Below are positions 1 through 64,000 of a DNA stretch of 64,000 nt, piece by piece. The notes below the pieces were generated by a model. The model saw only the letters and a list, made by a program, of their open reading frames with translations. It did no database searches and was not told the origin of the DNA. The DNA comes from Bryum argenteum (Eukaryota; Streptophyta; Bryopsida; Bryales; Bryaceae), in assembly GCA_037043015.1 (NCBI GenBank), contig CM073324.1, positions 6,531,013 through 6,595,012 on the forward strand, in the 5' to 3' direction. How positions within the stretch are numbered: position 1 is the first letter of the stretch; each line of letters begins with the position of its first letter. Position numbers and translations under genes: made by a program.

Positions 1-156
1 TAACTAGAGCCTCAGAACCATGTGCTAGTCGGCAGAGTCCGGTCAACTTCGGTTGACAAGGGCGACGTGGCACACACAGGAACCCTAGCTCACAGGAACA
101 ACCTTTCTCGAGTGCAATCGTGCGTTTCTCACGGGCGATGATTGTGACCAGGCTTG

Positions 157-290
157 ATGGCGTCTGATGAATCTAATTACGAGAAGCTTAGAAACGACAG
201 GATTGCCAAAAACAAGGAGGTGATGCGTGGTTTAGGCTTGCCTGTGTCTCCACGTGCAACGACGGGCTTCAAGAAACCCCAAGACAAGAG
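157..290 (+). CDS. Possible first coding exon, basic N-terminus (hypothetical)
   Basis: An ATG at 157 opens a 44-codon frame ending at a good splice donor (AG|GTGAGTG at 291), leaving two bases of phase. The peptide contains NYEKLRNDRIAKNKEVM followed by LGL. I have seen this kind of YExxRxxRIxxNK...LGL motif at the N-termini of many plant nuclear and transposon-associated proteins, but it does not define a function. It could be exon 1 of the CACTA gene further downstream, with the repeat-rich stretch to about 3590 as intron. No joining exon has been demonstrated. Confidence 0.35.
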
Positions 291-3200
291 GTGAGTGAAA
301 TTTCTGCGCCTCTTGCTTGCCTCTTGATTCCACTCCGAAGTAGAGCTTCGAATGTAAGGGCAAAGTGCTGCTTTGCGTGAGCACTGCTACTGAGCCACTC
401 CGCGGGAACTCGGGCGCCCTCCTCTTCGAGGCTGCATTCAGCTCCTCAGCTCCTCCTGGCCGGCCTGTCGCCCCAGACCGGAACTTTGCTGCTGCTTCGG
501 GAAGAAGTGATCTCCTCGTCTCGTGCTCCTCACCGACGCATTCAAGCGCTCTCCTCACCTCCTCACCGACGGTAGTGCCCTCCTCACAGTTCATTATTTA
601 GGTTGCCCTTCATGCATCAATTAGGGTTTCAAGCATTGATTACCATTTAGGGTTTTGTCCACCGATAGTCGCAGATGCCTTGGGCGTCCTCCTCCTCTTC
701 GACGCATTTAAGCAAGAGCTTCGAAACGCTCAGAAGGACGAAGTAGCAACTAGATTCGGTGCTCGATCGATTGGACTGTCTCGGGATTCTTACGGAATAT
801 AGTGTGGGGACAAAGAGTCACCTGTTCGGGAAGAAGTCACTGCTTGATCTTCACGGTGATCCTGGTAATGATCACGAACTCATGCAATCGATCTCCAGCC
901 ATGTCTGTTCTGGCAACTCATACGTGCAGCGGTGCAGGCACTGCCAGAGCTCCTCTCGGTAAAAGTTTGTCTGTGACCGTTGTCTGTCTCTGCTGTCAAT
1001 GACTAGCTTTCCGGCATTGAAGGTTTTGCTAATGAAGATGGCACAACTAGATTCGGTCCACCGATAGTCGCAGATGCCTCGGGCGTCCTCCTCCTCTTCG
1101 ACGCATTTAAGCAAGAGCTCTGAAACGAGCTCCAAAACACTCAGAAGGACGAAGTAGCAACTAGATTCGGGGACAAAGATTCACCTGTTCGGGAAGAGGT
1201 CACTGCTTGATCTTCACGGTGATCCTGGTAATGATCACAAAATTTGTCTGTGACCGTTGTCTGTCTGTGCTGTCAATGACTAGCTTCCGGCCTTGAAGGT
1301 TTTGCTAATTGAGTGCTCATTTGCGGCTGAGTGGCATGATGTTGTCGATGATTGATGCAAGTTTTAGACTTTTTTTCCCGAAGTGATGTAAATTGCTGAT
1401 GAAGATGGCACAACTAGATTCGGTCCACCGATAGTCGCAGATGCCTCGACCGTCCTCCTCCTCTTCGACGCATTTTGGCGAATACATGAGCTCCGAATGG
1501 ATAATCGGTACTACTGTACCGACAAGTGACTTGTAGGCAAGATTCAAATGCGATGTGATGAAACCCACTTGTGCAGACTCCGTTCGTTGCTCTTGTGACA
1601 CAGCCACGCGGCGTTACAACAGACCCACGGTACTTAAGTACTTAACTTAAGTACTTAAGTTTCCGCATAACTTCATCATTTCCTGGCAATAAAGATCTGT
1701 GAGCGAATACATGAGCTCCGAAATAAGCTGTGAAACGAGTTCGTATTGCTGTGCAAAGTCTGAAGAGCTTGGCTCATTGTCTGGAGGGCCGAGACGCGAT
1801 ACGTGAGCATTCGTTTAGGATTGTGCGTGTGCTGGAGTCGTTGTTGGGTGTTTCGGAAGCTGCCACTGAGATTCGCCTGGTGAGTCCCCTCCCCTAGAAT
1901 AGTATCAATTGTAAGTTGTTACGAGAAGGGACGCAAGCATCTCTTCGGTTGACCAGGGCGACATACGCGTGGGACGTTACCCGAGCAAGGGTCCGGAGCG
2001 GTGCCGAGCGTGATCGTCAGTTTGGTGATCATGCTCGTCAGTTAGCTAAGTGTGATCCTCAGCTCAGTCGGTGATCCTGAGCAACGTAACGGTGATCCTC
2101 AGTAACGGTGATCGTGCTCCTCAGCATCGAGTCTCTCGTGACGTCGTCATTATATTTGTTGATACTGCTAGATTTCACACTGATCTTTGAATGCGTGGGA
2201 CCAGCAGTCGATAAGTAATCTTTGTGGCCCTTCCTTGATTGTGCTTAAATTGTTGACACACTGAGTTCTGGAAAGGAGGATTAGACACCGGGATTGTTTG
2301 TTTGATGTTAGTACACCGGCATGCGAAGATGTTAGTACACTTCATGCACAATGTAGAAGTGTAGAACTGTTGTTTTGGCGTATTCAGCCATTCATTATTT
2401 CTGTCCGTAGTATCCCCTCCTTAATTTAAGCACAGAGTTCGGCAAATTTGCGGCTTCAGCATTCTTCTAGACTGAATGATAAAGTCAAACCCGAAATAGC
2501 CATGTTGTGTCCCTACTATCCTGCAGTGTCGACAGTGAATGAACAAAACTCTGTCTGCATGGCAAGGTTCCATTAGTTGACAGGGAAATTACTGGTCACT
2601 GCTCCGATCAAAGAGGTTGCATGCAAGGGTGGAGACAGTTTCTGGATTATGAAAGCTAGTCCGCTAGCTTCGCAGTCCCACTGAGATTGGGTGGAAGCAG
2701 GAGGGTCCCTTGTTGATACCGATGTTGTTGCCGGTTTGTTGAAGAATTTTGCAAAATTTGATTCTAGCTGGATCTGTCAGTAACACTATGAGCAACCCCA
2801 TCAGGATGATAATATTTTGAGCTTCATACCAAAACTACCATTTTGCTAGGATTTTCCATGCATGACTCGTCGGTCAAACAAATGGTCCGTCGCCAATTCA
2901 CGCCGCTCGGTCTTCAACCCAAACAAGGAAGTGTCTGGAACTTGCACGTCTCGGTCAGTATGATCTGTCGAGAGCTAGAGACTAGTAATTGTACACTGTG
3001 AACATTGTCAAGCGAGTGCCGAGTGTCAGTCAGTCGAAGTGAGCATGGATGCTGCATGTAATTATGGTGTAGATCTTTCTTGATAGCTAGTATGTCGTAT
3101 CAGATGGAATGTGTCGAGTGGTATGGTGGGGACCGGCCTGAGAGCTCATCGAATTTTCTGCACATGATATGAGCTCATCGAATTTTTTGCACATGTCAAG

Positions 3201-3590
3201 CGCCAAGCCGCAATTGTGAGTGAGGAACCGAGTCTGAAGGCCTTGCTGTTTGAGATTGTGCCGCATTCTTTGACTGTGTCGAACCATTCTCTGTTGACGG
3301 AGATTACTGCACAGTTCCTGGTCCTTGACAGAGCACATATGGCAGATATCGGTCATTTTTTGTTCGTTGTATTCCTTGATCGTTTGAGACTATTGTGTAT
3401 TACATTTGTGTAGTTGATTAGAACTCTGATTTTTTCAGTTTGTGTTGGCTATAGTTGTAGAGAGGCTTAGAGATGAAAGTACTTGAAGTTGTAATGAGTA
3501 TTGTGAGACCGTGGCGTTGTATGTGCAGAGATTGTGACTTCCTGTAGTCACATTAAGCTGCAGCAGTGACTTGGAGTAGTCATAAATTCT
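291..3590. other. Repeat-rich non-coding stretch
   Basis: No convincing gene is seen. The stretch holds a local triplication (657-1500), a second copy near 1943 of a short motif from position 49 (CTTCGGTTGAC followed by AGGGCGAC), the motif CGAATACATGAGCTCCGAA at both about 1480 and 1704, and a cluster of GTGATCCTCAG-like repeats around 2040-2110. It may be intron or 5' sequence of the CACTA gene. Confidence 0.5.
657..1500 (+). repeat. Imperfect tandem triplication, about 370-400 bp unit
   Basis: Three copies start at 657, 1057 and 1423 with GTCCACCGATAGTCGCAGAT. The first two also share the downstream blocks at 806-873 and 1170-1238 (GGGGACAAAGA.TCACCTG) and the CTGTGACCGTTGTCTGTCT block. 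The third copy is truncated after the first 60 bp and then diverges. Spacings are 400 and 366 bp. Confidence 0.8.
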
Positions 3591-3596
3591 GTGGAT

Positions 3597-6500
3597 ATGG
3601 CTAATCTTGTTGGAAAAGTGATAAGAGACATTGCTAACCTATCCGATAATAAACAAATTGAAGTTTTTCGAACTATTGCTTCTTTCCCTGCCATTACTTT
3701 GCCGATCTTAGAAATGACTTCGGTTGAGATTGCGCATGTTGTTGAGAGCAGCCATACCTTGCCAATGGAAGGACCTTCGACTTTGAAGCCGTCGCGCACT
3801 CGATCAACGCAAAGGAGGCGGCTTTCAGAGGGAGAGAGCAGCGAAGATGACAACAGTGAGGAGGAACTTATTGAAGAGCAGTTACAAACAAAGCAACAAA
3901 AGGCAAGTTGCCAAACACTGTGCCTTGTTGTTTCATGTAATTTGCCTAGATGAAACTTAGAATGTCAAACCGTCAAATTGTAACTCTTCTACTTTATTCA
4001 GATATACTTGTACAACAATATGACTAATGCTTCTTAGTTTTTCCGGTCTCTCTCGGTGCCTTAGAATTCTCAGAATGTCCATGTATATGTCGTGATAATA
4101 AAATTAAAAGACTCAACTTAGACTGAGCCATCGAGGAACATTTTCTGATTTAGAAAAATATGTATAATTTAGGGACCTCAAACTTAGTAATCATTCCTTC
4201 TTCTTTGAGATAGTGTAAAGTCAAACTTACAACGCTTTCTATATCAAATTTTAGAGCAAATGACCAATCTTCATAGTCTGTATTGTAAAGCACCCTTAAC
4301 ATAATCAAAGTCCTAATACTAATTGTTCTATAACTAGGAAACAATTTCATTATGAAAAAGAAATTTGATAATGACTACTTGTAGTGATGTTGTTGACTAT
4401 AAAATATGACTGGTTGTAGTGATGTTGCTGTAAATATGACTACCAGCAATCATAAATGAATAATGATGATGACTACTTGTAGTGATGTTGTTGACTATAA
4501 AATATGACTGGTAGTAGTGATGTTGCTGTAAATATGACTACCAGCAATCATAAATGAATAATGATGATGACTACTTGTAGTGATGTTGTTGACTATAAAA
4601 TATGACTGGTTGTAGTGATGTTCTTTAAAATATGACTACCAAAGAATCATAAATGAATAATGATAATGACTACTTGTAGTGATGTTGTTGACTATAAAAT
4701 ATGACTGGTTGTAGTGATGTTGCTGTAAATATGACTACCAGCAATCATAAATGAATAAAAATAACTGGTTTTAGTCATATTGACTAGGTAATCAATCATT
4801 AACTGTAGGCGATCTCTTAATTCTATCTAATGTTCTTCTTGTAGGTCATACGTCATTCTATTGATAAGCCCAGGCCCTGGACTGCGCGATTTCGTCGAAA
4901 GAAGAGCAAAATGGCTTCTTCGACATCATTGGGGGGCATGGTGACGGTGACGATGAGACCATCCCTCGGTCTGAAGCACAAGAGGAGGTTGAGCAAGACA
5001 ACTACAGTGAAGACGAAGAGGAGGAGGCACCACCCGAGCAATGCACAGAAGTCATGGACGAGATCGAATTACGTCAACTTGGGGTTCTGAAGCGGATGGC
5101 ACAAAAGGGTGCGTGCATCCTCTCGAGTTACGAAAAAGGTTAGGAATATTGCATCATCGCCACACCGTCAGTCGAAATTGAAGGGTTTGAGGCGTAACAT
5201 GAAGAGATCAGCAGAGACGGAGCCGGCATTATGGGTTGAAGTTGATGATGCTGGGTACCCTACAGGATCACGTAGGACTGATTGGCTAACGAAACTTCGG
5301 GGCCATTCTCGAGACTTGGACTGGAGCGAGGACAACTTCAAAGTGCATTCACGAGTCTTTGCTCCCCGCAAATCAAGGACAATTTGGCCTCGCAGCTTTG
5401 AATATCGGGGTGGGTTGGGCGATGTTCCGGAGCACGTGTTCTTCCAAGAATTGCGTCAACAATCTGCAAGCACGAGGAGGTCAAACATGAAGAAGTCGCT
5501 GATAAGGGCCACCTCTACCAGGCTACGTGAAAAAGAACACGAGGAGAACTTCAAGAAGCTCATAGCAAGGAGGACAAGATAGCGGAGGCAAAACGTATGA
5601 GGTGTGTCGGAGGAATTTGCGGAGAATGTGTCACACTCCGGCAGTCCCAAGGGGAAGTGAGATCTCGACTTGTAAGCCACACTCCCAAATTCTCGATCAT
5701 TTCTGTTTTAATTCTTGGTTTCTGACTACAGACAGTGAGATATTCTAGAAATAATAACTGATGTTAGTCATATTTTCTAGAAATAATAACTGATGTTAGT
5801 CATATTTTCTAGAAATAATAACTGATGTTAGTCATATTTTCTAGAAATAATAACTGATGTTATTCATATTTTCTAGAAATATTAAATGATGTTAGTCATA
5901 TTTTCTAGAAATAATAACTGATGTTAGTCATATTTTGTGTTTGTTACAGGCTGTGCAGTTGGATCGGCCTCCAACACAATTAGAAGTCGAAGCGGAGCTT
6001 ATGACACCGGGGAAATCCAGTCGCCCCCAGTCATCTACTTCAAAAGGCGTCGGGTCCTCTTTACGAGGTGTGCAAGCTTTAAGGAGCGAAGTGGAGGCAC
6101 ATATACAAGACGTCAAAGGCGAGTTAGAGGACGTGAAAAATAGCCTCAAAGAGCTGCTACTCGAATTCCGGAAGCAACAGCTGCCATCGACTACAGCCTC
6201 ACCCTCAAAAGTGTACCACACGGGATTGGAGGAGGCCCACCTAAAAGCCGCGGAACTGCCGGTTGTATCTACGGAAATCATAGACCCGGTGTGGGACAGA
6301 TGCGAAACTGCCAAGAATACGGAAGTCCACGTAACTGGCCACAAGGTAGCTAAAGGAGGTTCACAGGTATGCCTTCAACACATACCAAATCTACTTCAAT
6401 GAGTCAATCAAGGTAATAAATGGTTGGTGAATCATTCATAGTGCATGTTTTCCTCACTTTTCTCTACTGTATCAGGAGGAGGAGGCTACCATGAAGTCCA

Positions 6501-8384
6501 GTGACTGTGGGGGCGGTGAATGTGTGAAATCGGTGAAACTTGCTGCAAACACTGCCATCAACTTTGAGGAAAATGCAAATTCGGACCGCCTCTCAGAACC
6601 CGTTGCAACCCAAGTATACATGAAGAAGGATAAAAAATCACCGAAGAAGAGGAAGGGCGAGGTTGAGAAGCTCAAGGAGGACTCCAAAGGTCGTACCACG
6701 CGCCGCGCAACTGCAAAGGACAAGGTACCCTTGCACTCGCTTGTAGAATAAGTGTTGATTTTCTGCAACAGAGAAAAGCTATGTAATCAACGATTGTGAC
6801 ATGGATCAGTCATACAGTTACCCAACGTATGTGACAGGGATCAGTCATATATTTAGGGAATGTGACACAAGTCAGTGATATGCCTAGACAGTGTGACACA
6901 AATGAGTAACGTACCAAGGGAATGTGACACAAGTCAGTGATATGCCTAGAGAATGTGACACAAATCAGTAACGTACCCAGGGAATGTCACACAAATCAGT
7001 AATATTATATGAATGTCACAGGCATCAGTAATGTACATCATTAATGTGACATGAAGTAGTCACTATTGCACAAAATATAACACATATTAGTCATAAACGT
7101 AGTGGAACATCGTATCACATAGTTTTCTTATACAAACAGGTGTGGAAAATATTTGTTTGTGGAAAATCACTGTTTGACCATATGTTATTGATGTGGTGCT
7201 CAAAGGATGACGAAGAGAGGCAGGAGGAGCCTGCACTAAAGAAGAAGCGAGCAGACAAAGGAAGTAGTCCTGCAAAGAAGAAGAAGGCTAGAGGCGGAGG
7301 GAAATGTCCACCGGTAAGCCTTTCTGATAATTTGCGTAGAAAGGTGATCGTTTTGAACGTTGTAGGGCTTTTATGTGACATCAAGCCACTACACGATAGG
7401 CAAGAGTGGGGTGCAGATCTAGTGGTCCACTTCGATAAAGACCACCAGGTGAAAATCAAGAAAAGGGTTGATTGTGGCCCTTTCTTGTCCATGTTGTGTA
7501 CTCGTTTTGATGTGGGGATATGGTCCCCTATTGAGCACAGTCTACTAGAGGTTGTAGCTAAGTTCTTGGGGAACTCCACAAGGATAAAGTGGAGTTTTTT
7601 GTGGGGAAAGGAATTTAGCGGTACGAAAAGAAATCTCAATGATTTCGTTAGCGCAGTCCTAACATCTTCAGCCATTGCGTCTCGATGCCTTCAATTCGAT
7701 TGCGATGCAACCGCAACGAATGAGTCCCCTCCATCCAATGTCCTCATTTGTCCACGATGGAACCCATTAGAGCCAAATGACGACTATCTCACCCGTCTGA
7801 TAGAGCCATTTGAAGCCTTAGCGCGTAACCCATCGGACATGGAATATTGCGTGGAATACTTGGGCGAGAAAATCCGCCTCGCTGCGATACCACGGAAGCC
7901 GGTAGGTCCATGACCGCTTCATACCCCATAATTGGAAACCATGCAAGCTCTCTCATCATTTCTTTTCCATCCTATTCATTGGTTTTTGTGCTTCAAAACG
8001 GTTAGTTGCGATATGTAGTCATTAATATGGTGGACCTTTCAATTCTTGATACAGGACTCTAGCGCCGAGGAGATGTTGGTGGAGGTGGCACCAACTACGT
8101 TGGCACCACATTCAAAGGTGGCCGTCGTGGATTTTGACGATAATTACGAGTCCACTGACAAAGTGGTTGCTCATGGCTCAATTGTGAGCCTTGCAGGAGG
8201 TACGATGCATGGCAGGATGATTGAGGAGGGCAATGCTTCAGTGTTGATTTCATCGCTTGTACCAGGATCGGAAACGCTGTATTTGTTCGAGCCTATCAAT
8301 GACGATGATCCACCAATGCAACGCTTGGGAGATGTACTAAACTCCATTACGAAGTGGCCCGTATCTGCGCTGAAGGCAGCCTAA
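3597..8384 (+). CDS. TNP1-like protein of a CACTA (En/Spm) transposon, multi-exon
   Basis: The second half is a clean spliced gene. Exons 5950-6366, 6476-6724, 7140-7901 and 8055-8384 all have GT..AG borders and keep one phase with no stop (1758 nt, 585 codons plus stop). A segment ending at a donor at 5671 joins in phase. The last exon has the layout I associate with the TNP1/En/Spm family: a stretch DKVVAHGSIVSLAGG near its start and ITKWPVSAL at its end. Upstream it encodes a coiled coil (SEVEAHIQDVKGELEDVKNS) and lysine-rich tracts fit for nuclear localisation. The first half (3597-3901, about 4900-5093, 5109-5580) is acidic, then basic. The intron after 3901 appears to use a GC donor (AAAAG|GCAAGT). 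Reading from 4850 to 5600 requires at least one frame change, so the 5' half may be damaged or mis-modelled. The likely role is DNA binding at the subterminal repeats of its own element. Confidence 0.55.
4373..4762 (+). repeat. Minisatellite in CACTA gene intron, about 98 bp x 4
   Basis: Four copies of a unit beginning GACTACTTGTAGTGATGTTG start at about 4373, 4470, 4568 and 4667. Each contains two TAGTGATGTTG halves and two TATGACT motifs. The copies are nearly identical, so amplification is recent. Confidence 0.9.
5742..5936 (+). repeat. Minisatellite in CACTA gene intron, 32 bp x 6
   Basis: Six near-perfect copies of a 32-bp unit containing TAGAAATAATAACTGATGTT followed by AGTCATATTTTC occupy most of the intron between the exon ending at 5671 and the one starting at 5950. 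Confidence 0.92.
6795..7092 (+). repeat. Minisatellite in CACTA gene intron, about 30 bp, degenerate
   Basis: Roughly nine or ten copies of a GTGACA.AAATCAGTAACGTA-like unit lie in the intron between the exons ending at 6724 and starting at 7140. The GTGAC/CAGTCAT core recalls the motif of the other two intron arrays and of the subterminal region near 24000-24700. Confidence 0.85.
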
Positions 8385-8660
8385 TCTATATTATGTAAGA
8401 CACTTTCAATAACTTCAAAGTGTTGGTGCTGACTTATGCTAGATACAAAGTGTGTTGCGACTGTCTACGCAGATTGGTATTGTATGTAGAATTTCAAGAC
8501 TAAATACAAAATTTAGCCTTTTGTCGCATTTATCCAACATTCTCCAATATTTTTTGTACGTGATGCATCCCATTGCATATGACTACATTGTGCCCATGAT
8601 TGCCTGTAATGAAAAAGACGACATGACTGTAGTCTACAACTGTGAGTGATAAGAATATCA

Positions 8661-8671
8661 CACAACGCTGT
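8661..8671 (+). repeat. Target-site duplication of the 15-kb MULE, left copy
   Basis: The 11-mer CACAACGCTGT occurs directly outside the left terminal repeat and again at 23819-23829 directly outside the right one. A 9-11 bp duplication is the rule for Mutator-like elements. Confidence 0.75.
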
Positions 8672-8727
8672 GGACGTTGCTACCGTGTGAGCGTTGAGCG
8701 TTGAGCGGTGAGCGGTGAGCGGTAAGG
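8672..8727 (+). repeat. Left terminal inverted repeat of the MULE
   Basis: GTGTGAGCGTTGAGCG at 8685 is followed by further GAGCGGT units and GGTAAGG. The reverse complement occurs at 23763-23818. The outermost 13 bases (starting GG on both sides) are poorly matched. The inner block is nearly identical apart from one GAGCGGT unit. Confidence 0.8.
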
Positions 8728-9145
8728 TTTTGAATTTTTAGTGGGGAGTTTGTATTTTAGCAAAAAAATTTCTAAAAATAGTTTTTTCAAAAAAATTTGA
8801 GAATAATTTTCGAATATTCTCAAGAATATTTGAATATTCTAGACTTATAACCGTGGATTTAGTGACCCAAACCCGTGGAAATAAGGCTGAAATTCCCTGA
8901 ATTTTGTGAGACTTGAGCGGCAAAACTCGACAGCAAATCACAAATTTTTAAATGTTAAGAGGTTTCTAAGGTAATATTTCTAAGTGAGTAGTACTTTGAG
9001 TTAGACAAATTGGCAAGGTTTGCTGTACATGTATGTAATGGTATAATAAGTTTTAGTAAGATTTGAAAAAATATCACATGTAGTGTGGAGCACCCAATCG
9101 TAATAGTAACATATAGCGTATGTAGATGAGGAGATATAAGGCATT
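8728..9145. other. AT-rich subterminal region of the MULE, no gene
   Basis: A/T tracts with a small local inverted repeat (TTCGAATATTCTC / GAATATTTGAATATTC around 8808-8838). It probably holds the 3' untranslated region of the minus-strand transposase. Nothing coding is seen. Confidence 0.5.
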
Positions 9146-12100
9146 CTAATCTGTAGCATGGTCTAGGATTCCTCCCTCCAGAATCTTCTTCACCTCATTG
9201 AAACTAAGAGTGGCCACGTGGATGAAGAGGTCTGCATCCGGATCAAATTTGCAAACCAATACCGTGATGTAGTATAGGTGCTTGCAAGGTCGGTATGGAT
9301 CTCTCCGTCCTAACGAAGAGATTGTTTTCTTGAACACCGGCATGAGCAATCCGGGAATTTACTAATTGATAGTCTATAAACTGCATCCGAATCCGACTCC
9401 AAGTCTACGATACATCCAAAACCTGGCTGCGGGATCATGGTTACCTTCAGAATTTTGGCCCGCATTGAGGTGGCAGACTCAATATTCTTCATGTGCTTTG
9501 AAGTCATCGCTGCAATGCGTTTCATGTTCTTCGATCTTCTTGACCTCGGGAACACGTCCGGCTTCTCCGGGGACAAGAATATGGGACAAGTTTCTTGGTG
9601 GGGCAAAGCATTATTGAAAGTACGGTTCGTAGGAAGTCGTTTCTTTTTGTGGTAGTCGAAAGCCCGCATTCTCCAACGCCTCCATTTCATCTCGTGTGAG
9701 GTTAGTCCCTATCTTAACAGCCATATTGAAGGAATAGGGGTCTATCCTCGCTTTGAGAGAATGGCTCAATCCACTTGGCGACGATGACCCTTCACACACT
9801 GTCAATATCATCCGCACAAAAAAGAACTCGATCAACTTTTCTTGGCCCCTCTTGAGGGCGTTGCCATACTCCGGTGTAAGTTGGAGCCGCGGTCGCCTTC
9901 CCCTTCGAATAATTCGTGAGTCACATCTTTTTTTACTCTTTCGCATGATACCCCAACAAGCCTTGGCGAAATTCTCCTCAAACGGGCAATGTGCCACAAC
10001 CTTTCGTCAACTTTAGTCTCCGAACAATGGTCACACACGTTCAATACTAGGTCCAAAGAAAAGTGGATGGAAATGTCGGTGGCTCCTCAACTTCATCCTC
10101 TTCATGGATAGTACTCGATTTTCACCAAGGCTCGGGTAACCCTTCTCCCAATTCGGGGGCGTGAGTAGCTCACGGTGTCGGTCCTGTGCGTTTCATCATC
10201 GGCTCAATCGGAACATCACCTTACGTTTCTTGGATCCGAACACCTCGGCCCCCTCAAGGTGGGCGTCTCGGTACTAAATCTTCTCGGCTCCGGATAGTCG
10301 ACACCGCTTTGCCTTTGTGAGGCCGATGGATCGCCAGATTCGTGAAGCTTTATGGGCAAGACGAAGTATGCTTCTTCATATGTTGGTCCACTACCACCCT
10401 TGCCACCTCCGTTGAAGTCGTGGTAACCGACAACTTGGAGGAAAGCACGAACATAATCATCAACAAATACAACGTCTGAAGTCCCCACCCTTGTTGCCGG
10501 ACGCTTGCAACCATTTGTTATGGATAGATTCCGCAAGGTTACATGAAGGCATCTCCGCCAGCTCTTCTGCCGAATATTTATTTTCCTGTAATGTGCAAAG
10601 ACATTTAACTTAGTAACAAAAAAACTTGGTCAAGATATCCGAGTTGTTAGACTTTCGTCACCGAAAGGCTGATCTAAAAATAGATTTTTTAAAAGTTTAA
10701 ATATTTTAAAATGTTGTTACAGTAATCGTAAAAATAAATACTCTATGATAAAAAAGTAAATAAAATTTGCAGATTTCCATGACATAAACGCACGTGAACA
10801 TAATTGTATAGTGGCTGCGGACTCACTAGTTCCATGAAGCCACCCCATTGTCTCAGACGGAAGTGCCGAGAATGCCACCCAGTGTTCAAGGTGACCTAAT
10901 CCAACTTCCGAGGTGGCCTGCGCCGACGCCCACCACGCTCGGATCGCCCAGTATCTTGTCTCCGCCTCAGCCATGGTGCGTGCATCCTTGTATTGCTTAC
11001 AAAGATGTCGATGTTGATCTTGCAGCTCGTGCACGATGTATTGTTTGGTGTGTTTCTCTAGGGATTGCGTCCAATGGAAGTAGCAAGTTCGTTCGCGGCC
11101 TTCCATAGGGACTTTAGGGTCACCGGAGCCGTAAATGATCCGCACAGCGTTCCAGTTGGCTTGCGCACTGTCGGCCATGAACCCTTGAAACTGCGGCGCT
11201 TCCACCCCGTTCCTGCCCATGACGTGGTTTAGGTTCTTCCAGAAGACGATTTGAGCTTCTCCGTCTTCAGACTGGAAATCACAAAGATGCAATAGTTAGA
11301 ATGCGGCGATTTGAGTCATAAACGTGGCACGCCATGGTGGTCCAGTTCTTGACACGCTTGACGTGGTCGAACATTAACCACGCGTGGGACAGGGTGGCCT
11401 CCGGATGGCATCCAACAACAAGGTCAACACCGCTTCCGGGGCCGACCTCGGACATCTTGAAAATGAAAACTTTGTCACCTTCATCTCCTTGGCCCGGGAA
11501 CCGGTTACGTTGGATGTAAGCCCGATTCTTTGAGGCCTCGAAGTTTGGTGATCCCATCGAGACACCGTATCTGCGCAAGTGCTTAAAAGTGGTAATACGA
11601 TTCCGACGCCGGGAGAGTTCAACTCTTTACATTGATCGAAGATAGGTTCTAGCTCCCGGAGGGTGAGCTTGGAGGTTACAGGTCACCTTCTTCACGGAGA
11701 AGTAAGTTTCCGAGTAAGTCCTTGCTAGCCTCCATGACTATTTTGGACGTTGTAGCTTGTGGGTTACGTTCTCACGTGCTCCTCTATTAACTCATCAATT
11801 ATTTTACGTGCACATCTGTAATCTCCGACTTTGACAGGATGTTCGTAGGTACCGATATGCACACACGCCCGCTCTTGACTCTCATCTCCAAATATGTAGA
11901 ATATTTTAGAAGGGCATACAAAGAACACAAACGGGAGGTTCTTTGCGGATCTTACGGACTAGTGTTGAGGAAGGAGGAGGCGCGTGGCCGATCGGGAAGG
12001 GGTCCTTAGTAAAGCCCTCGAACTCCACCTCATTCACCTCTCGCTTTCTGTGGTCGGGCCGTAGTAAGTAGCCGCAATTCCCATTGTGGCATTGAAGATG

Positions 12101-12982
12101 ACCAACACAATTAGAGTAGCGGAAAGACAAACCGAGGTTGTTACTAATGTTAGTAGTCATTGTCCTGGTCCACACATGACCGTCGTATCTTTTGTCCATC
12201 CCTTCCATAGATTTGGCTACCTTGACAAAGATGGTTGGTACAACGGGAGGGAGAACATAGAGGACATCACCGTTGAAAGTGGGAGGCAGGAAAGAGACGT
12301 TGTGAGTACGAATGGAATGGAAATCTATTTTTTTGAGGATAGTTTTGTTGCGAGACATACTACCAAGTCTACGAAGAGAGGAAAGAATGTTTTTGGTTTT
12401 TACGACTTTGGACGCGGGAAGAGGAACGGGGTGGTTCTGCGATGCGCGTTCGAGAACTGAGGAGGGTGGATGCGGATTCGATGATAGTCGACGGGACGCA
12501 TGGACGCTTTTCTTTCATCGTCGGATGAATCGAAATATCGATTCGGACTTGAGTCCGGGTTCGACCTTGACACGAGCAAGAATCGAACAATCTGTGGAGA
12601 TGGTAGAAGAACTACGAGGAGTGAGGAGGACGGTGGAGGCGTTCATGACAGATTCTGTCATGCCGAACGATCGATCTTGTCCGGGTCGTAGCTTATATAT
12701 TCTACAATTCTTGTCTAGGTCGACTGGTTCGACAAGCACAGAGTACTGGACAAGATTAGTGTTTGGATCCATGACATGTTTCTCTAACCAAAGAGATGAC
12801 TCATCAAAACCGAAACGAATTGCTAGCCAAGACGGAGTGACTTCAGCCACTCCGTCCACCCCCGGAGGAATGCAGATGGGAGGACTTAAGTCTTCAGACC
12901 TAATGGCAATGACGTCTGCCGCGGGAGGTAAGGGAGTAGAGGATGCCATGATAGACGTAGGGGAAGAAGACAACATCAACAA
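9146..12982 (-). pseudogene. MULE transposase with SWIM zinc finger, frameshifted
   Basis: Reading from 12982 downwards: an N-terminal disordered exon (12982-12515), then a Cys-rich segment around 12150-11900 with CVGHLQCHNGNCGYLLRP and the remains of a second Cys cluster ending CVLCMPF. The transposase core follows: HAWLMFDHVKRVKNWTTMAC (about 11410-11350), then CDFQSEDGEAQ and GFMADSAQANWNAVR (about 11185), then RTCYFHWTQSLEKHTK. The C-terminus has a CxC...CxH SWIM finger (FPDCSC at about 9350, RPCKHLYYI at about 9280). The domain order matches plant MULE transposases. The core is broken by a one-base shift near 11280 (TIAS|CDFQ), and further shifts fall near 12360, 11900, 10000 and 9340. 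It would cut and insert the element in the nucleus; this copy is most likely dead. The start is the first Met of the longest N-terminal frame. Confidence 0.75.
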
Positions 12983-13501
12983 GTGTGCGGAGAAAGAGAG
13001 TCTCAGGTGCGTTTCGGATGTTCAAATATGAGACATTGGTGTACGGTGTTTGCGTACGTATTGAATACATATCAAACGTTATTTCTTATAATAAAAATTC
13101 CAGATATCGGATACTCTTAATCGTGAGCATGATGATTTTAAAGCACTTTACTTAAAATACTTAAATAATATGAACTGAGAAAACTGCATTAAGTACAAAC
13201 GATTAAAAATATTGGATTCCACGATTAAAAAAGTATGGGTAGACGGTAAAGTGGCGGCGGCAGTCATTGTCAGAGGTTTAGTTGGATAATAGATGCGGTC
13301 AGAAGTTAGCTTATTTTGAATTGTCGACACCACCATGATGGCGGGAATTAGGGAATACGCGTTGGGTGATTAGGGTATCGTAGCCGCATGGAGCAACTTA
13401 TATAATGGAGTTGAGAATTAGGGTTCGACAACTTCATATGCATAGAGAAGTTTTGGACTCGGTATGTGAGACGAGTGATAAGTTATCTCATTGCAAAAAA
13501 G
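12983..13501. other. Non-coding spacer between divergent genes in the MULE
   Basis: AT-rich DNA between the minus-strand transposase and a plus-strand gene, the expected place for both promoters. GAATTAGGGTTCG at about 13415 resembles a plant telo-box. No ORF here looks real. Confidence 0.4.
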
Positions 13502-14238
13502 ATGGATGAAATCGCTAGCGGTAGTGATAGAGAAAAGGAAATAGGTCGAGAGAAAGAAGAAGCGGAGGGGTGGTACGAAGTTCACTAACTCTAAAGCACA
13601 GAGGCGTAGTGCTATGCGGAAGCGTGATGAAAGAAGCTCAAGCGGCGATGATCGGGAGCCTCGGGCGGGTACGATTTCTCGATCGACGATGATGTGCTAC
13701 CGCCATTCAGGCGGACTATCAAGATGCGCTCGCTCAACCGACGGCGATGTTCCGAGAGTGTGGGGGACGGACGAAGGTGAAGAAGAGGAGGACGATGGGC
13801 GTAGCGAGCGATTCAAGACGTCTCTCGATACTCTTTGCGTGGATGGGCATGACGATGGAGGTGTGGAATCTACGCATGAGGTACTAAAGTTTTCTATGAT
13901 ACAATTATGTAAATATTTGTAAAGGTCAACATATTCCTAAATACATATATGGATTAATTACAAAATGGGTTGTCTTCAGGATCGTGTAGGATTGGAAGAG
14001 GTAGACGATGGATCAGGAGATGAAGTAGCATCTTTTGAAGAGAAGAGAGTCACTCAAATCGGTGAGGGAGTCAAGCCACTTGTCGGCGGGGACACAAAGA
14101 TGAGGTAGCGGATGGTTTTGAGACAAGCGTCGAAGAAGTAGAGGAGGTACAAGATAAACCTTACTTCTTGGTTTACTGGGAGGACGTAGGGCTGGTTAAG
14201 TATACAGTCAACGAGAGTTCTTTCTTCAGTATGACGTA
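13502..14238 (+). CDS. Hypothetical acidic protein in the MULE (probably decayed)
   Basis: An ATG at 13502 begins MDEIASGSDREKEIGREKEE and stops after 28 codons. Two further open stretches with the same acidic/Ser-Arg character follow. One runs 13614-13880 and ends at a plausible donor (GAG|GTACTA). The other begins after TTCAG at 13979 (DRVGLEEVDDGSGDEVASFE) and, after a frame change near 14090, runs to a stop at 14238 with VQDKPYFLVYWEDVGLVKY. I do not recognise the family. Its position next to the methyltransferase gene suggests an accessory protein, which is a guess. Confidence 0.3.
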
Positions 14239-14564
14239 GTTCCGAATTTTGACATGATATAGATACTTGATATATAAGGACATAGGACTGAGTAATATAT
14301 GTCGTAGACTGCAAATAATACGTAACAAGCGTAATTCAAATTCACATAACTTGCGTATTCAAATGTATGAGAGATGGATGCAAATATTAGGACTTTCTGG
14401 AAAAATATTAACGAGTGTCATGATCTCTTGGTGTCATACATTTTATTCATATTTATATTAAGTGTACAACCTAAGTGCGGTAATAAAAAATACAGTACAT
14501 TGTGTTTATGAATTCATTGGAGACATAGTGTTGTACTAGAAAATTTAACAGTAGGTATTGTCCC
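14239..14564. other. AT-rich spacer, nothing recognised
   Basis: No coding signal, repeat or terminal structure could be supported here. Confidence 0.4.
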
Positions 14565-14960
14565 AAGGTTATCCGCCCCATGTCCGTCCCCATCGTATCC
14601 GCCCGATGTCCGTCTTGATGGTATACGCCCGATGTCCGTCTTGGTGGTATCCGCCCATTGACCATCCCCATGATATCCGCACGATGATCGTCCCCATGTT
14701 ATCTGCCTGATGTCTGCCCTATGGTATCCGCCCGACGTCCGTCCACATGGTATCCGCCACATGTCCTTCCGAATATATACGCCCGATGCGGGTCCCCATC
14801 CTATCTGAACGATGTCCGTCCCCATGGTAACCGCCCGATGTCGGATCTTCCATGGTATCCGCCCGATGTCCGCTATTCGATGGTACCCGCCCGATGTCCC
14901 GATGAGGCCATGGTACCCGCCCGATGTCCAGTAGGCCATGGTACCCGCCCGAACATCATG
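14565..14960 (+). repeat. Minisatellite, about 25-33 bp, CCGCCCGATGTCC core
   Basis: About 13-14 degenerate copies of CCGCCCGATGTCCGTCCCCA followed by TGGTATC. The long open frames on both strands here are by-products of the repeat. Confidence 0.88.
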
Positions 14961-15370
14961 CTTCCCGCCGAGCAGGCCACGCCAGTCTCCGATGATTCCT
15001 GCGAGGTCCATGTTCGCGATCCATGAACTTCTCCGCGGCAACAATGTTTCGGCGTAGCTATGGCGACCTCGAGTCCCCATACATCGCGCCATTGCTAGAA
15101 CCTTGCATTAAATTGTTCCAGCCGATTCGGTTGGAATACGCGAGTTAATGACTCAATGGGGATTATATTTCTAGAAAGTGTCGGGTAGTTGAGAAAAAGC
15201 CTTGGAGGAGAAATTGTCCCACTCATAATAGAATCCGACTTTGTCGAGAGAGGTAGCTATATTTAACAATAGCAATTGAGTGGACGTCATCAATCACGAT
15301 AAGAACAATGAACGTTCAGGGCCTCTCTTTCCTTCTGAAGTGAGGGTGTTTCATCAATTTCCAGTTAGGG

Positions 15371-15627
15371 TTGGAGGAAGGAGGTGCAGTAGCAGAAGTG
15401 CAGAGAGGAATGGCGCGAATGCGTGAACAAGATGAAGTAACGAATCGGCTAGAAGAAGAGCACGTCGAGTTGGATCTGGAAAATGTGAGTACGCAATCGT
15501 CAGAGTCCAGCTTGTTCGCGGAGTTTTACACGGAGTATTACAGATCACATAGTTGTCCATCAAAACGAGATGCAATCAAAACGCGGGCCGAATTGGAAGC
15601 TTTCTACTTCAACCGCTTGAAGGTGAG
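15371..15627 (+). CDS. Coiled-coil exon upstream of the methyltransferase gene
   Basis: An open frame from 15371 (first codon TTG, so the true start or acceptor is uncertain) reads a charged helical segment (RGMARMREQDEVTNRLEEEH) and then ELEAFYFNRLK. It ends at a strong donor, AAG|GTGAGT, at about 15627. A TTAGGGTT telo-box-like sequence lies just upstream at 15365. It may be the first exon of the ParB/methyltransferase gene, with the tandem array at 15847-17880 as its intron. No confirmed acceptor has been assigned. Confidence 0.4.
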
Positions 15628-15846
15628 TATGGAAATCTAGAATCCTTGAAATTGGGTCATTGCCGCTGGCTTGACTTCGAGCTTAGAAGTGCTGGACTGC
15701 ATTGGACCTTTTTGCATGAATCGGTTTGCTCCAGGATGATGATCGAGCTGGTAGCAGAGCTTAGATGGTCGGATGTGAAATGAGTGGGAGGGGTGCATGA
15801 ATTGAATGTTATGTGAGAGTGCCCTCCTGATGTTTTTCGGGCGAAG

Positions 15847-17880
15847 TCAAGCTCTGTTCTTGCCAATGGTTGATTGAATTTGAGCCCTCGAGGCAGTTGT
15901 TGGCACGATGGCACGCCCAGGAGCACGTCTCAGTAGAGCTGGCTTGACTTCGAGCCTCTCGGGATGCGGCATGTGGAACCAAGGTTTGAGCCCTTGAATC
16001 CTCTCGATTATGCTTGCTCGGACTTGAGCCCCCGGAAGCGGATGTTGGCACGAAGGGCCCTGACGCGTGAGCTTGCTTGGTCCTGGTGATGGCTTTTGGG
16101 GGGAAGTGGAGCGCCGCCGCCTTTTCGTCCACGCAAGGTCGGGGAGGCTAGCTCGTTTGTGATTTTCGTTATTGTTTTTTGGCACTTTTGTGAAGTTTGT
16201 GCAGCACCTTTGACGGGGGGTTGGTCGTTTTGGTGAAGAGCCCCGTGTTGTTCTTCTTCGGGCAAAGTCAAGCCCATTGTTGAGATTGGTTGATGGAATT
16301 CGAGCCCCGGGCGGCGGAATTGCTGGCACGATGGCACGCCCGATGCCACGTCGCAAAGAGAGCTGGCTTGACTTGAGCCCCGGGATGCGGCATGTGCAAC
16401 CGAGGCGAGCCCTTGAATCCTCTCGATTATGCTTGCTCGGACTTGAGCCCCGGGAAGCGGATGTTGGCACGAAGGGGCCCTGCTGTGAGCTTGCTTGGTC
16501 CTCTGGTGATGGCTTTTGCGGGAAGTGGAGCTGCGCCGCCGCCCGACCTTTCGTCCACGCAAGGTTTCCGAGGCTAGCTCGTTTGTGATTTTCGTTATTG
16601 TTTTTTGGCACTTTTGTGAAGTTTGTGCAAGACCCTTGACGGGGGTTGGTCGTTTTGGTGAAGAGCCCCCGTGTTGTTCTTCTCGGGCAAAGTCAAGCCC
16701 CTGTTGTTGAGATTGGTTGATGGAATTCGAGCCCCGGGCAGGAGAAATTGGTGGCACGATGGCACGCCCATGCCACGTCGCAATGAGAGCCGGCTTGACT
16801 TGAGCCCCCGGATGCGGCATGTGCAACCGAGGCAGAGCCCTTGAATCCTCTCGATTATGCTTGCTCGGACTTGAGCCCTTGGGAAGCGGATGTTGGCACG
16901 AAGGGGTTCTTGACGCCGAGCTTGCTTGGTCCTGGTGATGGCTTTTGCGGGAAAGTGGAGATCTACCTCTAATTTTTGTCCACGCAAGGTGGGGAGGCTA
17001 GCTCGTTTGTGATTTTCGTTATTGTTTTTGGCACTTTTGTGAAGTTTGTGCAAACCTTTGACGGGGTTGGTCGTTTTTCCAAGAGCCCCCCGTGTTGTTC
17101 TTCTCGGGCAAAGTCAAGCCCCGTTGTTGAGATTGGTTGATGGAATTCGAGCCCCCGGGGCGGCGAAGATCTGACACGATGATGGCACGCCCATACCACG
17201 TCGCAAAGAGAGCTGGCTTGACTTGAGCCCCCCCTGCGGCATGTGCAACCGAGGCGGCGAGCCCTTGAATCCTCTCGATTATGCTTGCTCGGACTTGAGC
17301 CCCGGGTGGGAAGCGTGATGTTGGCACGAAGGGGCCCTGCTTTGTGAGCTTGCTTGGTCCTCGTGATGGCTTTTGCGGGGAAGTGGGAGACGTGCTTTTG
17401 GATTCAACCTTTCGTCCACGCAAGGCATCTTTCCAGGCTAGCTCGTTTGTGATTTTCGTTATTGTTTTTGGCACTTTTGTGAAGTTTGTGCAAAGACCTT
17501 TGACGGGGGGTTGGTCGTTTTGGTGAAGAGCCCCCTGTTGTTCTTCTCTCGGGCAAAGTCAAGCCCTTTGTTGAGATTGGTTGATGGAATTCGAGCCCCT
17601 TATTTAAAAAAAATGGCACGATGGCACGCCAAAAGCCACGTCGCGAGTTGAGCTGGCTTGACTTGAGCCCCCGGGATGCGGCATGTGCAACCGAGGCGAG
17701 CCCTTGAATCCTCTCGATTATGCTTGCTCGGACTTGAGCCCCGGGAAGCGGATGTTGGCACGAAGGGGCCTGCTTTGTGAGCTTGCTTGGTCCTCGTGAT
17801 GGCTTTTGCGGGGGAAGTGGAGCCACTGCCCGCCCTCCTCTCGTCCACGCAAGGTCAGGAGGCTACCTCGTTTGTGATTT
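15847..17880 (+). repeat. Tandem array, about 425-bp unit, nearly five copies
   Basis: Copies start at 15847, 16268, 16693, 17115 and 17559 (spacings 421-444 bp), marked by TCAAGC...TTGAGATTGGTTGATGG. Each contains ATTCGAGCCCC-like runs, CCTTGAATCCTCTCGATTAT, TTGCTTGGTCCT and TTCGTTATTGTTTTTTGGCA. Copies differ mainly by indels in G/C homopolymers. Long minus-strand open frames of 250-270 codons here follow from the repeat and have no recognisable domain. Confidence 0.93.
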
Positions 17881-18232
17881 TCAATCTTTCAACATTTTCT
17901 TTTACTTGATTGAAAGTTAGTGAATTTCGGCTAAGTTGAGGCCTGATCTTGGTTTTCTTTGTGGAAGTAGTGCTTTGTTTTTGTTTTTGGGGTTGAAGTG
18001 GAGCGTTGTTCTTGGTTTGCTTGGGTCAAGTGTAGCCATCATTTAATTTTTCTAGTTTGAAATTTCATACTCATTGTTCCATTACATATGACTATTTGGT
18101 ATATGAAAGTTAATGTTCAATATTGGTGTTAACATCGGGAAATTACTTACCTTTGATTTTTTGAGGTTTTGCGGGATCCGTTGAAGCGACGAAAGTTCAT
18201 CGTGAGGAGGATTCTGGATCTTTGAGAGCGAT
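17881..18232. other. Short non-coding stretch before the methyltransferase gene
   Basis: T-rich sequence ending in TTTTGAGGTTTTGCGGGATCC. It could contain the acceptor of a long intron over the tandem array or the promoter of the next gene. Nothing firmer is visible. Confidence 0.35.
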
Positions 18233-21200
18233 TTGTCAACTTTGAGAGATCATGTCATGGTTTGTAGTAGAGTCTCGTCGTTTAGTGATACCTTTGTCTT
18301 CTCAGACCGAAACTCCTCCTCCGGCCTCCCCGTCCGTCTCACTTCACGTGTTGACGTTGATCGGGTTGCACGAGCGGTTAACATGCAAATTAACCAAAAT
18401 GAGGCCAAAGCTAGACGTACTCACGCAAATGCATTAGCAAGAGTTACCCCAAGACGCTCTCCCGTCTTGCCGCAAAATTGCGCTCAACTCAATTGTATTG
18501 TCTGATGATTTGATGACTTTATCATGAACTTAATTATAAAGTCGTTGTGTTTTTTATATCTTATCGCTTTGTTAACTTGACACATTCTTATTTTTTTGCG
18601 TGTTGTGTTGTACTTGGTTTCTATAATGCCGTATGAACATAGCTCAAGTCCATACCGATGAAGATGACAATACCACCCCCTCTTCTTCTTCCTTCACCGC
18701 ACGACCTCTCTCGTGCGTTAGAGATGAACACGATCGTGAATCTCTCCCAAATGATGGTAACCTTTGCGGTGGAGTCCCGGAAGATTGTCCTTCCGAAATT
18801 CACCGTCATCCTCAAGCGTTGCAAGAACATGATGGATGGACACTATTTCCGAAGATGAAGACACTCCGTTGCGGGGAGTGTCAATGTTGGAATCATCCAT
18901 ATGCCAACTCATCTTCAAGACAAAGATCCCGATTGGAGTGCAAATGAAATGAGAATGATTCAAAAAGTGACTCCATTGCGATCATTAACGGTTTCGATTC
19001 AAACCTGTTAAAAAGTCTCGCATGCTAATTCCTTTGTGTCGTCTCGTATGCTATCCTAAGGTTCGTCCTATTTCGAACAAGACGTGAGGAAGTTGGAGAA
19101 TGAGTTCAACAAAGGCTATCGGGAGGCGATCGGGTGATGTACGTTTCTCCCTTCGATAGGAAAGGGAGAGAGAAGTCTGGTTCTTTCGAAGATGCGGTGT
19201 GGACAAATCCTCCGTGGAAAGTCGCAAATGAAGAGTTCGAGACGATCTTTGAAGTCCGATCCTCGATCTTCAACACCTAGAGTGGCAAGTATTATTATGT
19301 GTACGAAGGTAACCACCGGGTTACCGCTTGGATGCGTCGTATTGAAAGGTACCACAAGATGGATCCTTCTTGGTACATATCGATTGGTCGCATCGTTCTC
19401 GATGCTCGTGGAGAAAGCAATCTCCTCCTAGACGCCATGAACGACATAAATTGGTAAGTACTTGTCACATTCATTCTAATTATGTTCTTGTATATTCAAC
19501 TATGATATATCTCGATATCGATATCGATGTGTAGGTCTACGGAACATGACCATGTTGAAGACGGTCATGTGCAAAAATTACAACGCATGAGAAAATTTGG
19601 AAAATTGAAACTTGAGGACTTCAAGGACCTTATCTCCCGGAGGATTACAGAATTTGCAAGAACGCCAAAGCTAAAAAGAAACTTGGTATCCGGTTACACT
19701 TGACGTTTTCGTCAAATTCTTGTATCACGGTAGGTTTATGTTTATGTGCTATATCGTTATAATTTGCTTTCGATTTTTTGCACCTTTTAACTACGTTATA
19801 AATTATTTACAGAGGAGGTTAGCGAAAGCATCCGACGAGGCTGAAGCATCTTACTACGCCACTGTTCCGAAGGATAAACAAACAGGGCCGGGAGTTTGGA
19901 GTGCCATGGACAACGCCATCAAATCAGAAATTAAGTCCATTCGTGGCAAAAATTTCGACAAAATGGTCGCTGTCGCCAACAACAAACTTGGGAAAGTATT
20001 CCCAAAAGAGGTATTTTTCGCATTCTACTCAAATTCAATATAAGCCTAATCGTCTTTTTGACCTTTATCACATTCAAACTTTGTCAATCTCCTTCATGCG
20101 CAGATATACTCTCATTACAGCAATAACCACAAACCGGATATGACAATTGATCGTTTGCAAATGGTAGCCACCACGAACGTGCACTTCGATTACAAGGGAA
20201 AGTGGCTGCAATGGTGGAACTCATCCTCCGAAGCTCGTCGATCTGTTCACTTTCCAGAGGACCGGCCAATGAAAGATAAATCATTGCTTGCTTTCCTCCA
20301 TCGCGCATCACTTTGGGCACAGGTAACTTAAATGTATTTTCCGTGTTTTCTATTTTACTGGCTTTACAATATTTTAATTTCTAACAAAAATTCTTCTTTT
20401 CCAGCTAGAGCAATCCCTTTCAACTGAATTGCAGAAACTAGCGGAAGATGACAATCTCAACATTCAATGGAATGATTCCGTCTTAAAACCATCCGAGTAC
20501 GTTGAGAAGTGGAGGTTGCTTTTATGGGAGAAGGCATTTGGGAACTACCTTTCTCTTAATGCTAGCCCAAGGTTCATTAAAGGCTCCGATCTTCAAAGGA
20601 TTGGTGGTGGCAAAGTTACAATAAAACGTCTTTTATTCCGGTATGTATATCTATTATGTTTTCAATGTAACATAATTTTTGTTTATCATTCAATTACATC
20701 ATTCTAATTTCTTCCCTTGAATGTAGGTACTTGAAACAAGAGCTTCTTGCGAAAGGAGCACTAGCTTCTTGGTCCATTCCCGTCGAGTTCGATGACGTCT
20801 CAGTCGCCAACGATCCCTCCACCTTCTTCTCCAGTGACCAACAGAGGCGGTTTACCACAACACACCATCGATCGGTGGTTGGTTCCTTGAGTGCCAGGAT
20901 AACTTCGTTCATAAGGAGGAGAAGCATCTTATTCGAAACCTCGGTACAAGCGCTGCTGGCACCGCACCTATGGAGATAGACAACGATGACGACGACGAGG
21001 ACCTCTCCATTTTGCCAGCCGCACCTGCCCTTCTCTCTTCACCTCCTTCTGCTCAACCGCTCAAACGTCGGGCCAACAAAAAACGACGCAACGCTGTAGC
21101 GGAGCCTGTAGTAGATCTTCAAGAAGAATCCGAAGAAATTCCTCCCCTCGCAACAGACATCCAAGGTCCAGAAGAAGCTGATTTGACTCAGGCATCAGAT

Positions 21201-22920
21201 GGTGCGACCAACAATGCACGTAGACGCGGTCGACAATTGACTCAGCTTTCTGCAGGCGCTCTTACAAATGCAGGGTCTCCTCCTCAATCTGTCACAGCCG
21301 ATCACAACTCCGGAAAGAAGTTCGCTTCACTCCCATTTCTTGAACCGAAGCATGTTGCTGAGTGTTTGTCGTCTGAGATTACAATTTCTCTTCCAATGTA
21401 CTTGGAAAAAGGGGACATCGGAGCTTCTGTTCAAAAGGCAGCTCATGAAACCAAGGATTGGGACACACAAGTCATGGACATCATCAACCACATCAGAAAG
21501 GTATTGTGTCTTAATTCTTTTCTTACATTTTTTTATTTCTTAAATTTTGATGGGAACAGATCGCTTACAACATGTGTCATTTTCTGTGATTTCCAAAGAT
21601 TGGAAAAGACAGGAAGTACCCATGCAAGGAGATGGGTACGAAACACCCCCATCCCGGCATTGATCTCCTCTACGCAGACGTTCCCGAGAACTTACCCGTA
21701 CCTGACGTGTCGCCCGCCGAAATCCCGTCATGGAACAAGCGTGAGAAAAGCTACTTCGAGAGTGTGTTCTTTTTTGCTTTCTACAACTTGACAGACGAGG
21801 GTGCGATACTTGTTATGCATCCCAAGGACCGTCGAGTCGAGAAAGCTCTGGATGCCGAGTCGAAGGCTTTCGATTTCCGAATGGTGCGAGATTGGTGGGG
21901 ATATAATCCCATGCCAATGGCCTCAACAAACCCACACGTGAAAACGGTATGGTCTTTATTATTCTGCATTAAAATCATCGTCTATGATTATTTACAACGT
22001 TTCTTTAAATCTCTCTCATCTATTGAATTTTGCAGACACACAACTTCCACATTAAAGTTTTTGTTCGGAAGTCATTTGCCACGAGATTCTCCATAAGACA
22101 AGTTGCGAAAGAGTACGCAGGTGTGCCTATTCTTCCCGACGAGGAAGATCATGTTTTCAATTTTGCGAGCAATGACTCCATTCGTAAGAAGGAAGATGGT
22201 ACTCCGTGGCGTGGCTCGCGAGAGAAGGATCCCTCCTTCATCCAAAGGTGTTTTATAGATTCTCTCACGACGAGCGGGGGAATCGTCTTTGACTGGAGCC
22301 CTAGTCTTTGGTTAGTTGTTGCTAATACCAACTCTCATTCAATTTATTCAAGATCGTAGTTCGATGTTGGTTCTTTGGTATGTAGGTGCTTCCGTGATTG
22401 CTGCGCGCGATCAAACAAACCGTCATCTCATTCTTTGTTGAAGGCGATGAAGAGATATTTGACGACTTTTATCGGCATACGTCGATGGTACCGCTTTTGA
22501 GGAAGAAAGCGGTGATTCCGGTCCAAGATATATGACTACGACGGTGACACATCTCAACCGCTTTTGAAGAAGCAACGCCCAACATTTTGTGCGTATTTAT
22601 CTCTTACTTTCCTCCCCTTCTATTGTCACCTTCAATTGGTTGAAATTTATTGGTATTGACTTTTCTGTACTTTTAGGATCGCGAGTTCGAACCGACGCGT
22701 TTGATTGGCAACGGAAGTCTCTACAGATCCTCCTCCGCAAACTTTCACCCTTCCATCTTATGCGGAGCGGATAGCTCAAGAATTTGTGGCTCGCCCTTCT
22801 CCCGTCTTATCGGACAAGAGTAGACGTCAACGCTTTAGCTCAAGAGTGCTTGCGTTTATAGACGATGAGGCTGATCAGTGTGACCAACACTTTAGTGGCC
22901 GTTCACCATCAGCTTCCTAG
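18233..22920 (+). pseudogene. ParB-like plus DNA N4/N6-methyltransferase fusion, transposon-borne, frameshifted
   Basis: A multi-exon gene. After a disordered N-terminus (18233-18960), a ParB/sulfiredoxin-like core reads YYYVYEGNHRVTAWM (about 19290-19335) and continues through LLLDAMNDIN across a clean intron (19453-19534). Exons 19813-20010, 20104-20322, 20405-20640, 20727-21500, 21599-21946 and 22036-about 22308 follow, with phase-compatible GT..AG borders. They give a helical region, an acidic linker with a nuclear signal (KRRANKKRRN, about 21068-21097) and the methyltransferase. Its motifs run in the N6_N4_Mtase order: DLLYADVPE at 21662-21688 (where DPPY is expected), GAILVMHPKD, DWWGYNPMPMASTNPH, then GGIVFDWSPSL (to about 22308) and, after another intron, ASVIAARDQTNRHLI. 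Stops and frame changes near 18855, 19010, 19275, 19670, 20850 and 22435 mean this copy cannot make the whole protein. The likely role is DNA base methylation serving the transposon; the family call is mine by motif and unverified by search. Confidence 0.65.
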
Positions 22921-23762
22921 GTGATTTTATTTTCTTAGTTTTGGTTTGGACCATGTAGGGTCGTATATTTATAGTTGACCTACGGCATTGGTCATACGTG
23001 TGGTTTTGCTATACCTTTTTTTATATATATATATGACGTTTACCTATTACTTATCAACGTTTTACAGTTTCTTAATTCATGTAAATGTTAAACTTTTAAA
23101 CTCGATGCCAACTAAAAGTTTCTAAACATTTCTTTATTTCCAGTTTGAATTTTTTGAAACTTGCCAATGATGGTAGGGGTTCTAGTCTAGTATTTGTATA
23201 GCTCAGGATAGTCACAAAGACGACGCAATGCAACGCTCAAACGAGGCCGAGGAGAATCGAACTCGGACCACTACAATGCCACGTGAAATCATGAATGTCT
23301 TTCTGTTCACCTTTCAAGGAGACATGGAAGGACGACCCGTAGTTATAATTTTCAGATTATATAAACTGAATCATCTGCATATAATTCTAACATGTGAAAG
23401 AGGAAATTGATGACGTCAGCCCTAATTAGTCTCTAAATCCTAAAAGAATAAATAAAACTTATTGATTACCGAAATGGCTATCTCAACTTTTGGTTTATAT
23501 TTTGTATTTGATTAAAATTGAATTGGTTACACATGATGATGCGAGCCCATAATTTAATTGACTTTCATTTAAATTTGCAAATGTGGATTAATTATGTAAT
23601 ATTGTAGGACCCCATTACCATATATCGAAATGGATACAGTACCCTATGTCCACGGTTTTGGGTACTTTTATGCCTAAAAATAACCATTTCAAAATTTTAA
23701 AACCACCTATTCCATGGTAATAGGGCCATTAACTTTTAAAATTTTTATTTCTTACCGCTCGA
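22921..23762. other. 3' region of the methyltransferase gene up to the MULE terminus
   Basis: AT-rich, no gene. It contains a tRNA T-arm-like motif at 23226-23279 (minus strand). ACCCAAAACCGTGG-like words here, on the opposite strand, echo the left subterminal region (CCCAAACCCGTGG at about 8869). Confidence 0.5.
23226..23279 (-). other. tRNA T-arm-like (B-box) motif shared with the LINE 3' region
   Basis: On the minus strand GGCATTGTAGTGGTCCGAGT is followed by TCGATTCTCCTCGG and CTCGTTTGAGCGTTGCATTG. The GAGTTCGATTCTC part fits an RNA polymerase III B box and forms a hairpin (CCGAG/CTCGG). An almost matching block occurs at 36222-36278. No full tRNA cloverleaf can be built. Confidence 0.45.
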
Positions 23763-23818
23763 ACTTTACCGCTCACCGCTCACCGCTCACCGCTCAACGC
23801 TCACACCCGTGGTTTCCC
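23763..23818 (-). repeat. Right terminal inverted repeat of the MULE
   Basis: ACCGCTCACCGCTCACCGCT and CAACGCTCACAC (23766-23806) are the reverse complement of the left terminus, with one extra GAGCGGT unit. The outermost bases on this side read GGGAAACCACGGG inward. Confidence 0.8.
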
Positions 23819-23829
23819 CACAACGCTGT
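23819..23829 (+). repeat. Target-site duplication of the MULE, right copy
   Basis: CACAACGCTGT, identical to 8661-8671. It is followed by TCATA-rich sequence that belongs to the interrupted CACTA element. Confidence 0.75.
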
Positions 23830-23889
23830 CATGTGAATATAACACAAAGCCATCATTTGCGTGTATACAATCCTAGTGATGTGGCTCCG

Positions 23890-24703
23890 TGTGCCTCACT
23901 ATATGACTCTATGATGTTATGCGGCTAGAGTCATATGAGTGTCACAAAATGCTCTGAGTGGTAATATGTTCTTACCAAAACCGACATTGTGACTAAAACC
24001 AGTCATCTCTCTCTTGCTCAAAAATTGAATTACAGATGACGTTCTTAGAAACATGACTAATTGACTACAGAAAGTTACAACAATCCCGAACTGAAGGCTT
24101 TTCATCGGCCCAAATACGACTAAACAAAGTCATATTCGACGTCAGCCTAAATATCATGACCAACATTATCACACACAATATGACTCCATAGAGTCATATT
24201 CCACCATAGTCTCAAAATGTGACAGGCACCCACATTTCACGTACTCCACATTATGACAAAATGCATGACCAGCAAGAGTCACATTCCACGTCGACCTATA
24301 ATATGACGAGCGAAATCGTATTCCACGTGGCGCCGCCACGCAGCAAAAAAATACGACTCAATAGAGTCATAATCCACGTCAGCAAAAATTGTGACTCGCC
24401 ATAGTCACATGCCACGTTGGATTTTAGGCTCAGCTGCCCGGGCAGGTCAAGAAAAGTCGTAGTCAACAGGTGGGTCAAAATGGGGGCGAAAACGCTGACG
24501 TGGCACGTACATTGGCCCTAAGTATACGTTTCAAGGCGTATTTATTTATATGACAGGCTGTCTGAAGCGACTCGTCGGTAACTACTAGACACTGTCACCG
24601 CGCGCGTCATGTGATGATAGACCCATTGTAGTCATATTTTTGGATTTTATGACTCTGCACAGTCATAAACGCTAGTCATGAAGTGTAGTATTCTGCCGTA
24701 GTG
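23890..24703 (-). repeat. CACTA subterminal repeats and right terminus
   Basis: About twenty scattered copies of GAGTCATA/AGTCACAT/ATATGAC-type words in both orientations (for example 24186, 24275, 24364, 24400), ending in the reverse complement of CACTACGGCAGAATACTACA at 24684-24703. Such clustered short repeats near a CACTA terminus are the binding sites of the TNPA/TNP1-type protein in characterised elements. Confidence 0.7.
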
Positions 24704-24717
24704 AACGGTGGTCCGGC

Positions 24718-25813
24718 ATGGTAAAGATTCACCTCAAGAACCCAGACCTTGACGGAATAGGGTTACTGCAAGGTACACGGATTTTTGCCATGCTGCTTGA
24801 TGATGAAGTACCCACGATAGCTAAGGTCGCCAAGTCCTACGACTCGCTAGCGTCAAGCAGCTTGCTATCAATAAAAGTCTCAAGCGACACCATACGTGAA
24901 TTGGAAGCTCATCACCTATTCAAGGAAGTCGTTGAAGATAGCTTCCGAAGGGGGCTCGAGTACGAGGTCACGCAAACGCAGAAGGCTACAGGAGCAGCAT
25001 TCGGCTGGATTGTCACCACCTCCCCGGAGCAGATGAAGAAACTCAACGCTGGCCGCATCAGCATCCTTGGTGAGCTCCTGCGACCCACAGTAATCAACAA
25101 GGATCATCTATCGAGAGAAGGAGTTATCAAAAGAAATTGCCTGGTATTTGAACCTGAACAAAACCGCTGATCAAACTACTGAAGCACTGAAGACTTTCCT
25201 GGGCGAGAAGAACATCTCTTCGGTTTATTATCCGCATGCCAAGCCGCCTCTCCACAATGGCGTCGTCAACATGGAGTGCCTCAATACCCATGTTTACAAG
25301 CAACATGTACACAAATCAGCAAAAATTTGTGGCAAGTGGGTCGAGTTTCAGCCACATCCGAACAGTCTGGACGGGAGCGCTAAGCCTGACGAAGAAACTC
25401 TAAGGAAACACGGATTTTCGGACATCACCACTGCTCTAGCCAACACTGTTGTTGCGTTGCAGAATGCCCCAGGACCAAGCAATCCAACTCTCACCAAGGC
25501 AGACATAACAACAATCGTGGAAGAAGTTGTGACAAAGGAAAACAACAAACTGAGAGAAGAGTTCAAGACCGATCTCACCTCCGCCAAAAACGAAATTTGT
25601 GTTGAAGCGCAGGTGTACGCAAACCGAATCGATCAGGAGCTTCGGGGCGCCTTGGCCAACTTGGAGCAGATTATGATGCAGAGCGTGCAAGTTGTGCGCA
25701 ACCTGACACGCCCTTCGATCCAAGCTGCGCCACACCCCAACAATGCAACAATGACGAACCCTCCATCGCCTGCAAACAACACAACACCACGAGGTCAGAT
25801 AAACAAGCCATGA
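24718..25813 (+). pseudogene. LINE ORF1 (gag-like, RRM-like fold possible), one frameshift
   Basis: The first frame (24718-25170) begins MVKIHLKNPDLDGIGLL and contains AFGWIVTTSPEQMKKLN. The second (25148-25813) starts in the overlap and contains EALKTFLGEKNISSVYYP, then KWVEFQPHPNSLDG and GFSDITTALANTVVAL, a coiled-coil part and a Pro/Asn-rich tail. The two read as one protein broken by a one-base change between about 25117 and 25148. The beta-alpha-beta pattern around EKNISSVYYP...KWVEFQPHP looks RRM-like, as in other LINE ORF1 proteins, which bind the element RNA. The frame is open upstream of 24718 right up to the CACTA terminus, suggesting that the insertion removed the true N-terminus. 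Confidence 0.65.
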
Positions 25814-27532
25814 TAAACATCGCCATCGTTGACGTAGGAAAAGTGCGGACACGAGAAGCTGCTTCGAACTCCAACGGAAGAGAAACAGCTCCAAAAACAA
25901 GAAGCAAGTTCACAGAAGCTCAAAGGCCGCATGAAGATTGCACAAGTACGCATCGAATAAGAAGCAAGTCCAGAGAAGATCAAAGGCCGCATGAAGATTG
26001 CCGCCATCGACTTTGCAGGTTGCCATGGCCCCGCTCTCCCACAAACCCTATGCTCATGATCAGACTGCTCAGGTATATCTCAATCAATCTCAATCTCATG
26101 ATTGATAGCTATGTCATTATCACAAAATATCATCTGTTACTGCAAACCATGCAGCCTCATATATTTCTTTTTGAAAAAGCAAAAATAAACATCAGAAAAC
26201 CCCAGTTGTCTTTCTCGTTCAAAAATTGTTTTGCTTATTCTGAAAGCAATGAAACTCTGGACCCTTATGGAGTTACCTTGTATAGAAAGATCATTCGAAC
26301 TAGGAAAAAAAAAAGAAAAAACACCAAAAAACCCCAGATGTGTGTGTCGTCCAAAAGATTTACATTCTTAAATAACAAAAATATGGACCCATATTGGATT
26401 GTTTTGAATAGAGTAATCATTCGACCTACCCCAAAAATTAAGACCAAATACATTAGTACACGCACCTGTAAGGGACACAACCTTTTGTATTCCCCTTATC
26501 TAAACTACAAAACAACAAAATCACTTGATTCTATGCCTGAACAAAACAAAATATACAAAACAATAATAACAAAATACAAACACATAAACACGACTACACC
26601 ACAAGATGCACATCCCATGTCTTGTAGTAATGGACATAGGCTCAATGACAAGACGCTTTATTTACGCCAACCTCAAAAATGATTGGAATTTATACCTATA
26701 TGTACATCCCATAAACAAAATAACAAAAATACCCATGGGCTCATATGACCAAAAAAGACTATACATAAGTAGTTGTTTTCTCCAAAAACCTGGATTGTAT
26801 CTTGCATATGAACTATCATTTATGCAAAAAAAAATTACACACCCATAAAACTCTCCCATATATGCTTTCATTTCCCCCACAAAACACTCTATTCACACCG
26901 ACCTCATGAAAGGTTCAAATTTAAATCTATCTATCTTTCTTTTCATTATCCCCACAAAACAATAAAAACCCGTGATATAATATATACAACATACACAAAC
27001 GCTACAAAAAACCCCCACAAAAATAACCCTTACAAAAAACCTCACATATACCCATTCATCCATAACTACAATATACAAAAGAAATAATAATAATAAGAAA
27101 CACCAAACTAACAACTTAACATACTCATACATATTATCATATTCACAAGAACAACACTATCCCTTCAAACCAAGAAAATTACAAAAATCTCATTGGATTA
27201 TCCCACATATAGTGTCCGTTCGACCCACCCTTAGAAACACATCCATATCCGAACACACACCCAAAAAACACACAAAACTCTACACCTTCTTTTTGCAAAC
27301 TATAAAACAAATGAGAACCTTGGCCTGAAGAAACATCTCCTCTCACAATCAAAAACCAAACCAAGTAAATTATATCATTATAATAGCTACAATCAATAAA
27401 ACTAAACCTCAAATCTTAGAGAATGATAAAATCACGAAAAAAATAATAAGAAGAAGAACTATTCAACACTTAAACACTTCCAAACACCAAAAGATAGATA
27501 GATACGAATGCGGTTCCTCTTTCAAGACCGCC
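25814..27532 (+). other. Spacer between LINE ORF1 and ORF2 with copies of the LINE 3'-end hairpin
   Basis: A frame from 25810 overlaps the ORF1 stop (ATGA) but soon becomes a short duplication (AGAAGCAAG...CAAAGGCCGCATGAAGATTG twice, 25900-26000) and low-complexity sequence, so I do not call it a gene. Degenerate copies of the LINE 3' terminus (TTTATTCACGCCGGCCCT...then TATC repeats) lie at about 26649-26695 and 26885-26939 in direct orientation and at 27493-27541 inverted. Confidence 0.6.
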
Positions 27533-29089
27533 ATGAATAAAATTTCTATCTTTCTTCACAATGAGCTAGTGCTCATAAAACACCAAAACATTGTACCAAA
27601 ACCAATATATAAAAAGCCTTTCACGTCGGCCCTTAAAGAGGACCGGAGTTCACATCTATCTATCTATCTACAAACACCTCCAACAACAAAGAATTACACA
27701 CCCAACAAGCAAACATGTCAAAAAATAACAACCATTATAATAGCAAAAATCAATAAAACTAAACATCAAATCTTAGAAAATGATAAAATCGTGAAAAAAA
27801 TAATAAAAATAATAACTATTCAACACCTAAACACTTCTAAGCACCAAAAAATAGATAGATATGAATGCGGATCTTCTTTCAAGACCGCCATGAATAAAGT
27901 GTCCATTCGTCGTATCAACCCACACTCCACCAACTACCCTAAAACACAAAAAGTTACATTAACAAACCACACACAACGCACGCCAAATATTACAAACGGA
28001 GCTCGGCCTCCCGGCCTCGCCGATAGAAAACAACCCCAAAATATAGTATACTCTAAACAAAACAACTCAAAAAGAAAACAAAGCACCCCAGCAAGAGACA
28101 AACACTTAATCAAAATCTACATAACACAAAAAAAACAACCCTACCAACCTTTCGGTCTCGCAAAAACTAAAAATAGGTTCACCCTAACTGATAAAAAATC
28201 AAACCTAAATAATAACTCCAAGCTAAAACTCACAATCACAAATCACACACACCTCACGCCTTGTTTAACTATTCGAGCTCGGCCTCCCGACTTCGCCTAT
28301 ACAAAGATACTCCAAAATAAAACCAACACGAAACCAAAGAATGTACAAAAATTGTACAAAAAACCCTACACTATCAACAACATACATACATACCATTATA
28401 TATACAACAAAAAATACCACCTAACAAAATGCGGCGACATAGAAACCAACCCCGGACCCATGCCAAACATACTCAAATCACATCCACCCGCACATAGACA
28501 TAGAAGCAAACTTTACTTCATACCATGCACAATTCGTCTACACCCTGAATACCAACACCTAGCGACTCAATTCTCTCCATGTTTAAATACCACTCACCAA
28601 AAACATCACGAAGCAAACTTGACCTATCCACACCTCACAAAATACATCCAAGAAAACCGACATCACCCAACACCGCACATTCTATATGCCTTGATCACTA
28701 CCATAAACCCAACACCCATAACATGTAACCACATACTCGCACATTCACCTGACCCAAACTGGACTACCATACTACTTGATAAAATGTCTACACTTCAAAA
28801 CCCACCCGAAAGACACCTCAACAATTTACACCCTTACACAAAATTCAAAAACGAAAACCCTACCCTAATAAACCCTCCCAACACTATACACAAACAATTA
28901 TATAAATACATTCGACAAAATACCACACCACCCAACCAACAAAACTTAAAAGACAAATTCCCATTTCTTCCCGACAAACTACTTGAAGCAGCCCTTAGAT
29001 TCAACGAACCCATACCCGAATACTCCCACCCCCCTAGCACCAATAACATCGCCCCTGCAAAATACTACACCAGTCACCACGAACCATAA
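27533..29089 (+). CDS. LINE ORF2 N-terminal region with 2A-like peptide
   Basis: A 518-codon open frame. Its first 300 codons run through repeats (hairpin copies at 27616-27669 direct and 27852-27898 inverted, and a duplication with GAGCTCGGCCTCCCG at about 27995 and 28278), so they may not be authentic protein. The reliable part begins at about 28360. It contains CGDIETNPGP, then a conserved-looking region (CTIRLHPEYQHLATQFSP, FPFLPDKLLEAALRFNEP) of unknown function. It ends at TAA 29087-29089, overlapping the APE frame by about 100 bases, so a frame change is needed to continue into the endonuclease. Confidence 0.55.
   Translation: MNKISIFLHNELVLIKHQNIVPKPIYKKPFTSALKEDRSSHLSIYLQTPPTTKNYTPNKQTCQKITTIIIAKINKTKHQILENDKIVKKIIKIITIQHLNTSKHQKIDRYECGSSFKTAMNKVSIRRINPHSTNYPKTQKVTLTNHTQRTPNITNGARPPGLADRKQPQNIVYSKQNNSKRKQSTPARDKHLIKIYITQKKQPYQPFGLAKTKNRFTLTDKKSNLNNNSKLKLTITNHTHLTPCLTIRARPPDFAYTKILQNKTNTKPKNVQKLYKKPYTINNIHTYHYIYNKKYHLTKCGDIETNPGPMPNILKSHPPAHRHRSKLYFIPCTIRLHPEYQHLATQFSPCLNTTHQKHHEANLTYPHLTKYIQENRHHPTPHILYALITTINPTPITCNHILAHSPDPNWTTILLDKMSTLQNPPERHLNNLHPYTKFKNENPTLINPPNTIHKQLYKYIRQNTTPPNQQNLKDKFPFLPDKLLEAALRFNEPIPEYSHPPSTNNIAPAKYYTSHHEP
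28433..28459 (+). other. 2A-like ribosome-skipping motif (GDIETNPGP)
   Basis: The codons read G-D-I-E-T-N-P-G-P, a full match to the 2A consensus D(V/I)ExNPGP, followed by ATG. The motif makes the ribosome omit the bond between the last G and P, releasing the upstream chain. It is known in picornaviruses and in some non-LTR retrotransposons (trypanosome and animal LINEs). Here it would separate an N-terminal peptide from the ORF2 enzyme. Confidence 0.8.
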
Positions 29090-29850
29090 AACACATTTAG
29101 TAACTTGGAATGCCTCATCGCACAATACCGCCCTTCCAAATCTACACGAACTAATCACTAACACACAAACAGGCCCTGCTATTATTGCAATACAAGAAAC
29201 TAAACTAACGGCCACAAAATCCACCAAATACCTTCAGAACCTATTTCCAGACCACAAACTGATCTTCAACAATACACACGCCTTGACACGACGTGTACAA
29301 CAACGAATGGCATATACACCCACAAGAGGGGGTCTACTGCTATTCATAAACAACAAATACACATATCCAAGAAATATCACTAAAATCCCAACCCCTATGG
29401 AAATATCACCATACTTACAAATTATAAAAATAAAAAACGAACCCCTACAACCGTCGTTACTTATACACATGTATATGCCATCACACCCAGAGGACACCCC
29501 CTATTTAGAATTAATCCAACAACAGATAACACAACAAATTGCAGCACACCCTAACCACACCCAAATACTTTGAGGAGACTTCAATAGAGACATAGCTCTT
29601 ATAGGTCGCCAACACGACTCAAACACATCCCCACCACAAATCGAGGATATAGACTGGCGAACATTCATAAATACCCTACAACTAACGTACGTACCAACAA
29701 ACACTACATATACCAGACAAGGTGGCCAAAATTACAACGAAAAACGCCTAATTGACGGCTTTTATATAAAAACCCCCACAATAGTCTATACATATCATCA
29801 ACTATTACGGAACATAACCTTAATTCGGACCACTCTCCGATTACTCTAAA
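28983..29850 (+). pseudogene. LINE APE-type endonuclease domain, with nonsense and frameshift
   Basis: All APE landmarks are present: HLVTWNASSHN (Asn), IAIQETKL (catalytic Glu), GGLLLFI, HMYMPSHPED (Tyr), GDFNRD (Asp/Asn) and, in another frame, SDHSPITLKIP (Asp/His). The frame is closed by a TGA at 29571-29573 directly before GDFN, where related enzymes usually have Trp (TGG), so a single G-to-A change is likely. A one-base shift between IDGFYIK (about 29750-29773) and SDHSP (about 29827) breaks it again. The enzyme would nick target DNA to prime reverse transcription. Confidence 0.85.
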
Positions 29851-30639
29851 AATACCCCAAACACACGCTTTTGCAAGGCCCCACAAAAACCTACAAATAA
29901 ACCAATAAGGATTAAATCCCATACCACAAGAAAACCTAGATAAATTCAAGACTATATTTTACGAAGAAAACTCAAAAGAAATCAACGACATTACTTCTCT
30001 TCTCTCAAATACCCACTTAACAGATACACAATGGCAAACAACATGTGAAAAACTAGACCACCTAATTAAACATATATCCAAGATCATCGAAGACACTTGT
30101 AGCGCACCACCCCTGCCTTCTTTAACTCCTCGCACAACAGATCAGGGGGGATGTCTACCAAGAAAAAACCAAAAACAATGGAAAATGCCTAGCTACCTAC
30201 CATTTAATACGCAAAGCTATATACATCACAAACAACAACCCCAACTGGCAGAACCACCCCATATTAGAAGAACTAAACAATCATACCCACGCAAATATAC
30301 CACCACCCCCCCCCCCCACAATCCTCCAATATACAAGAATGGATTAAAACCCTAGCCGAAATAGCAAAAACATCAAACAAACAAGCACGAAAATTACTAC
30401 AAAATACACCCAAACATGCATTAAAAAAGCTATTACAAAATACAGACAACTATATGACAAAAGTCAAAAAAAAATAAACAAAAAAGTCTTCAAACACCAA
30501 GACACCCCACCACTTGATCAATCAAAGATGACATAACAACCTTTTAACTAACCCAGACGACATCGCACTTGAAATACATACACAACAATCACAAAGCAAC
30601 AGACCCACAGTCCCAACGTGCTACCATCAACCCCAACAC
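29851..30639 (+). pseudogene. Decayed linker between APE and reverse transcriptase
   Basis: The protein-like text continues but with stops and frame changes (for example after 29910, a run of C near 30301-30320, and again about 30470). A coiled-coil-like N-terminal RT region is expected here. No enzyme motif is recognisable. Confidence 0.5.
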
Positions 30640-31176
30640 CCAACATTATGCACATGTAGCGTTAGACAATACCCATGGCACGATTTAGATGGATTCGTAA
30701 TAGACAAAAGGGGCAATCCACAAACCCCTCTACATGAATACTTCAACGAAGAAATATATGGGTTATGTTTAAAACAACTATCTAACAACAAAGCACCAGG
30801 TCCCAACAGAATTCCAAACTCCATTCTAAAAAATATGCCTGATAACTTCCATAAGCTATTATCCATGTTTTTTCATCACTGCTACAAACAATGCCAAATA
30901 CCAGAATCCTGGAAACTTAGCCTCACCATCTTATTATACAAAAAAGGCAATCCCTCAGTACTACCAAACCACAGACCCATAGCGTTAGCCAATACAATCT
31001 ACAAACTATTCACCAGTACTCTCACACTTATACTCTCAACATATGGCGAAAGACACCAAATACTGCATGATAGCCAAGAAGGCTTTCGAGCAGAAAGAAG
31101 CACAGCCAGACAAATACAACTTATTACTGCAGCCTTAGAGGACGCAAGAATCACAAACCATGACGGGCAATGGTAA
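30640..31176 (+). pseudogene. LINE reverse transcriptase, N-terminal motifs
   Basis: Open in the frame of 30835, with the motif 0 region NNKAPGPNRIPNSILK, motif 1 SWKLSLTILLYKKGNP and NHRPIALANTIYKLF, and motif 2 EGFRAERSTARQIQL. The frame stops at 31174-31176, where unrelated AT-rich sequence begins. The fingers/palm continue from about 31788. Confidence 0.85.
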
Positions 31177-31788
31177 GCTTGGGGTATCACTTTTTGGACA
31201 CACTAATTAGGTTATTTTTATTGAAAACCTCCAAAGTTTGTCTAATTTAGTCATTTTAATCAAGTAAAAAGACCCTAAAATAGAAAATAAAATATCATGC
31301 ACCTCACTGAAATCAAAGTATATATGCCTATAGATTTTCTTTTAGATTTTTTATTTTTTTTGGATCCATTCATAGATGAGGGAAAAAGTGTTGAATTTGG
31401 GGATTTGCAGGCATTATAGTGCACAATGAATTAATTTTTTTATTATTAAATAAATTATTTTGTATTCTATACAAGAAGATGTAGGTCATATTCAAAAATT
31501 ATATTAAAATAAAAATGGTTGATATTCCATTTGCTTGATTCTATGGATTTTAGGTTATTGGGACATGACTTACTTTTTCAACTAAAAAATCAAATAAAAT
31601 TACTTCAAAATATTTTTTTTAATTTTTAATTTTTTTTCTTGATACATTATAAGTATAGACAACTAAAACCACATCTAATGTAGTCTTATTGTATTACAGT
31701 TTAAAAATGGATATGTTTGTCACACCAGCATAGAGTGCAATTGTTCATGGGACAACCTTTTTGGGTACCCCAACCAGAAAATCACCCA
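31160..31788. mobile_element. Insertion of about 600 bp splitting the reverse transcriptase
   Basis: The RT protein should run from ...ARITNHD directly into IYILYIDFKNAF; instead there are about 600 AT-rich bases. Near-terminal words TTGGGGTATC (about 31180) and, inverted, GGTACCCCAA (about 31763) suggest a non-autonomous DNA element with short inverted repeats. No clean target duplication could be fixed; AATCAC occurs on both sides. Confidence 0.45.
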
Positions 31789-33240
31789 GACATCTACATA
31801 TTATATATAGACTTTAAAAATGCATTTGGCTCTTTAGACCACGCCCGACTCCTCGCAATAATGAAAGATCTGGGATACCCTATAGACGCAGTAGTACTGT
31901 TCGGAAATATCTACTCAAACTCTTCCACAATATTCACAGGTGAACATTTTGGCAAAACTAAACCAATCCCAATACAAAGAGGTACCATTCAAGGTGATAC
32001 ATTAAGTCCCTACTTATTTCTTATATTTCTAGAACCACTACTTAGATGGCTACAAAGAGGAAACAACGGCTACGCATTTGGTACGTCGAAATTAAATGTT
32101 ACTGTTGCTTACGCTGATGACTTAGCAGGACTTGTCAACACCCTCCAATCCATTACAACCCAAATATACAAAATAGATAAATTCTGCGAATGGGCAGGCA
32201 TGGACCTCAGTGCGCAAAAATGTGCCATTACAGGCTGCCCCAACAAATCAAAAATAAAACCAGATAAATTTAAAGAATTATTACAACAACACAACATCAC
32301 CTATAGAAACCACCCAATCCCCATCCTTCACCAAAATGAACCATACGTCTACCTTGGTATACATATGGTGCCCCCATTAAAATGGAAGATTCAAACACAC
32401 ATCGCTACAAATAAACTAATTGACCAATGTAAACAATTAACGAAATGCCCTGCAACTATTAAACAAAAAATCAATATGGTCGACACTGTTATACGAGCTG
32501 GCATCGCCTACAGTTTTTATGCAGTGCCATTCTCACTTCCAACCATCAACAAACTCGACAAAAAAATTATTGGAATCCAAAAAACAATATGTGGTCTGCC
32601 TAAATGTACAGCAAACGTGATAACCCAACTCCCTCACAAACTATTTGGGCTAGAAGCATTCTCACTAAAAAATGCATACTTACGCTGCATAGGAGAACAA
32701 CTCAGAAATGCTCTTAATGATCAGGGTAGATTAGGCATCATATACAGAGGTCTCATCCAACACATACTATCCAAACACGGTGGCGCAGAAAACATCCCTA
32801 GAATAAAATCCTCCGATTGTATAAGCTCTCCCATCACAAGAATACTATTCCTTTTGAAACAAGAAGGGGGTATACACCTCAAATGCACTAACGAAAACTT
32901 TCAATCACACAAAACCGAACTTGAACGTGAATGGTTAGAACAAGCCACAATAGAACTCCCACATCTCAACCCTGTACTATCAATCAAATTAATACACAAA
33001 CTCTTAATACACAATATCCACGAAATAAAACACATTTCCCTCCCAAATGGTACAACTCTCATGTCACCAACCGACTTCGCAATCTACCATAAAACTCCAT
33101 CAAGACTTGTGAAAAGTGCGCTAGAGATAGCTGAAAAATTATTTTGCCAACCCAAATGCTCCCTAAACTGTCCAAATACATGCACCCATCACCCACCGCC
33201 TCGTACACTTAAACCATTATATATCTCAGACAACTCATAA
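31717..33240 (+). pseudogene. LINE reverse transcriptase, catalytic part and thumb
   Basis: From about 31788 all core motifs appear: A YILYIDFKNAFGSLDH (catalytic Asp), B QRGTIQGDTLSPYLF, C TVAYADDLAG (catalytic Asp pair), D DLSAQKCAIT and E YVYLGIHM. A thumb region follows, and a CQPKCSLNCPNTCTHH cysteine cluster lies near the end. The first 25 codons of the frame belong to the insertion. A TAA at 33238-33240 interrupts the frame, but the same frame stays open to 34417 with protein-like content, so the stop is probably a mutation. The enzyme copies the LINE RNA at the nicked target. Confidence 0.88.
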
Positions 33241-34419
33241 CTACTTCCAAGATATCAACCCAACCCAACCCATCCTAACGATCAACAAACAAATCACCTA
33301 ATATGCCCACCAAAAATAAAAAACAACCCAATCAACTTTCCCATAATCAAAATAATAAACCATAAAAATGTTACCACAAAAGATAAATACAAAGTACCAA
33401 AAACCTACAACACATACTTCTGCGAATGGCATCACAACAGCACCACATATCATAAAAGACTCCAACAAAAAGACCTATTCCCCTTCAATCACCCAATAGT
33501 TATCGAACATAATCTCCAACTTCTTAAAGATTACTACACCAAATTACAACATGCTCACTACACCAACCTGATCAGCACCCACTTCACGCAAGCACAACAC
33601 GAAGACACTAGATTCATACCACCACCATCAATTACCCCACTTACACAAATACACTTTGAAGAAAGTAACCCAGAAAAAGACATTATCTCTAACAAACCCA
33701 CCATACAAATAAACAAAGAATCAGCCCACCTATATGACAACAACGGACGATATCTCATCACTATACCCACAAATAGACTAAAATGGCTATGGCAACAATT
33801 TAATACAAACTTACACAAACCACAGAACCTAGTACCACACACACAATCTTTCGAAACGGAACTAATATGGTTATACCAGAGATACAAAACCCAAACCTCA
33901 AAACAGACACCGCACCACACACTACCTACGAGTATCTTAGACCAACTTATTGATAACTTCCAAATCACCCATTCATACTTCTCGTCTCCAATAACCTGCC
34001 CCATGCAAATCTCGGAATACTCCTCACCTTTTGCTCGAGATAAAATTTTCGGTTCTAAAGGCAATGCCTTTCAATACAAATGGTTAGGTATAGGATACGC
34101 ACACCCACACAATACCGAAGCAACCCAACAAGCTATCCAATGGGCAAGACTGGCAGCCAAACATGATCCAAATGCAATTACCATTCTAGTAATCCCAGAT
34201 ACAAATTGGTACCAAAACTCAACCCCATACGATGGTCCCTTTCCTGATACACACCTGATAACCTACTTCACAACCGATACCATTACATACGACATACCAG
34301 CACCTCCACAAAAATACAAACCAACTACGGAGCCGCTTGCAATTTCCATCATGTGCATACACCATCAAAATAACCATATTGGTATACCCGAGCAAATAAA
34401 TAACATAAAAAATGCATAA
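33241..34419 (+). CDS. LINE ORF2 middle domain, possibly PCIF1-like methyltransferase fold
   Basis: This is a direct in-frame continuation of the RT frame after one stop, 392 codons to the TAA at 34417-34419. Its conserved-looking core is SSPFARDKIFGSKGNAFQYK, then GYAHPHN, AIQWARLAAKHDPNAITILV followed by IPDTNWYQN, and PFPDTHLI. The layout resembles the catalytic region of PCIF1-type adenine methyltransferases (FGS.G..F, an NPPF loop, then a strand ending VFIPEW), with the NPPF position replaced by AHPHN. That resemblance is my inference from motif spacing. Loss of NPPF suggests an inactive or repurposed fold, perhaps for RNA binding. Confidence 0.45.
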   Translation, partial: LLPRYQPNPTHPNDQQTNHLICPPKIKNNPINFPIIKIINHKNVTTKDKYKVPKTYNTYFCEWHHNSTTYHKRLQQKDLFPFNHPIVIEHNLQLLKDYYTKLQHAHYTNLISTHFTQAQHEDTRFIPPPSITPLTQIHFEESNPEKDIISNKPTIQINKESAHLYDNNGRYLITIPTNRLKWLWQQFNTNLHKPQNLVPHTQSFETELIWLYQRYKTQTSKQTPHHTLPTSILDQLIDNFQITHSYFSSPITCPMQISEYSSPFARDKIFGSKGNAFQYKWLGIGYAHPHNTEATQQAIQWARLAAKHDPNAITILVIPDTNWYQNSTPYDGPFPDTHLITYFTTDTITYDIPAPPQKYKPTTEPLAISIMCIHHQNNHIGIPEQINNIKNA

Positions 34420-36038
34420 TGTCCATGCAAATACCACAATACTACATACAACAGGCTCCACCAACTCCACTCAACACCACTGTCAACAAAAACAAACAAT
34501 GGAATAAAAAACTATATCCCCCATTAACGACAACTAACCCCTCAACCACACACGTCCCTTCCATGCCATCATTCGTAATTAACCCAATATTAAAATTCCA
34601 ACCACAATTTAGTTATTATACGGACGGCTCCTTCATTCCGCCAAAAGAAGCCCCAGATGGCCACTGGAAAAAAGAAAAAGCCGGATACGGTATTTACAAC
34701 TCCACGAAACCGGACATGCAACTATCCGTAAGACTCCCTGGCCTTCAAACCTGCTTTCGCGCAGAATTAATGGCTATATACACAACACTCCATTTAATAA
34801 ACAACAAATATCCCAACGAACCAGCATACATTTTTACAGATTGCATCAACTGTCTATACAATTTGAATACTCATATTCAACAACCCTTCGCACACCACAA
34901 CCATGCCGACAAAAGTATCATGGCAGAAATGGTTGAATTACTCAAAAACCGCACACAACCAACTATATTTCACAAAGTCAAAGCACATATCAACATCACT
35001 GGCAATGAACAGGCAGATAAACTTGGAAAAGCAGGCGCCACGAAAAAATACTCAATAGCCACACAACCCCACGAATTTGCACACACAACACCATTCTACT
35101 ACCAAAAATATGCATGGCCTGGACCCCTAACTCGCTCGGACAAAGGCCCAGTTCGATGTCTCCAAACATACCTACACAAATACGACTACGACAACAACCT
35201 TGAAATACTTGCTTCCCGATTCCCTAACACTAACAAATGGACCACAAACCCGGACATTGATAATGAATTATCTAACACATACTGGTCGAATCCTATGATT
35301 TCAGACTCCCAAAAAACAACTATTTTAAAACTCCGTACAGGCCAATACATGGGAAACGCAAGGAAACAACTATTTTTTGGCAGAGAAAGATTCCCCTCAA
35401 TCACATGTTCTATATGCAACTCCTCAGATGTCGATACATGGCTACATGCATTGCTCAAATGTGGACACCACCACATACACGCCATCAGATGCAAACGTCA
35501 TAACAAAGCCGTATGGGAATTAAGAAAACTAATACTATCATCAGAGAAATCCAGATGCTACATTCTCATGAACGCAGGCACATTTATTTATAACCCTCGA
35601 GAAAACACAGTTCCCACATGGCTATTACAATGCAATTGCACAGAACAAAGATGTCACTGCAACGCCAGACTTAGACCAGACATCCTATGCGTAAAAGGAC
35701 TCCCACACAAAAACGACCCTCCATCACAACCATCAGACAACCTCACAATTCAATTCATTGAATTCACATACTGCAACGACAGATTCCCACAAGAAACAAT
35801 TAGTAACAAAATAGACAAATACCAACCACTCATTGACAATATCCGCAACCTAGGATGGAAAGTTGACCCACTGATCGTCATCACAGCAGGTGCCAGAGGC
35901 ACTACACACAAGCCATCAATGAAAATACTCGAAGATAAATTCGAAATACCGAAAACTTGCATAAAACGAACATTCCAAGAGATAAATACCATAGCCATCC
36001 AACACGCCGGGTCAATATCCTATACAAAAGAAAGATAG
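34419..36038 (+). CDS. LINE RNase H plus restriction-like endonuclease (RLE) domains
   Basis: 539 codons, apparently intact. RNase H carries all four acidic residues: YYTDGSF, FRAELMAIY, FTDCINC and GNEQADKLG (residues about 65-210). After a linker comes a CCHC knuckle (CSICNSSDVDTWLHALLKCG, then HAIRCKRHN), and then the RLE core: ARLRPDILCVKG, followed by IEFTYCNDRF and a K..KY...GWKV tail, as in R2-type and Dualen endonucleases. The ATG at 34419 overlaps the preceding stop as TAATG, an arrangement known to allow termination-reinitiation in some LINEs. The RLE would cut target DNA, and RNase H would remove the RNA strand. Confidence 0.85.
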   Translation: MSMQIPQYYIQQAPPTPLNTTVNKNKQWNKKLYPPLTTTNPSTTHVPSMPSFVINPILKFQPQFSYYTDGSFIPPKEAPDGHWKKEKAGYGIYNSTKPDMQLSVRLPGLQTCFRAELMAIYTTLHLINNKYPNEPAYIFTDCINCLYNLNTHIQQPFAHHNHADKSIMAEMVELLKNRTQPTIFHKVKAHINITGNEQADKLGKAGATKKYSIATQPHEFAHTTPFYYQKYAWPGPLTRSDKGPVRCLQTYLHKYDYDNNLEILASRFPNTNKWTTNPDIDNELSNTYWSNPMISDSQKTTILKLRTGQYMGNARKQLFFGRERFPSITCSICNSSDVDTWLHALLKCGHHHIHAIRCKRHNKAVWELRKLILSSEKSRCYILMNAGTFIYNPRENTVPTWLLQCNCTEQRCHCNARLRPDILCVKGLPHKNDPPSQPSDNLTIQFIEFTYCNDRFPQETISNKIDKYQPLIDNIRNLGWKVDPLIVITAGARGTTHKPSMKILEDKFEIPKTCIKRTFQEINTIAIQHAGSISYTKER

Positions 36039-36566
36039 AAAACAACCAAACAATCCCAACAATAACCTAACCCAACAAAAGGAGAGGAGTTGGGGTAATG
36101 GCGCAAACTACTTCCCACAGTAAAGTCACACTTGTCTCAGGTAGTTGGGAGGGGGCCGATTGATTGGCACAACTCTCCTGCCTATGAATAATTCACCAGC
36201 AGCACCAAACCATGTTGATCACAATAAACGCTCAAACGGATCCATCGAGAATCGAACCCGGACCGTTTAGTAACAATGTAATCTTCCTTCCCAATCAATC
36301 TGGAATTATGGCTTGGCGTCCATAAACACACCCAAACCACCTAATATACCCCCATATAACCCTTACCGGAGTTCCCCTCCTTTTCTATTTTATTTTTATC
36401 ATTTTATTTTTTCTGGTTACTATAGTGTCTATTCCCGAAAGGGGTGAGTAGTCGTGCATCAATGGCCCCTGTCCGATGGGCACCGGTTCATTGGCATGAC
36501 GAACAGACACTTTATTCACGCCGGCCCTGTAAATAGGACCGGAGTTTTTATCTATCTATCTATCTG
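36039..36566 (+). other. LINE 3' untranslated region and terminus
   Basis: It contains a tRNA T-arm-like block (36222-36278, minus strand) and ends with GACACTTTATTCACGCCGGC, a hairpin CCGGCCC...GGACCGG (36521-36542) and an ATCTATCTATCTATC tail (36550-36565). The hairpin plus TATC tail is the module found again in and around the ORF1-ORF2 spacer, and is a candidate signal for recognition by the reverse transcriptase. Confidence 0.65.
36222..36278 (-). other. tRNA T-arm-like motif in LINE 3' region
   Basis: Minus strand: ACATTGTTACTAAACGGTCC, then GGGTTCGATTCTCGATGG and ATCCGTTTGAGCG. GGTTCGATTCT fits a B box. The block matches 23226-23279 over about 55 bases with small gaps. A matching acceptor stem and A box were not found. 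Confidence 0.45.
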
Positions 36567-38046
36567 TCATATGCTTGAATAACCCAAAACAAAATCTACC
36601 TTCGCTAAAGTGCATGCCATAAACTCATACTTCATTGAATAGGTTTGCAATTTTTACAACAAAAACTAGGCTTGATTTTGGATTCAACCCAACAAATTTT
36701 GTCAAGAACAAACTAATTCTCAACTTGTTAAGATACTTGTATTGTCAAATCTTATATACAAATTCCTTACCGTTGTGAGAACTTAATATTCAAATTTGGA
36801 AATAGAATTGTTTTCTTGTCTTGTAGCATGGAAAAGTGGTGTTTTGGGGTTAAAAAAACTTTCTATGAAAAAAGTTATGGCTTGAAGTTCTTCAAATTTA
36901 TGTTTCTTAAGGAGTTAGATATCTTTTATGCTTGATCAAGACTTAACTTGTAGGAAATTCTCAAATTATAAACTTGCGATCATTTGTATAGTGATTAATG
37001 TTCAAGAATATGACTATACCCTTTTATGAATAAAGAGATATCACAAATGTATAGACTAACCGTGTACAACATTTCAAACATGCATTTAAATTTATTATTA
37101 TACTTTTTGTAATTAACGATATGAGAGCCTTTCATGTTGACAGGACTTGGAAGTTTGGATGCCAAATACGTAGGGTTAGGGTTTAAGGTTTCTCAGGATT
37201 CACCGGCATCGCGCGCTCTCGGTGCCGCTTGCACGAGTACAGAGCAGGTCATTCGCTTTCAATGCCCATTCATCTCTCTTATCAGTTTGATTTTAGTCAA
37301 ATTCACTTTAGAATCTTTGATGATTGCTCGAAGTAGAATCTTAAGGAAGCTGGTCCAGTTATAATTTGGTTAGCTTATATATGGGTGCTGCGCTCTTGTA
37401 GAAGCCGAATTCTGCACCCGGTCAGTGCATTTTCTTCTCTTTCTTCTTCGGATGGTAGAGCCCGCATATGCGATTTTTGAACAATTTGAGCGGGAATTTT
37501 TTTGTCACCAGAAGCACGAATTCTCGACACATTTTACAAATTAGCAGTAATGCGTCGGAATTGAATAAATGGGAAGGTCGGATGGTGATTCGCATTCTTT
37601 TGACTCGATTGACACATTCTACTAACGCGTCATTTTGAATAAGTGTCGCAATCTTGGAAGGTGATTCGAATTTTTATAATTACGATGACGGTTTCTACTC
37701 CTGTGATTGAGTTCAAGCATTAGTTATATAAGAGTCTCGGAGCAATGTGAGCGAAAGGAATTTATGAGAAGCTTACTTGCGAATGGAGCTGTAGGACTGG
37801 GATTGTAGCTGAAGTAGAAGCTTTGCGAATTATAATCTTAGTGAGTTATTTAGGGCTTTTAAGCGCGTTGATGGATGTACGAGTACTACTGTCCATTGAG
37901 ATTCCGAAATGGGCATCTCTTCTCACTGTCATTGAACATCATCTCGCACGATTTCGGACTTTGCGAACTTCTCAGTAGTACTACAGCATTCCAATTAGAA
38001 CTGTGTCCTAAGGTGAGACTGGACCTCTTTGAATGCAGGTGGCAGG
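36567..38046. other. Intergenic and 5' region of the THADA-like gene
   Basis: No protein-coding gene. It includes a telo-box cluster at 37171 and probable non-coding 5' exons. A CAG|GT acceptor at 38038 lies nine bases before the THADA start codon, so at least one intron is likely in the 5' UTR. Confidence 0.5.
37171..37185 (+). promoter_or_regulatory. Telo-box-like element
   Basis: TAGGGTTAGGGTTTA contains TTAGGGTTT, the complement of the plant telo-box AAACCCTAA that is common in 5' regions of housekeeping genes. It sits about 860 bp upstream of the THADA-like start codon. Confidence 0.5.
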
Positions 38047-41000
38047 ATGGCAGTTAGATGGAAAGCTGGTCAGAGGCGGAAGCGGTGGACGGAGCAAGCT
38101 ATTTCTCTCCCGGCTGATGTTCTCAGTCGTATTCAAGAAGCAGATGCATCAGTCGAATTGTCATCTGATGCGTCATTTGCTACTTTTTCGAAGCAGCTTC
38201 TTTCTTTTGGAGAATTGCCATCTACCTTTGCACAAATAGCGGCGACCAAGGCTCTTACCGATTCATTGCTGTCCGTGCTCAAATCTGGTCCTGTTTCAGC
38301 GCAGACAGCTCTGCGTCTTTATGTAGAGCTCTTATTTTTGCACAACTCTCGACCCCTTCACCGTGGTCTGCTGACACCCCTTTCACGTTTATCTAAGGAT
38401 TGGGAATCGAAAGTAGCAGACGCACTCAAATGTTGTTGTCTAGAGTATTGCCAGGGCGGAATCAAGCACCAAAGGTTTTCTATAGTAGGAGTTGCATCGT
38501 CTATCTCCACTCTTCCTCAACCGGGAATATTGAAAGGAGTCCTAGAGATTTGTTTAAACATTTTTACTTTGTCATCCTGCTACGATGTAGCTTGGGTGCT
38601 AGATTACTCCAATGAAGGGGGACGGCCGCCGCCAAATACAATGGAGGATACTCAGGACGCCGTTGGGTCTCTTTATTACGTGTTGCAACATTACCCTCAG
38701 TGGTTCACAAACGCGGATGTGGATGCGGGTGCCCTCTCGGATGGAAGAAACAGTGAGTTGTGGTCCCGGTCTGGGCCTGCTGTGTATGGCATAGTAGTTC
38801 GGACACTCGTTGATGTACTTCAGACCTCAGCACTATCTCGAGACTGCGTGGTGGCCGCAGGGGTGGGGCTATGTGCGGCAGCCTTGTTCCAGAACTCTCA
38901 GGAGGAAGTTGCGTTATTGCTAGCTAAATCAGTCTTCGCTGATTCTGCGGCTCAAAGTATTGTAGTATTATCAATTGCGAATGGTCTCAGCGAAGGGCCC
39001 AAGAGCTTTGGGATGTTGGATGCTGCTATTAGGGAAGAATGCAAAAGTGACATTCGTGCCGAGGTTAGCAGGTTCTCCGAGTTTGGCAAACTATGTGTGT
39101 TGCGGGGACTCTTAACTGCCATGCCTCGAGAATCACTGAACATCCCACTTCTTGTTAGAGGGAGCGCTGAGTCTAGCACTGGCAGCATTGCAGAACCAGC
39201 TTGGAAATTGTGGACGATTCTTTATGACGGTATATTGCCGGCTCTTTGCAAGCTGTCTGAAGGTTCTGTCGACAGCCACTTCAAGTTTCACACAGTGACA
39301 GCTCTTCAGATATGCTTGCAGCAAGTACGTGCTTCTGTTTCCGGCAAATTAACTCAAGAAGCACTTGGCCGACTGTCTGAGGCTGCCAGTATCCATGGAG
39401 TTCTGATTACAGAATACGAGCCGTTGCCTTCAACCAGGATCTCTCGAATTCTTCAAATTGTGTGGAATAACTGGGAAGATCCCCTTACTCAAACTGTGAA
39501 GCAGGTGCAAGCTATCTTTGACCTCTTGGTAGATGTGCAGTACGTGTTCACACAACAGATGGAAGGTCATGATCATCCTAATGAAGTTAGCAACGAAGAG
39601 TTCGTGAAACAGATAGCATCAAATCTGCTAGCTGAGGGACGCTACAGGAAGGGCAAGTACGTGCCATTGGCCTCCTTAGCTATGCGAATTGGTGCGGAAA
39701 AAATGCTGTCCATGAAGCCAAACCTGTTATTTGATACTTTTCATGCACAGTCCGACGATGACGTGTGCTGTTCTGCAAGTTCATTTCTAAAAACATTTCT
39801 GGAACGACTTCAAGGGGATTGCTGGAGCTCTTTTGGTGGAGTTGCGGAAGGCGATGTAGCCTTCAGGCGGCTGTGGATTCCTCCCCTGCTCACCGTCCTT
39901 CTTTCTGGAAATTCTCGGCTTAGGACCAATCTTAACACTTATGCACTACCTGTGGCCATGCGGATAGATCCGGAAAGTGTGGTATCCGTATTGGCGTTTA
40001 TACTGGATGGAGCTAACAAGTGGGGAGAAAATTCAGGTTTGAATTGGGAGTATCTGAAGGGTGCGCCAGGCTTGCCTTCTCACCTAACATTGCACCAGCG
40101 TGTAGCAGCTCTGATATCGGTGTTGAAAGTGGCGCGTTCTTTGGGTCTTATCGATGGGGATATTGAACAAGAATATAGCACGACAAGTTCTGCTTCAAAT
40201 GGGGGTCTTACCCCATCTACTGGCGAGGCTGCCGTTGTCCGGATTCAGCACGAGATTGTGCAGGTCCCTCTATCCTGGCTAGAGCAGGCATTGACTCATC
40301 TTGATGATAGCTTACGGGTTGATGCCGCGGAACTGATATGTCTGAATCCGAAAACAGCATCCATGCCCTCTTCATTGGAATTGAAAATGTTAAGACTCTC
40401 AATTCCCTTAAATATGAGGTGTTCATCTACATCATTTCGCATGCGATGGACTAGCCTTTTGAAGAAATTCTTCAGTCGTGTAAAAACTGCAGCATACAGG
40501 CAGCATCGGCTGGAAACTGAAATGCAGCCTGTGAAATCATCGTCGTCTGCCATCAGTTATGGAGATGAGAAAAAGAAGAAAAGGGTTGCAGCAGCAGAGA
40601 AGCAGAAGAATGCGTCCATCAAGTCTGACGATGAGCAGGTTTCTAAGGATGGGGTCAGCATCGCTGAGATGCAGGAATTTATGCAGTTGTTGAGTCAGTA
40701 CCTACTGTCTTCACTTTATCCATCTGCTCCTTATGAGCGCAAGAACATGGCAATGGAGCTCTTGAATGCAATAATTGAGGTTTGGAGCCTATCGTCTACG
40801 GAATCCAACTCACTTGTCACAGAAGGTTTCTCGCCCTATCAAGCTGGCCTTCTATCGGCAGAAGCGACTCTTGTGGTTGTTGGTGCAATTGTGGATAGCT
40901 GGGACAAGCTGAGGGAAAGTGCGTTCAGGATTCTGGTGCGTTACCCGACCCCATTGCCAGGACTGGACTCAACTACCTCAATAGAAAATATCCTACACTG

Positions 41001-44000
41001 GGCTAAGGGCCTTGTCAGTAGTCCTCGTGTGCGAGAAAGTGATGCAGGAGCATTGGTTCTGCGCCTTATTTTTCGAAAATATGTGCTTGACCTTGGTTGG
41101 ACAGTCAATGTTCATACAGTGAAAACATCTAAAAATGTGGATAAAGAGTGTGGAAGGATAGGGCCTGATAGAGTAGGTGTAGCAATAGCAGAATATGTGG
41201 AGTCTTTGAATGACTGGCTGGAATGGGGGATCGACGAGGGGGACAAAGACCTCGTGAAAGCCTGCTCACATAGTTTCGTGCATGGGGTACTCCTTACACT
41301 TCGGTACACAATGGAAGAGCTGCCATGGACTTTAGTCGGTGTAGAAGTTGGTGCCCACCGTCTCAGGATGGCCTTGCACAAGCTCATAAGCCTGCTCCTG
41401 CGGGTCACCAAATTGACTTTATGGGTGGTTGCTGCCAATGCTCTTAACCTGCCACCTAACATGACTTCAGATACTCAAGCAAGTCTGTTGGATGACATGA
41501 TGGATGTTAATCTGGAGGAAGAGGGGTTTGAAGATGAAGAAGGGGTCGCTCCTGTTGAGCAAATGATCATGGTTGGTTGTTGGCTTTCGATGAAAGAGGT
41601 GCGACATCTCTGTCTTTCTTTGTGTTTTAAGCCATTGTTATCCTATTTCAAAGATGTGTACTTATTATCGTCGAGTGCTTTGTACATCATATGATGTCTA
41701 TTCGACGTCGTGGCCTTGGACTCGTTGCTTCTTGTTTTCACTATGTGCTCTAGAAGATTTCATTATTGACCTCTTGGAATTTGATTACTGTATCTGATGA
41801 ATCTGGGGATTCGATTTGTTTTCTTAGGTCAGCCTTCTTCTAGGAACCATCGCGAGAGAAGTTCCGCTACCTGGCAGCAATGCCGAAGGAGATAATGCGA
41901 CATCACTACGTGCCGAAGCGGTAAGGATGGGTTAGGAACCTGACTTATGAGTTGCTCATGTGGTTGAGCTGATTCAATCTTTTGAGCAGATTTGAGTTTT
42001 AGCGGCTTCATACACTTTTTCTGATGTGTTATATGTAATCATGACATAGGGCACAAGTGAGATGCTGAATGCGGAGCAGTTGGAGGCAATGGGAGCGCAC
42101 TTCTTGCAAGTGCTGCTAGCCATGAAACACAATGGTGCCATCGACAAAACTCGTACAGGCTTCATTGCCCTTTGTGATCGTCTTCTACGCTCTCCTGACC
42201 CCAGGTTATCTATTGCATCTTCCACTACCATTCATATTGGTGAATATGCAGAGTTTCATGAGTGTCGAATCTGCTGTCTCATTGTAGATCGTCGTATATC
42301 TTCAGTTCATGTCAAGAAGCAGCGTTTTACCTTGAAACTAATGTTTGAGAATCAAATTTAAATAGCAGAAACTTGACGTGTTTGCAGATTGAACAAGCTG
42401 CCTGAAACATGGATGCATCAGCTGCTTGAACGAACTGGGGCTAAAGGACAGACCGTGGATAATCTACTGAGACGAAGTGCTGGCATACCAGCAGCATTCC
42501 TTGCACTTTTCTTGGCTGAGCCTGATGGTGCGCCGAAGAAGCTTCTTCCAATGGCCATGAAATGGTTGATTGATACGTCCAAAGCCTTTGTTTCTGCATC
42601 GACCAAAGATAACGCTGTGAAAACCTCTGGCGGGGATGATCTGGTGCATGTTGTCGACAATTCCGTCGATAATGTTGAGCTACAAACAAAGATGAAACAG
42701 CGGGATGAAGGTGTAGTGCCCACCGTACATGCCTTCAACGCAATGAGAGTCGCATTTCATGACACTAACTTAGCCACTGATACCTCTGGATTCTGTGCGG
42801 ATGGCCTCATTACTGCTATACAAGCCTTCTCGTGCCCGTATTGGGAAGTTCGCAACAGTGCGACACTTGCATTTGCTGCTCTTGTGCATCGCTGTATCGG
42901 TTTCCTTAACGTTTACAAGCGTGAATCCGCAAGGCGAGCTATTACAGGGTTTGAATTTTTCCACAGGTGAGGTCCCTAAATCTCTCTTAGTAACGCATCT
43001 GCTCACGTGTTTGAAAAATGACGGGCTTAGCTTATCTCTTGCTCGATAAAGGATTACATGTCTAAGGCTTACAATGTGTGTGGTGTGTGTAGATTTCCAA
43101 CATTGCACCCCTTCCTTTTGCAAGAACTACGCTCAGCAACTCTGCAACTACAGCATGAAGAAGGCAGTGGTGGGTATCAGGGCCAAGGAATGACAAGCAC
43201 TTTACATCCAAGCTTGGGACCTGTCTTCATCATATTGTCTCGACTCAAGCCCTCAGTCATAAGCTCAGGAGTGGGTGATTGGCTTAGTCCTTCCGCATTC
43301 CGTCCTTACGTGACTTCTTGTGCGACCATGGAGAATTTTCACGTTCGAGTGCTAGCGTCACGTGCTCTAGCACCTCTTGTATCGTCAGATGATTTACCAG
43401 AAGTGTTGTTGAAGCTTGCGGAAAGCTTACCAAGTGCAAGAAACGCATCAAATAACTCACTATCCAACAGTGCAATTCATGGGGTGCTACTGCAGATGAC
43501 CGTCCTTCTGAACTCGAACTGCTCTGCACTGCCAGATCTTGACATGCGCCAACTGATCGTGACGAAGCTGTACAGTGTGGTTGAGCAGCGTCTATGGCTG
43601 GGGTCGATCCGCCTTTGTCCTTGCCATATGGTAGTAGGTTCTTTCTTTAGTATGTTGGAAGCAACTCTGGGCATTGCGAAGACTTGTGCAGAAGGGCTAA
43701 CTACCGTAGAAGCCTTGATCGGTAACCTTCAAGGGCACTTACTACAGTTGTGCTCAGAGTGCCTAGAGGATGAATTCAGTGGCGTGGCAACTTGGAAAGA
43801 ATCCATGCAGGTACTCGTGCGCGAACGGGCTGCAAACCTTTATTTTACTACTATCCTCTCGAATTGGTCGTCACAGAGCAGCGATGCTGAAAATAGTATA
43901 GCAGATATGACGACATTGACGAACTTGGGGCTCGTGTTCAACCGTGCGCTTTCACATAGAATGTACGAAGTGCGCCTATCAACGCTCAAGGTTCTTAAGA

Positions 44001-45286
44001 AGTTCTCTCTCTGTTTAACAAAGCCGAGCTCTGCAGAAGCCAGTTGGATGGGTAGCTACTTGCAGCCATTGCTCGTGGAGCGTTTGAGTTTAGAGAATCA
44101 TCCTGGCTGTGTTCGTCGCCTTCTCCATGTGTTTTTCGCTTGGAGAGTGGTGTTTCAAAAGCATACAGCGGACAACAATATTGCGTGGGATACATCATCA
44201 TTGGTGATTTGGGATAGGGTGCTGCATATCTACAAGACAACGAAACATACAAAGACCAAGGAAGTGGCTATGAAGTGCATGGGAGCATGTTTGAGTCAGA
44301 TGCTTACCGGCAGCAATACTAAACCTGTCAGGGAGGCTGTCGATGAATGGGTTCATCTCGTGAAGAAGCATAGTGCAGGAAGTGAGTCTGTTAACTTCCG
44401 TCGTGCTACGGCAGAGGCCATTGTGGCTTCTAAATTTCTGGAACAGGTTCCATGGGTGGCGTTAAAACTGGCTTCAAAAGAGGATGAAGAATTCGCTGAA
44501 TGGTACGGGAGGTCCCTGTTACAGGTCTGGTGCGTTTGTGTGAAGCTTTTGGAAGATGAAGACCCAGAGCTTCGACAGAGTCTCGCCATGTCCTTGATGG
44601 ACGTTCTCGCTCTTTTATCGGGAACCCTTAGAAATGCTCATTTCGATTCAGCAATTCCGTCACAAGTGGAGCGGGTGGTGCAGCTAATTTTCCAGTGCCT
44701 GAGCTCTCATTTTGGGACGTGGCAAGTGTACTGGGAAGTTTTGGCAGAGTGGGTGTTGGGATCAGAGGATATAGATGCCCTCCTCATCAACGATGTGGAT
44801 CTGGTCAGGCGCCTTTTCGACAAGGAAATTGACAATCATCATGAAGAAGAGCTGGTGTTTGTGCAGCTTTGTTGCCTCCATCTACGCCAGTTGACGACCT
44901 CCGATGAGGCATTTGTGAAAGTGTGGAGACAGAAGTTTCTTGAGCAAGTCAAGTCCTGTGCGGAACTGACTCTCCGTATGCAAGAGAAGATGTCGTGGGT
45001 TGGTGGCGTCACAAACCACCAGGATGCCTTCAAAATGGTGTACCGCAGGTTATTGGGTCTCTTGACCTTTGCAGGACCGTGCACCAGCAGTGACACAGAC
45101 CAGCTTCTGGAGATCAGCAGCCTGTTACAGCGGGTTCCCTTGAATCCGCTTGTGTCTAATGTGATGCTCAAAGTTTTGCAGGCATATGAAACTCATGCGG
45201 CAATTGATCTGGGCTCTTGTGCATATCGTGTCAGCATGGGCTTAGCTTTTTGCGATAAGTTCGAGCCCTTATTCCTCGTGGAGTGA
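38047..45286 (+). CDS. THADA: THADA/TRM732-like protein (DUF2428), tRNA 2'-O-methylation partner
   Basis: Five coding exons join in perfect phase: 38047-41598, 41828-41920, 42050-42204, 42388-42966 and 43093-45286, giving 2190 residues, the usual size for plant THADA homologues. The protein is an all-helical HEAT/armadillo-type solenoid. The DUF2428 core spans the exon 1 end to exon 4 (WLSMKE into VSLLLGTIAREVPLP, then GAHFLQVLLAMKHNGAIDKT and RTGFIALCDRLL). In yeast the homologue Trm732 partners the Trm7 methyltransferase to modify position 32 of tRNA anticodon loops; a similar cytoplasmic role is expected here from homology. The first Met after the acceptor at 38038 is taken as start. The 3.5-kb first coding exon is long. 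A lysine-rich patch (DEKKKKRVAAAEKQK) lies near residue 840. No defect is seen. Confidence 0.88.
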
Positions 45287-46065
45287 AGCTTTTAAGACTG
45301 ACCGATGTATTCTTCACTTCCCGATGCTGCTATCTTCAGATTTTTGAACGGCTTCAGCTCAAGCATAACGATACAGCTCTCGTGCACTCAGGTAGAGAAT
45401 ACTGTTTCCTACCGTCATACATCATTTCTGGAAGATAAATAGAGCTGTAGTCAGCTCACTTCGGGTACAAGAGCAAAATCGTTATTCTATGACCAAATTT
45501 CATATCAACATTAGGGGTATTAGACCACTAGATTTGAATCAATCACTTTATTCTTATCACAGCTCGATGCATCTATTTATGTAGCCAAGTCAAGCCTAAC
45601 TCAATAAGCTGCTGTGATAGGACCCTTCACCCTATTTAACAACGGTGTTCCATAACTGCTGTTTTTCTTACTAAAGCTGTGCCTGCTTTTGCTTGCAGAT
45701 GTGGAGTTGTACTTACATTATAGAGCTTTCAACCCGGCTGGTCTGAAGTTGATAGCACTGGATCATATCAAGGGATTCGTGATTGATTTTCGCACCACTT
45801 TAGATGAGACACTGCGCACAGTGAAGTCCCGGAACATGCGCACAACCATTTGATCCACCGCTCCATTGTGTGTTCTTAAAACATGGGAATACTTTATCTG
45901 ATTAGTACGATGAACTATGGTGACTAACCAGGTGTAACTAGAATGTGACCCTCTGATTTGTAACAGAACCAGTTGAACAGATGAGAATGACAGTGAAAGC
46001 AATACTGCAACAACTCCATTTGTCAAACTTTTCATTCAAAGCTTTTGCATCACCAGGTTGATGTA

Positions 46066-47025
46066 CAGTACCCACCAACAAGTTTATGTTCAAAATTGAA
46101 ACAAGAGAACATGTTGTAATCTTTGAACAATTGCTATGTCCACAAAATTAGTCCAAATTGCCAACTACAAATTGTATTGGAAAGATCATGTAGTATTTTA
46201 TACCATCATTTGAAGACATTTCAATAAACATCAGAATTTCTATTTTAATATATGACTTTTTAATATATTATTCACTATTTACCCTTAGCTCTTATCACGT
46301 GTTACTTTTGTTGAGGCTTGAGACAATGAAAAACTTCAACAATTTTTTATGGAAGCTACTTCGATACATATCTATATATGCAATAGCTTTTTAGAAAGAA
46401 CTTGAATTGTAGCCCCCAAGAAGCTCAACATTGGACTTTTGTACTCTTAGTAAATGCTGCAATAAACAAGGGCAACTTCAAATGATCATATCTAGCACCT
46501 AGAATAACCAAATTCCATGAAATTACCACCAAAGTGCTCAAAATGTAGCAAATGTTATTGAAACTATCTCTTCTGTGCTAATCCAAGCCCATGTGTAAGA
46601 AAAGTTTATGAGCATTTATTGCACTTCAAAATGTGTAAGTTGCTTTTTCAATAAGAGACAACATGAAGGTTTCTTGCACCAACCCAACTCTATTTGTAAA
46701 TGTGAGCCACATATATGTAAAGGGCATCAAAAGAGGTTTCTTAATAGATATTATTACTCTCTTCCTTAACAAACCTCATCATGTAATGGTCTTTGTAATA
46801 GTCGAAGGTAGAAACTGAAAAGTAAGTTCAAACATACCAAAGTTATAAAATAAATTAATACAAATTTTGGAGGTTTTTCATGTATTGGTAAAGAAAAATG
46901 CACTACCTTTCTTTCATACTTCATAATTTGCAATTTCGATAGATTTCGCAAACATGGTAATCAGATGAAAGTTGCACGTATGTTATCTCTTCTTGCTCTG
47001 AACGTAAACTTGTTGGTGGGTACTG
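46066..47025. mobile_element. Non-autonomous TA-flanked inverted-repeat element (MITE-like, 960 bp)
   Basis: CAGTACCCACCAACAAGTTT starts at 46066, and its inverted copy ends at 47025; 26 of 27 terminal bases match. TA flanks both sides (46064-46065, 47026-47027). TA duplication and a CAG start fit the Tc1/mariner-pogo superfamily. The interior is AT-rich with no coding capacity. Confidence 0.82.
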
Positions 47026-47689
47026 TACACTACTTTATATCGTAGCAAATATACTATTTCATATTTTGGAGTCACTTTCTCACATGTGTTGATGAAGTTA
47101 CAGTTCGGTGTCATTCAATCAAGGTCTACTCTTGGCTTATCAAACTTCTTATCCAACACACGTGAGAGGCTTTTGGTCTGCATTGATTGATTGAGAGTCA
47201 CTCTTTTCATTATCAGTGTGGACCATAAATCAGGATGCCTATTCTCAAGATTTGGAGTAAATCGATTACACGTCCTCGTACTCCAAGAAATGTGACATGC
47301 TCTTCATGGCTTTTAGGGCAGGCTGTACCCTTGTGGACATGAGCAGTAGACTACATCTTTCCTTTGGAATTATCTGGACTCATGAATCCCCTTTTGGCTG
47401 TAGCTGCTTGTTGTTATAGTCGTTTCGCTAACCCCCATTGTGATGAAGTATGACCAATATTGGGTCCTATTTCATCAATTTGTGTATCATGTGAACATTC
47501 TATAAAAGGTCTCAACCTAAAGTAGTTGGGCCCAAATGAATCGGAATATCAATTTCAATATCTTTAAAGTTTAGGCGAGCAACCAAACCCAAATCCCTAA
47601 AGGACCAAGCCTGTTTTTAAGCTTACAAAATCAAGAATTGCAACGTTTTGAAAACTTTGTGCGAGATGAGATATGATTCAAGATTATTT

Positions 47690-47850
47690 GCTTTTTGGTA
47701 TTTCCAACCGCGAGATCTTTAAATAACTACATGTACTAACACTTACTTAAAATTCAACCGTTGGATCCCTACGATTTGAGAGATTGTAACATTCAAAGTT
47801 GATGCAAAAGTTTTTCTGCAACATTTTGAAGCTTGCATTTGTAAACTTTG
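47690..47850. repeat. Dispersed repeat, copy A
   Basis: Words in the same order as in 62080-62240: TTTTTGGTATTTCCAACCG/TTTTTTGTACTTCCAACCG, GAGATCTT/AAGATCTT, AACCGTTGGATC, then a purine-rich stretch and CATTCAAAGT/CATCCAAAGT. The two copies diverge substantially. Confidence 0.55.
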
Positions 47851-50800
47851 GAGGTTGCCCTTGTGAAATTGGTAAACTTTTTGACTTGGGGAACCTTGAA
47901 CATTATATATATAGTGAACTTGAGTGAATCGTTGGCATAAACACTAAACACTTGAAATCATAAGAAGGCTTGATTCTTGACCTACTTTGAATTTTATGAA
48001 AAGAGCCCAATTTTGAATAGTTTCACTAGATTGCTGGCCCAATTTTTAGGTACCATAATATTACCACAGAGACTACAAATTATCAAAGTTACAAATTACG
48101 CCAACTTCTTGTTATTTCGATGTTGCCTTTCTAGATTTTGAATTTGATCACCTTCGATGACAACTTAAAACTTTGAAGAACCTCTTTTTCTTCATCCAAA
48201 CTTTGTTTTTGACTGTATTAGTTGAGTTGGATTTGAAATGAATTTTATTTTTTTGGTGAAAGTCTTATCGTGATAAAAGACTACCATCCTCTCTTGGCAT
48301 CGCCACGCCCATGCTACCTCGTCCCCCTTAAGATCCCTTCAACAAACCCCTCCCTATCACCATCCCTATTCAAATACCATCCTATTTGAGGCCATTTCGA
48401 CATATTGTGCTTCAAAAATTGACATCTCTCTTTCTCCAAGTTTAATCCCTAAACATCCCCAATGTCGTTTTTCAACATTTTGGATGAAGGGCAAAAAATC
48501 TGAAGAGTCATGAATCCTCCATCAAAACTTTGTTTTTGACAAAATCACTGGATTTGGGTCCCAAATCAAGTCTAGTTTGTCTCGTAAAATTTGCACACCC
48601 CTACAATGTATGTATGTATGTATCAATGACATGCATTTTAGTGAAGGCGGCTTTTGGTTTTGGATTTTCAAACAGAAGACCTATTTTACCATTGCAAGCC
48701 AATTATGTGAAACCAAAAATAGTATTGATGGAATATTTTTTACATAATCATGATGTCAAGATGAAATCTAACAACTTTTAGTTGAAGATTTTTGAACCAA
48801 ATACTTTTGGTATTAGATTTGCAACAACTTTTCCACAATGCAAAAAAGTCAAAAAATGATTATTTTTGAGGAGCTATATATCTCCTTCATTCGCCGTTAG
48901 ATTTCAACTTTATTTTTGGGATGGAGTCCATTTACAGTTTAGTCTTAATAGTATAAATTTTGACCAAATCCAAGATGTTTTCTAGATAAGGCGTTGATTT
49001 GAGTGAAATGGGTTTAGTTTTGGACAATTTTCTCTTTGTAAATCTTTTAGCAATTTTTACCACCACAAGGCTATTTATTGAGACGCGGAAATTTTTATAA
49101 TTTTTTTTTGGTGAGAGGGTAATATTAAGATGAATTTGATCAGATTTCTAGTTGAAGATTTTTTCATAAGAGCAGCTTTGTTGATAGAATATTCACTCTA
49201 AAGTGAAAATAAGGAAATTTGGTAGCTTGTTTTGCGTACTCGTATGTTATGATCAAGAATCTATGAGGGGTTTTAAAGAGGATTCGTCCAAAAATAAAGA
49301 AAAGAATAATTTTTAGGGCATTGCCGCTATTGCGATGGACTTTGGATTTTCCGGTTATGCAAAGCTAGGAGAACCTATTCACATTTGCAAGACATCGTGG
49401 GCAACCGGAACTTATGAAGAATGCTCTAAATCCAATTAGGGCAACATGAAGTGAATTAACCCCTAAACGCCCGAGCCTACTTTTAGCAAAAAAGCATATT
49501 TCCATAGAAATCGTCATAGAACACAAACTAGACTTGATTTGGAACTTAATCCAAGTGATTTCATCCAAAACAGACCTCAGATGAAGAAGATATGGCTCTT
49601 CAAAGTTTCTAGATGTACATCCACAATGTCGTTTTTCGACATCGTGGGCATTTAAGGGTTAATGACACCAATATCAAGGAAAAACGAGGCCTCATGACTC
49701 AAACTTTGGCCCACGTGACCATAACAAGTTTATCACAAGTTTGTACGATTGAAATCTAAATTGCTTATCTTCATTTATATTTATAGAACTTTTTTAAAAA
49801 AATGTGTTTTTTGGCTTAAAATATGTTGGGACATTTAGGGATTCATAACCATATGACTTGATGAATGCACCTCCTCTCCATGAGGGCTTTTGAAGAACTT
49901 CAAGGACAACCCAATCAGACCCATAATTGCCTAGATTGATAGGTGTCATAGATGTCCGCAGTTGTTTATAGTAAAATTTTGAAGCTCTTGTTAGCGCCAA
50001 TCTTGCAATGATGGGTTTCCCTTATTTTTTGCTCTATCTAAAATTAGGTGGATTTTCTTAGTTTTGGAAACCCCATAGTTAAGTCTCATCGAGTGTGCTA
50101 CCATATGCATCAACAATATTGTTTACCTTAATTAAATATTGTGTACAATAAATTGTGGATGGATATTTGCTGGATAGGGGCCAAAAATATTATATATTAT
50201 AAAAGGTGGCATTTTTGGGAACTTTCTCAAATATCAATTTGGCCCTTGGTGAACCAAACATGTATTACTTCGTGATCAAATAAAGCTCCAATATTTTTTT
50301 TTTTGTTGCCCAAAGGTTATCATGCATTGTAATTTTGAAACACTCTTGGTTTTACAAATGCATACAAAGTTAACTGGTGACGTTCAAAATACAGAAAATC
50401 CAATTATTTGCACCTTACATGAAACCACTATCATTTAATATTTGAAGTTGAAGATTCCCAATGACTCTAAGGCACTTACATTGTGCCTCAAAAGCCTTTG
50501 TGCCCACTCTAGCTAATAGCTATATTTGTTTGGCTAGAACTTAGTTTTGAAACTTACAATTATTGTTTCACATCCGACAACTTTGATACATAATTAGAAG
50601 AGTTAACTTCAAGATCTTGTGAATGGAAGTTTGTTCTCGTAAGTCTGCTTAAATCGACATGAACATTTAAAATTTTAAATTGACGTACTGACAATGAGAC
50701 TGTTAGTGTACAGGTGAATACATCATTGATATGTTTGTGTTTACTTAGATAATTTATTGGACTGTTAGTGCTCAAGTCGGATAGGTTAATATACCGTTAA

Positions 50801-50861
50801 CTTTTAAATGTAGGAGTGCCTTGATGAGGCATTGGTTGGCAAATATTTAGACCGTTGATAA

Positions 50862-51099
50862 AGTCACAAGTTGTGTTCTTTCCCGCCTCAAAAAAGTAGA
50901 AAAAGTCATGTATAATTTCTTGTTCCAAATAGTGCTCAAAAGTCATAAGATTATATTCTCTCCTGCGTAAAAATGAAGAAAGAGTCATAAAGATACTATT
51001 CTTTCCCCCTTAAAAACATAGAGAAAATCACAAGATATTTTTCTTTCACGCTTAAGGTAAGATAAGATTGGAAAAGGCACACAATACTATCCTTTTCCG

Positions 51100-51141
<42 letters not shown>

Positions 51142-51200
51142 CTGTCCGAGGTAAGATAAGATTGGAAAAGTCACACAACACTATTTTCTTTCCCGCGCAA
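50862..51200 (+). repeat. Degenerate minisatellite with a 40-T homopolymer
   Basis: Imperfect units of about 55 bp built on AAAAGTCACAAGATACTATT followed by CTTTCCCGC. GGTAAGATAAGATTGGAAAA occurs on both sides of the T run (51102-51141). Confidence 0.7.
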
Positions 51201-51779
51201 AATAACAAACACTAAGGAAATTACTTATATAAGCCATTTACCCAAGATATACTATTTAATAAATAGTGTGGTCCTATGGAGTGAGGTGAAATGAGAAACG
51301 ACCTTTCACAGTATTTACATGTGAGTCAAGGACAAGGTACTTGAGAAGCACTCATTAAGTTTTAATTTTATTCCCCTGGCTGCTGCCCGTCTGCCCGGGA
51401 GTTTGCCGCGAGATGGTCGTCCCTCTCATATATCTCCCGCCATTGCCATTCTCAACGCCTCTCTGCTCCCGCCTCGCCGGGTTTCTATTTCAGAGTGTTG
51501 TCCCGTTTCGTTCAAATTGTTGAAAGCGCTCTGTGAGCGCGCTTTTCTTGCCCTGCTGCTCCCTCTCTTCTTTTCGAGGAATCCCACCTCACAGAAGTCC
51601 TTCTGGTAAGTGCTTTTATGCCGTTGCTTGCTTGCACTCCCTTTTGTTTCTTTGCAAACCCGCCGGCCCAGTGTTTTCGCCATCGCAATGCGAACCCACA
51701 TCCGCGGTTTGGCGATCTTCGGATTTTTTGGCGTTTAGGCTCCTAATTGGGTGTAAGGATTTGGCAGTTGGCGGGCACG

Positions 51780-54700
51780 ATGTCGAGGAGAACTCTAGTC
51801 CGAGGGCGGCCTGTGAAACGGGAGCAGCAGCAGCAGCAGCAGGAGCAGATTTCTGTTCCGAAGGATGCTGTGATTGATTTGGATGAGTTGTCGGATGAGC
51901 CTTCGTTCGTGCTTCCGGATGCGAAGCGGAAGAAGGCACCTCGTCGCTCCTCTACCTCCACGAAAAAGCAGAAAGTGTCGAAAGGGCGGAACAGTAATGT
52001 TCCTTCGGAGAAAGCGGAGGACGACGATTCAGGCTTGCTTGGTAGTGAAGACGTGCCTGAGAAAGAGGTTGAACGTGGGGAGCTTGATAAGGATGACGTC
52101 GAATGTTGCTTCATTGAGAGCAGTCGCATTCCTACTCACGTCGCCAAAAAGGATTATCCTCACCGATACCCCGAGGTAAGGAATTTTCTGTCTGTCTTGT
52201 GAGCATCAATTATTTGAGGAGAATTCTTGCTTATTGTCTTTTATTAGCTGCAGGTTGGTATTATGCACAAGTTCAAGAAGGCACAACCAGGAGAGGAGAA
52301 AGCGATTCCTGTCATTGCGCATTACAAGCAGGCTGAAGTGGATGGGAAGCTCTACAAGTTAGGCGATTGCGTTCATGTCTTCGTAAGCTACTTCACTCTT
52401 TTGTCTTCGTTTTATTTTTGTCCGACCATTTTCACTCATGGTCCTGATTGCATTGCCTGACAGTCTGGTTTGGAAGACCCTTTTATTGGGAGGATCACTG
52501 AGTTTTATGAGAAAGAGGATAAGTCTCCATGGTTTGCCGCACAGTGGTTCTTCAGAACTTACGATACGGTAAGTTTTATCTCGAATTTGGTTTGCGTTCT
52601 CGGTACATGTATCATGACTTTATTGACTGGATTTAACTCTTACAAGGAGTGCGTTCGTGGTGAGCAGGGAATGGGTAAAGAAGGCCGAAACCAAGACCCG
52701 AAAAGAATCTTCTATTCTGACGTGAAGGATGACAATGAATTACACGTTATCGTGGAGAAGATAAACATTGTTCGAATTGCTTCGAAGGTTTGACTATGAT
52801 CCATACTCTATTTTGAGTACACGTCTCGTTTATCACGACCTGAACCTTTCGTGCTTTTGTCTCGAATTCTTATCTTCAGGGAAGATCTGATAGGACGCCT
52901 GTTAAAGCTCCGAAATGCGATTATTATTTCGATAAAGGCTACAAGTTCGCATACGCAACGTTCTATGAGCTTCCGAAAGATCTACCAGGTCAGTAAATGT
53001 GGCCCAGCATTCATGAGGGTTCTATTTGATGTGAGTTAATGCGCTTATGCAAGTGATGCTGAGCGCAGAGCCTCCTGGATTAGATTACGCCGAGCATAAA
53101 TTCCTCATCTCGGAGAATCATACTGCATCGAAGAACGAGACAGTTGTGGAGGATACCAAAAAAGACATCGAAGACAAGAAAGAATACCATCTTCTTGACT
53201 TGTACTGTGGATGTGGTGCTATGTCGACTGGAATCTGCCTTGGGATGAACCTTGCAGGCATAAACCTTGTCACTGTAAGAAGCAACCAAACTTGTATCAT
53301 ATATGTCGTGTGCCCTCAACACAATGTTTGTTACAATGTTCCGATTCTTTCTATTTCGCTAGGTTTCGCCAACGGTCTGACTGAGTATGTTTGCAGAAAT
53401 GGGCTGTGGACTTGAACGAGTTTGCATGCGAATCATTGAGGCACAATCACCCGGAAACCATTGTAAGCCTTCCGTCCGCTATTGGACTCTATCTATGTGA
53501 ACTCTGATGCAAGTGTGCTGAACTTTCCATGAGGTTGGTATTATCTTCTCAAATGCTTCAATCAGCATGGTGTTTTGCCTTTTGGTTACTTTTCAAGGTT
53601 AATATATGGTTCAATGCAATGTGTTCCGCAGGTTCGAAATGAAGCGGCAGAGGATTATTTGCAATTGCTGAAAGAATGGCAGAAACTATGTCAGAAGTAC
53701 CCTGAAGGGTGTGTCGTGGAAGAAGAAAGTGAGGAAGAGGACGATGACGATGACGAAGAAGGTTCAGCCCCCGGAGAGTATGAAGTGGAACGGCTACTCA
53801 ATATTCGGTGGATCGGAGAAGTGAGCAACGAAGATAAGGAAGTGATGGAAATAGTCGATGATATGGAAGATGAAGTTCCGGGCCAAAAAATTCCAAAGTC
53901 CAAGCAAGCCAAGGATGAGAAGGAGACTCCTCTCGTGAAAGGCCTAGAGTTCAGAGTGAGTTGAACTTGACCTCAACAATTTGATCAATTGCACGTTTGT
54001 ATAAAATACATCTCACTTCCGTGAAGGCGATGCCATCGCCGTCACCATCTCAAGTTCAGCACTTTCAAGTTCTACGCGTCAGTAATGCACTTCTTCTTAG
54101 ACACTGATATGGTGGTTTATCGTGACCTTTAGGTTAGATGGAAGGGATACACTCCAGAGCATGACACTTGGGAACCCTCTGCAAGTTTAGAGTAAGATTT
54201 CTGATCTTCTTCTGGAACTGGATTCTAATGTCGTTGACAGATCGTCAAAACTTTTCAGTGAGATTATTTATGCGGATTTGTATCAATGTGTCCCACTCTT
54301 GTTGCGGATTTTCATTAACATTTTCTGTGCTTGCCTCCAGTCACTGTCCCGAGCGTGTGAAAGAGTTCGTATTGACAGCAAGGGCTCAGAAAATTCTGCC
54401 ACTTCCAGTGAGTTATCTGCTGGGGCATAAATGTTTGATTTTGGCATCTTCTATTTTCTATTGGCCTGTGAATGAGGTTGCAGTTTCTCACGCAGTGTCT
54501 TTGTGATTTCAGGGTCAATGTGATGTCATCTGTGGAGGTCCACCTTGTCAAGGTGCAAGTGGTTTCAACCGGTTCCGGAACAAAGCAGATCCTTTGGCAG
54601 ATCCTAGGAACAAACAGATGGTCGTGTACATGGCCATTGTTGACTTCTTACGTCCGAGGTACTTCTTGATGGAGAATGTTGTTGATATTCTCAAGTTTTG

Positions 54701-56990
54701 TGAAGGCATACTTGGCCGGTATGCTCTCGCTAGGGCTGTGGCGATGAATTACCAGGTACGATCCACTACTCTATGAACATGACGGAATATCTTCCAGTTT
54801 ATGCGTTGGCTTCAAGTTATGTTCATACATTAAAGCGTATATTATTGATTTCATATGACTTTATCTGTTATTCAATTCTACGCACGAGCAGACCTGCAGG
54901 ATGTCATTCTACTTCGCATCTTAATTAATTGGATTCTGGTTTTGCAGTCAAAAGTTGGGATCATGATTGCTGGCTGCTATGGGATGCCCCAATTTCGAGC
55001 TCGATGTTTCTTGTGGGGAGCTAATAGCGAAGAGGTTAGTCTGGACTTTTCTTTGTATTAAACTACGATGCAGAATAGATCCTCACTTATATATGGATTT
55101 GTGCTAGAAAGTAGCAGTCCTAGCACTTCAGCATAGTGACGTTGTTCTGAGGTGTTCCAATCTTTAATCCGTTATGTTGCAAAGAATCTTTACCACGTTT
55201 AAGTGTGTTACTTCGTGGTTTTCACATGATTCCACACTTGTTCAATCTATGATGCAGTCACTACCACCATACCCTATGCCCACACATAAGGTTATTGTGC
55301 GCGGTGGTGTTCCACAAGCATGGGAGGTAAGAAATCTTGCTCCTTATCGAACCTTCAGTAAAGAAAGCTATCCTTGTAGATTCCAGTGATCTCTCTGATT
55401 GAAAGTAACTGATTACGTTTAGTTCCGCTGGGGATGTAATTTGTGCACCGACTTTTCACTTTGCAGCGATGTCTGGTTGCGTATGAAGAGTTCAAGCAGC
55501 CTGAATGGCTCCAAAAACCTCTTGTTCTCAAGGATGCACTTTCCGATCTTCCTCCTGTAAGTATGCTATAAGTCTTTTTTTTTTTTTAAAAATCATTGTT
55601 CTTGGAGTTTGTACAGATCCTTGTTGTGGGTGATGACATTGCTTCCGTGTCCAGGTTGAGAATGACCAAACCAAGGATGACATACCATACGAAGTAGAGC
55701 CGCAATGTGATTTCCAGCACTTCTTACGGCTACCAAAGAAAGGTGAATAATAAACCTTTGTACTAACCTATGTTGCTTTCTCCGATGTATACCAAATACA
55801 CTAATCGCATTTTAGGAAATTGTGTCCGAGAAAAGCTGCTGAAAGTTACACAATCGGCTGCAGGCACCGGAGGTCTAGGTACTCTCGGTCAACAGAAGAA
55901 GAAAGGCATGCTTCCAGATCATCGACCTCTATGCTTGAATGCAGATGATTATTACCGTGTCAAGCAAATCCCAAAGAAGAAGGTTAGCACCTGCAGGATC
56001 ACTTCGTTGAAGGGAATTTCTACTTCAGGCAGATGTAGTATGAGAGCTCTTCATCCCACCTCTAATCAGCAATTTTTACTTGCAGGGAGCAAACTTCAGA
56101 GATTTGAAGGGCATCATAATCAAAGAGGATGGAATCACTGTTGATGTGATAAAGGAAAATCGTGAACTTGTGCCCTCTGGCAAGCCCTTGGTATGTGATA
56201 GCATCGAATTTAGATATGTTTCTAAGCTGTGTAGTAGTGATACTGCGTTTTGCCTCTGAAGTACGTCGCTTTTGTGACCAATCTCTGGCATGGACATGCA
56301 GGTCCCAGACTACGCCATCAGCTTCATCAAGGGTCGTTCTCTCAAGTATGCTACCTCTACCTTTTGAGCTTTCATTATGTCTCATTTCTGAGTTCCGGTA
56401 TAGATGAAAAATGAAAAGCCCCTCCTCCTGACCCTCGAATGCCTCCGTTTGCAGACCCTTCGGGAGATTGTGGTGGGATGAAACAGTTCCAACGGTCGTC
56501 ACTCGAGCAGAGCCTCACAACCAGGTTTAACTTCACGTTTAGTCGAAGCTACTCTGTAGTAATTGCTCAGATCTCTATAGGTTTTATGAATAGGTATGCA
56601 CTTGAGTTCATACTGACCATTTTTGTATCGGGCGCAGATCATTCTCCATCCTGAGCAGGACAGAGTGTTGACTGTCAGAGAGAATGCACGTCTGCAGGGA
56701 TTTCCGGACTACTACAAATTGTCTGGTCCTATCAAGCAGAGGTATTCTTCTCATTGACCATTATCTAAGTTTAATCTCAGCTATACTTGTGGTTGTTTAT
56801 CGTTCTTAACACGTTGTCTGATTCCGGCCCCAGGTACATGCAAGTGGGAAACGCCGTTGCAGTGCCTGTGGCAACAGCTCTGGGATATAGCCTTGGGCAA
56901 TCTTTTCTTGGCAAAGTTGCATTTCAACAAGAGACACTTGAACTTCCTCGATATTTTCCATACTGCTTGACGATTCAAGACCATGAGTAG
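51780..56990 (+). CDS. CMT: Chromomethylase: plant DNA (cytosine-5) methyltransferase with BAH and chromodomain
   Basis: Twenty-one exons join in phase from ATG 51780 to TAG 56990, giving 934 residues (941 if exon 4 starts at 52647 instead of 52668). Domains: a basic/acidic N-terminus with a glutamine run; a BAH domain (about 150-285, [10 protein letters not shown]); methyltransferase motif I DLYCGCG (about 330); a chromodomain inserted in the catalytic domain (about 426-505, EYEVERLL...[15 protein letters not shown]); motif [14 protein letters not shown] with the catalytic Cys (about 539); motif VI MENVVD (about 581); motif [20 protein letters not shown]; motif [19 protein letters not shown] and [19 protein letters not shown]. 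All catalytic residues are present. In characterised plants this enzyme reads H3K9 methylation and methylates cytosines in non-CG contexts, silencing transposons. A long acidic run ([15 protein letters not shown]) precedes the chromodomain. I cannot assign it to the CMT1/2/3 subfamilies. Confidence 0.95.
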
Positions 56991-58241
56991 CTTACTGGAT
57001 TTGGAGGCACATTTATCTCAAGGTGGAGTGCCTACTGTAAGCACAGGTGCCTCACTTGTACAGAATTTGGGTCAGATTAGATAGATGAACACATTTGTGC
57101 CAGTGTAATATTCACCCGCCAGCAGGAAATGAATAGCAAATAACGGGATGTGAGGGTAGAACACAGACACACTTTCTGGCACATTCATTTGAAGTTCTAA
57201 ATTATGTTGTAGCTCCTGCTTACTGCCTATTGTTGCTATTTTTCTTTTCAGATTGATCTGAATCTCTTCTGACATCTCGAAACCCCTGTAGTCCATATAC
57301 CGGTTTATACCACCGAATATTGAACTAAAGAATATTACCACTCATTTCAAGTCAGCTATCACTGTATTCTGCAGTGCGCGTTCAGGGCTCACGGGCTTTG
57401 TCTGAACATGATTTGAACCGTCTGGCTTGTCTGACGATATTTGAGGGAAGGAAATGCTTGTGTTGAAAACATTTCCAGGATTGTTTTGGACGCAATCTGA
57501 TCTTTGTACACTTATTTAATGAGGAAAGTGGTCATGCGTACAGATGGAATAGAGTCTGCAACGCCATAAAACATGTTTGATGTGCACTACTACACTTGGA
57601 TTGGATGCGTTTGCTATTGTATTCCAGGATACTGTTCTCATATTTATGCAATTTGGACAGGGTTTCAGTTTTATCATTCCAGTTCGAATATCATTCAAGT
57701 TTATTATTTTTTGTCAAAGAGATTTGTCAGTGTATCTGCCGCATGAATCGGAAGACCACTGTTCAGTTTTGTTAACTCGAACTTGGAAGCAGATAGTATG
57801 AAGCTCCGTACTCAACTACAATATATATACAGAGGGTATGAACTTTGTAGGGCATGAAATGGAACTGTGATATCCATGGAGGGGGAGATGGAACAAACAT
57901 GTTGGAATCCATGCAAAAAGTGAAAACATATTCTTCATGTGAGAGGTTACTTGTTGCTTTGTCCTGCAAAAACAAGTGTGGTAGACCCAAGTCACCCAAC
58001 CATACATTCTTGTGATAAATTGTACCATAAAAAATCGAGAATTGATGTAACACGCATACAACATATTATATATTGTAAGGCATGTAAATTCAAAAAGTTT
58101 ATGGATTCTTTTTTGTCCACTTTTGGGGTTATGGAGTCTTAAGATGTGGAAACTCTTAAGTGCTCGGGTTATTTTTATATCATTCAACAAGAGGAACATA
58201 TGTACCTTCAAATTTTGAAGAATGGTGAAAAGACTTGCAAT
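56991..58241. other. Intergenic, 3' flank of the chromomethylase
   Basis: No gene or repeat recognised. It probably includes the chromomethylase 3' UTR. Confidence 0.5.
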
Positions 58242-58558
58242 TACCGTAGCCTACTAGCAGCTTCGACCTTGCTCCGTCGAATATTTAATCATTTTGAAAA
58301 AATGATGTTCGACACCTCCAAAATGATTTTTTTTTAAAATCGATTTTTTGGAAAATACATATTCATAAGTTCGACTTTCATCCAGAATAATATTCATTTT
58401 TCATGGGCGTTTTGTACAGTATGCATTAAAGACTAGTGGCTGCTCCTTCATTTAGCTTTCCCTAATGGTCACTTAACTCCCCTAATTTCATTGGGTGCCG
58501 AGTCTTATTGACAAGTTTGGTTATCGTTTAGGGTTGTGTGTGGAGAAAGTGAGGCATT

Positions 58559-60120
58559 ATGGCAAAGCAGAAGCTTTTAAGTAGTTTGTTTACTACAGTA
58601 AGTAAAGAAGAAATGGAGGTCAATGTAGAGCGTGAGTTTGCAGCACTTCATTCAAAGTTGGAGCTGGAGAGAGCTATACAGAAGCGTAAAGCTGAAAAGA
58701 GACCTGTAGGGAGGCCCAAGAAGGAGATGGAGGTTGTTCTACTTCCAACAAACGTGCAGAGGCCGATCAAATCATCATCAAGGCCATCAAGGAGTAGGGG
58801 AACATTCATGAAGTGGTTTGTGCCGTCCCTATGGGATCCTATTTTTGCAGCTGTAAGCAAGCATAGGAATTTGAGGAGTGCATTATGTTACTTGCAGTTG
58901 AAATTTAGACGTCCAGGTGAAATTGTGAGTGTGTATGACAAATTAAACACAAGCACTTTAGCAAAATGGTTCACTAGCAGAGGAGAGTTGAAAGCACGAA
59001 CCAAACAATCTGTTTTCAAGGAAACAACCGCTTATACACGGGGTGCACAACATGCTTACATCCTAGCCAATCATCCCAAATTGGAAGAAGATATCATCAC
59101 TTTGCTCAAGAGCCATCGAGATACTGGACAACCTTTGTATGCTACAACTGCTCGAGGTATAATTAGGGGATTAATCTGCATGAGAAACCCTAACTTACTT
59201 GACTTCAACAACAAAACCGGATTTAGGGTTAGCTTGTATTGGACACGTGACTTTTTGAGAACAAACTTGAACTGGACTTTGAGAAAAGCAACAGGCGATG
59301 TACGAAAGCTTCCAAGCGATTGGGAGCTGAAGGGCTTACAAATGGCTCAAAGGGCAGCTTACTTGGTGAGAGCCCATTCAATACCTCTGGAAATGATGGC
59401 TAACAAGATCAGACAACAATCCACATGGTACCAACATGGGGGGCTAGAACTTGGGCAAAGAAAGGATCAAAACACGTTTTGGTCTATGGCAAACGACAGA
59501 TTACAGTTGCAGTATCCTCTGCAGCAGCAGATAACCTCCTCCCATTCCAACTAATATTTACACGGACCACTCAAAGATGCCTTCCTCATATGCATGTTGG
59601 ACGTCAACAATGTGAAGTTGAGGGATGGCACCTAACATGCACAAGTAACCATTGGAGCAATATGGAAACATGCAAGAAATTTGTAGAATGCATTGTACAA
59701 CCATACAAAGATCAACAAGTGAAGAAGATGGGTTTAGAGGAAAACTCGAAGTTGATCTGGCTGCTGGATTGTTGGAGCGTTCACATCTCAAAAGAGTTTG
59801 TAACATGGGTGAAAATGACACATCCAGAGATCTTGCTCATTTTCGTCCCGGCAAATTGCACTAGTGTATTTTAGCCAGCAGATGTCATTTTACAGAGACC
59901 ATTTAAACACAGTTTCATGCAGCAATTTGACAGTTACACAACACAAAGCATCAAGAAGCAGGTTGGTGAAAAGGAACTGAAAGATGTCAAATTGGACACA
60001 AAAATGACCACTTTGAAGCCAAATCTATGCTCTTGGCTCCTGCAAGCATGGGGTATGTGAACAAACCGAAAATGATAAGGAGAGGATGGGAAATGTGTAG
60101 TCTGGACAGAGCATTCAACT
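58559..60120 (+). pseudogene. Pogo-like DDE transposase, frameshifted
   Basis: The first frame (58559-about 59400) reads a coiled N-terminus, a basic AT-hook-like KRPVGRPKKE and a helical DNA-binding region. The catalytic domain then shifts frame near 59400: DQTTIHMVPTWGARTW (first Asp), KRQITVAVSSAAADNLLPFQ then LIF, LLDCWSVHIS (second Asp) and FVPANCTSVF, where a TAG replaces the Gln of the usual QPAD before PADVILQRPFKHSF (third acidic residue region). A further TGA follows near 60057. The order matches the DDE_1 family. The intact ends with a broken gene suggest decay after insertion. Confidence 0.82.
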
Positions 60121-61060
60121 AGCTTTCTCAACCAGCGCCATGGACGAGCACATGAAGAACTCTCTGTTTAAGGATGAATCGACTGAAGTTGAACAAGATT
60201 CAAAACAGAATGAAGAGGAAATTGATACATACATCCCCATAAAAACCGTCATAAAACAGAGTCTACATGACGCTGCAGAAGTTGCAATAGCGAACCAACC
60301 AAGGGTCGCTTCACTAAAAGAACTTGGACGCAAAAGGTACGTCCCTACCAATCCATAGGTTCATTTCTCATTTAAATAGAGAAGAACATGAATCACTGTC
60401 AAGGTGCGATGCAAATACACATGATCTCCAAAACAGTAGAGGGACTGTAAGCAACAAAAAGAACCCAATAGCTGCTTCGAGATCAGAATTAGTACCTGAA
60501 CTAAAATGTTGTCATTTGAATGTGTGGCCCTCTAGATCCCTGCATGCACGAGAAGATATTGGGCATGAGCAAGAGGCACCAAGCAGCAAGAGAACAAGAT
60601 CTGAAATTGCAAAAGCGAGAGCTCAAATTATCCCGAAGAAGAGAGCAGAAAAGAGCGCGACCACACAGAAAGAGAAAGCGGACATGGGGTCGAACTTACC
60701 GGGCATGTAGAAGCGGTGGCCACATGCTGAGCTTGATCAATGCATGTGAGTCGTTTGTATAGATTCGGTTAAGGTTAAAGTTAAAGTCGAATTTGAACAT
60801 AACAGTAGCTGGAATAAGCGAGACGAAAGAGAGTCAGTCGGGAAGGAGCTCCAAGTCGAAAGAGATTTCAAGCACAGCAAGAAAACTAACCCATACCTTC
60901 CTCGTCACTGGATGTAGGGCTGCTGTTGCTGCCTCACCAGCTTGTGCTCCCCCAACATCCTTCTGCCCACCTAGCAGCATGCCCTCTGCTTTCACAGTAA
61001 CCTCCATCGAAAGGAGAAAAGAGACTCAACATTGCAACCCTAGCCTCTAATATGGTGAAG
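60121..61060 (+). other. C-terminal or accessory remnants inside the pogo-like element
   Basis: Short open frames (60140-60358 acidic; 60324-60710 with KRTRSEIAKARAQIIPKKRA, basic; 60793-61050) follow the transposase. They may be its C-terminal tail broken by frameshifts or a second exon set. No domain is recognised. Confidence 0.3.
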
Positions 61061-61397
61061 ATAGAATGTCGTTTGTCGTGCATGCCACCCTTGTGGGAAG
61101 CTCGACGTGAACGCGCCCTACGTTTCTCCTAACAGACCATGTGGAGAGCTTGACAAAGTAGAGTATTGTAGTTACTTTTTGATTGTGCAAGGAGCTCGTG
61201 TGGAGTATGTGGACTTTTGTGACTGCTTGATTTGTTTTTTTTTGTATTTTCGGCCCATGTGTTGTCATTTTTGAATATTTCGGAATTCTTATAATGTAAT
61301 ATCTCTTTGTTTCGGGAGCCTGCAAGTGTAATTTCCAAAAAAATTTGACTTATGTTTTTTTTAATTATTTATGAACGAAGCTGCTAGTAGGCTACGG

Positions 61398-63125
61398 TAG
61401 TTCAACAACCCTTGAACGCCCAAGAAAGCCCCATGGGCATGATTGTGATGTTTTTTGACAACCTTGGGCATTTTAATTCAACCTTGGGCTTTTCTACAAT
61501 TTACCATGAGTTTTTGGAGGTGGACTCATAGGTATTTCTAATGTCCTGGTGCCCTAATTTAACCCTTGTCCTGAGGGGCTTGTTTCCAACAGAAGTTGTA
61601 CTCAACTTTTCACTTATATTTTGATGTAAACTGACCACCTTCTTACGATGCATTCAAAAAGTGAAATTTTACAATCCAAATCACAATTTGTATGAGTGAT
61701 TTTGTGGTTTGAAAGGATTGTGGTAGGTAGATTGGGGTTGTACATAACCTTGTAGAAGGTTGCAAAGCTCATCATTGATTGGTTCATTCATGATGCCCAA
61801 GTTTAAAAGTGCACTATTCATGATGCCCAAGTCCAAAAATGATGTGACCCAATTTTGAGCTGCCCGTTTCAGACCCCATGGGCGTCGTTTTAAGGATTAG
61901 ATACTGTATATAAGCTGATATTGATCAAATGTGTACATGAAACCCTGTAGGCCAGCATTATACAGTTGGAATTCACTATAATTCATCACAGTTAAAATTC
62001 CCATAGTTAACCCCTAAAAAACCACCATGTTTTTGGAGCTCCAATGTCAAAAACTGCGATTTTCTACCACCTTGAAGGATTTGACATATGGGACCTGAAT
62101 TCAATCTATTTTTTGTACTTCCAACCGTAAGATCTTGAAGGTTACTACCATCAGTAGTCAATGTTCAAATTTGAACCGTTGGATCATCACCATTTTGAAG
62201 ATCATATCATCCAAAGTCTGTACTAAACATTTTTTTGCCACTGCCCGGAAGACAATGGCTCCTCTGTGCAAAGGCAAAGTCGATGAATATGGGTCCAACC
62301 ATGGTGCTTGTATTTTTTTCCTAGAAGCCAACTAAGTCGAGAATGCGTACACAAAATTGTAGAGCCTCATTCAAGTCTATGATCCGTCACCGAATTGTTT
62401 TGTTGGAAGGGGTCTAAACCCGGTTTATGTGGTAAAGACGGTGTTGATTTCAATAGCTCATGAAGTAAATGCATTTTCATGAATCTGAACGGTCAAAATG
62501 TAGCTTGTCACATTCAAAAACCATGGTAAAAGACTTTCAAGAAAAAGTCGAAAATCTCAATTTATCATGAATTTTGGAAGGATACACAATTCCAAATTCC
62601 AAGAAATATCAAGGGCGACCATGGAATGTTGGCTCCCTTCCATCCTCCCTCCCACCCTTGCTTTGCAAATAAACAAAATCCATCTCAAAATTACGTATGT
62701 AGTAATAACTACAAAAATAATTACGGTGGTGGGCCTTCATGGGACCACTAAGTCAACCAATCGAAAGAGGGCCTGGATTGCCGCAATATCATGTGCCGTT
62801 CTTTGCCCCCATGGCCCCGCTCTCCCCCAGCCCCATGCCCCTCCCATGTACCTATTGTCCCCGCCCCCGTCCCCGTGCCCCCTCTCCTTTGTCCGTCTCA
62901 ATGTTGTCGTCCCCATCCCCGTTCCCCCTGTTCCTACCACAAGCACTATAGAAATTGAAATTCAGAGAACTATATGGTGATACCATACATTGTGTGAAAT
63001 ATAACATTACAAATCAATACAACAATCTTCTAAGAAATTGTGAGTCAAAAGAAGATAAAAGTGCAACAAAATAAGTGGCACCAAAATTATAATATACATA
63101 ATAAGATATATTCACGTACCATTAG
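61398..63125. other. Intergenic with dispersed repeat copy B
   Basis: No gene. 62080-62240 resembles 47690-47850 (CTTCCAACCGTAAGATCTTG, AACCGTTGGATCATCACC). A C-rich stretch with repeated CCCCATGCCCC/CCCCGTCCCCGT words lies at about 62805-62935. The 3' flank of the piggyBac gene begins near 63000. Confidence 0.5.
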
Positions 63126-64000
63126 TCAATAATCTCGTCGCCGCCGTAGTGCCAAGTTTGTATGCCACCTCTCATAGCACCCATCATTCAAGCACATAAA
63201 TTTGTCACCGCATTTGTGGCAATAGTAATGTGGATCTTTTACCTTACAAACCACACAACGCCGCCTCAAGGTAGAATGTGAAGGAGTATGTATTACCGGA
63301 CGCTTTGGTAAGGGTGGTAAGTCAGCAGGTTCAGTGGATTTTCTGGACCAACCTGCTAATAACTCCTCACACAAACGTTGCTTGAACTGGAGATGAGTCA
63401 TAGGTGTCACTGGATTCCTACGATTAGAATTTGCTACACAATCTAGATAAATAATGTACATATTCACCACAGTGACATCTAGCAAAAAGAAAAAGATTCG
63501 ATGCCACCATTTGTGGCTCCGAACCTGACACGAGTATGATGCCCGCAACTGATCAGCTACATCCACTCCACGCATGTGGGTGGTGTACTCCTTTAGCATT
63601 GGTGATGTCTGAATCATCTCCCGAATGGCACCATTGCGCCGAGGCACACTAACGACAGGTTGTTCACATGGTGGTTGAATTGGCAAGCTGTGAGTAGAAA
63701 TTAGAAGAACTGGTTTCTTATCTTTCCACATTACAACAGAGATGGATCGACTTACATGCATTCCCCAGTGTGTTGTCCCTTGCGGAAGGTTCTTGAAACT
63801 TGCTAAGTTCTTTAGAAAATGAGGTAGCCCAATCCTATTTTGCCTGATGGTGCCTGTAGCGTAGATTCCACGAGCTAGAAGAGAGGTAAATAGCCCAATG
63901 CTAGAAAAGTAATTATCCACTGTGAGGCAATGACCAACATTCCACAGACCATGACATAACCTCATAACCACCTTGTGGGCTAAGTTAGTTTCACCAACAT
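63126..64000 (-). CDS. piggyBac-type transposase, 3' part (runs off the window)
   Basis: The minus-strand frame is open from the window edge to the TAG/TAA region at 63126. Seen: CLTVDNYFSSIGLFTSLLA (catalytic Asp of the second motif), GTIRQNRIGLP, YTTHMRGVDVADQLRASYS (third Asp motif), HKWWHRIFFFLLDVTVVN, and a C-terminal cysteine-rich domain CVVCKVKDPHYYCHKCGDKF followed by CLNDGCYERWH, the zinc-binding module that contacts the terminal repeats. This matches DDE_Tnp_1_7 plus the piggyBac cysteine-rich domain. The visible 291 codons have no defect. The N-terminus and first catalytic Asp lie beyond 64000. The element cuts and inserts at TTAA sites. Confidence 0.88.
   Translation of the reverse strand, partial: VGETNLAHKVVMRLCHGLWNVGHCLTVDNYFSSIGLFTSLLARGIYATGTIRQNRIGLPHFLKNLASFKNLPQGTTHWGMHVSRSISVVMWKDKKPVLLISTHSLPIQPPCEQPVVSVPRRNGAIREMIQTSPMLKEYTTHMRGVDVADQLRASYSCQVRSHKWWHRIFFFLLDVTVVNMYIIYLDCVANSNRRNPVTPMTHLQFKQRLCEELLAGWSRKSTEPADLPPLPKRPVIHTPSHSTLRRRCVVCKVKDPHYYCHKCGDKFMCLNDGCYERWHTNLALRRRRDY

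Follow-up and report, generated by a model that had tools for sequence, protein, structure and literature searches.

Does a plant transposon that carries a ParB-type domain joined to an N6_N4 methyltransferase-type domain write methyl marks on its own DNA, or does the protein serve it in another way? The question arises from a locus in a 64,000-nucleotide stretch of DNA from the moss Bryum argenteum (the window), for which an initial annotation had proposed the first answer. Our best explanation, to which we give a probability of about 0.6, is that the gene encodes a selected DNA-binding accessory protein of the transposon, with a second domain that is probably no longer a DNA methyl writer.

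We found that the gene lies in a complete DNA transposon of about 15 kb (window 8672-23819) with terminal inverted repeats (TIRs) and a perfect 10-bp target site duplication (TSD). Besides this gene, the element contains a tandem array of 428-bp units, a transposase-like gene on the opposite strand, and what is probably a third gene (Table 1). The TIRs, TSDs, and transposase-like gene bear out the transposon location claimed for the gene. A 22-bp pattern from the 5' start matched the genome 390 times with at most two mismatches, against 0 for the reversed control. The 3' end pattern gave 348 matches and its sister pattern 209, counts that overlap because two mismatches were allowed and the patterns lie two bases apart; their reversed controls gave 0. 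We observed a 10-bp TSD at the window element and, with at most one mismatch, in 10/10 sampled pairs, hand-picked from lists showing 5' ends on contig C1 only. Copy B has 8 bases common and no more. The window element and copy B carry iterated GAGCGKT units at each end, and 18 of 20 fetched loci have them, with some variation, at the 3' end. Mutator-like (MULE/MuDR) elements have TSDs of 8 to 11 bp, and the window element combines TIRs with a TSD in this range. It is a TIR transposon, Mutator-like in habit, that has been amplified in its host plant genome. KDZ was also considered as the family but was thought less likely because, in the account of Zisupton given in PMC12730594, TSDs are 8 bp, against 10 bp here.

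The transposase-like gene is broken as assembled. Against the proteins of copies A and B, its first part showed 52, 86, and 93% identity in three pieces and its second part 37%. By eye, we recognized a conserved DDE-like block and a C-terminal CxC...CxH (SWIM-like) motif; the profile search placed SWIM where expected at an E value of 0.1, below the cut-off, and returned no match for a MULE transposase domain. For the third gene, the best tblastn block in the first-exon region is 13548-13658 (E 2.5e-8), and we infer that this region and the last exon form one gene. The initial annotation had started the ParB gene at 18233. However, we rejected 18233-18470 as part of it: this is the last exon of the separate upstream gene, which in copy L010 closes with a stop upstream of the ParB gene, and the latter begins near 18633. 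Of the 17 fetched 10-kb loci with a ParB exon, 10 have arrays upstream of it. A word common to the arrays of different copies was sought and none was found; the arrays are not conserved. We regard the anatomy of the element and the gene, as described here, as close to certain.

Table 1. Features of the transposon, in window coordinates
Feature	Position	Strand	Basis or remark
5' TSD, ACAACGCTGT	8662..8671	.	identical to 23820-23829
5' TIR, iterated GAGCGKT units	8672..8730 (inner end approximate)	+	genome pattern scan
Transposase-like gene	9149..12787	-	tblastn with copy A/B proteins
Third gene (probable), first exon(s), RRGGTKF... region; stops as assembled	13502..13771	+	tblastn from copy A, E 9.5e-7
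Tandem array, 428-bp unit, 4.6 copies	15905..17882	.	between third-gene blocks
Third gene, last exon (..RRSPRLAAKL), frame-disturbed here	18224..18469	+	tblastn E 4.7e-16
E2, ParB/Srx-type domain	18633..19453	+	GNHR at 19308-19319; fold from model of a relative
E3	19535..19728	+	
E4, middle region	19813..20010	+	
E5, middle region	20104..20322	+	
E6, middle region	20405..20640	+	
E7, linker with acidic runs and KRRANKKRR	20727..21500	+	
E8, methyltransferase-like domain, first half; DVPE at the motif IV place, 21677-21688	21599..21946	+	
E9, methyltransferase-like domain, second half, to motif I (FDWSPS..)	22036..22310	+	
E10, motif I end and motif II region (ASVIA...EEIF)	22386..22592	+	
E11, C-terminal tail, stop 22918-22920	22677..22920	+	
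3' TIR, iterated ACCGCTC units, terminus ..GTGGTTTCCCC	23765..23819 (inner end approximate)	-	
3' TSD, ACAACGCTGT	23820..23829	.	identical to 8662-8671

The ParB-methyltransferase-type gene spans 18633-22920 on the plus strand in 10 exons (E2 to E11). As had been proposed, it carries introns: in an undisrupted copy, 10 exons and nine GT-AG introns yield an unbroken protein of 1168 aa. In its assembled form, the window copy is interrupted by an in-frame TAG (19278-19280) and by numerous indels that break the frame; relative to copy L010, there are nine 1-bp indels in E2 and zero in E8. The differences between some close copies fall mostly at CAG/CTG, and the frameshifts of the window copy may therefore be artefacts. 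The peptides from which the two domains had been proposed are all present: YYYVYEGNHRVTAWM near 19281-19330; DLLYADVPE, GAILVMHPKD, and DWWGYNPMPMAS within E8; GGIVFDWSPSL within E9; and ASVIAARDQTNRH from about 22390. They are no chance reading because the gene belongs to a high-copy family, with at least 201 matches in this genome (two exons counted separately; 150 of 1588 first-look candidates were scored, and own-genome match counts are lower bounds). Further copies are numerous in the same genome, one of them undisrupted, and a relative exists in another plant, the moss Ceratodon purpureus. This one long relative, an 803-aa gene model, is 48% identical over 73% of the 1168-aa protein, without the ParB part. 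Profile searches gave no family match for the middle region, and the KRRANKKRR stretch of E7 was picked out by eye as a possible nuclear signal.

The N-terminal domain is, on the evidence of a structural model of a relative, a member of the ParB/Srx-fold superfamily; the model matched the fold of the ParB N-terminal (CTP-binding) domain, and the ParB assignment made earlier stands. The G, N, H, and R of GNHR, a GxxR-type motif at the nucleotide site, are each found in at least 90% of 81 aligned sequences. The canonical ParB motif is GERR, from which the sequence here differs. Profile support, to which the initial annotation had looked for both domains, was mixed. The PHROG ParB-like family matched 4/4 sequences (best E 0.0046) and 18/81 (best E 0.0021), no ParB Pfam family matched any of the 81, and PF01555 matched in the window's clade below its cut-off. 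A comparison of the ParB part with PDB sequences gave nothing relevant. Second among the structural matches to the ParB model came a phage protein annotated "DNA methylase" (E 1.5e-2), in agreement with the pairing of these domains in phages that had been noted. The matches further include SbnI, free serine kinase, and sulfiredoxin. Since the ParB/Srx fold includes nucleases as well as nucleotide-using enzymes, we considered whether the ParB part would cut DNA and make the protein a restriction-like or end-processing enzyme; we judge this quite unlikely.

The second domain shows homology to the permuted (beta-class) N6_N4 amino-methyltransferases found in phages, which supports the proposed methyltransferase assignment; its motif I block lies in the C-terminal half. 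Alignment comparisons gave homology to phage adenine-specific methyltransferases; that between A7 and A6 is biased upward, A6 having been picked by similarity to a clade inside A7, and that between A1 and A6 less so. PF01555 matched 5/5 members of the window's clade (member 1 at 20.1 bits, below the curated cut-off of 26.7). It was the sole Pfam family at E ≤1 for the whole L010 protein (15.9 bits) and stood just at the cut-off for a divergent clade in the genome search (26.8 and 26.7 bits). The best match to PDB sequences had an E value of 0.26 (mt-SAF13) and the next 0.64 (DpnA), and the predicted structure of the Ceratodon methyltransferase domain had a pLDDT of 43. Scans with single pieces were weak, reaching E 0.029 at best. 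We rejected the reading that this meant no homology, as alignments and the divergent clade gave PF01555 and the phage methyltransferases.

Does this domain write 6mA or 4mC on its own element, and so escape or redirect host 5mC silencing? Real homology to phage adenine-specific methyltransferases and purifying selection on the domain both speak for an active enzyme. However, the motif IV aromatic residue ([DNS]xP[YFW]) is missing from 27/27 own-genome exon rows of the window's clade, which reads D[VA]PE (25 distinct places, the window among them; L012, below the length limit, was left out). It is likewise missing from 12/12 other proteins covering motif IV, close relatives of which eleven come from public sequence sets. 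Motif I is also degenerate, with xSTG where six phage relatives have MGSG and not in the glycine-rich SAM form. The known N4C/N6A enzymes, as listed in the relevant section of PMC8885841, carry SPPY, DPPY, NPPY, DPPY/F, or DPPW. The six phage relatives have DLPY (4), DIPY (1), and DPPY (1), and D-x-P is therefore tolerable, the first proline of motif IV being variable. The divergent clade L059/L064, at the PF01555 cut-off, keeps the aromatic residue as DTPF; thus, activity somewhere in the family is possible. For the window's clade, we are fairly confident that the second domain is no DNA methyl writer, and the claim that the transposon writes its own marks is improbable. The changed catalytic residues suggest that the protein assists the transposon and is not simply an enzyme that methylates DNA.

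Another candidate reading is a passenger, captured without any role for the element: gene capture by transposons is known, and many copies of this family are broken as assembled. However, dN/dS (Nei-Gojobori) between clades is well below 1 in both the ParB and the methyltransferase exons, with dS saturated in 5/7 ParB pairs and in 3/7 pairs per methyltransferase exon. In addition, the order ParB, middle region, methyltransferase-like domain is the same in the window's clade and the divergent clade L063/L064. We consider a passenger very improbable. The homology makes it likely that the gene was captured from a prokaryote or phage, as had been suggested. The donor itself was not found: within their sensitivity, pattern scans of viral contigs and of prokaryote genomes, one for each species, gave no relative, and the ParB part alone gave chance-level phage matches only (E 5).

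Close counterparts of this protein are phage ParB-methyltransferases, such as the 479-aa DNA methylase of Mycobacterium phage Vincenzo, which has a ParB-type fold in an annotated DNA methylase; other phages share the homologous C-terminal methyltransferase block. The moss gene differs from them by some 500 extra residues between the domains, introns, changed catalytic motifs, and its place in a eukaryotic transposon. We found no report of a ParB and N6_N4-methyltransferase-type fusion in a TIR transposon in the open-licence PMC literature. Transposons with epigenetic tools (TET/JBP, DNMT, VANC) are already known. Arabidopsis VANDAL (MuDR) elements with VANC, in the sections of PMC5735166 and PMC10398659 that describe them, similarly have two more genes beside the transposase, noncoding tandem repeats that change fast, and possible protection of their own copies. 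VANC function is demonstrated there, whereas that of the moss protein is inferred; VANC carries DUF1985/DUF287, and the Pfam search of the whole L010 protein at E ≤1 showed neither. Fungal TET/JBP transposons, as summarized in PMC12730594, are also DNA transposons that took up a gene for DNA modification, probably to counter silencing, but one of another enzyme family (TET/JBP oxidizes 5mC) and with other transposase families and TSD lengths. The dinoflagellate and charophyte retrotransposons in the corresponding part of PMC5890265 also bear their own DNA methyltransferase; unlike ours, these are host-origin C5 cytosine enzymes with CG methylation shown, in retroelements rather than TIR elements. 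The bdelloid rotifer N4CMT is likewise a prokaryotic N6_N4-type amino-methyltransferase captured by a eukaryote, but it is a host gene with SPPY, shown 4mC activity, and a chromodomain fusion, and the passages of PMC8885841 that present it describe no transposon link. The moss element would hold a bacterial or phage module kept under selection with its catalytic residues changed, in a selfish plant element.

How might such a protein act? In our preferred reading, that of an accessory protein, a prokaryotic or phage ParB-methyltransferase would be the source of the gene. In the window's clade, the second domain would transfer no methyl groups to DNA bases and would serve as a DNA-binding, perhaps SAM-binding, module. 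The ParB domain would load the protein in the nucleus onto the element's own DNA, at the GAGCGGT iterons of the TIRs or the tandem array, and the loaded protein would aid movement of the element or hold off host silencing. That it acts on the element's own DNA is an even bet. An anti-silencing role, in preference to that of a transposition cofactor, is possible but rather less than an even bet. It raises the question of a ParB clamp holding plant silencing off a transposon. A stronger version, in which a phage ParB-methyltransferase became a self-marking system, is improbable: a putative CTP-dependent ParB clamp would be loaded onto the element and spread along it, and a methyltransferase site that is divergent yet active in the DTPF clade, or mere occlusion in the D[VA]PE clade, would block or overwrite host methylation. 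If true, this would be, as far as we know, the first ParB-type clamp serving a selfish element in a eukaryotic nucleus.

ParB proteins bridge DNA and bind to sites that are repeated, and accessory proteins of other plant elements pair transposon ends for the transposase. The protein could thus bind the GAGCGGT iterons of both TIRs and pair the ends, with silencing uninvolved. The iterated units at the two ends of the window element and copy B, and at so many 3' ends, fit this, as does the lack of conservation in the arrays, unlike the terminal iterons. However, the iterons may be bound by the transposase itself, and we rate a pure transposition cofactor as somewhat unlikely. Such a cofactor is compatible with an accessory protein as the best explanation.

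All of the peptides quoted in the initial annotation were found in the window, and the gene that it placed at 18233..22920 does contain the ParB gene. However, positions 18224-18469 form the end of a separate gene; in L010, an undisrupted copy elsewhere in the genome, that gene reaches a stop before the ParB gene. The ParB gene of L010 reads unbroken through 1168 aa, in ten exons separated by nine GT-AG introns, and the exon coordinates of the window copy are those of the L010 gene mapped back onto the window. A six-frame search of the moss's own genome (258.8 Mb, 25 contigs) gave 201 matches to the two methyltransferase-like exons, with exons of one copy counted separately and 150 of 1588 first-look candidates scored. 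Thus, the ParB gene is a high-copy repeat. Copies were compared in a sample of twenty 10-kb stretches from the same genome.

The gene is carried by a DNA transposon with terminal inverted repeats. What near-identical copies have in common extends beyond the gene: the 3' end of the element, ..CGCTCACACCSGTGSWTTCCCC or a variant with at most three errors, was present in the window and 18 of the 20 sampled loci, L016 and L024 lacking it at that tolerance. Perfect 10-bp direct repeats, ACAACGCTGT, flank the window element, and 10-bp duplications were seen at all of ten further start/end pairs chosen by hand on contig C1 (seven perfect, three with one mismatch); in copy B, an element of a sister subfamily, the flanks share only 8 bases, TGGCCAGC. 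Allowing up to two mismatches, the genome holds 390 start patterns, 348 end patterns, and 209 sister end patterns, the last two counts overlapping; reversed controls of the start and end patterns gave 0 genome matches.

Features of the transposon
Feature	Window position	Strand	Remarks
Element start, GGACGTTGCTACCGTGTGAGCG	8672		matches the 3' end
Transposase-like gene	12787-9149	minus	broken as assembled
Probable third gene	13502-13771 and 18224-18469		two pieces
Tandem array, 428-bp unit	15905-17882		between the two pieces of the third gene
ParB gene	18633-22920		ten exons
Element 3' end, ..CGCTCACACCSGTGSWTTCCCC	23819		
Loci with an array upstream of the ParB exon			L010, L012, L013, L014, L017, L018, L019, L022, L025, L027

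The transposase-like gene has, by eye, a DDE-like block and a CxC..CxH motif; against Pfam it gave no MULE match and a sub-threshold SWIM match (E 0.1). We infer that the two pieces listed for the third gene belong together. A 26-bp minisatellite (14.7 copies, 14562-14952) also lies between them. Of the 17 sampled loci in which the ParB exon is present, 10 have a tandem array with units of at least 100 bp upstream of it, in some cases no longer than about two units; L009 is without the exon, yet has an array of 12 units. Eight compared arrays shared no words above chance.

The methyltransferase-like domain matched PF01555. In the aligned region of the window's clade, the METHYLTRANSFERASE part matched in five of five members (best E 3.5e-4), the first member scoring 20.1 bits against a cut-off of 26.7 over profile positions 33-217 of 221. 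PF01555 was the sole Pfam family for the full-length L010 protein (E 0.013), and likewise for the single long relative, hypothetical protein M758_6G158200 of the moss Ceratodon purpureus (803 aa; E 0.0024). This relative is 48% identical across 73% of the query (E 4e-226), and its gene model lacks the ParB part, beginning in the middle region. A six-frame PF01555 search of the genome listed 32 matches, none of them the window's own exon. L059 and L060 reach the cut-off; both are members of a divergent clade that has the domain order of the window's clade (L059, L060, L063, and L064, on contig C4 near 20.498 Mb and contig C7 near 9.878 Mb). The C-terminal block of the divergent clade matched an unannotated fecal phage record (best E 3e-7, 43% identity) and an annotated adenine-specific methyltransferase of phage (E 2e-5). 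Profile comparison of phage methyltransferases gave E 2e-7 over 54 columns with the window's clade and E 7.5e-10 over 60 columns when the divergent clade was included, the latter biased upward by a phage set chosen for likeness to that clade, the former less so; both alignments span motifs I and II only.

Because motif IV lies outside the aligned stretch, we assigned it by position. The PF01555 match starts with residue 54 at profile position 33, and extrapolation from there puts the first profile position on DLIYADVPEN. Exon rows from the genome read D[VAI]PEN in 25 of 27 cases, NAPEN in one, and DAPKN in one; the 27 rows represent 25 distinct places, since L004/L009 and L008/L011 are pairs, and one row, L003, is the window itself. 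Of 17 related proteins, 12 cover the motif, and their fourth position was E, D, or S, and never aromatic. Motif I of the window's clade is xSTG, and the Ceratodon protein has DAPEG and FDWSASTG. Motif IV of known amino-methyltransferases is SPPY, DPPY, NPPY, DPPY/F, or DPPW (PMC8885841). Six named phage proteins have DIPY, DLPY (four), or DPPY, with TMGSG as motif I; DTPF occurs only in the L059/L064 clade, with DLTASTG. A further subfamily at L061 (G000:C6:17233241) has DIPEG and ILDWFASTG and adjoins a reading frame that is gag-like by eye.

We compared dN/dS between copies of different clades. Values were 0.026-0.034 for the ParB exon (two of seven pairs usable, sister copies with dS >2), 0.075-0.167 for E8 and 0.087-0.135 for E9, two methyltransferase-like exons (four of seven pairs usable for each), 0.065-0.152 for usable pairs of the middle exons, and 0.26-0.67 for the linker. 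Therefore, the methyltransferase-like domain, in its altered form, seems to be maintained rather than decaying.

ParB domains load at specific sites and form clamps with CTP. Both terminal repeats contain iterated GAGCGKT units, and the tandem arrays would be further candidate sites. A methyltransferase fold without the base-stacking aromatic could still bind DNA. The most likely reading is an accessory protein, retained for its action on the DNA of the element itself. Functionally, the nearest parallel is VANC from VANDAL elements; VANC lifts silencing of its own family via noncoding tandem repeats (PMC5735166, PMC10398659). An anti-silencing role suggested by this analogy would be a guess, and a role in transposition is an equally good one. 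The closest gene-capture parallels are fungal transposons with captured TET/JBP (PMC12730594) and retrotransposons with captured DNMTs (PMC5890265). Transposons with a captured DNA-modification module are already known; for this domain pair, we found no report in a eukaryotic transposon in the open-licence PMC literature.

Some near-identical copies differ mostly at CAG/CTG, with transversions and indels included. The fractions changed were 13/33 (L004) and 21/52 (L006) against the window, 29/51 for L006 against L001, and 12/33 for L004 against L002, while in these L004 and L006 pairs six other triplet classes changed at about 11% or less and CCG/CGG at 8-22%. The effect was weaker in L018/L025 (CAG/CTG 12/98, CCG/CGG 6/103), there was hardly any excess over CCG/CGG in L013/L014 (CAG/CTG 59/212, CCG/CGG 42/161), and L005/L007, L005/L008, and L026/L027 had no clear indel excess. 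Four 428-bp array units fit this picture: they are near-identical, with scrambling confined to short patches whose positions are fixed. Directed mutation is an alternative explanation of the CAG/CTG differences; the simplest is consensus error at CHG-methylated cytosines. If consensus error is responsible, some of the apparent breaks in the window copy may not be real, and the host would be methylating the element. The clustering spans 15905-17882 and 18600-22920 and involves L001, L002, L004, and L006.

Directly downstream of the transposon, open frames at 24682-25813 may encode a retroelement ORF1-like protein. Strand asymmetry is strong from 26001 to 36000, where every 2-kb step has a GC skew of -0.28 to -0.54 and a positive AT skew.
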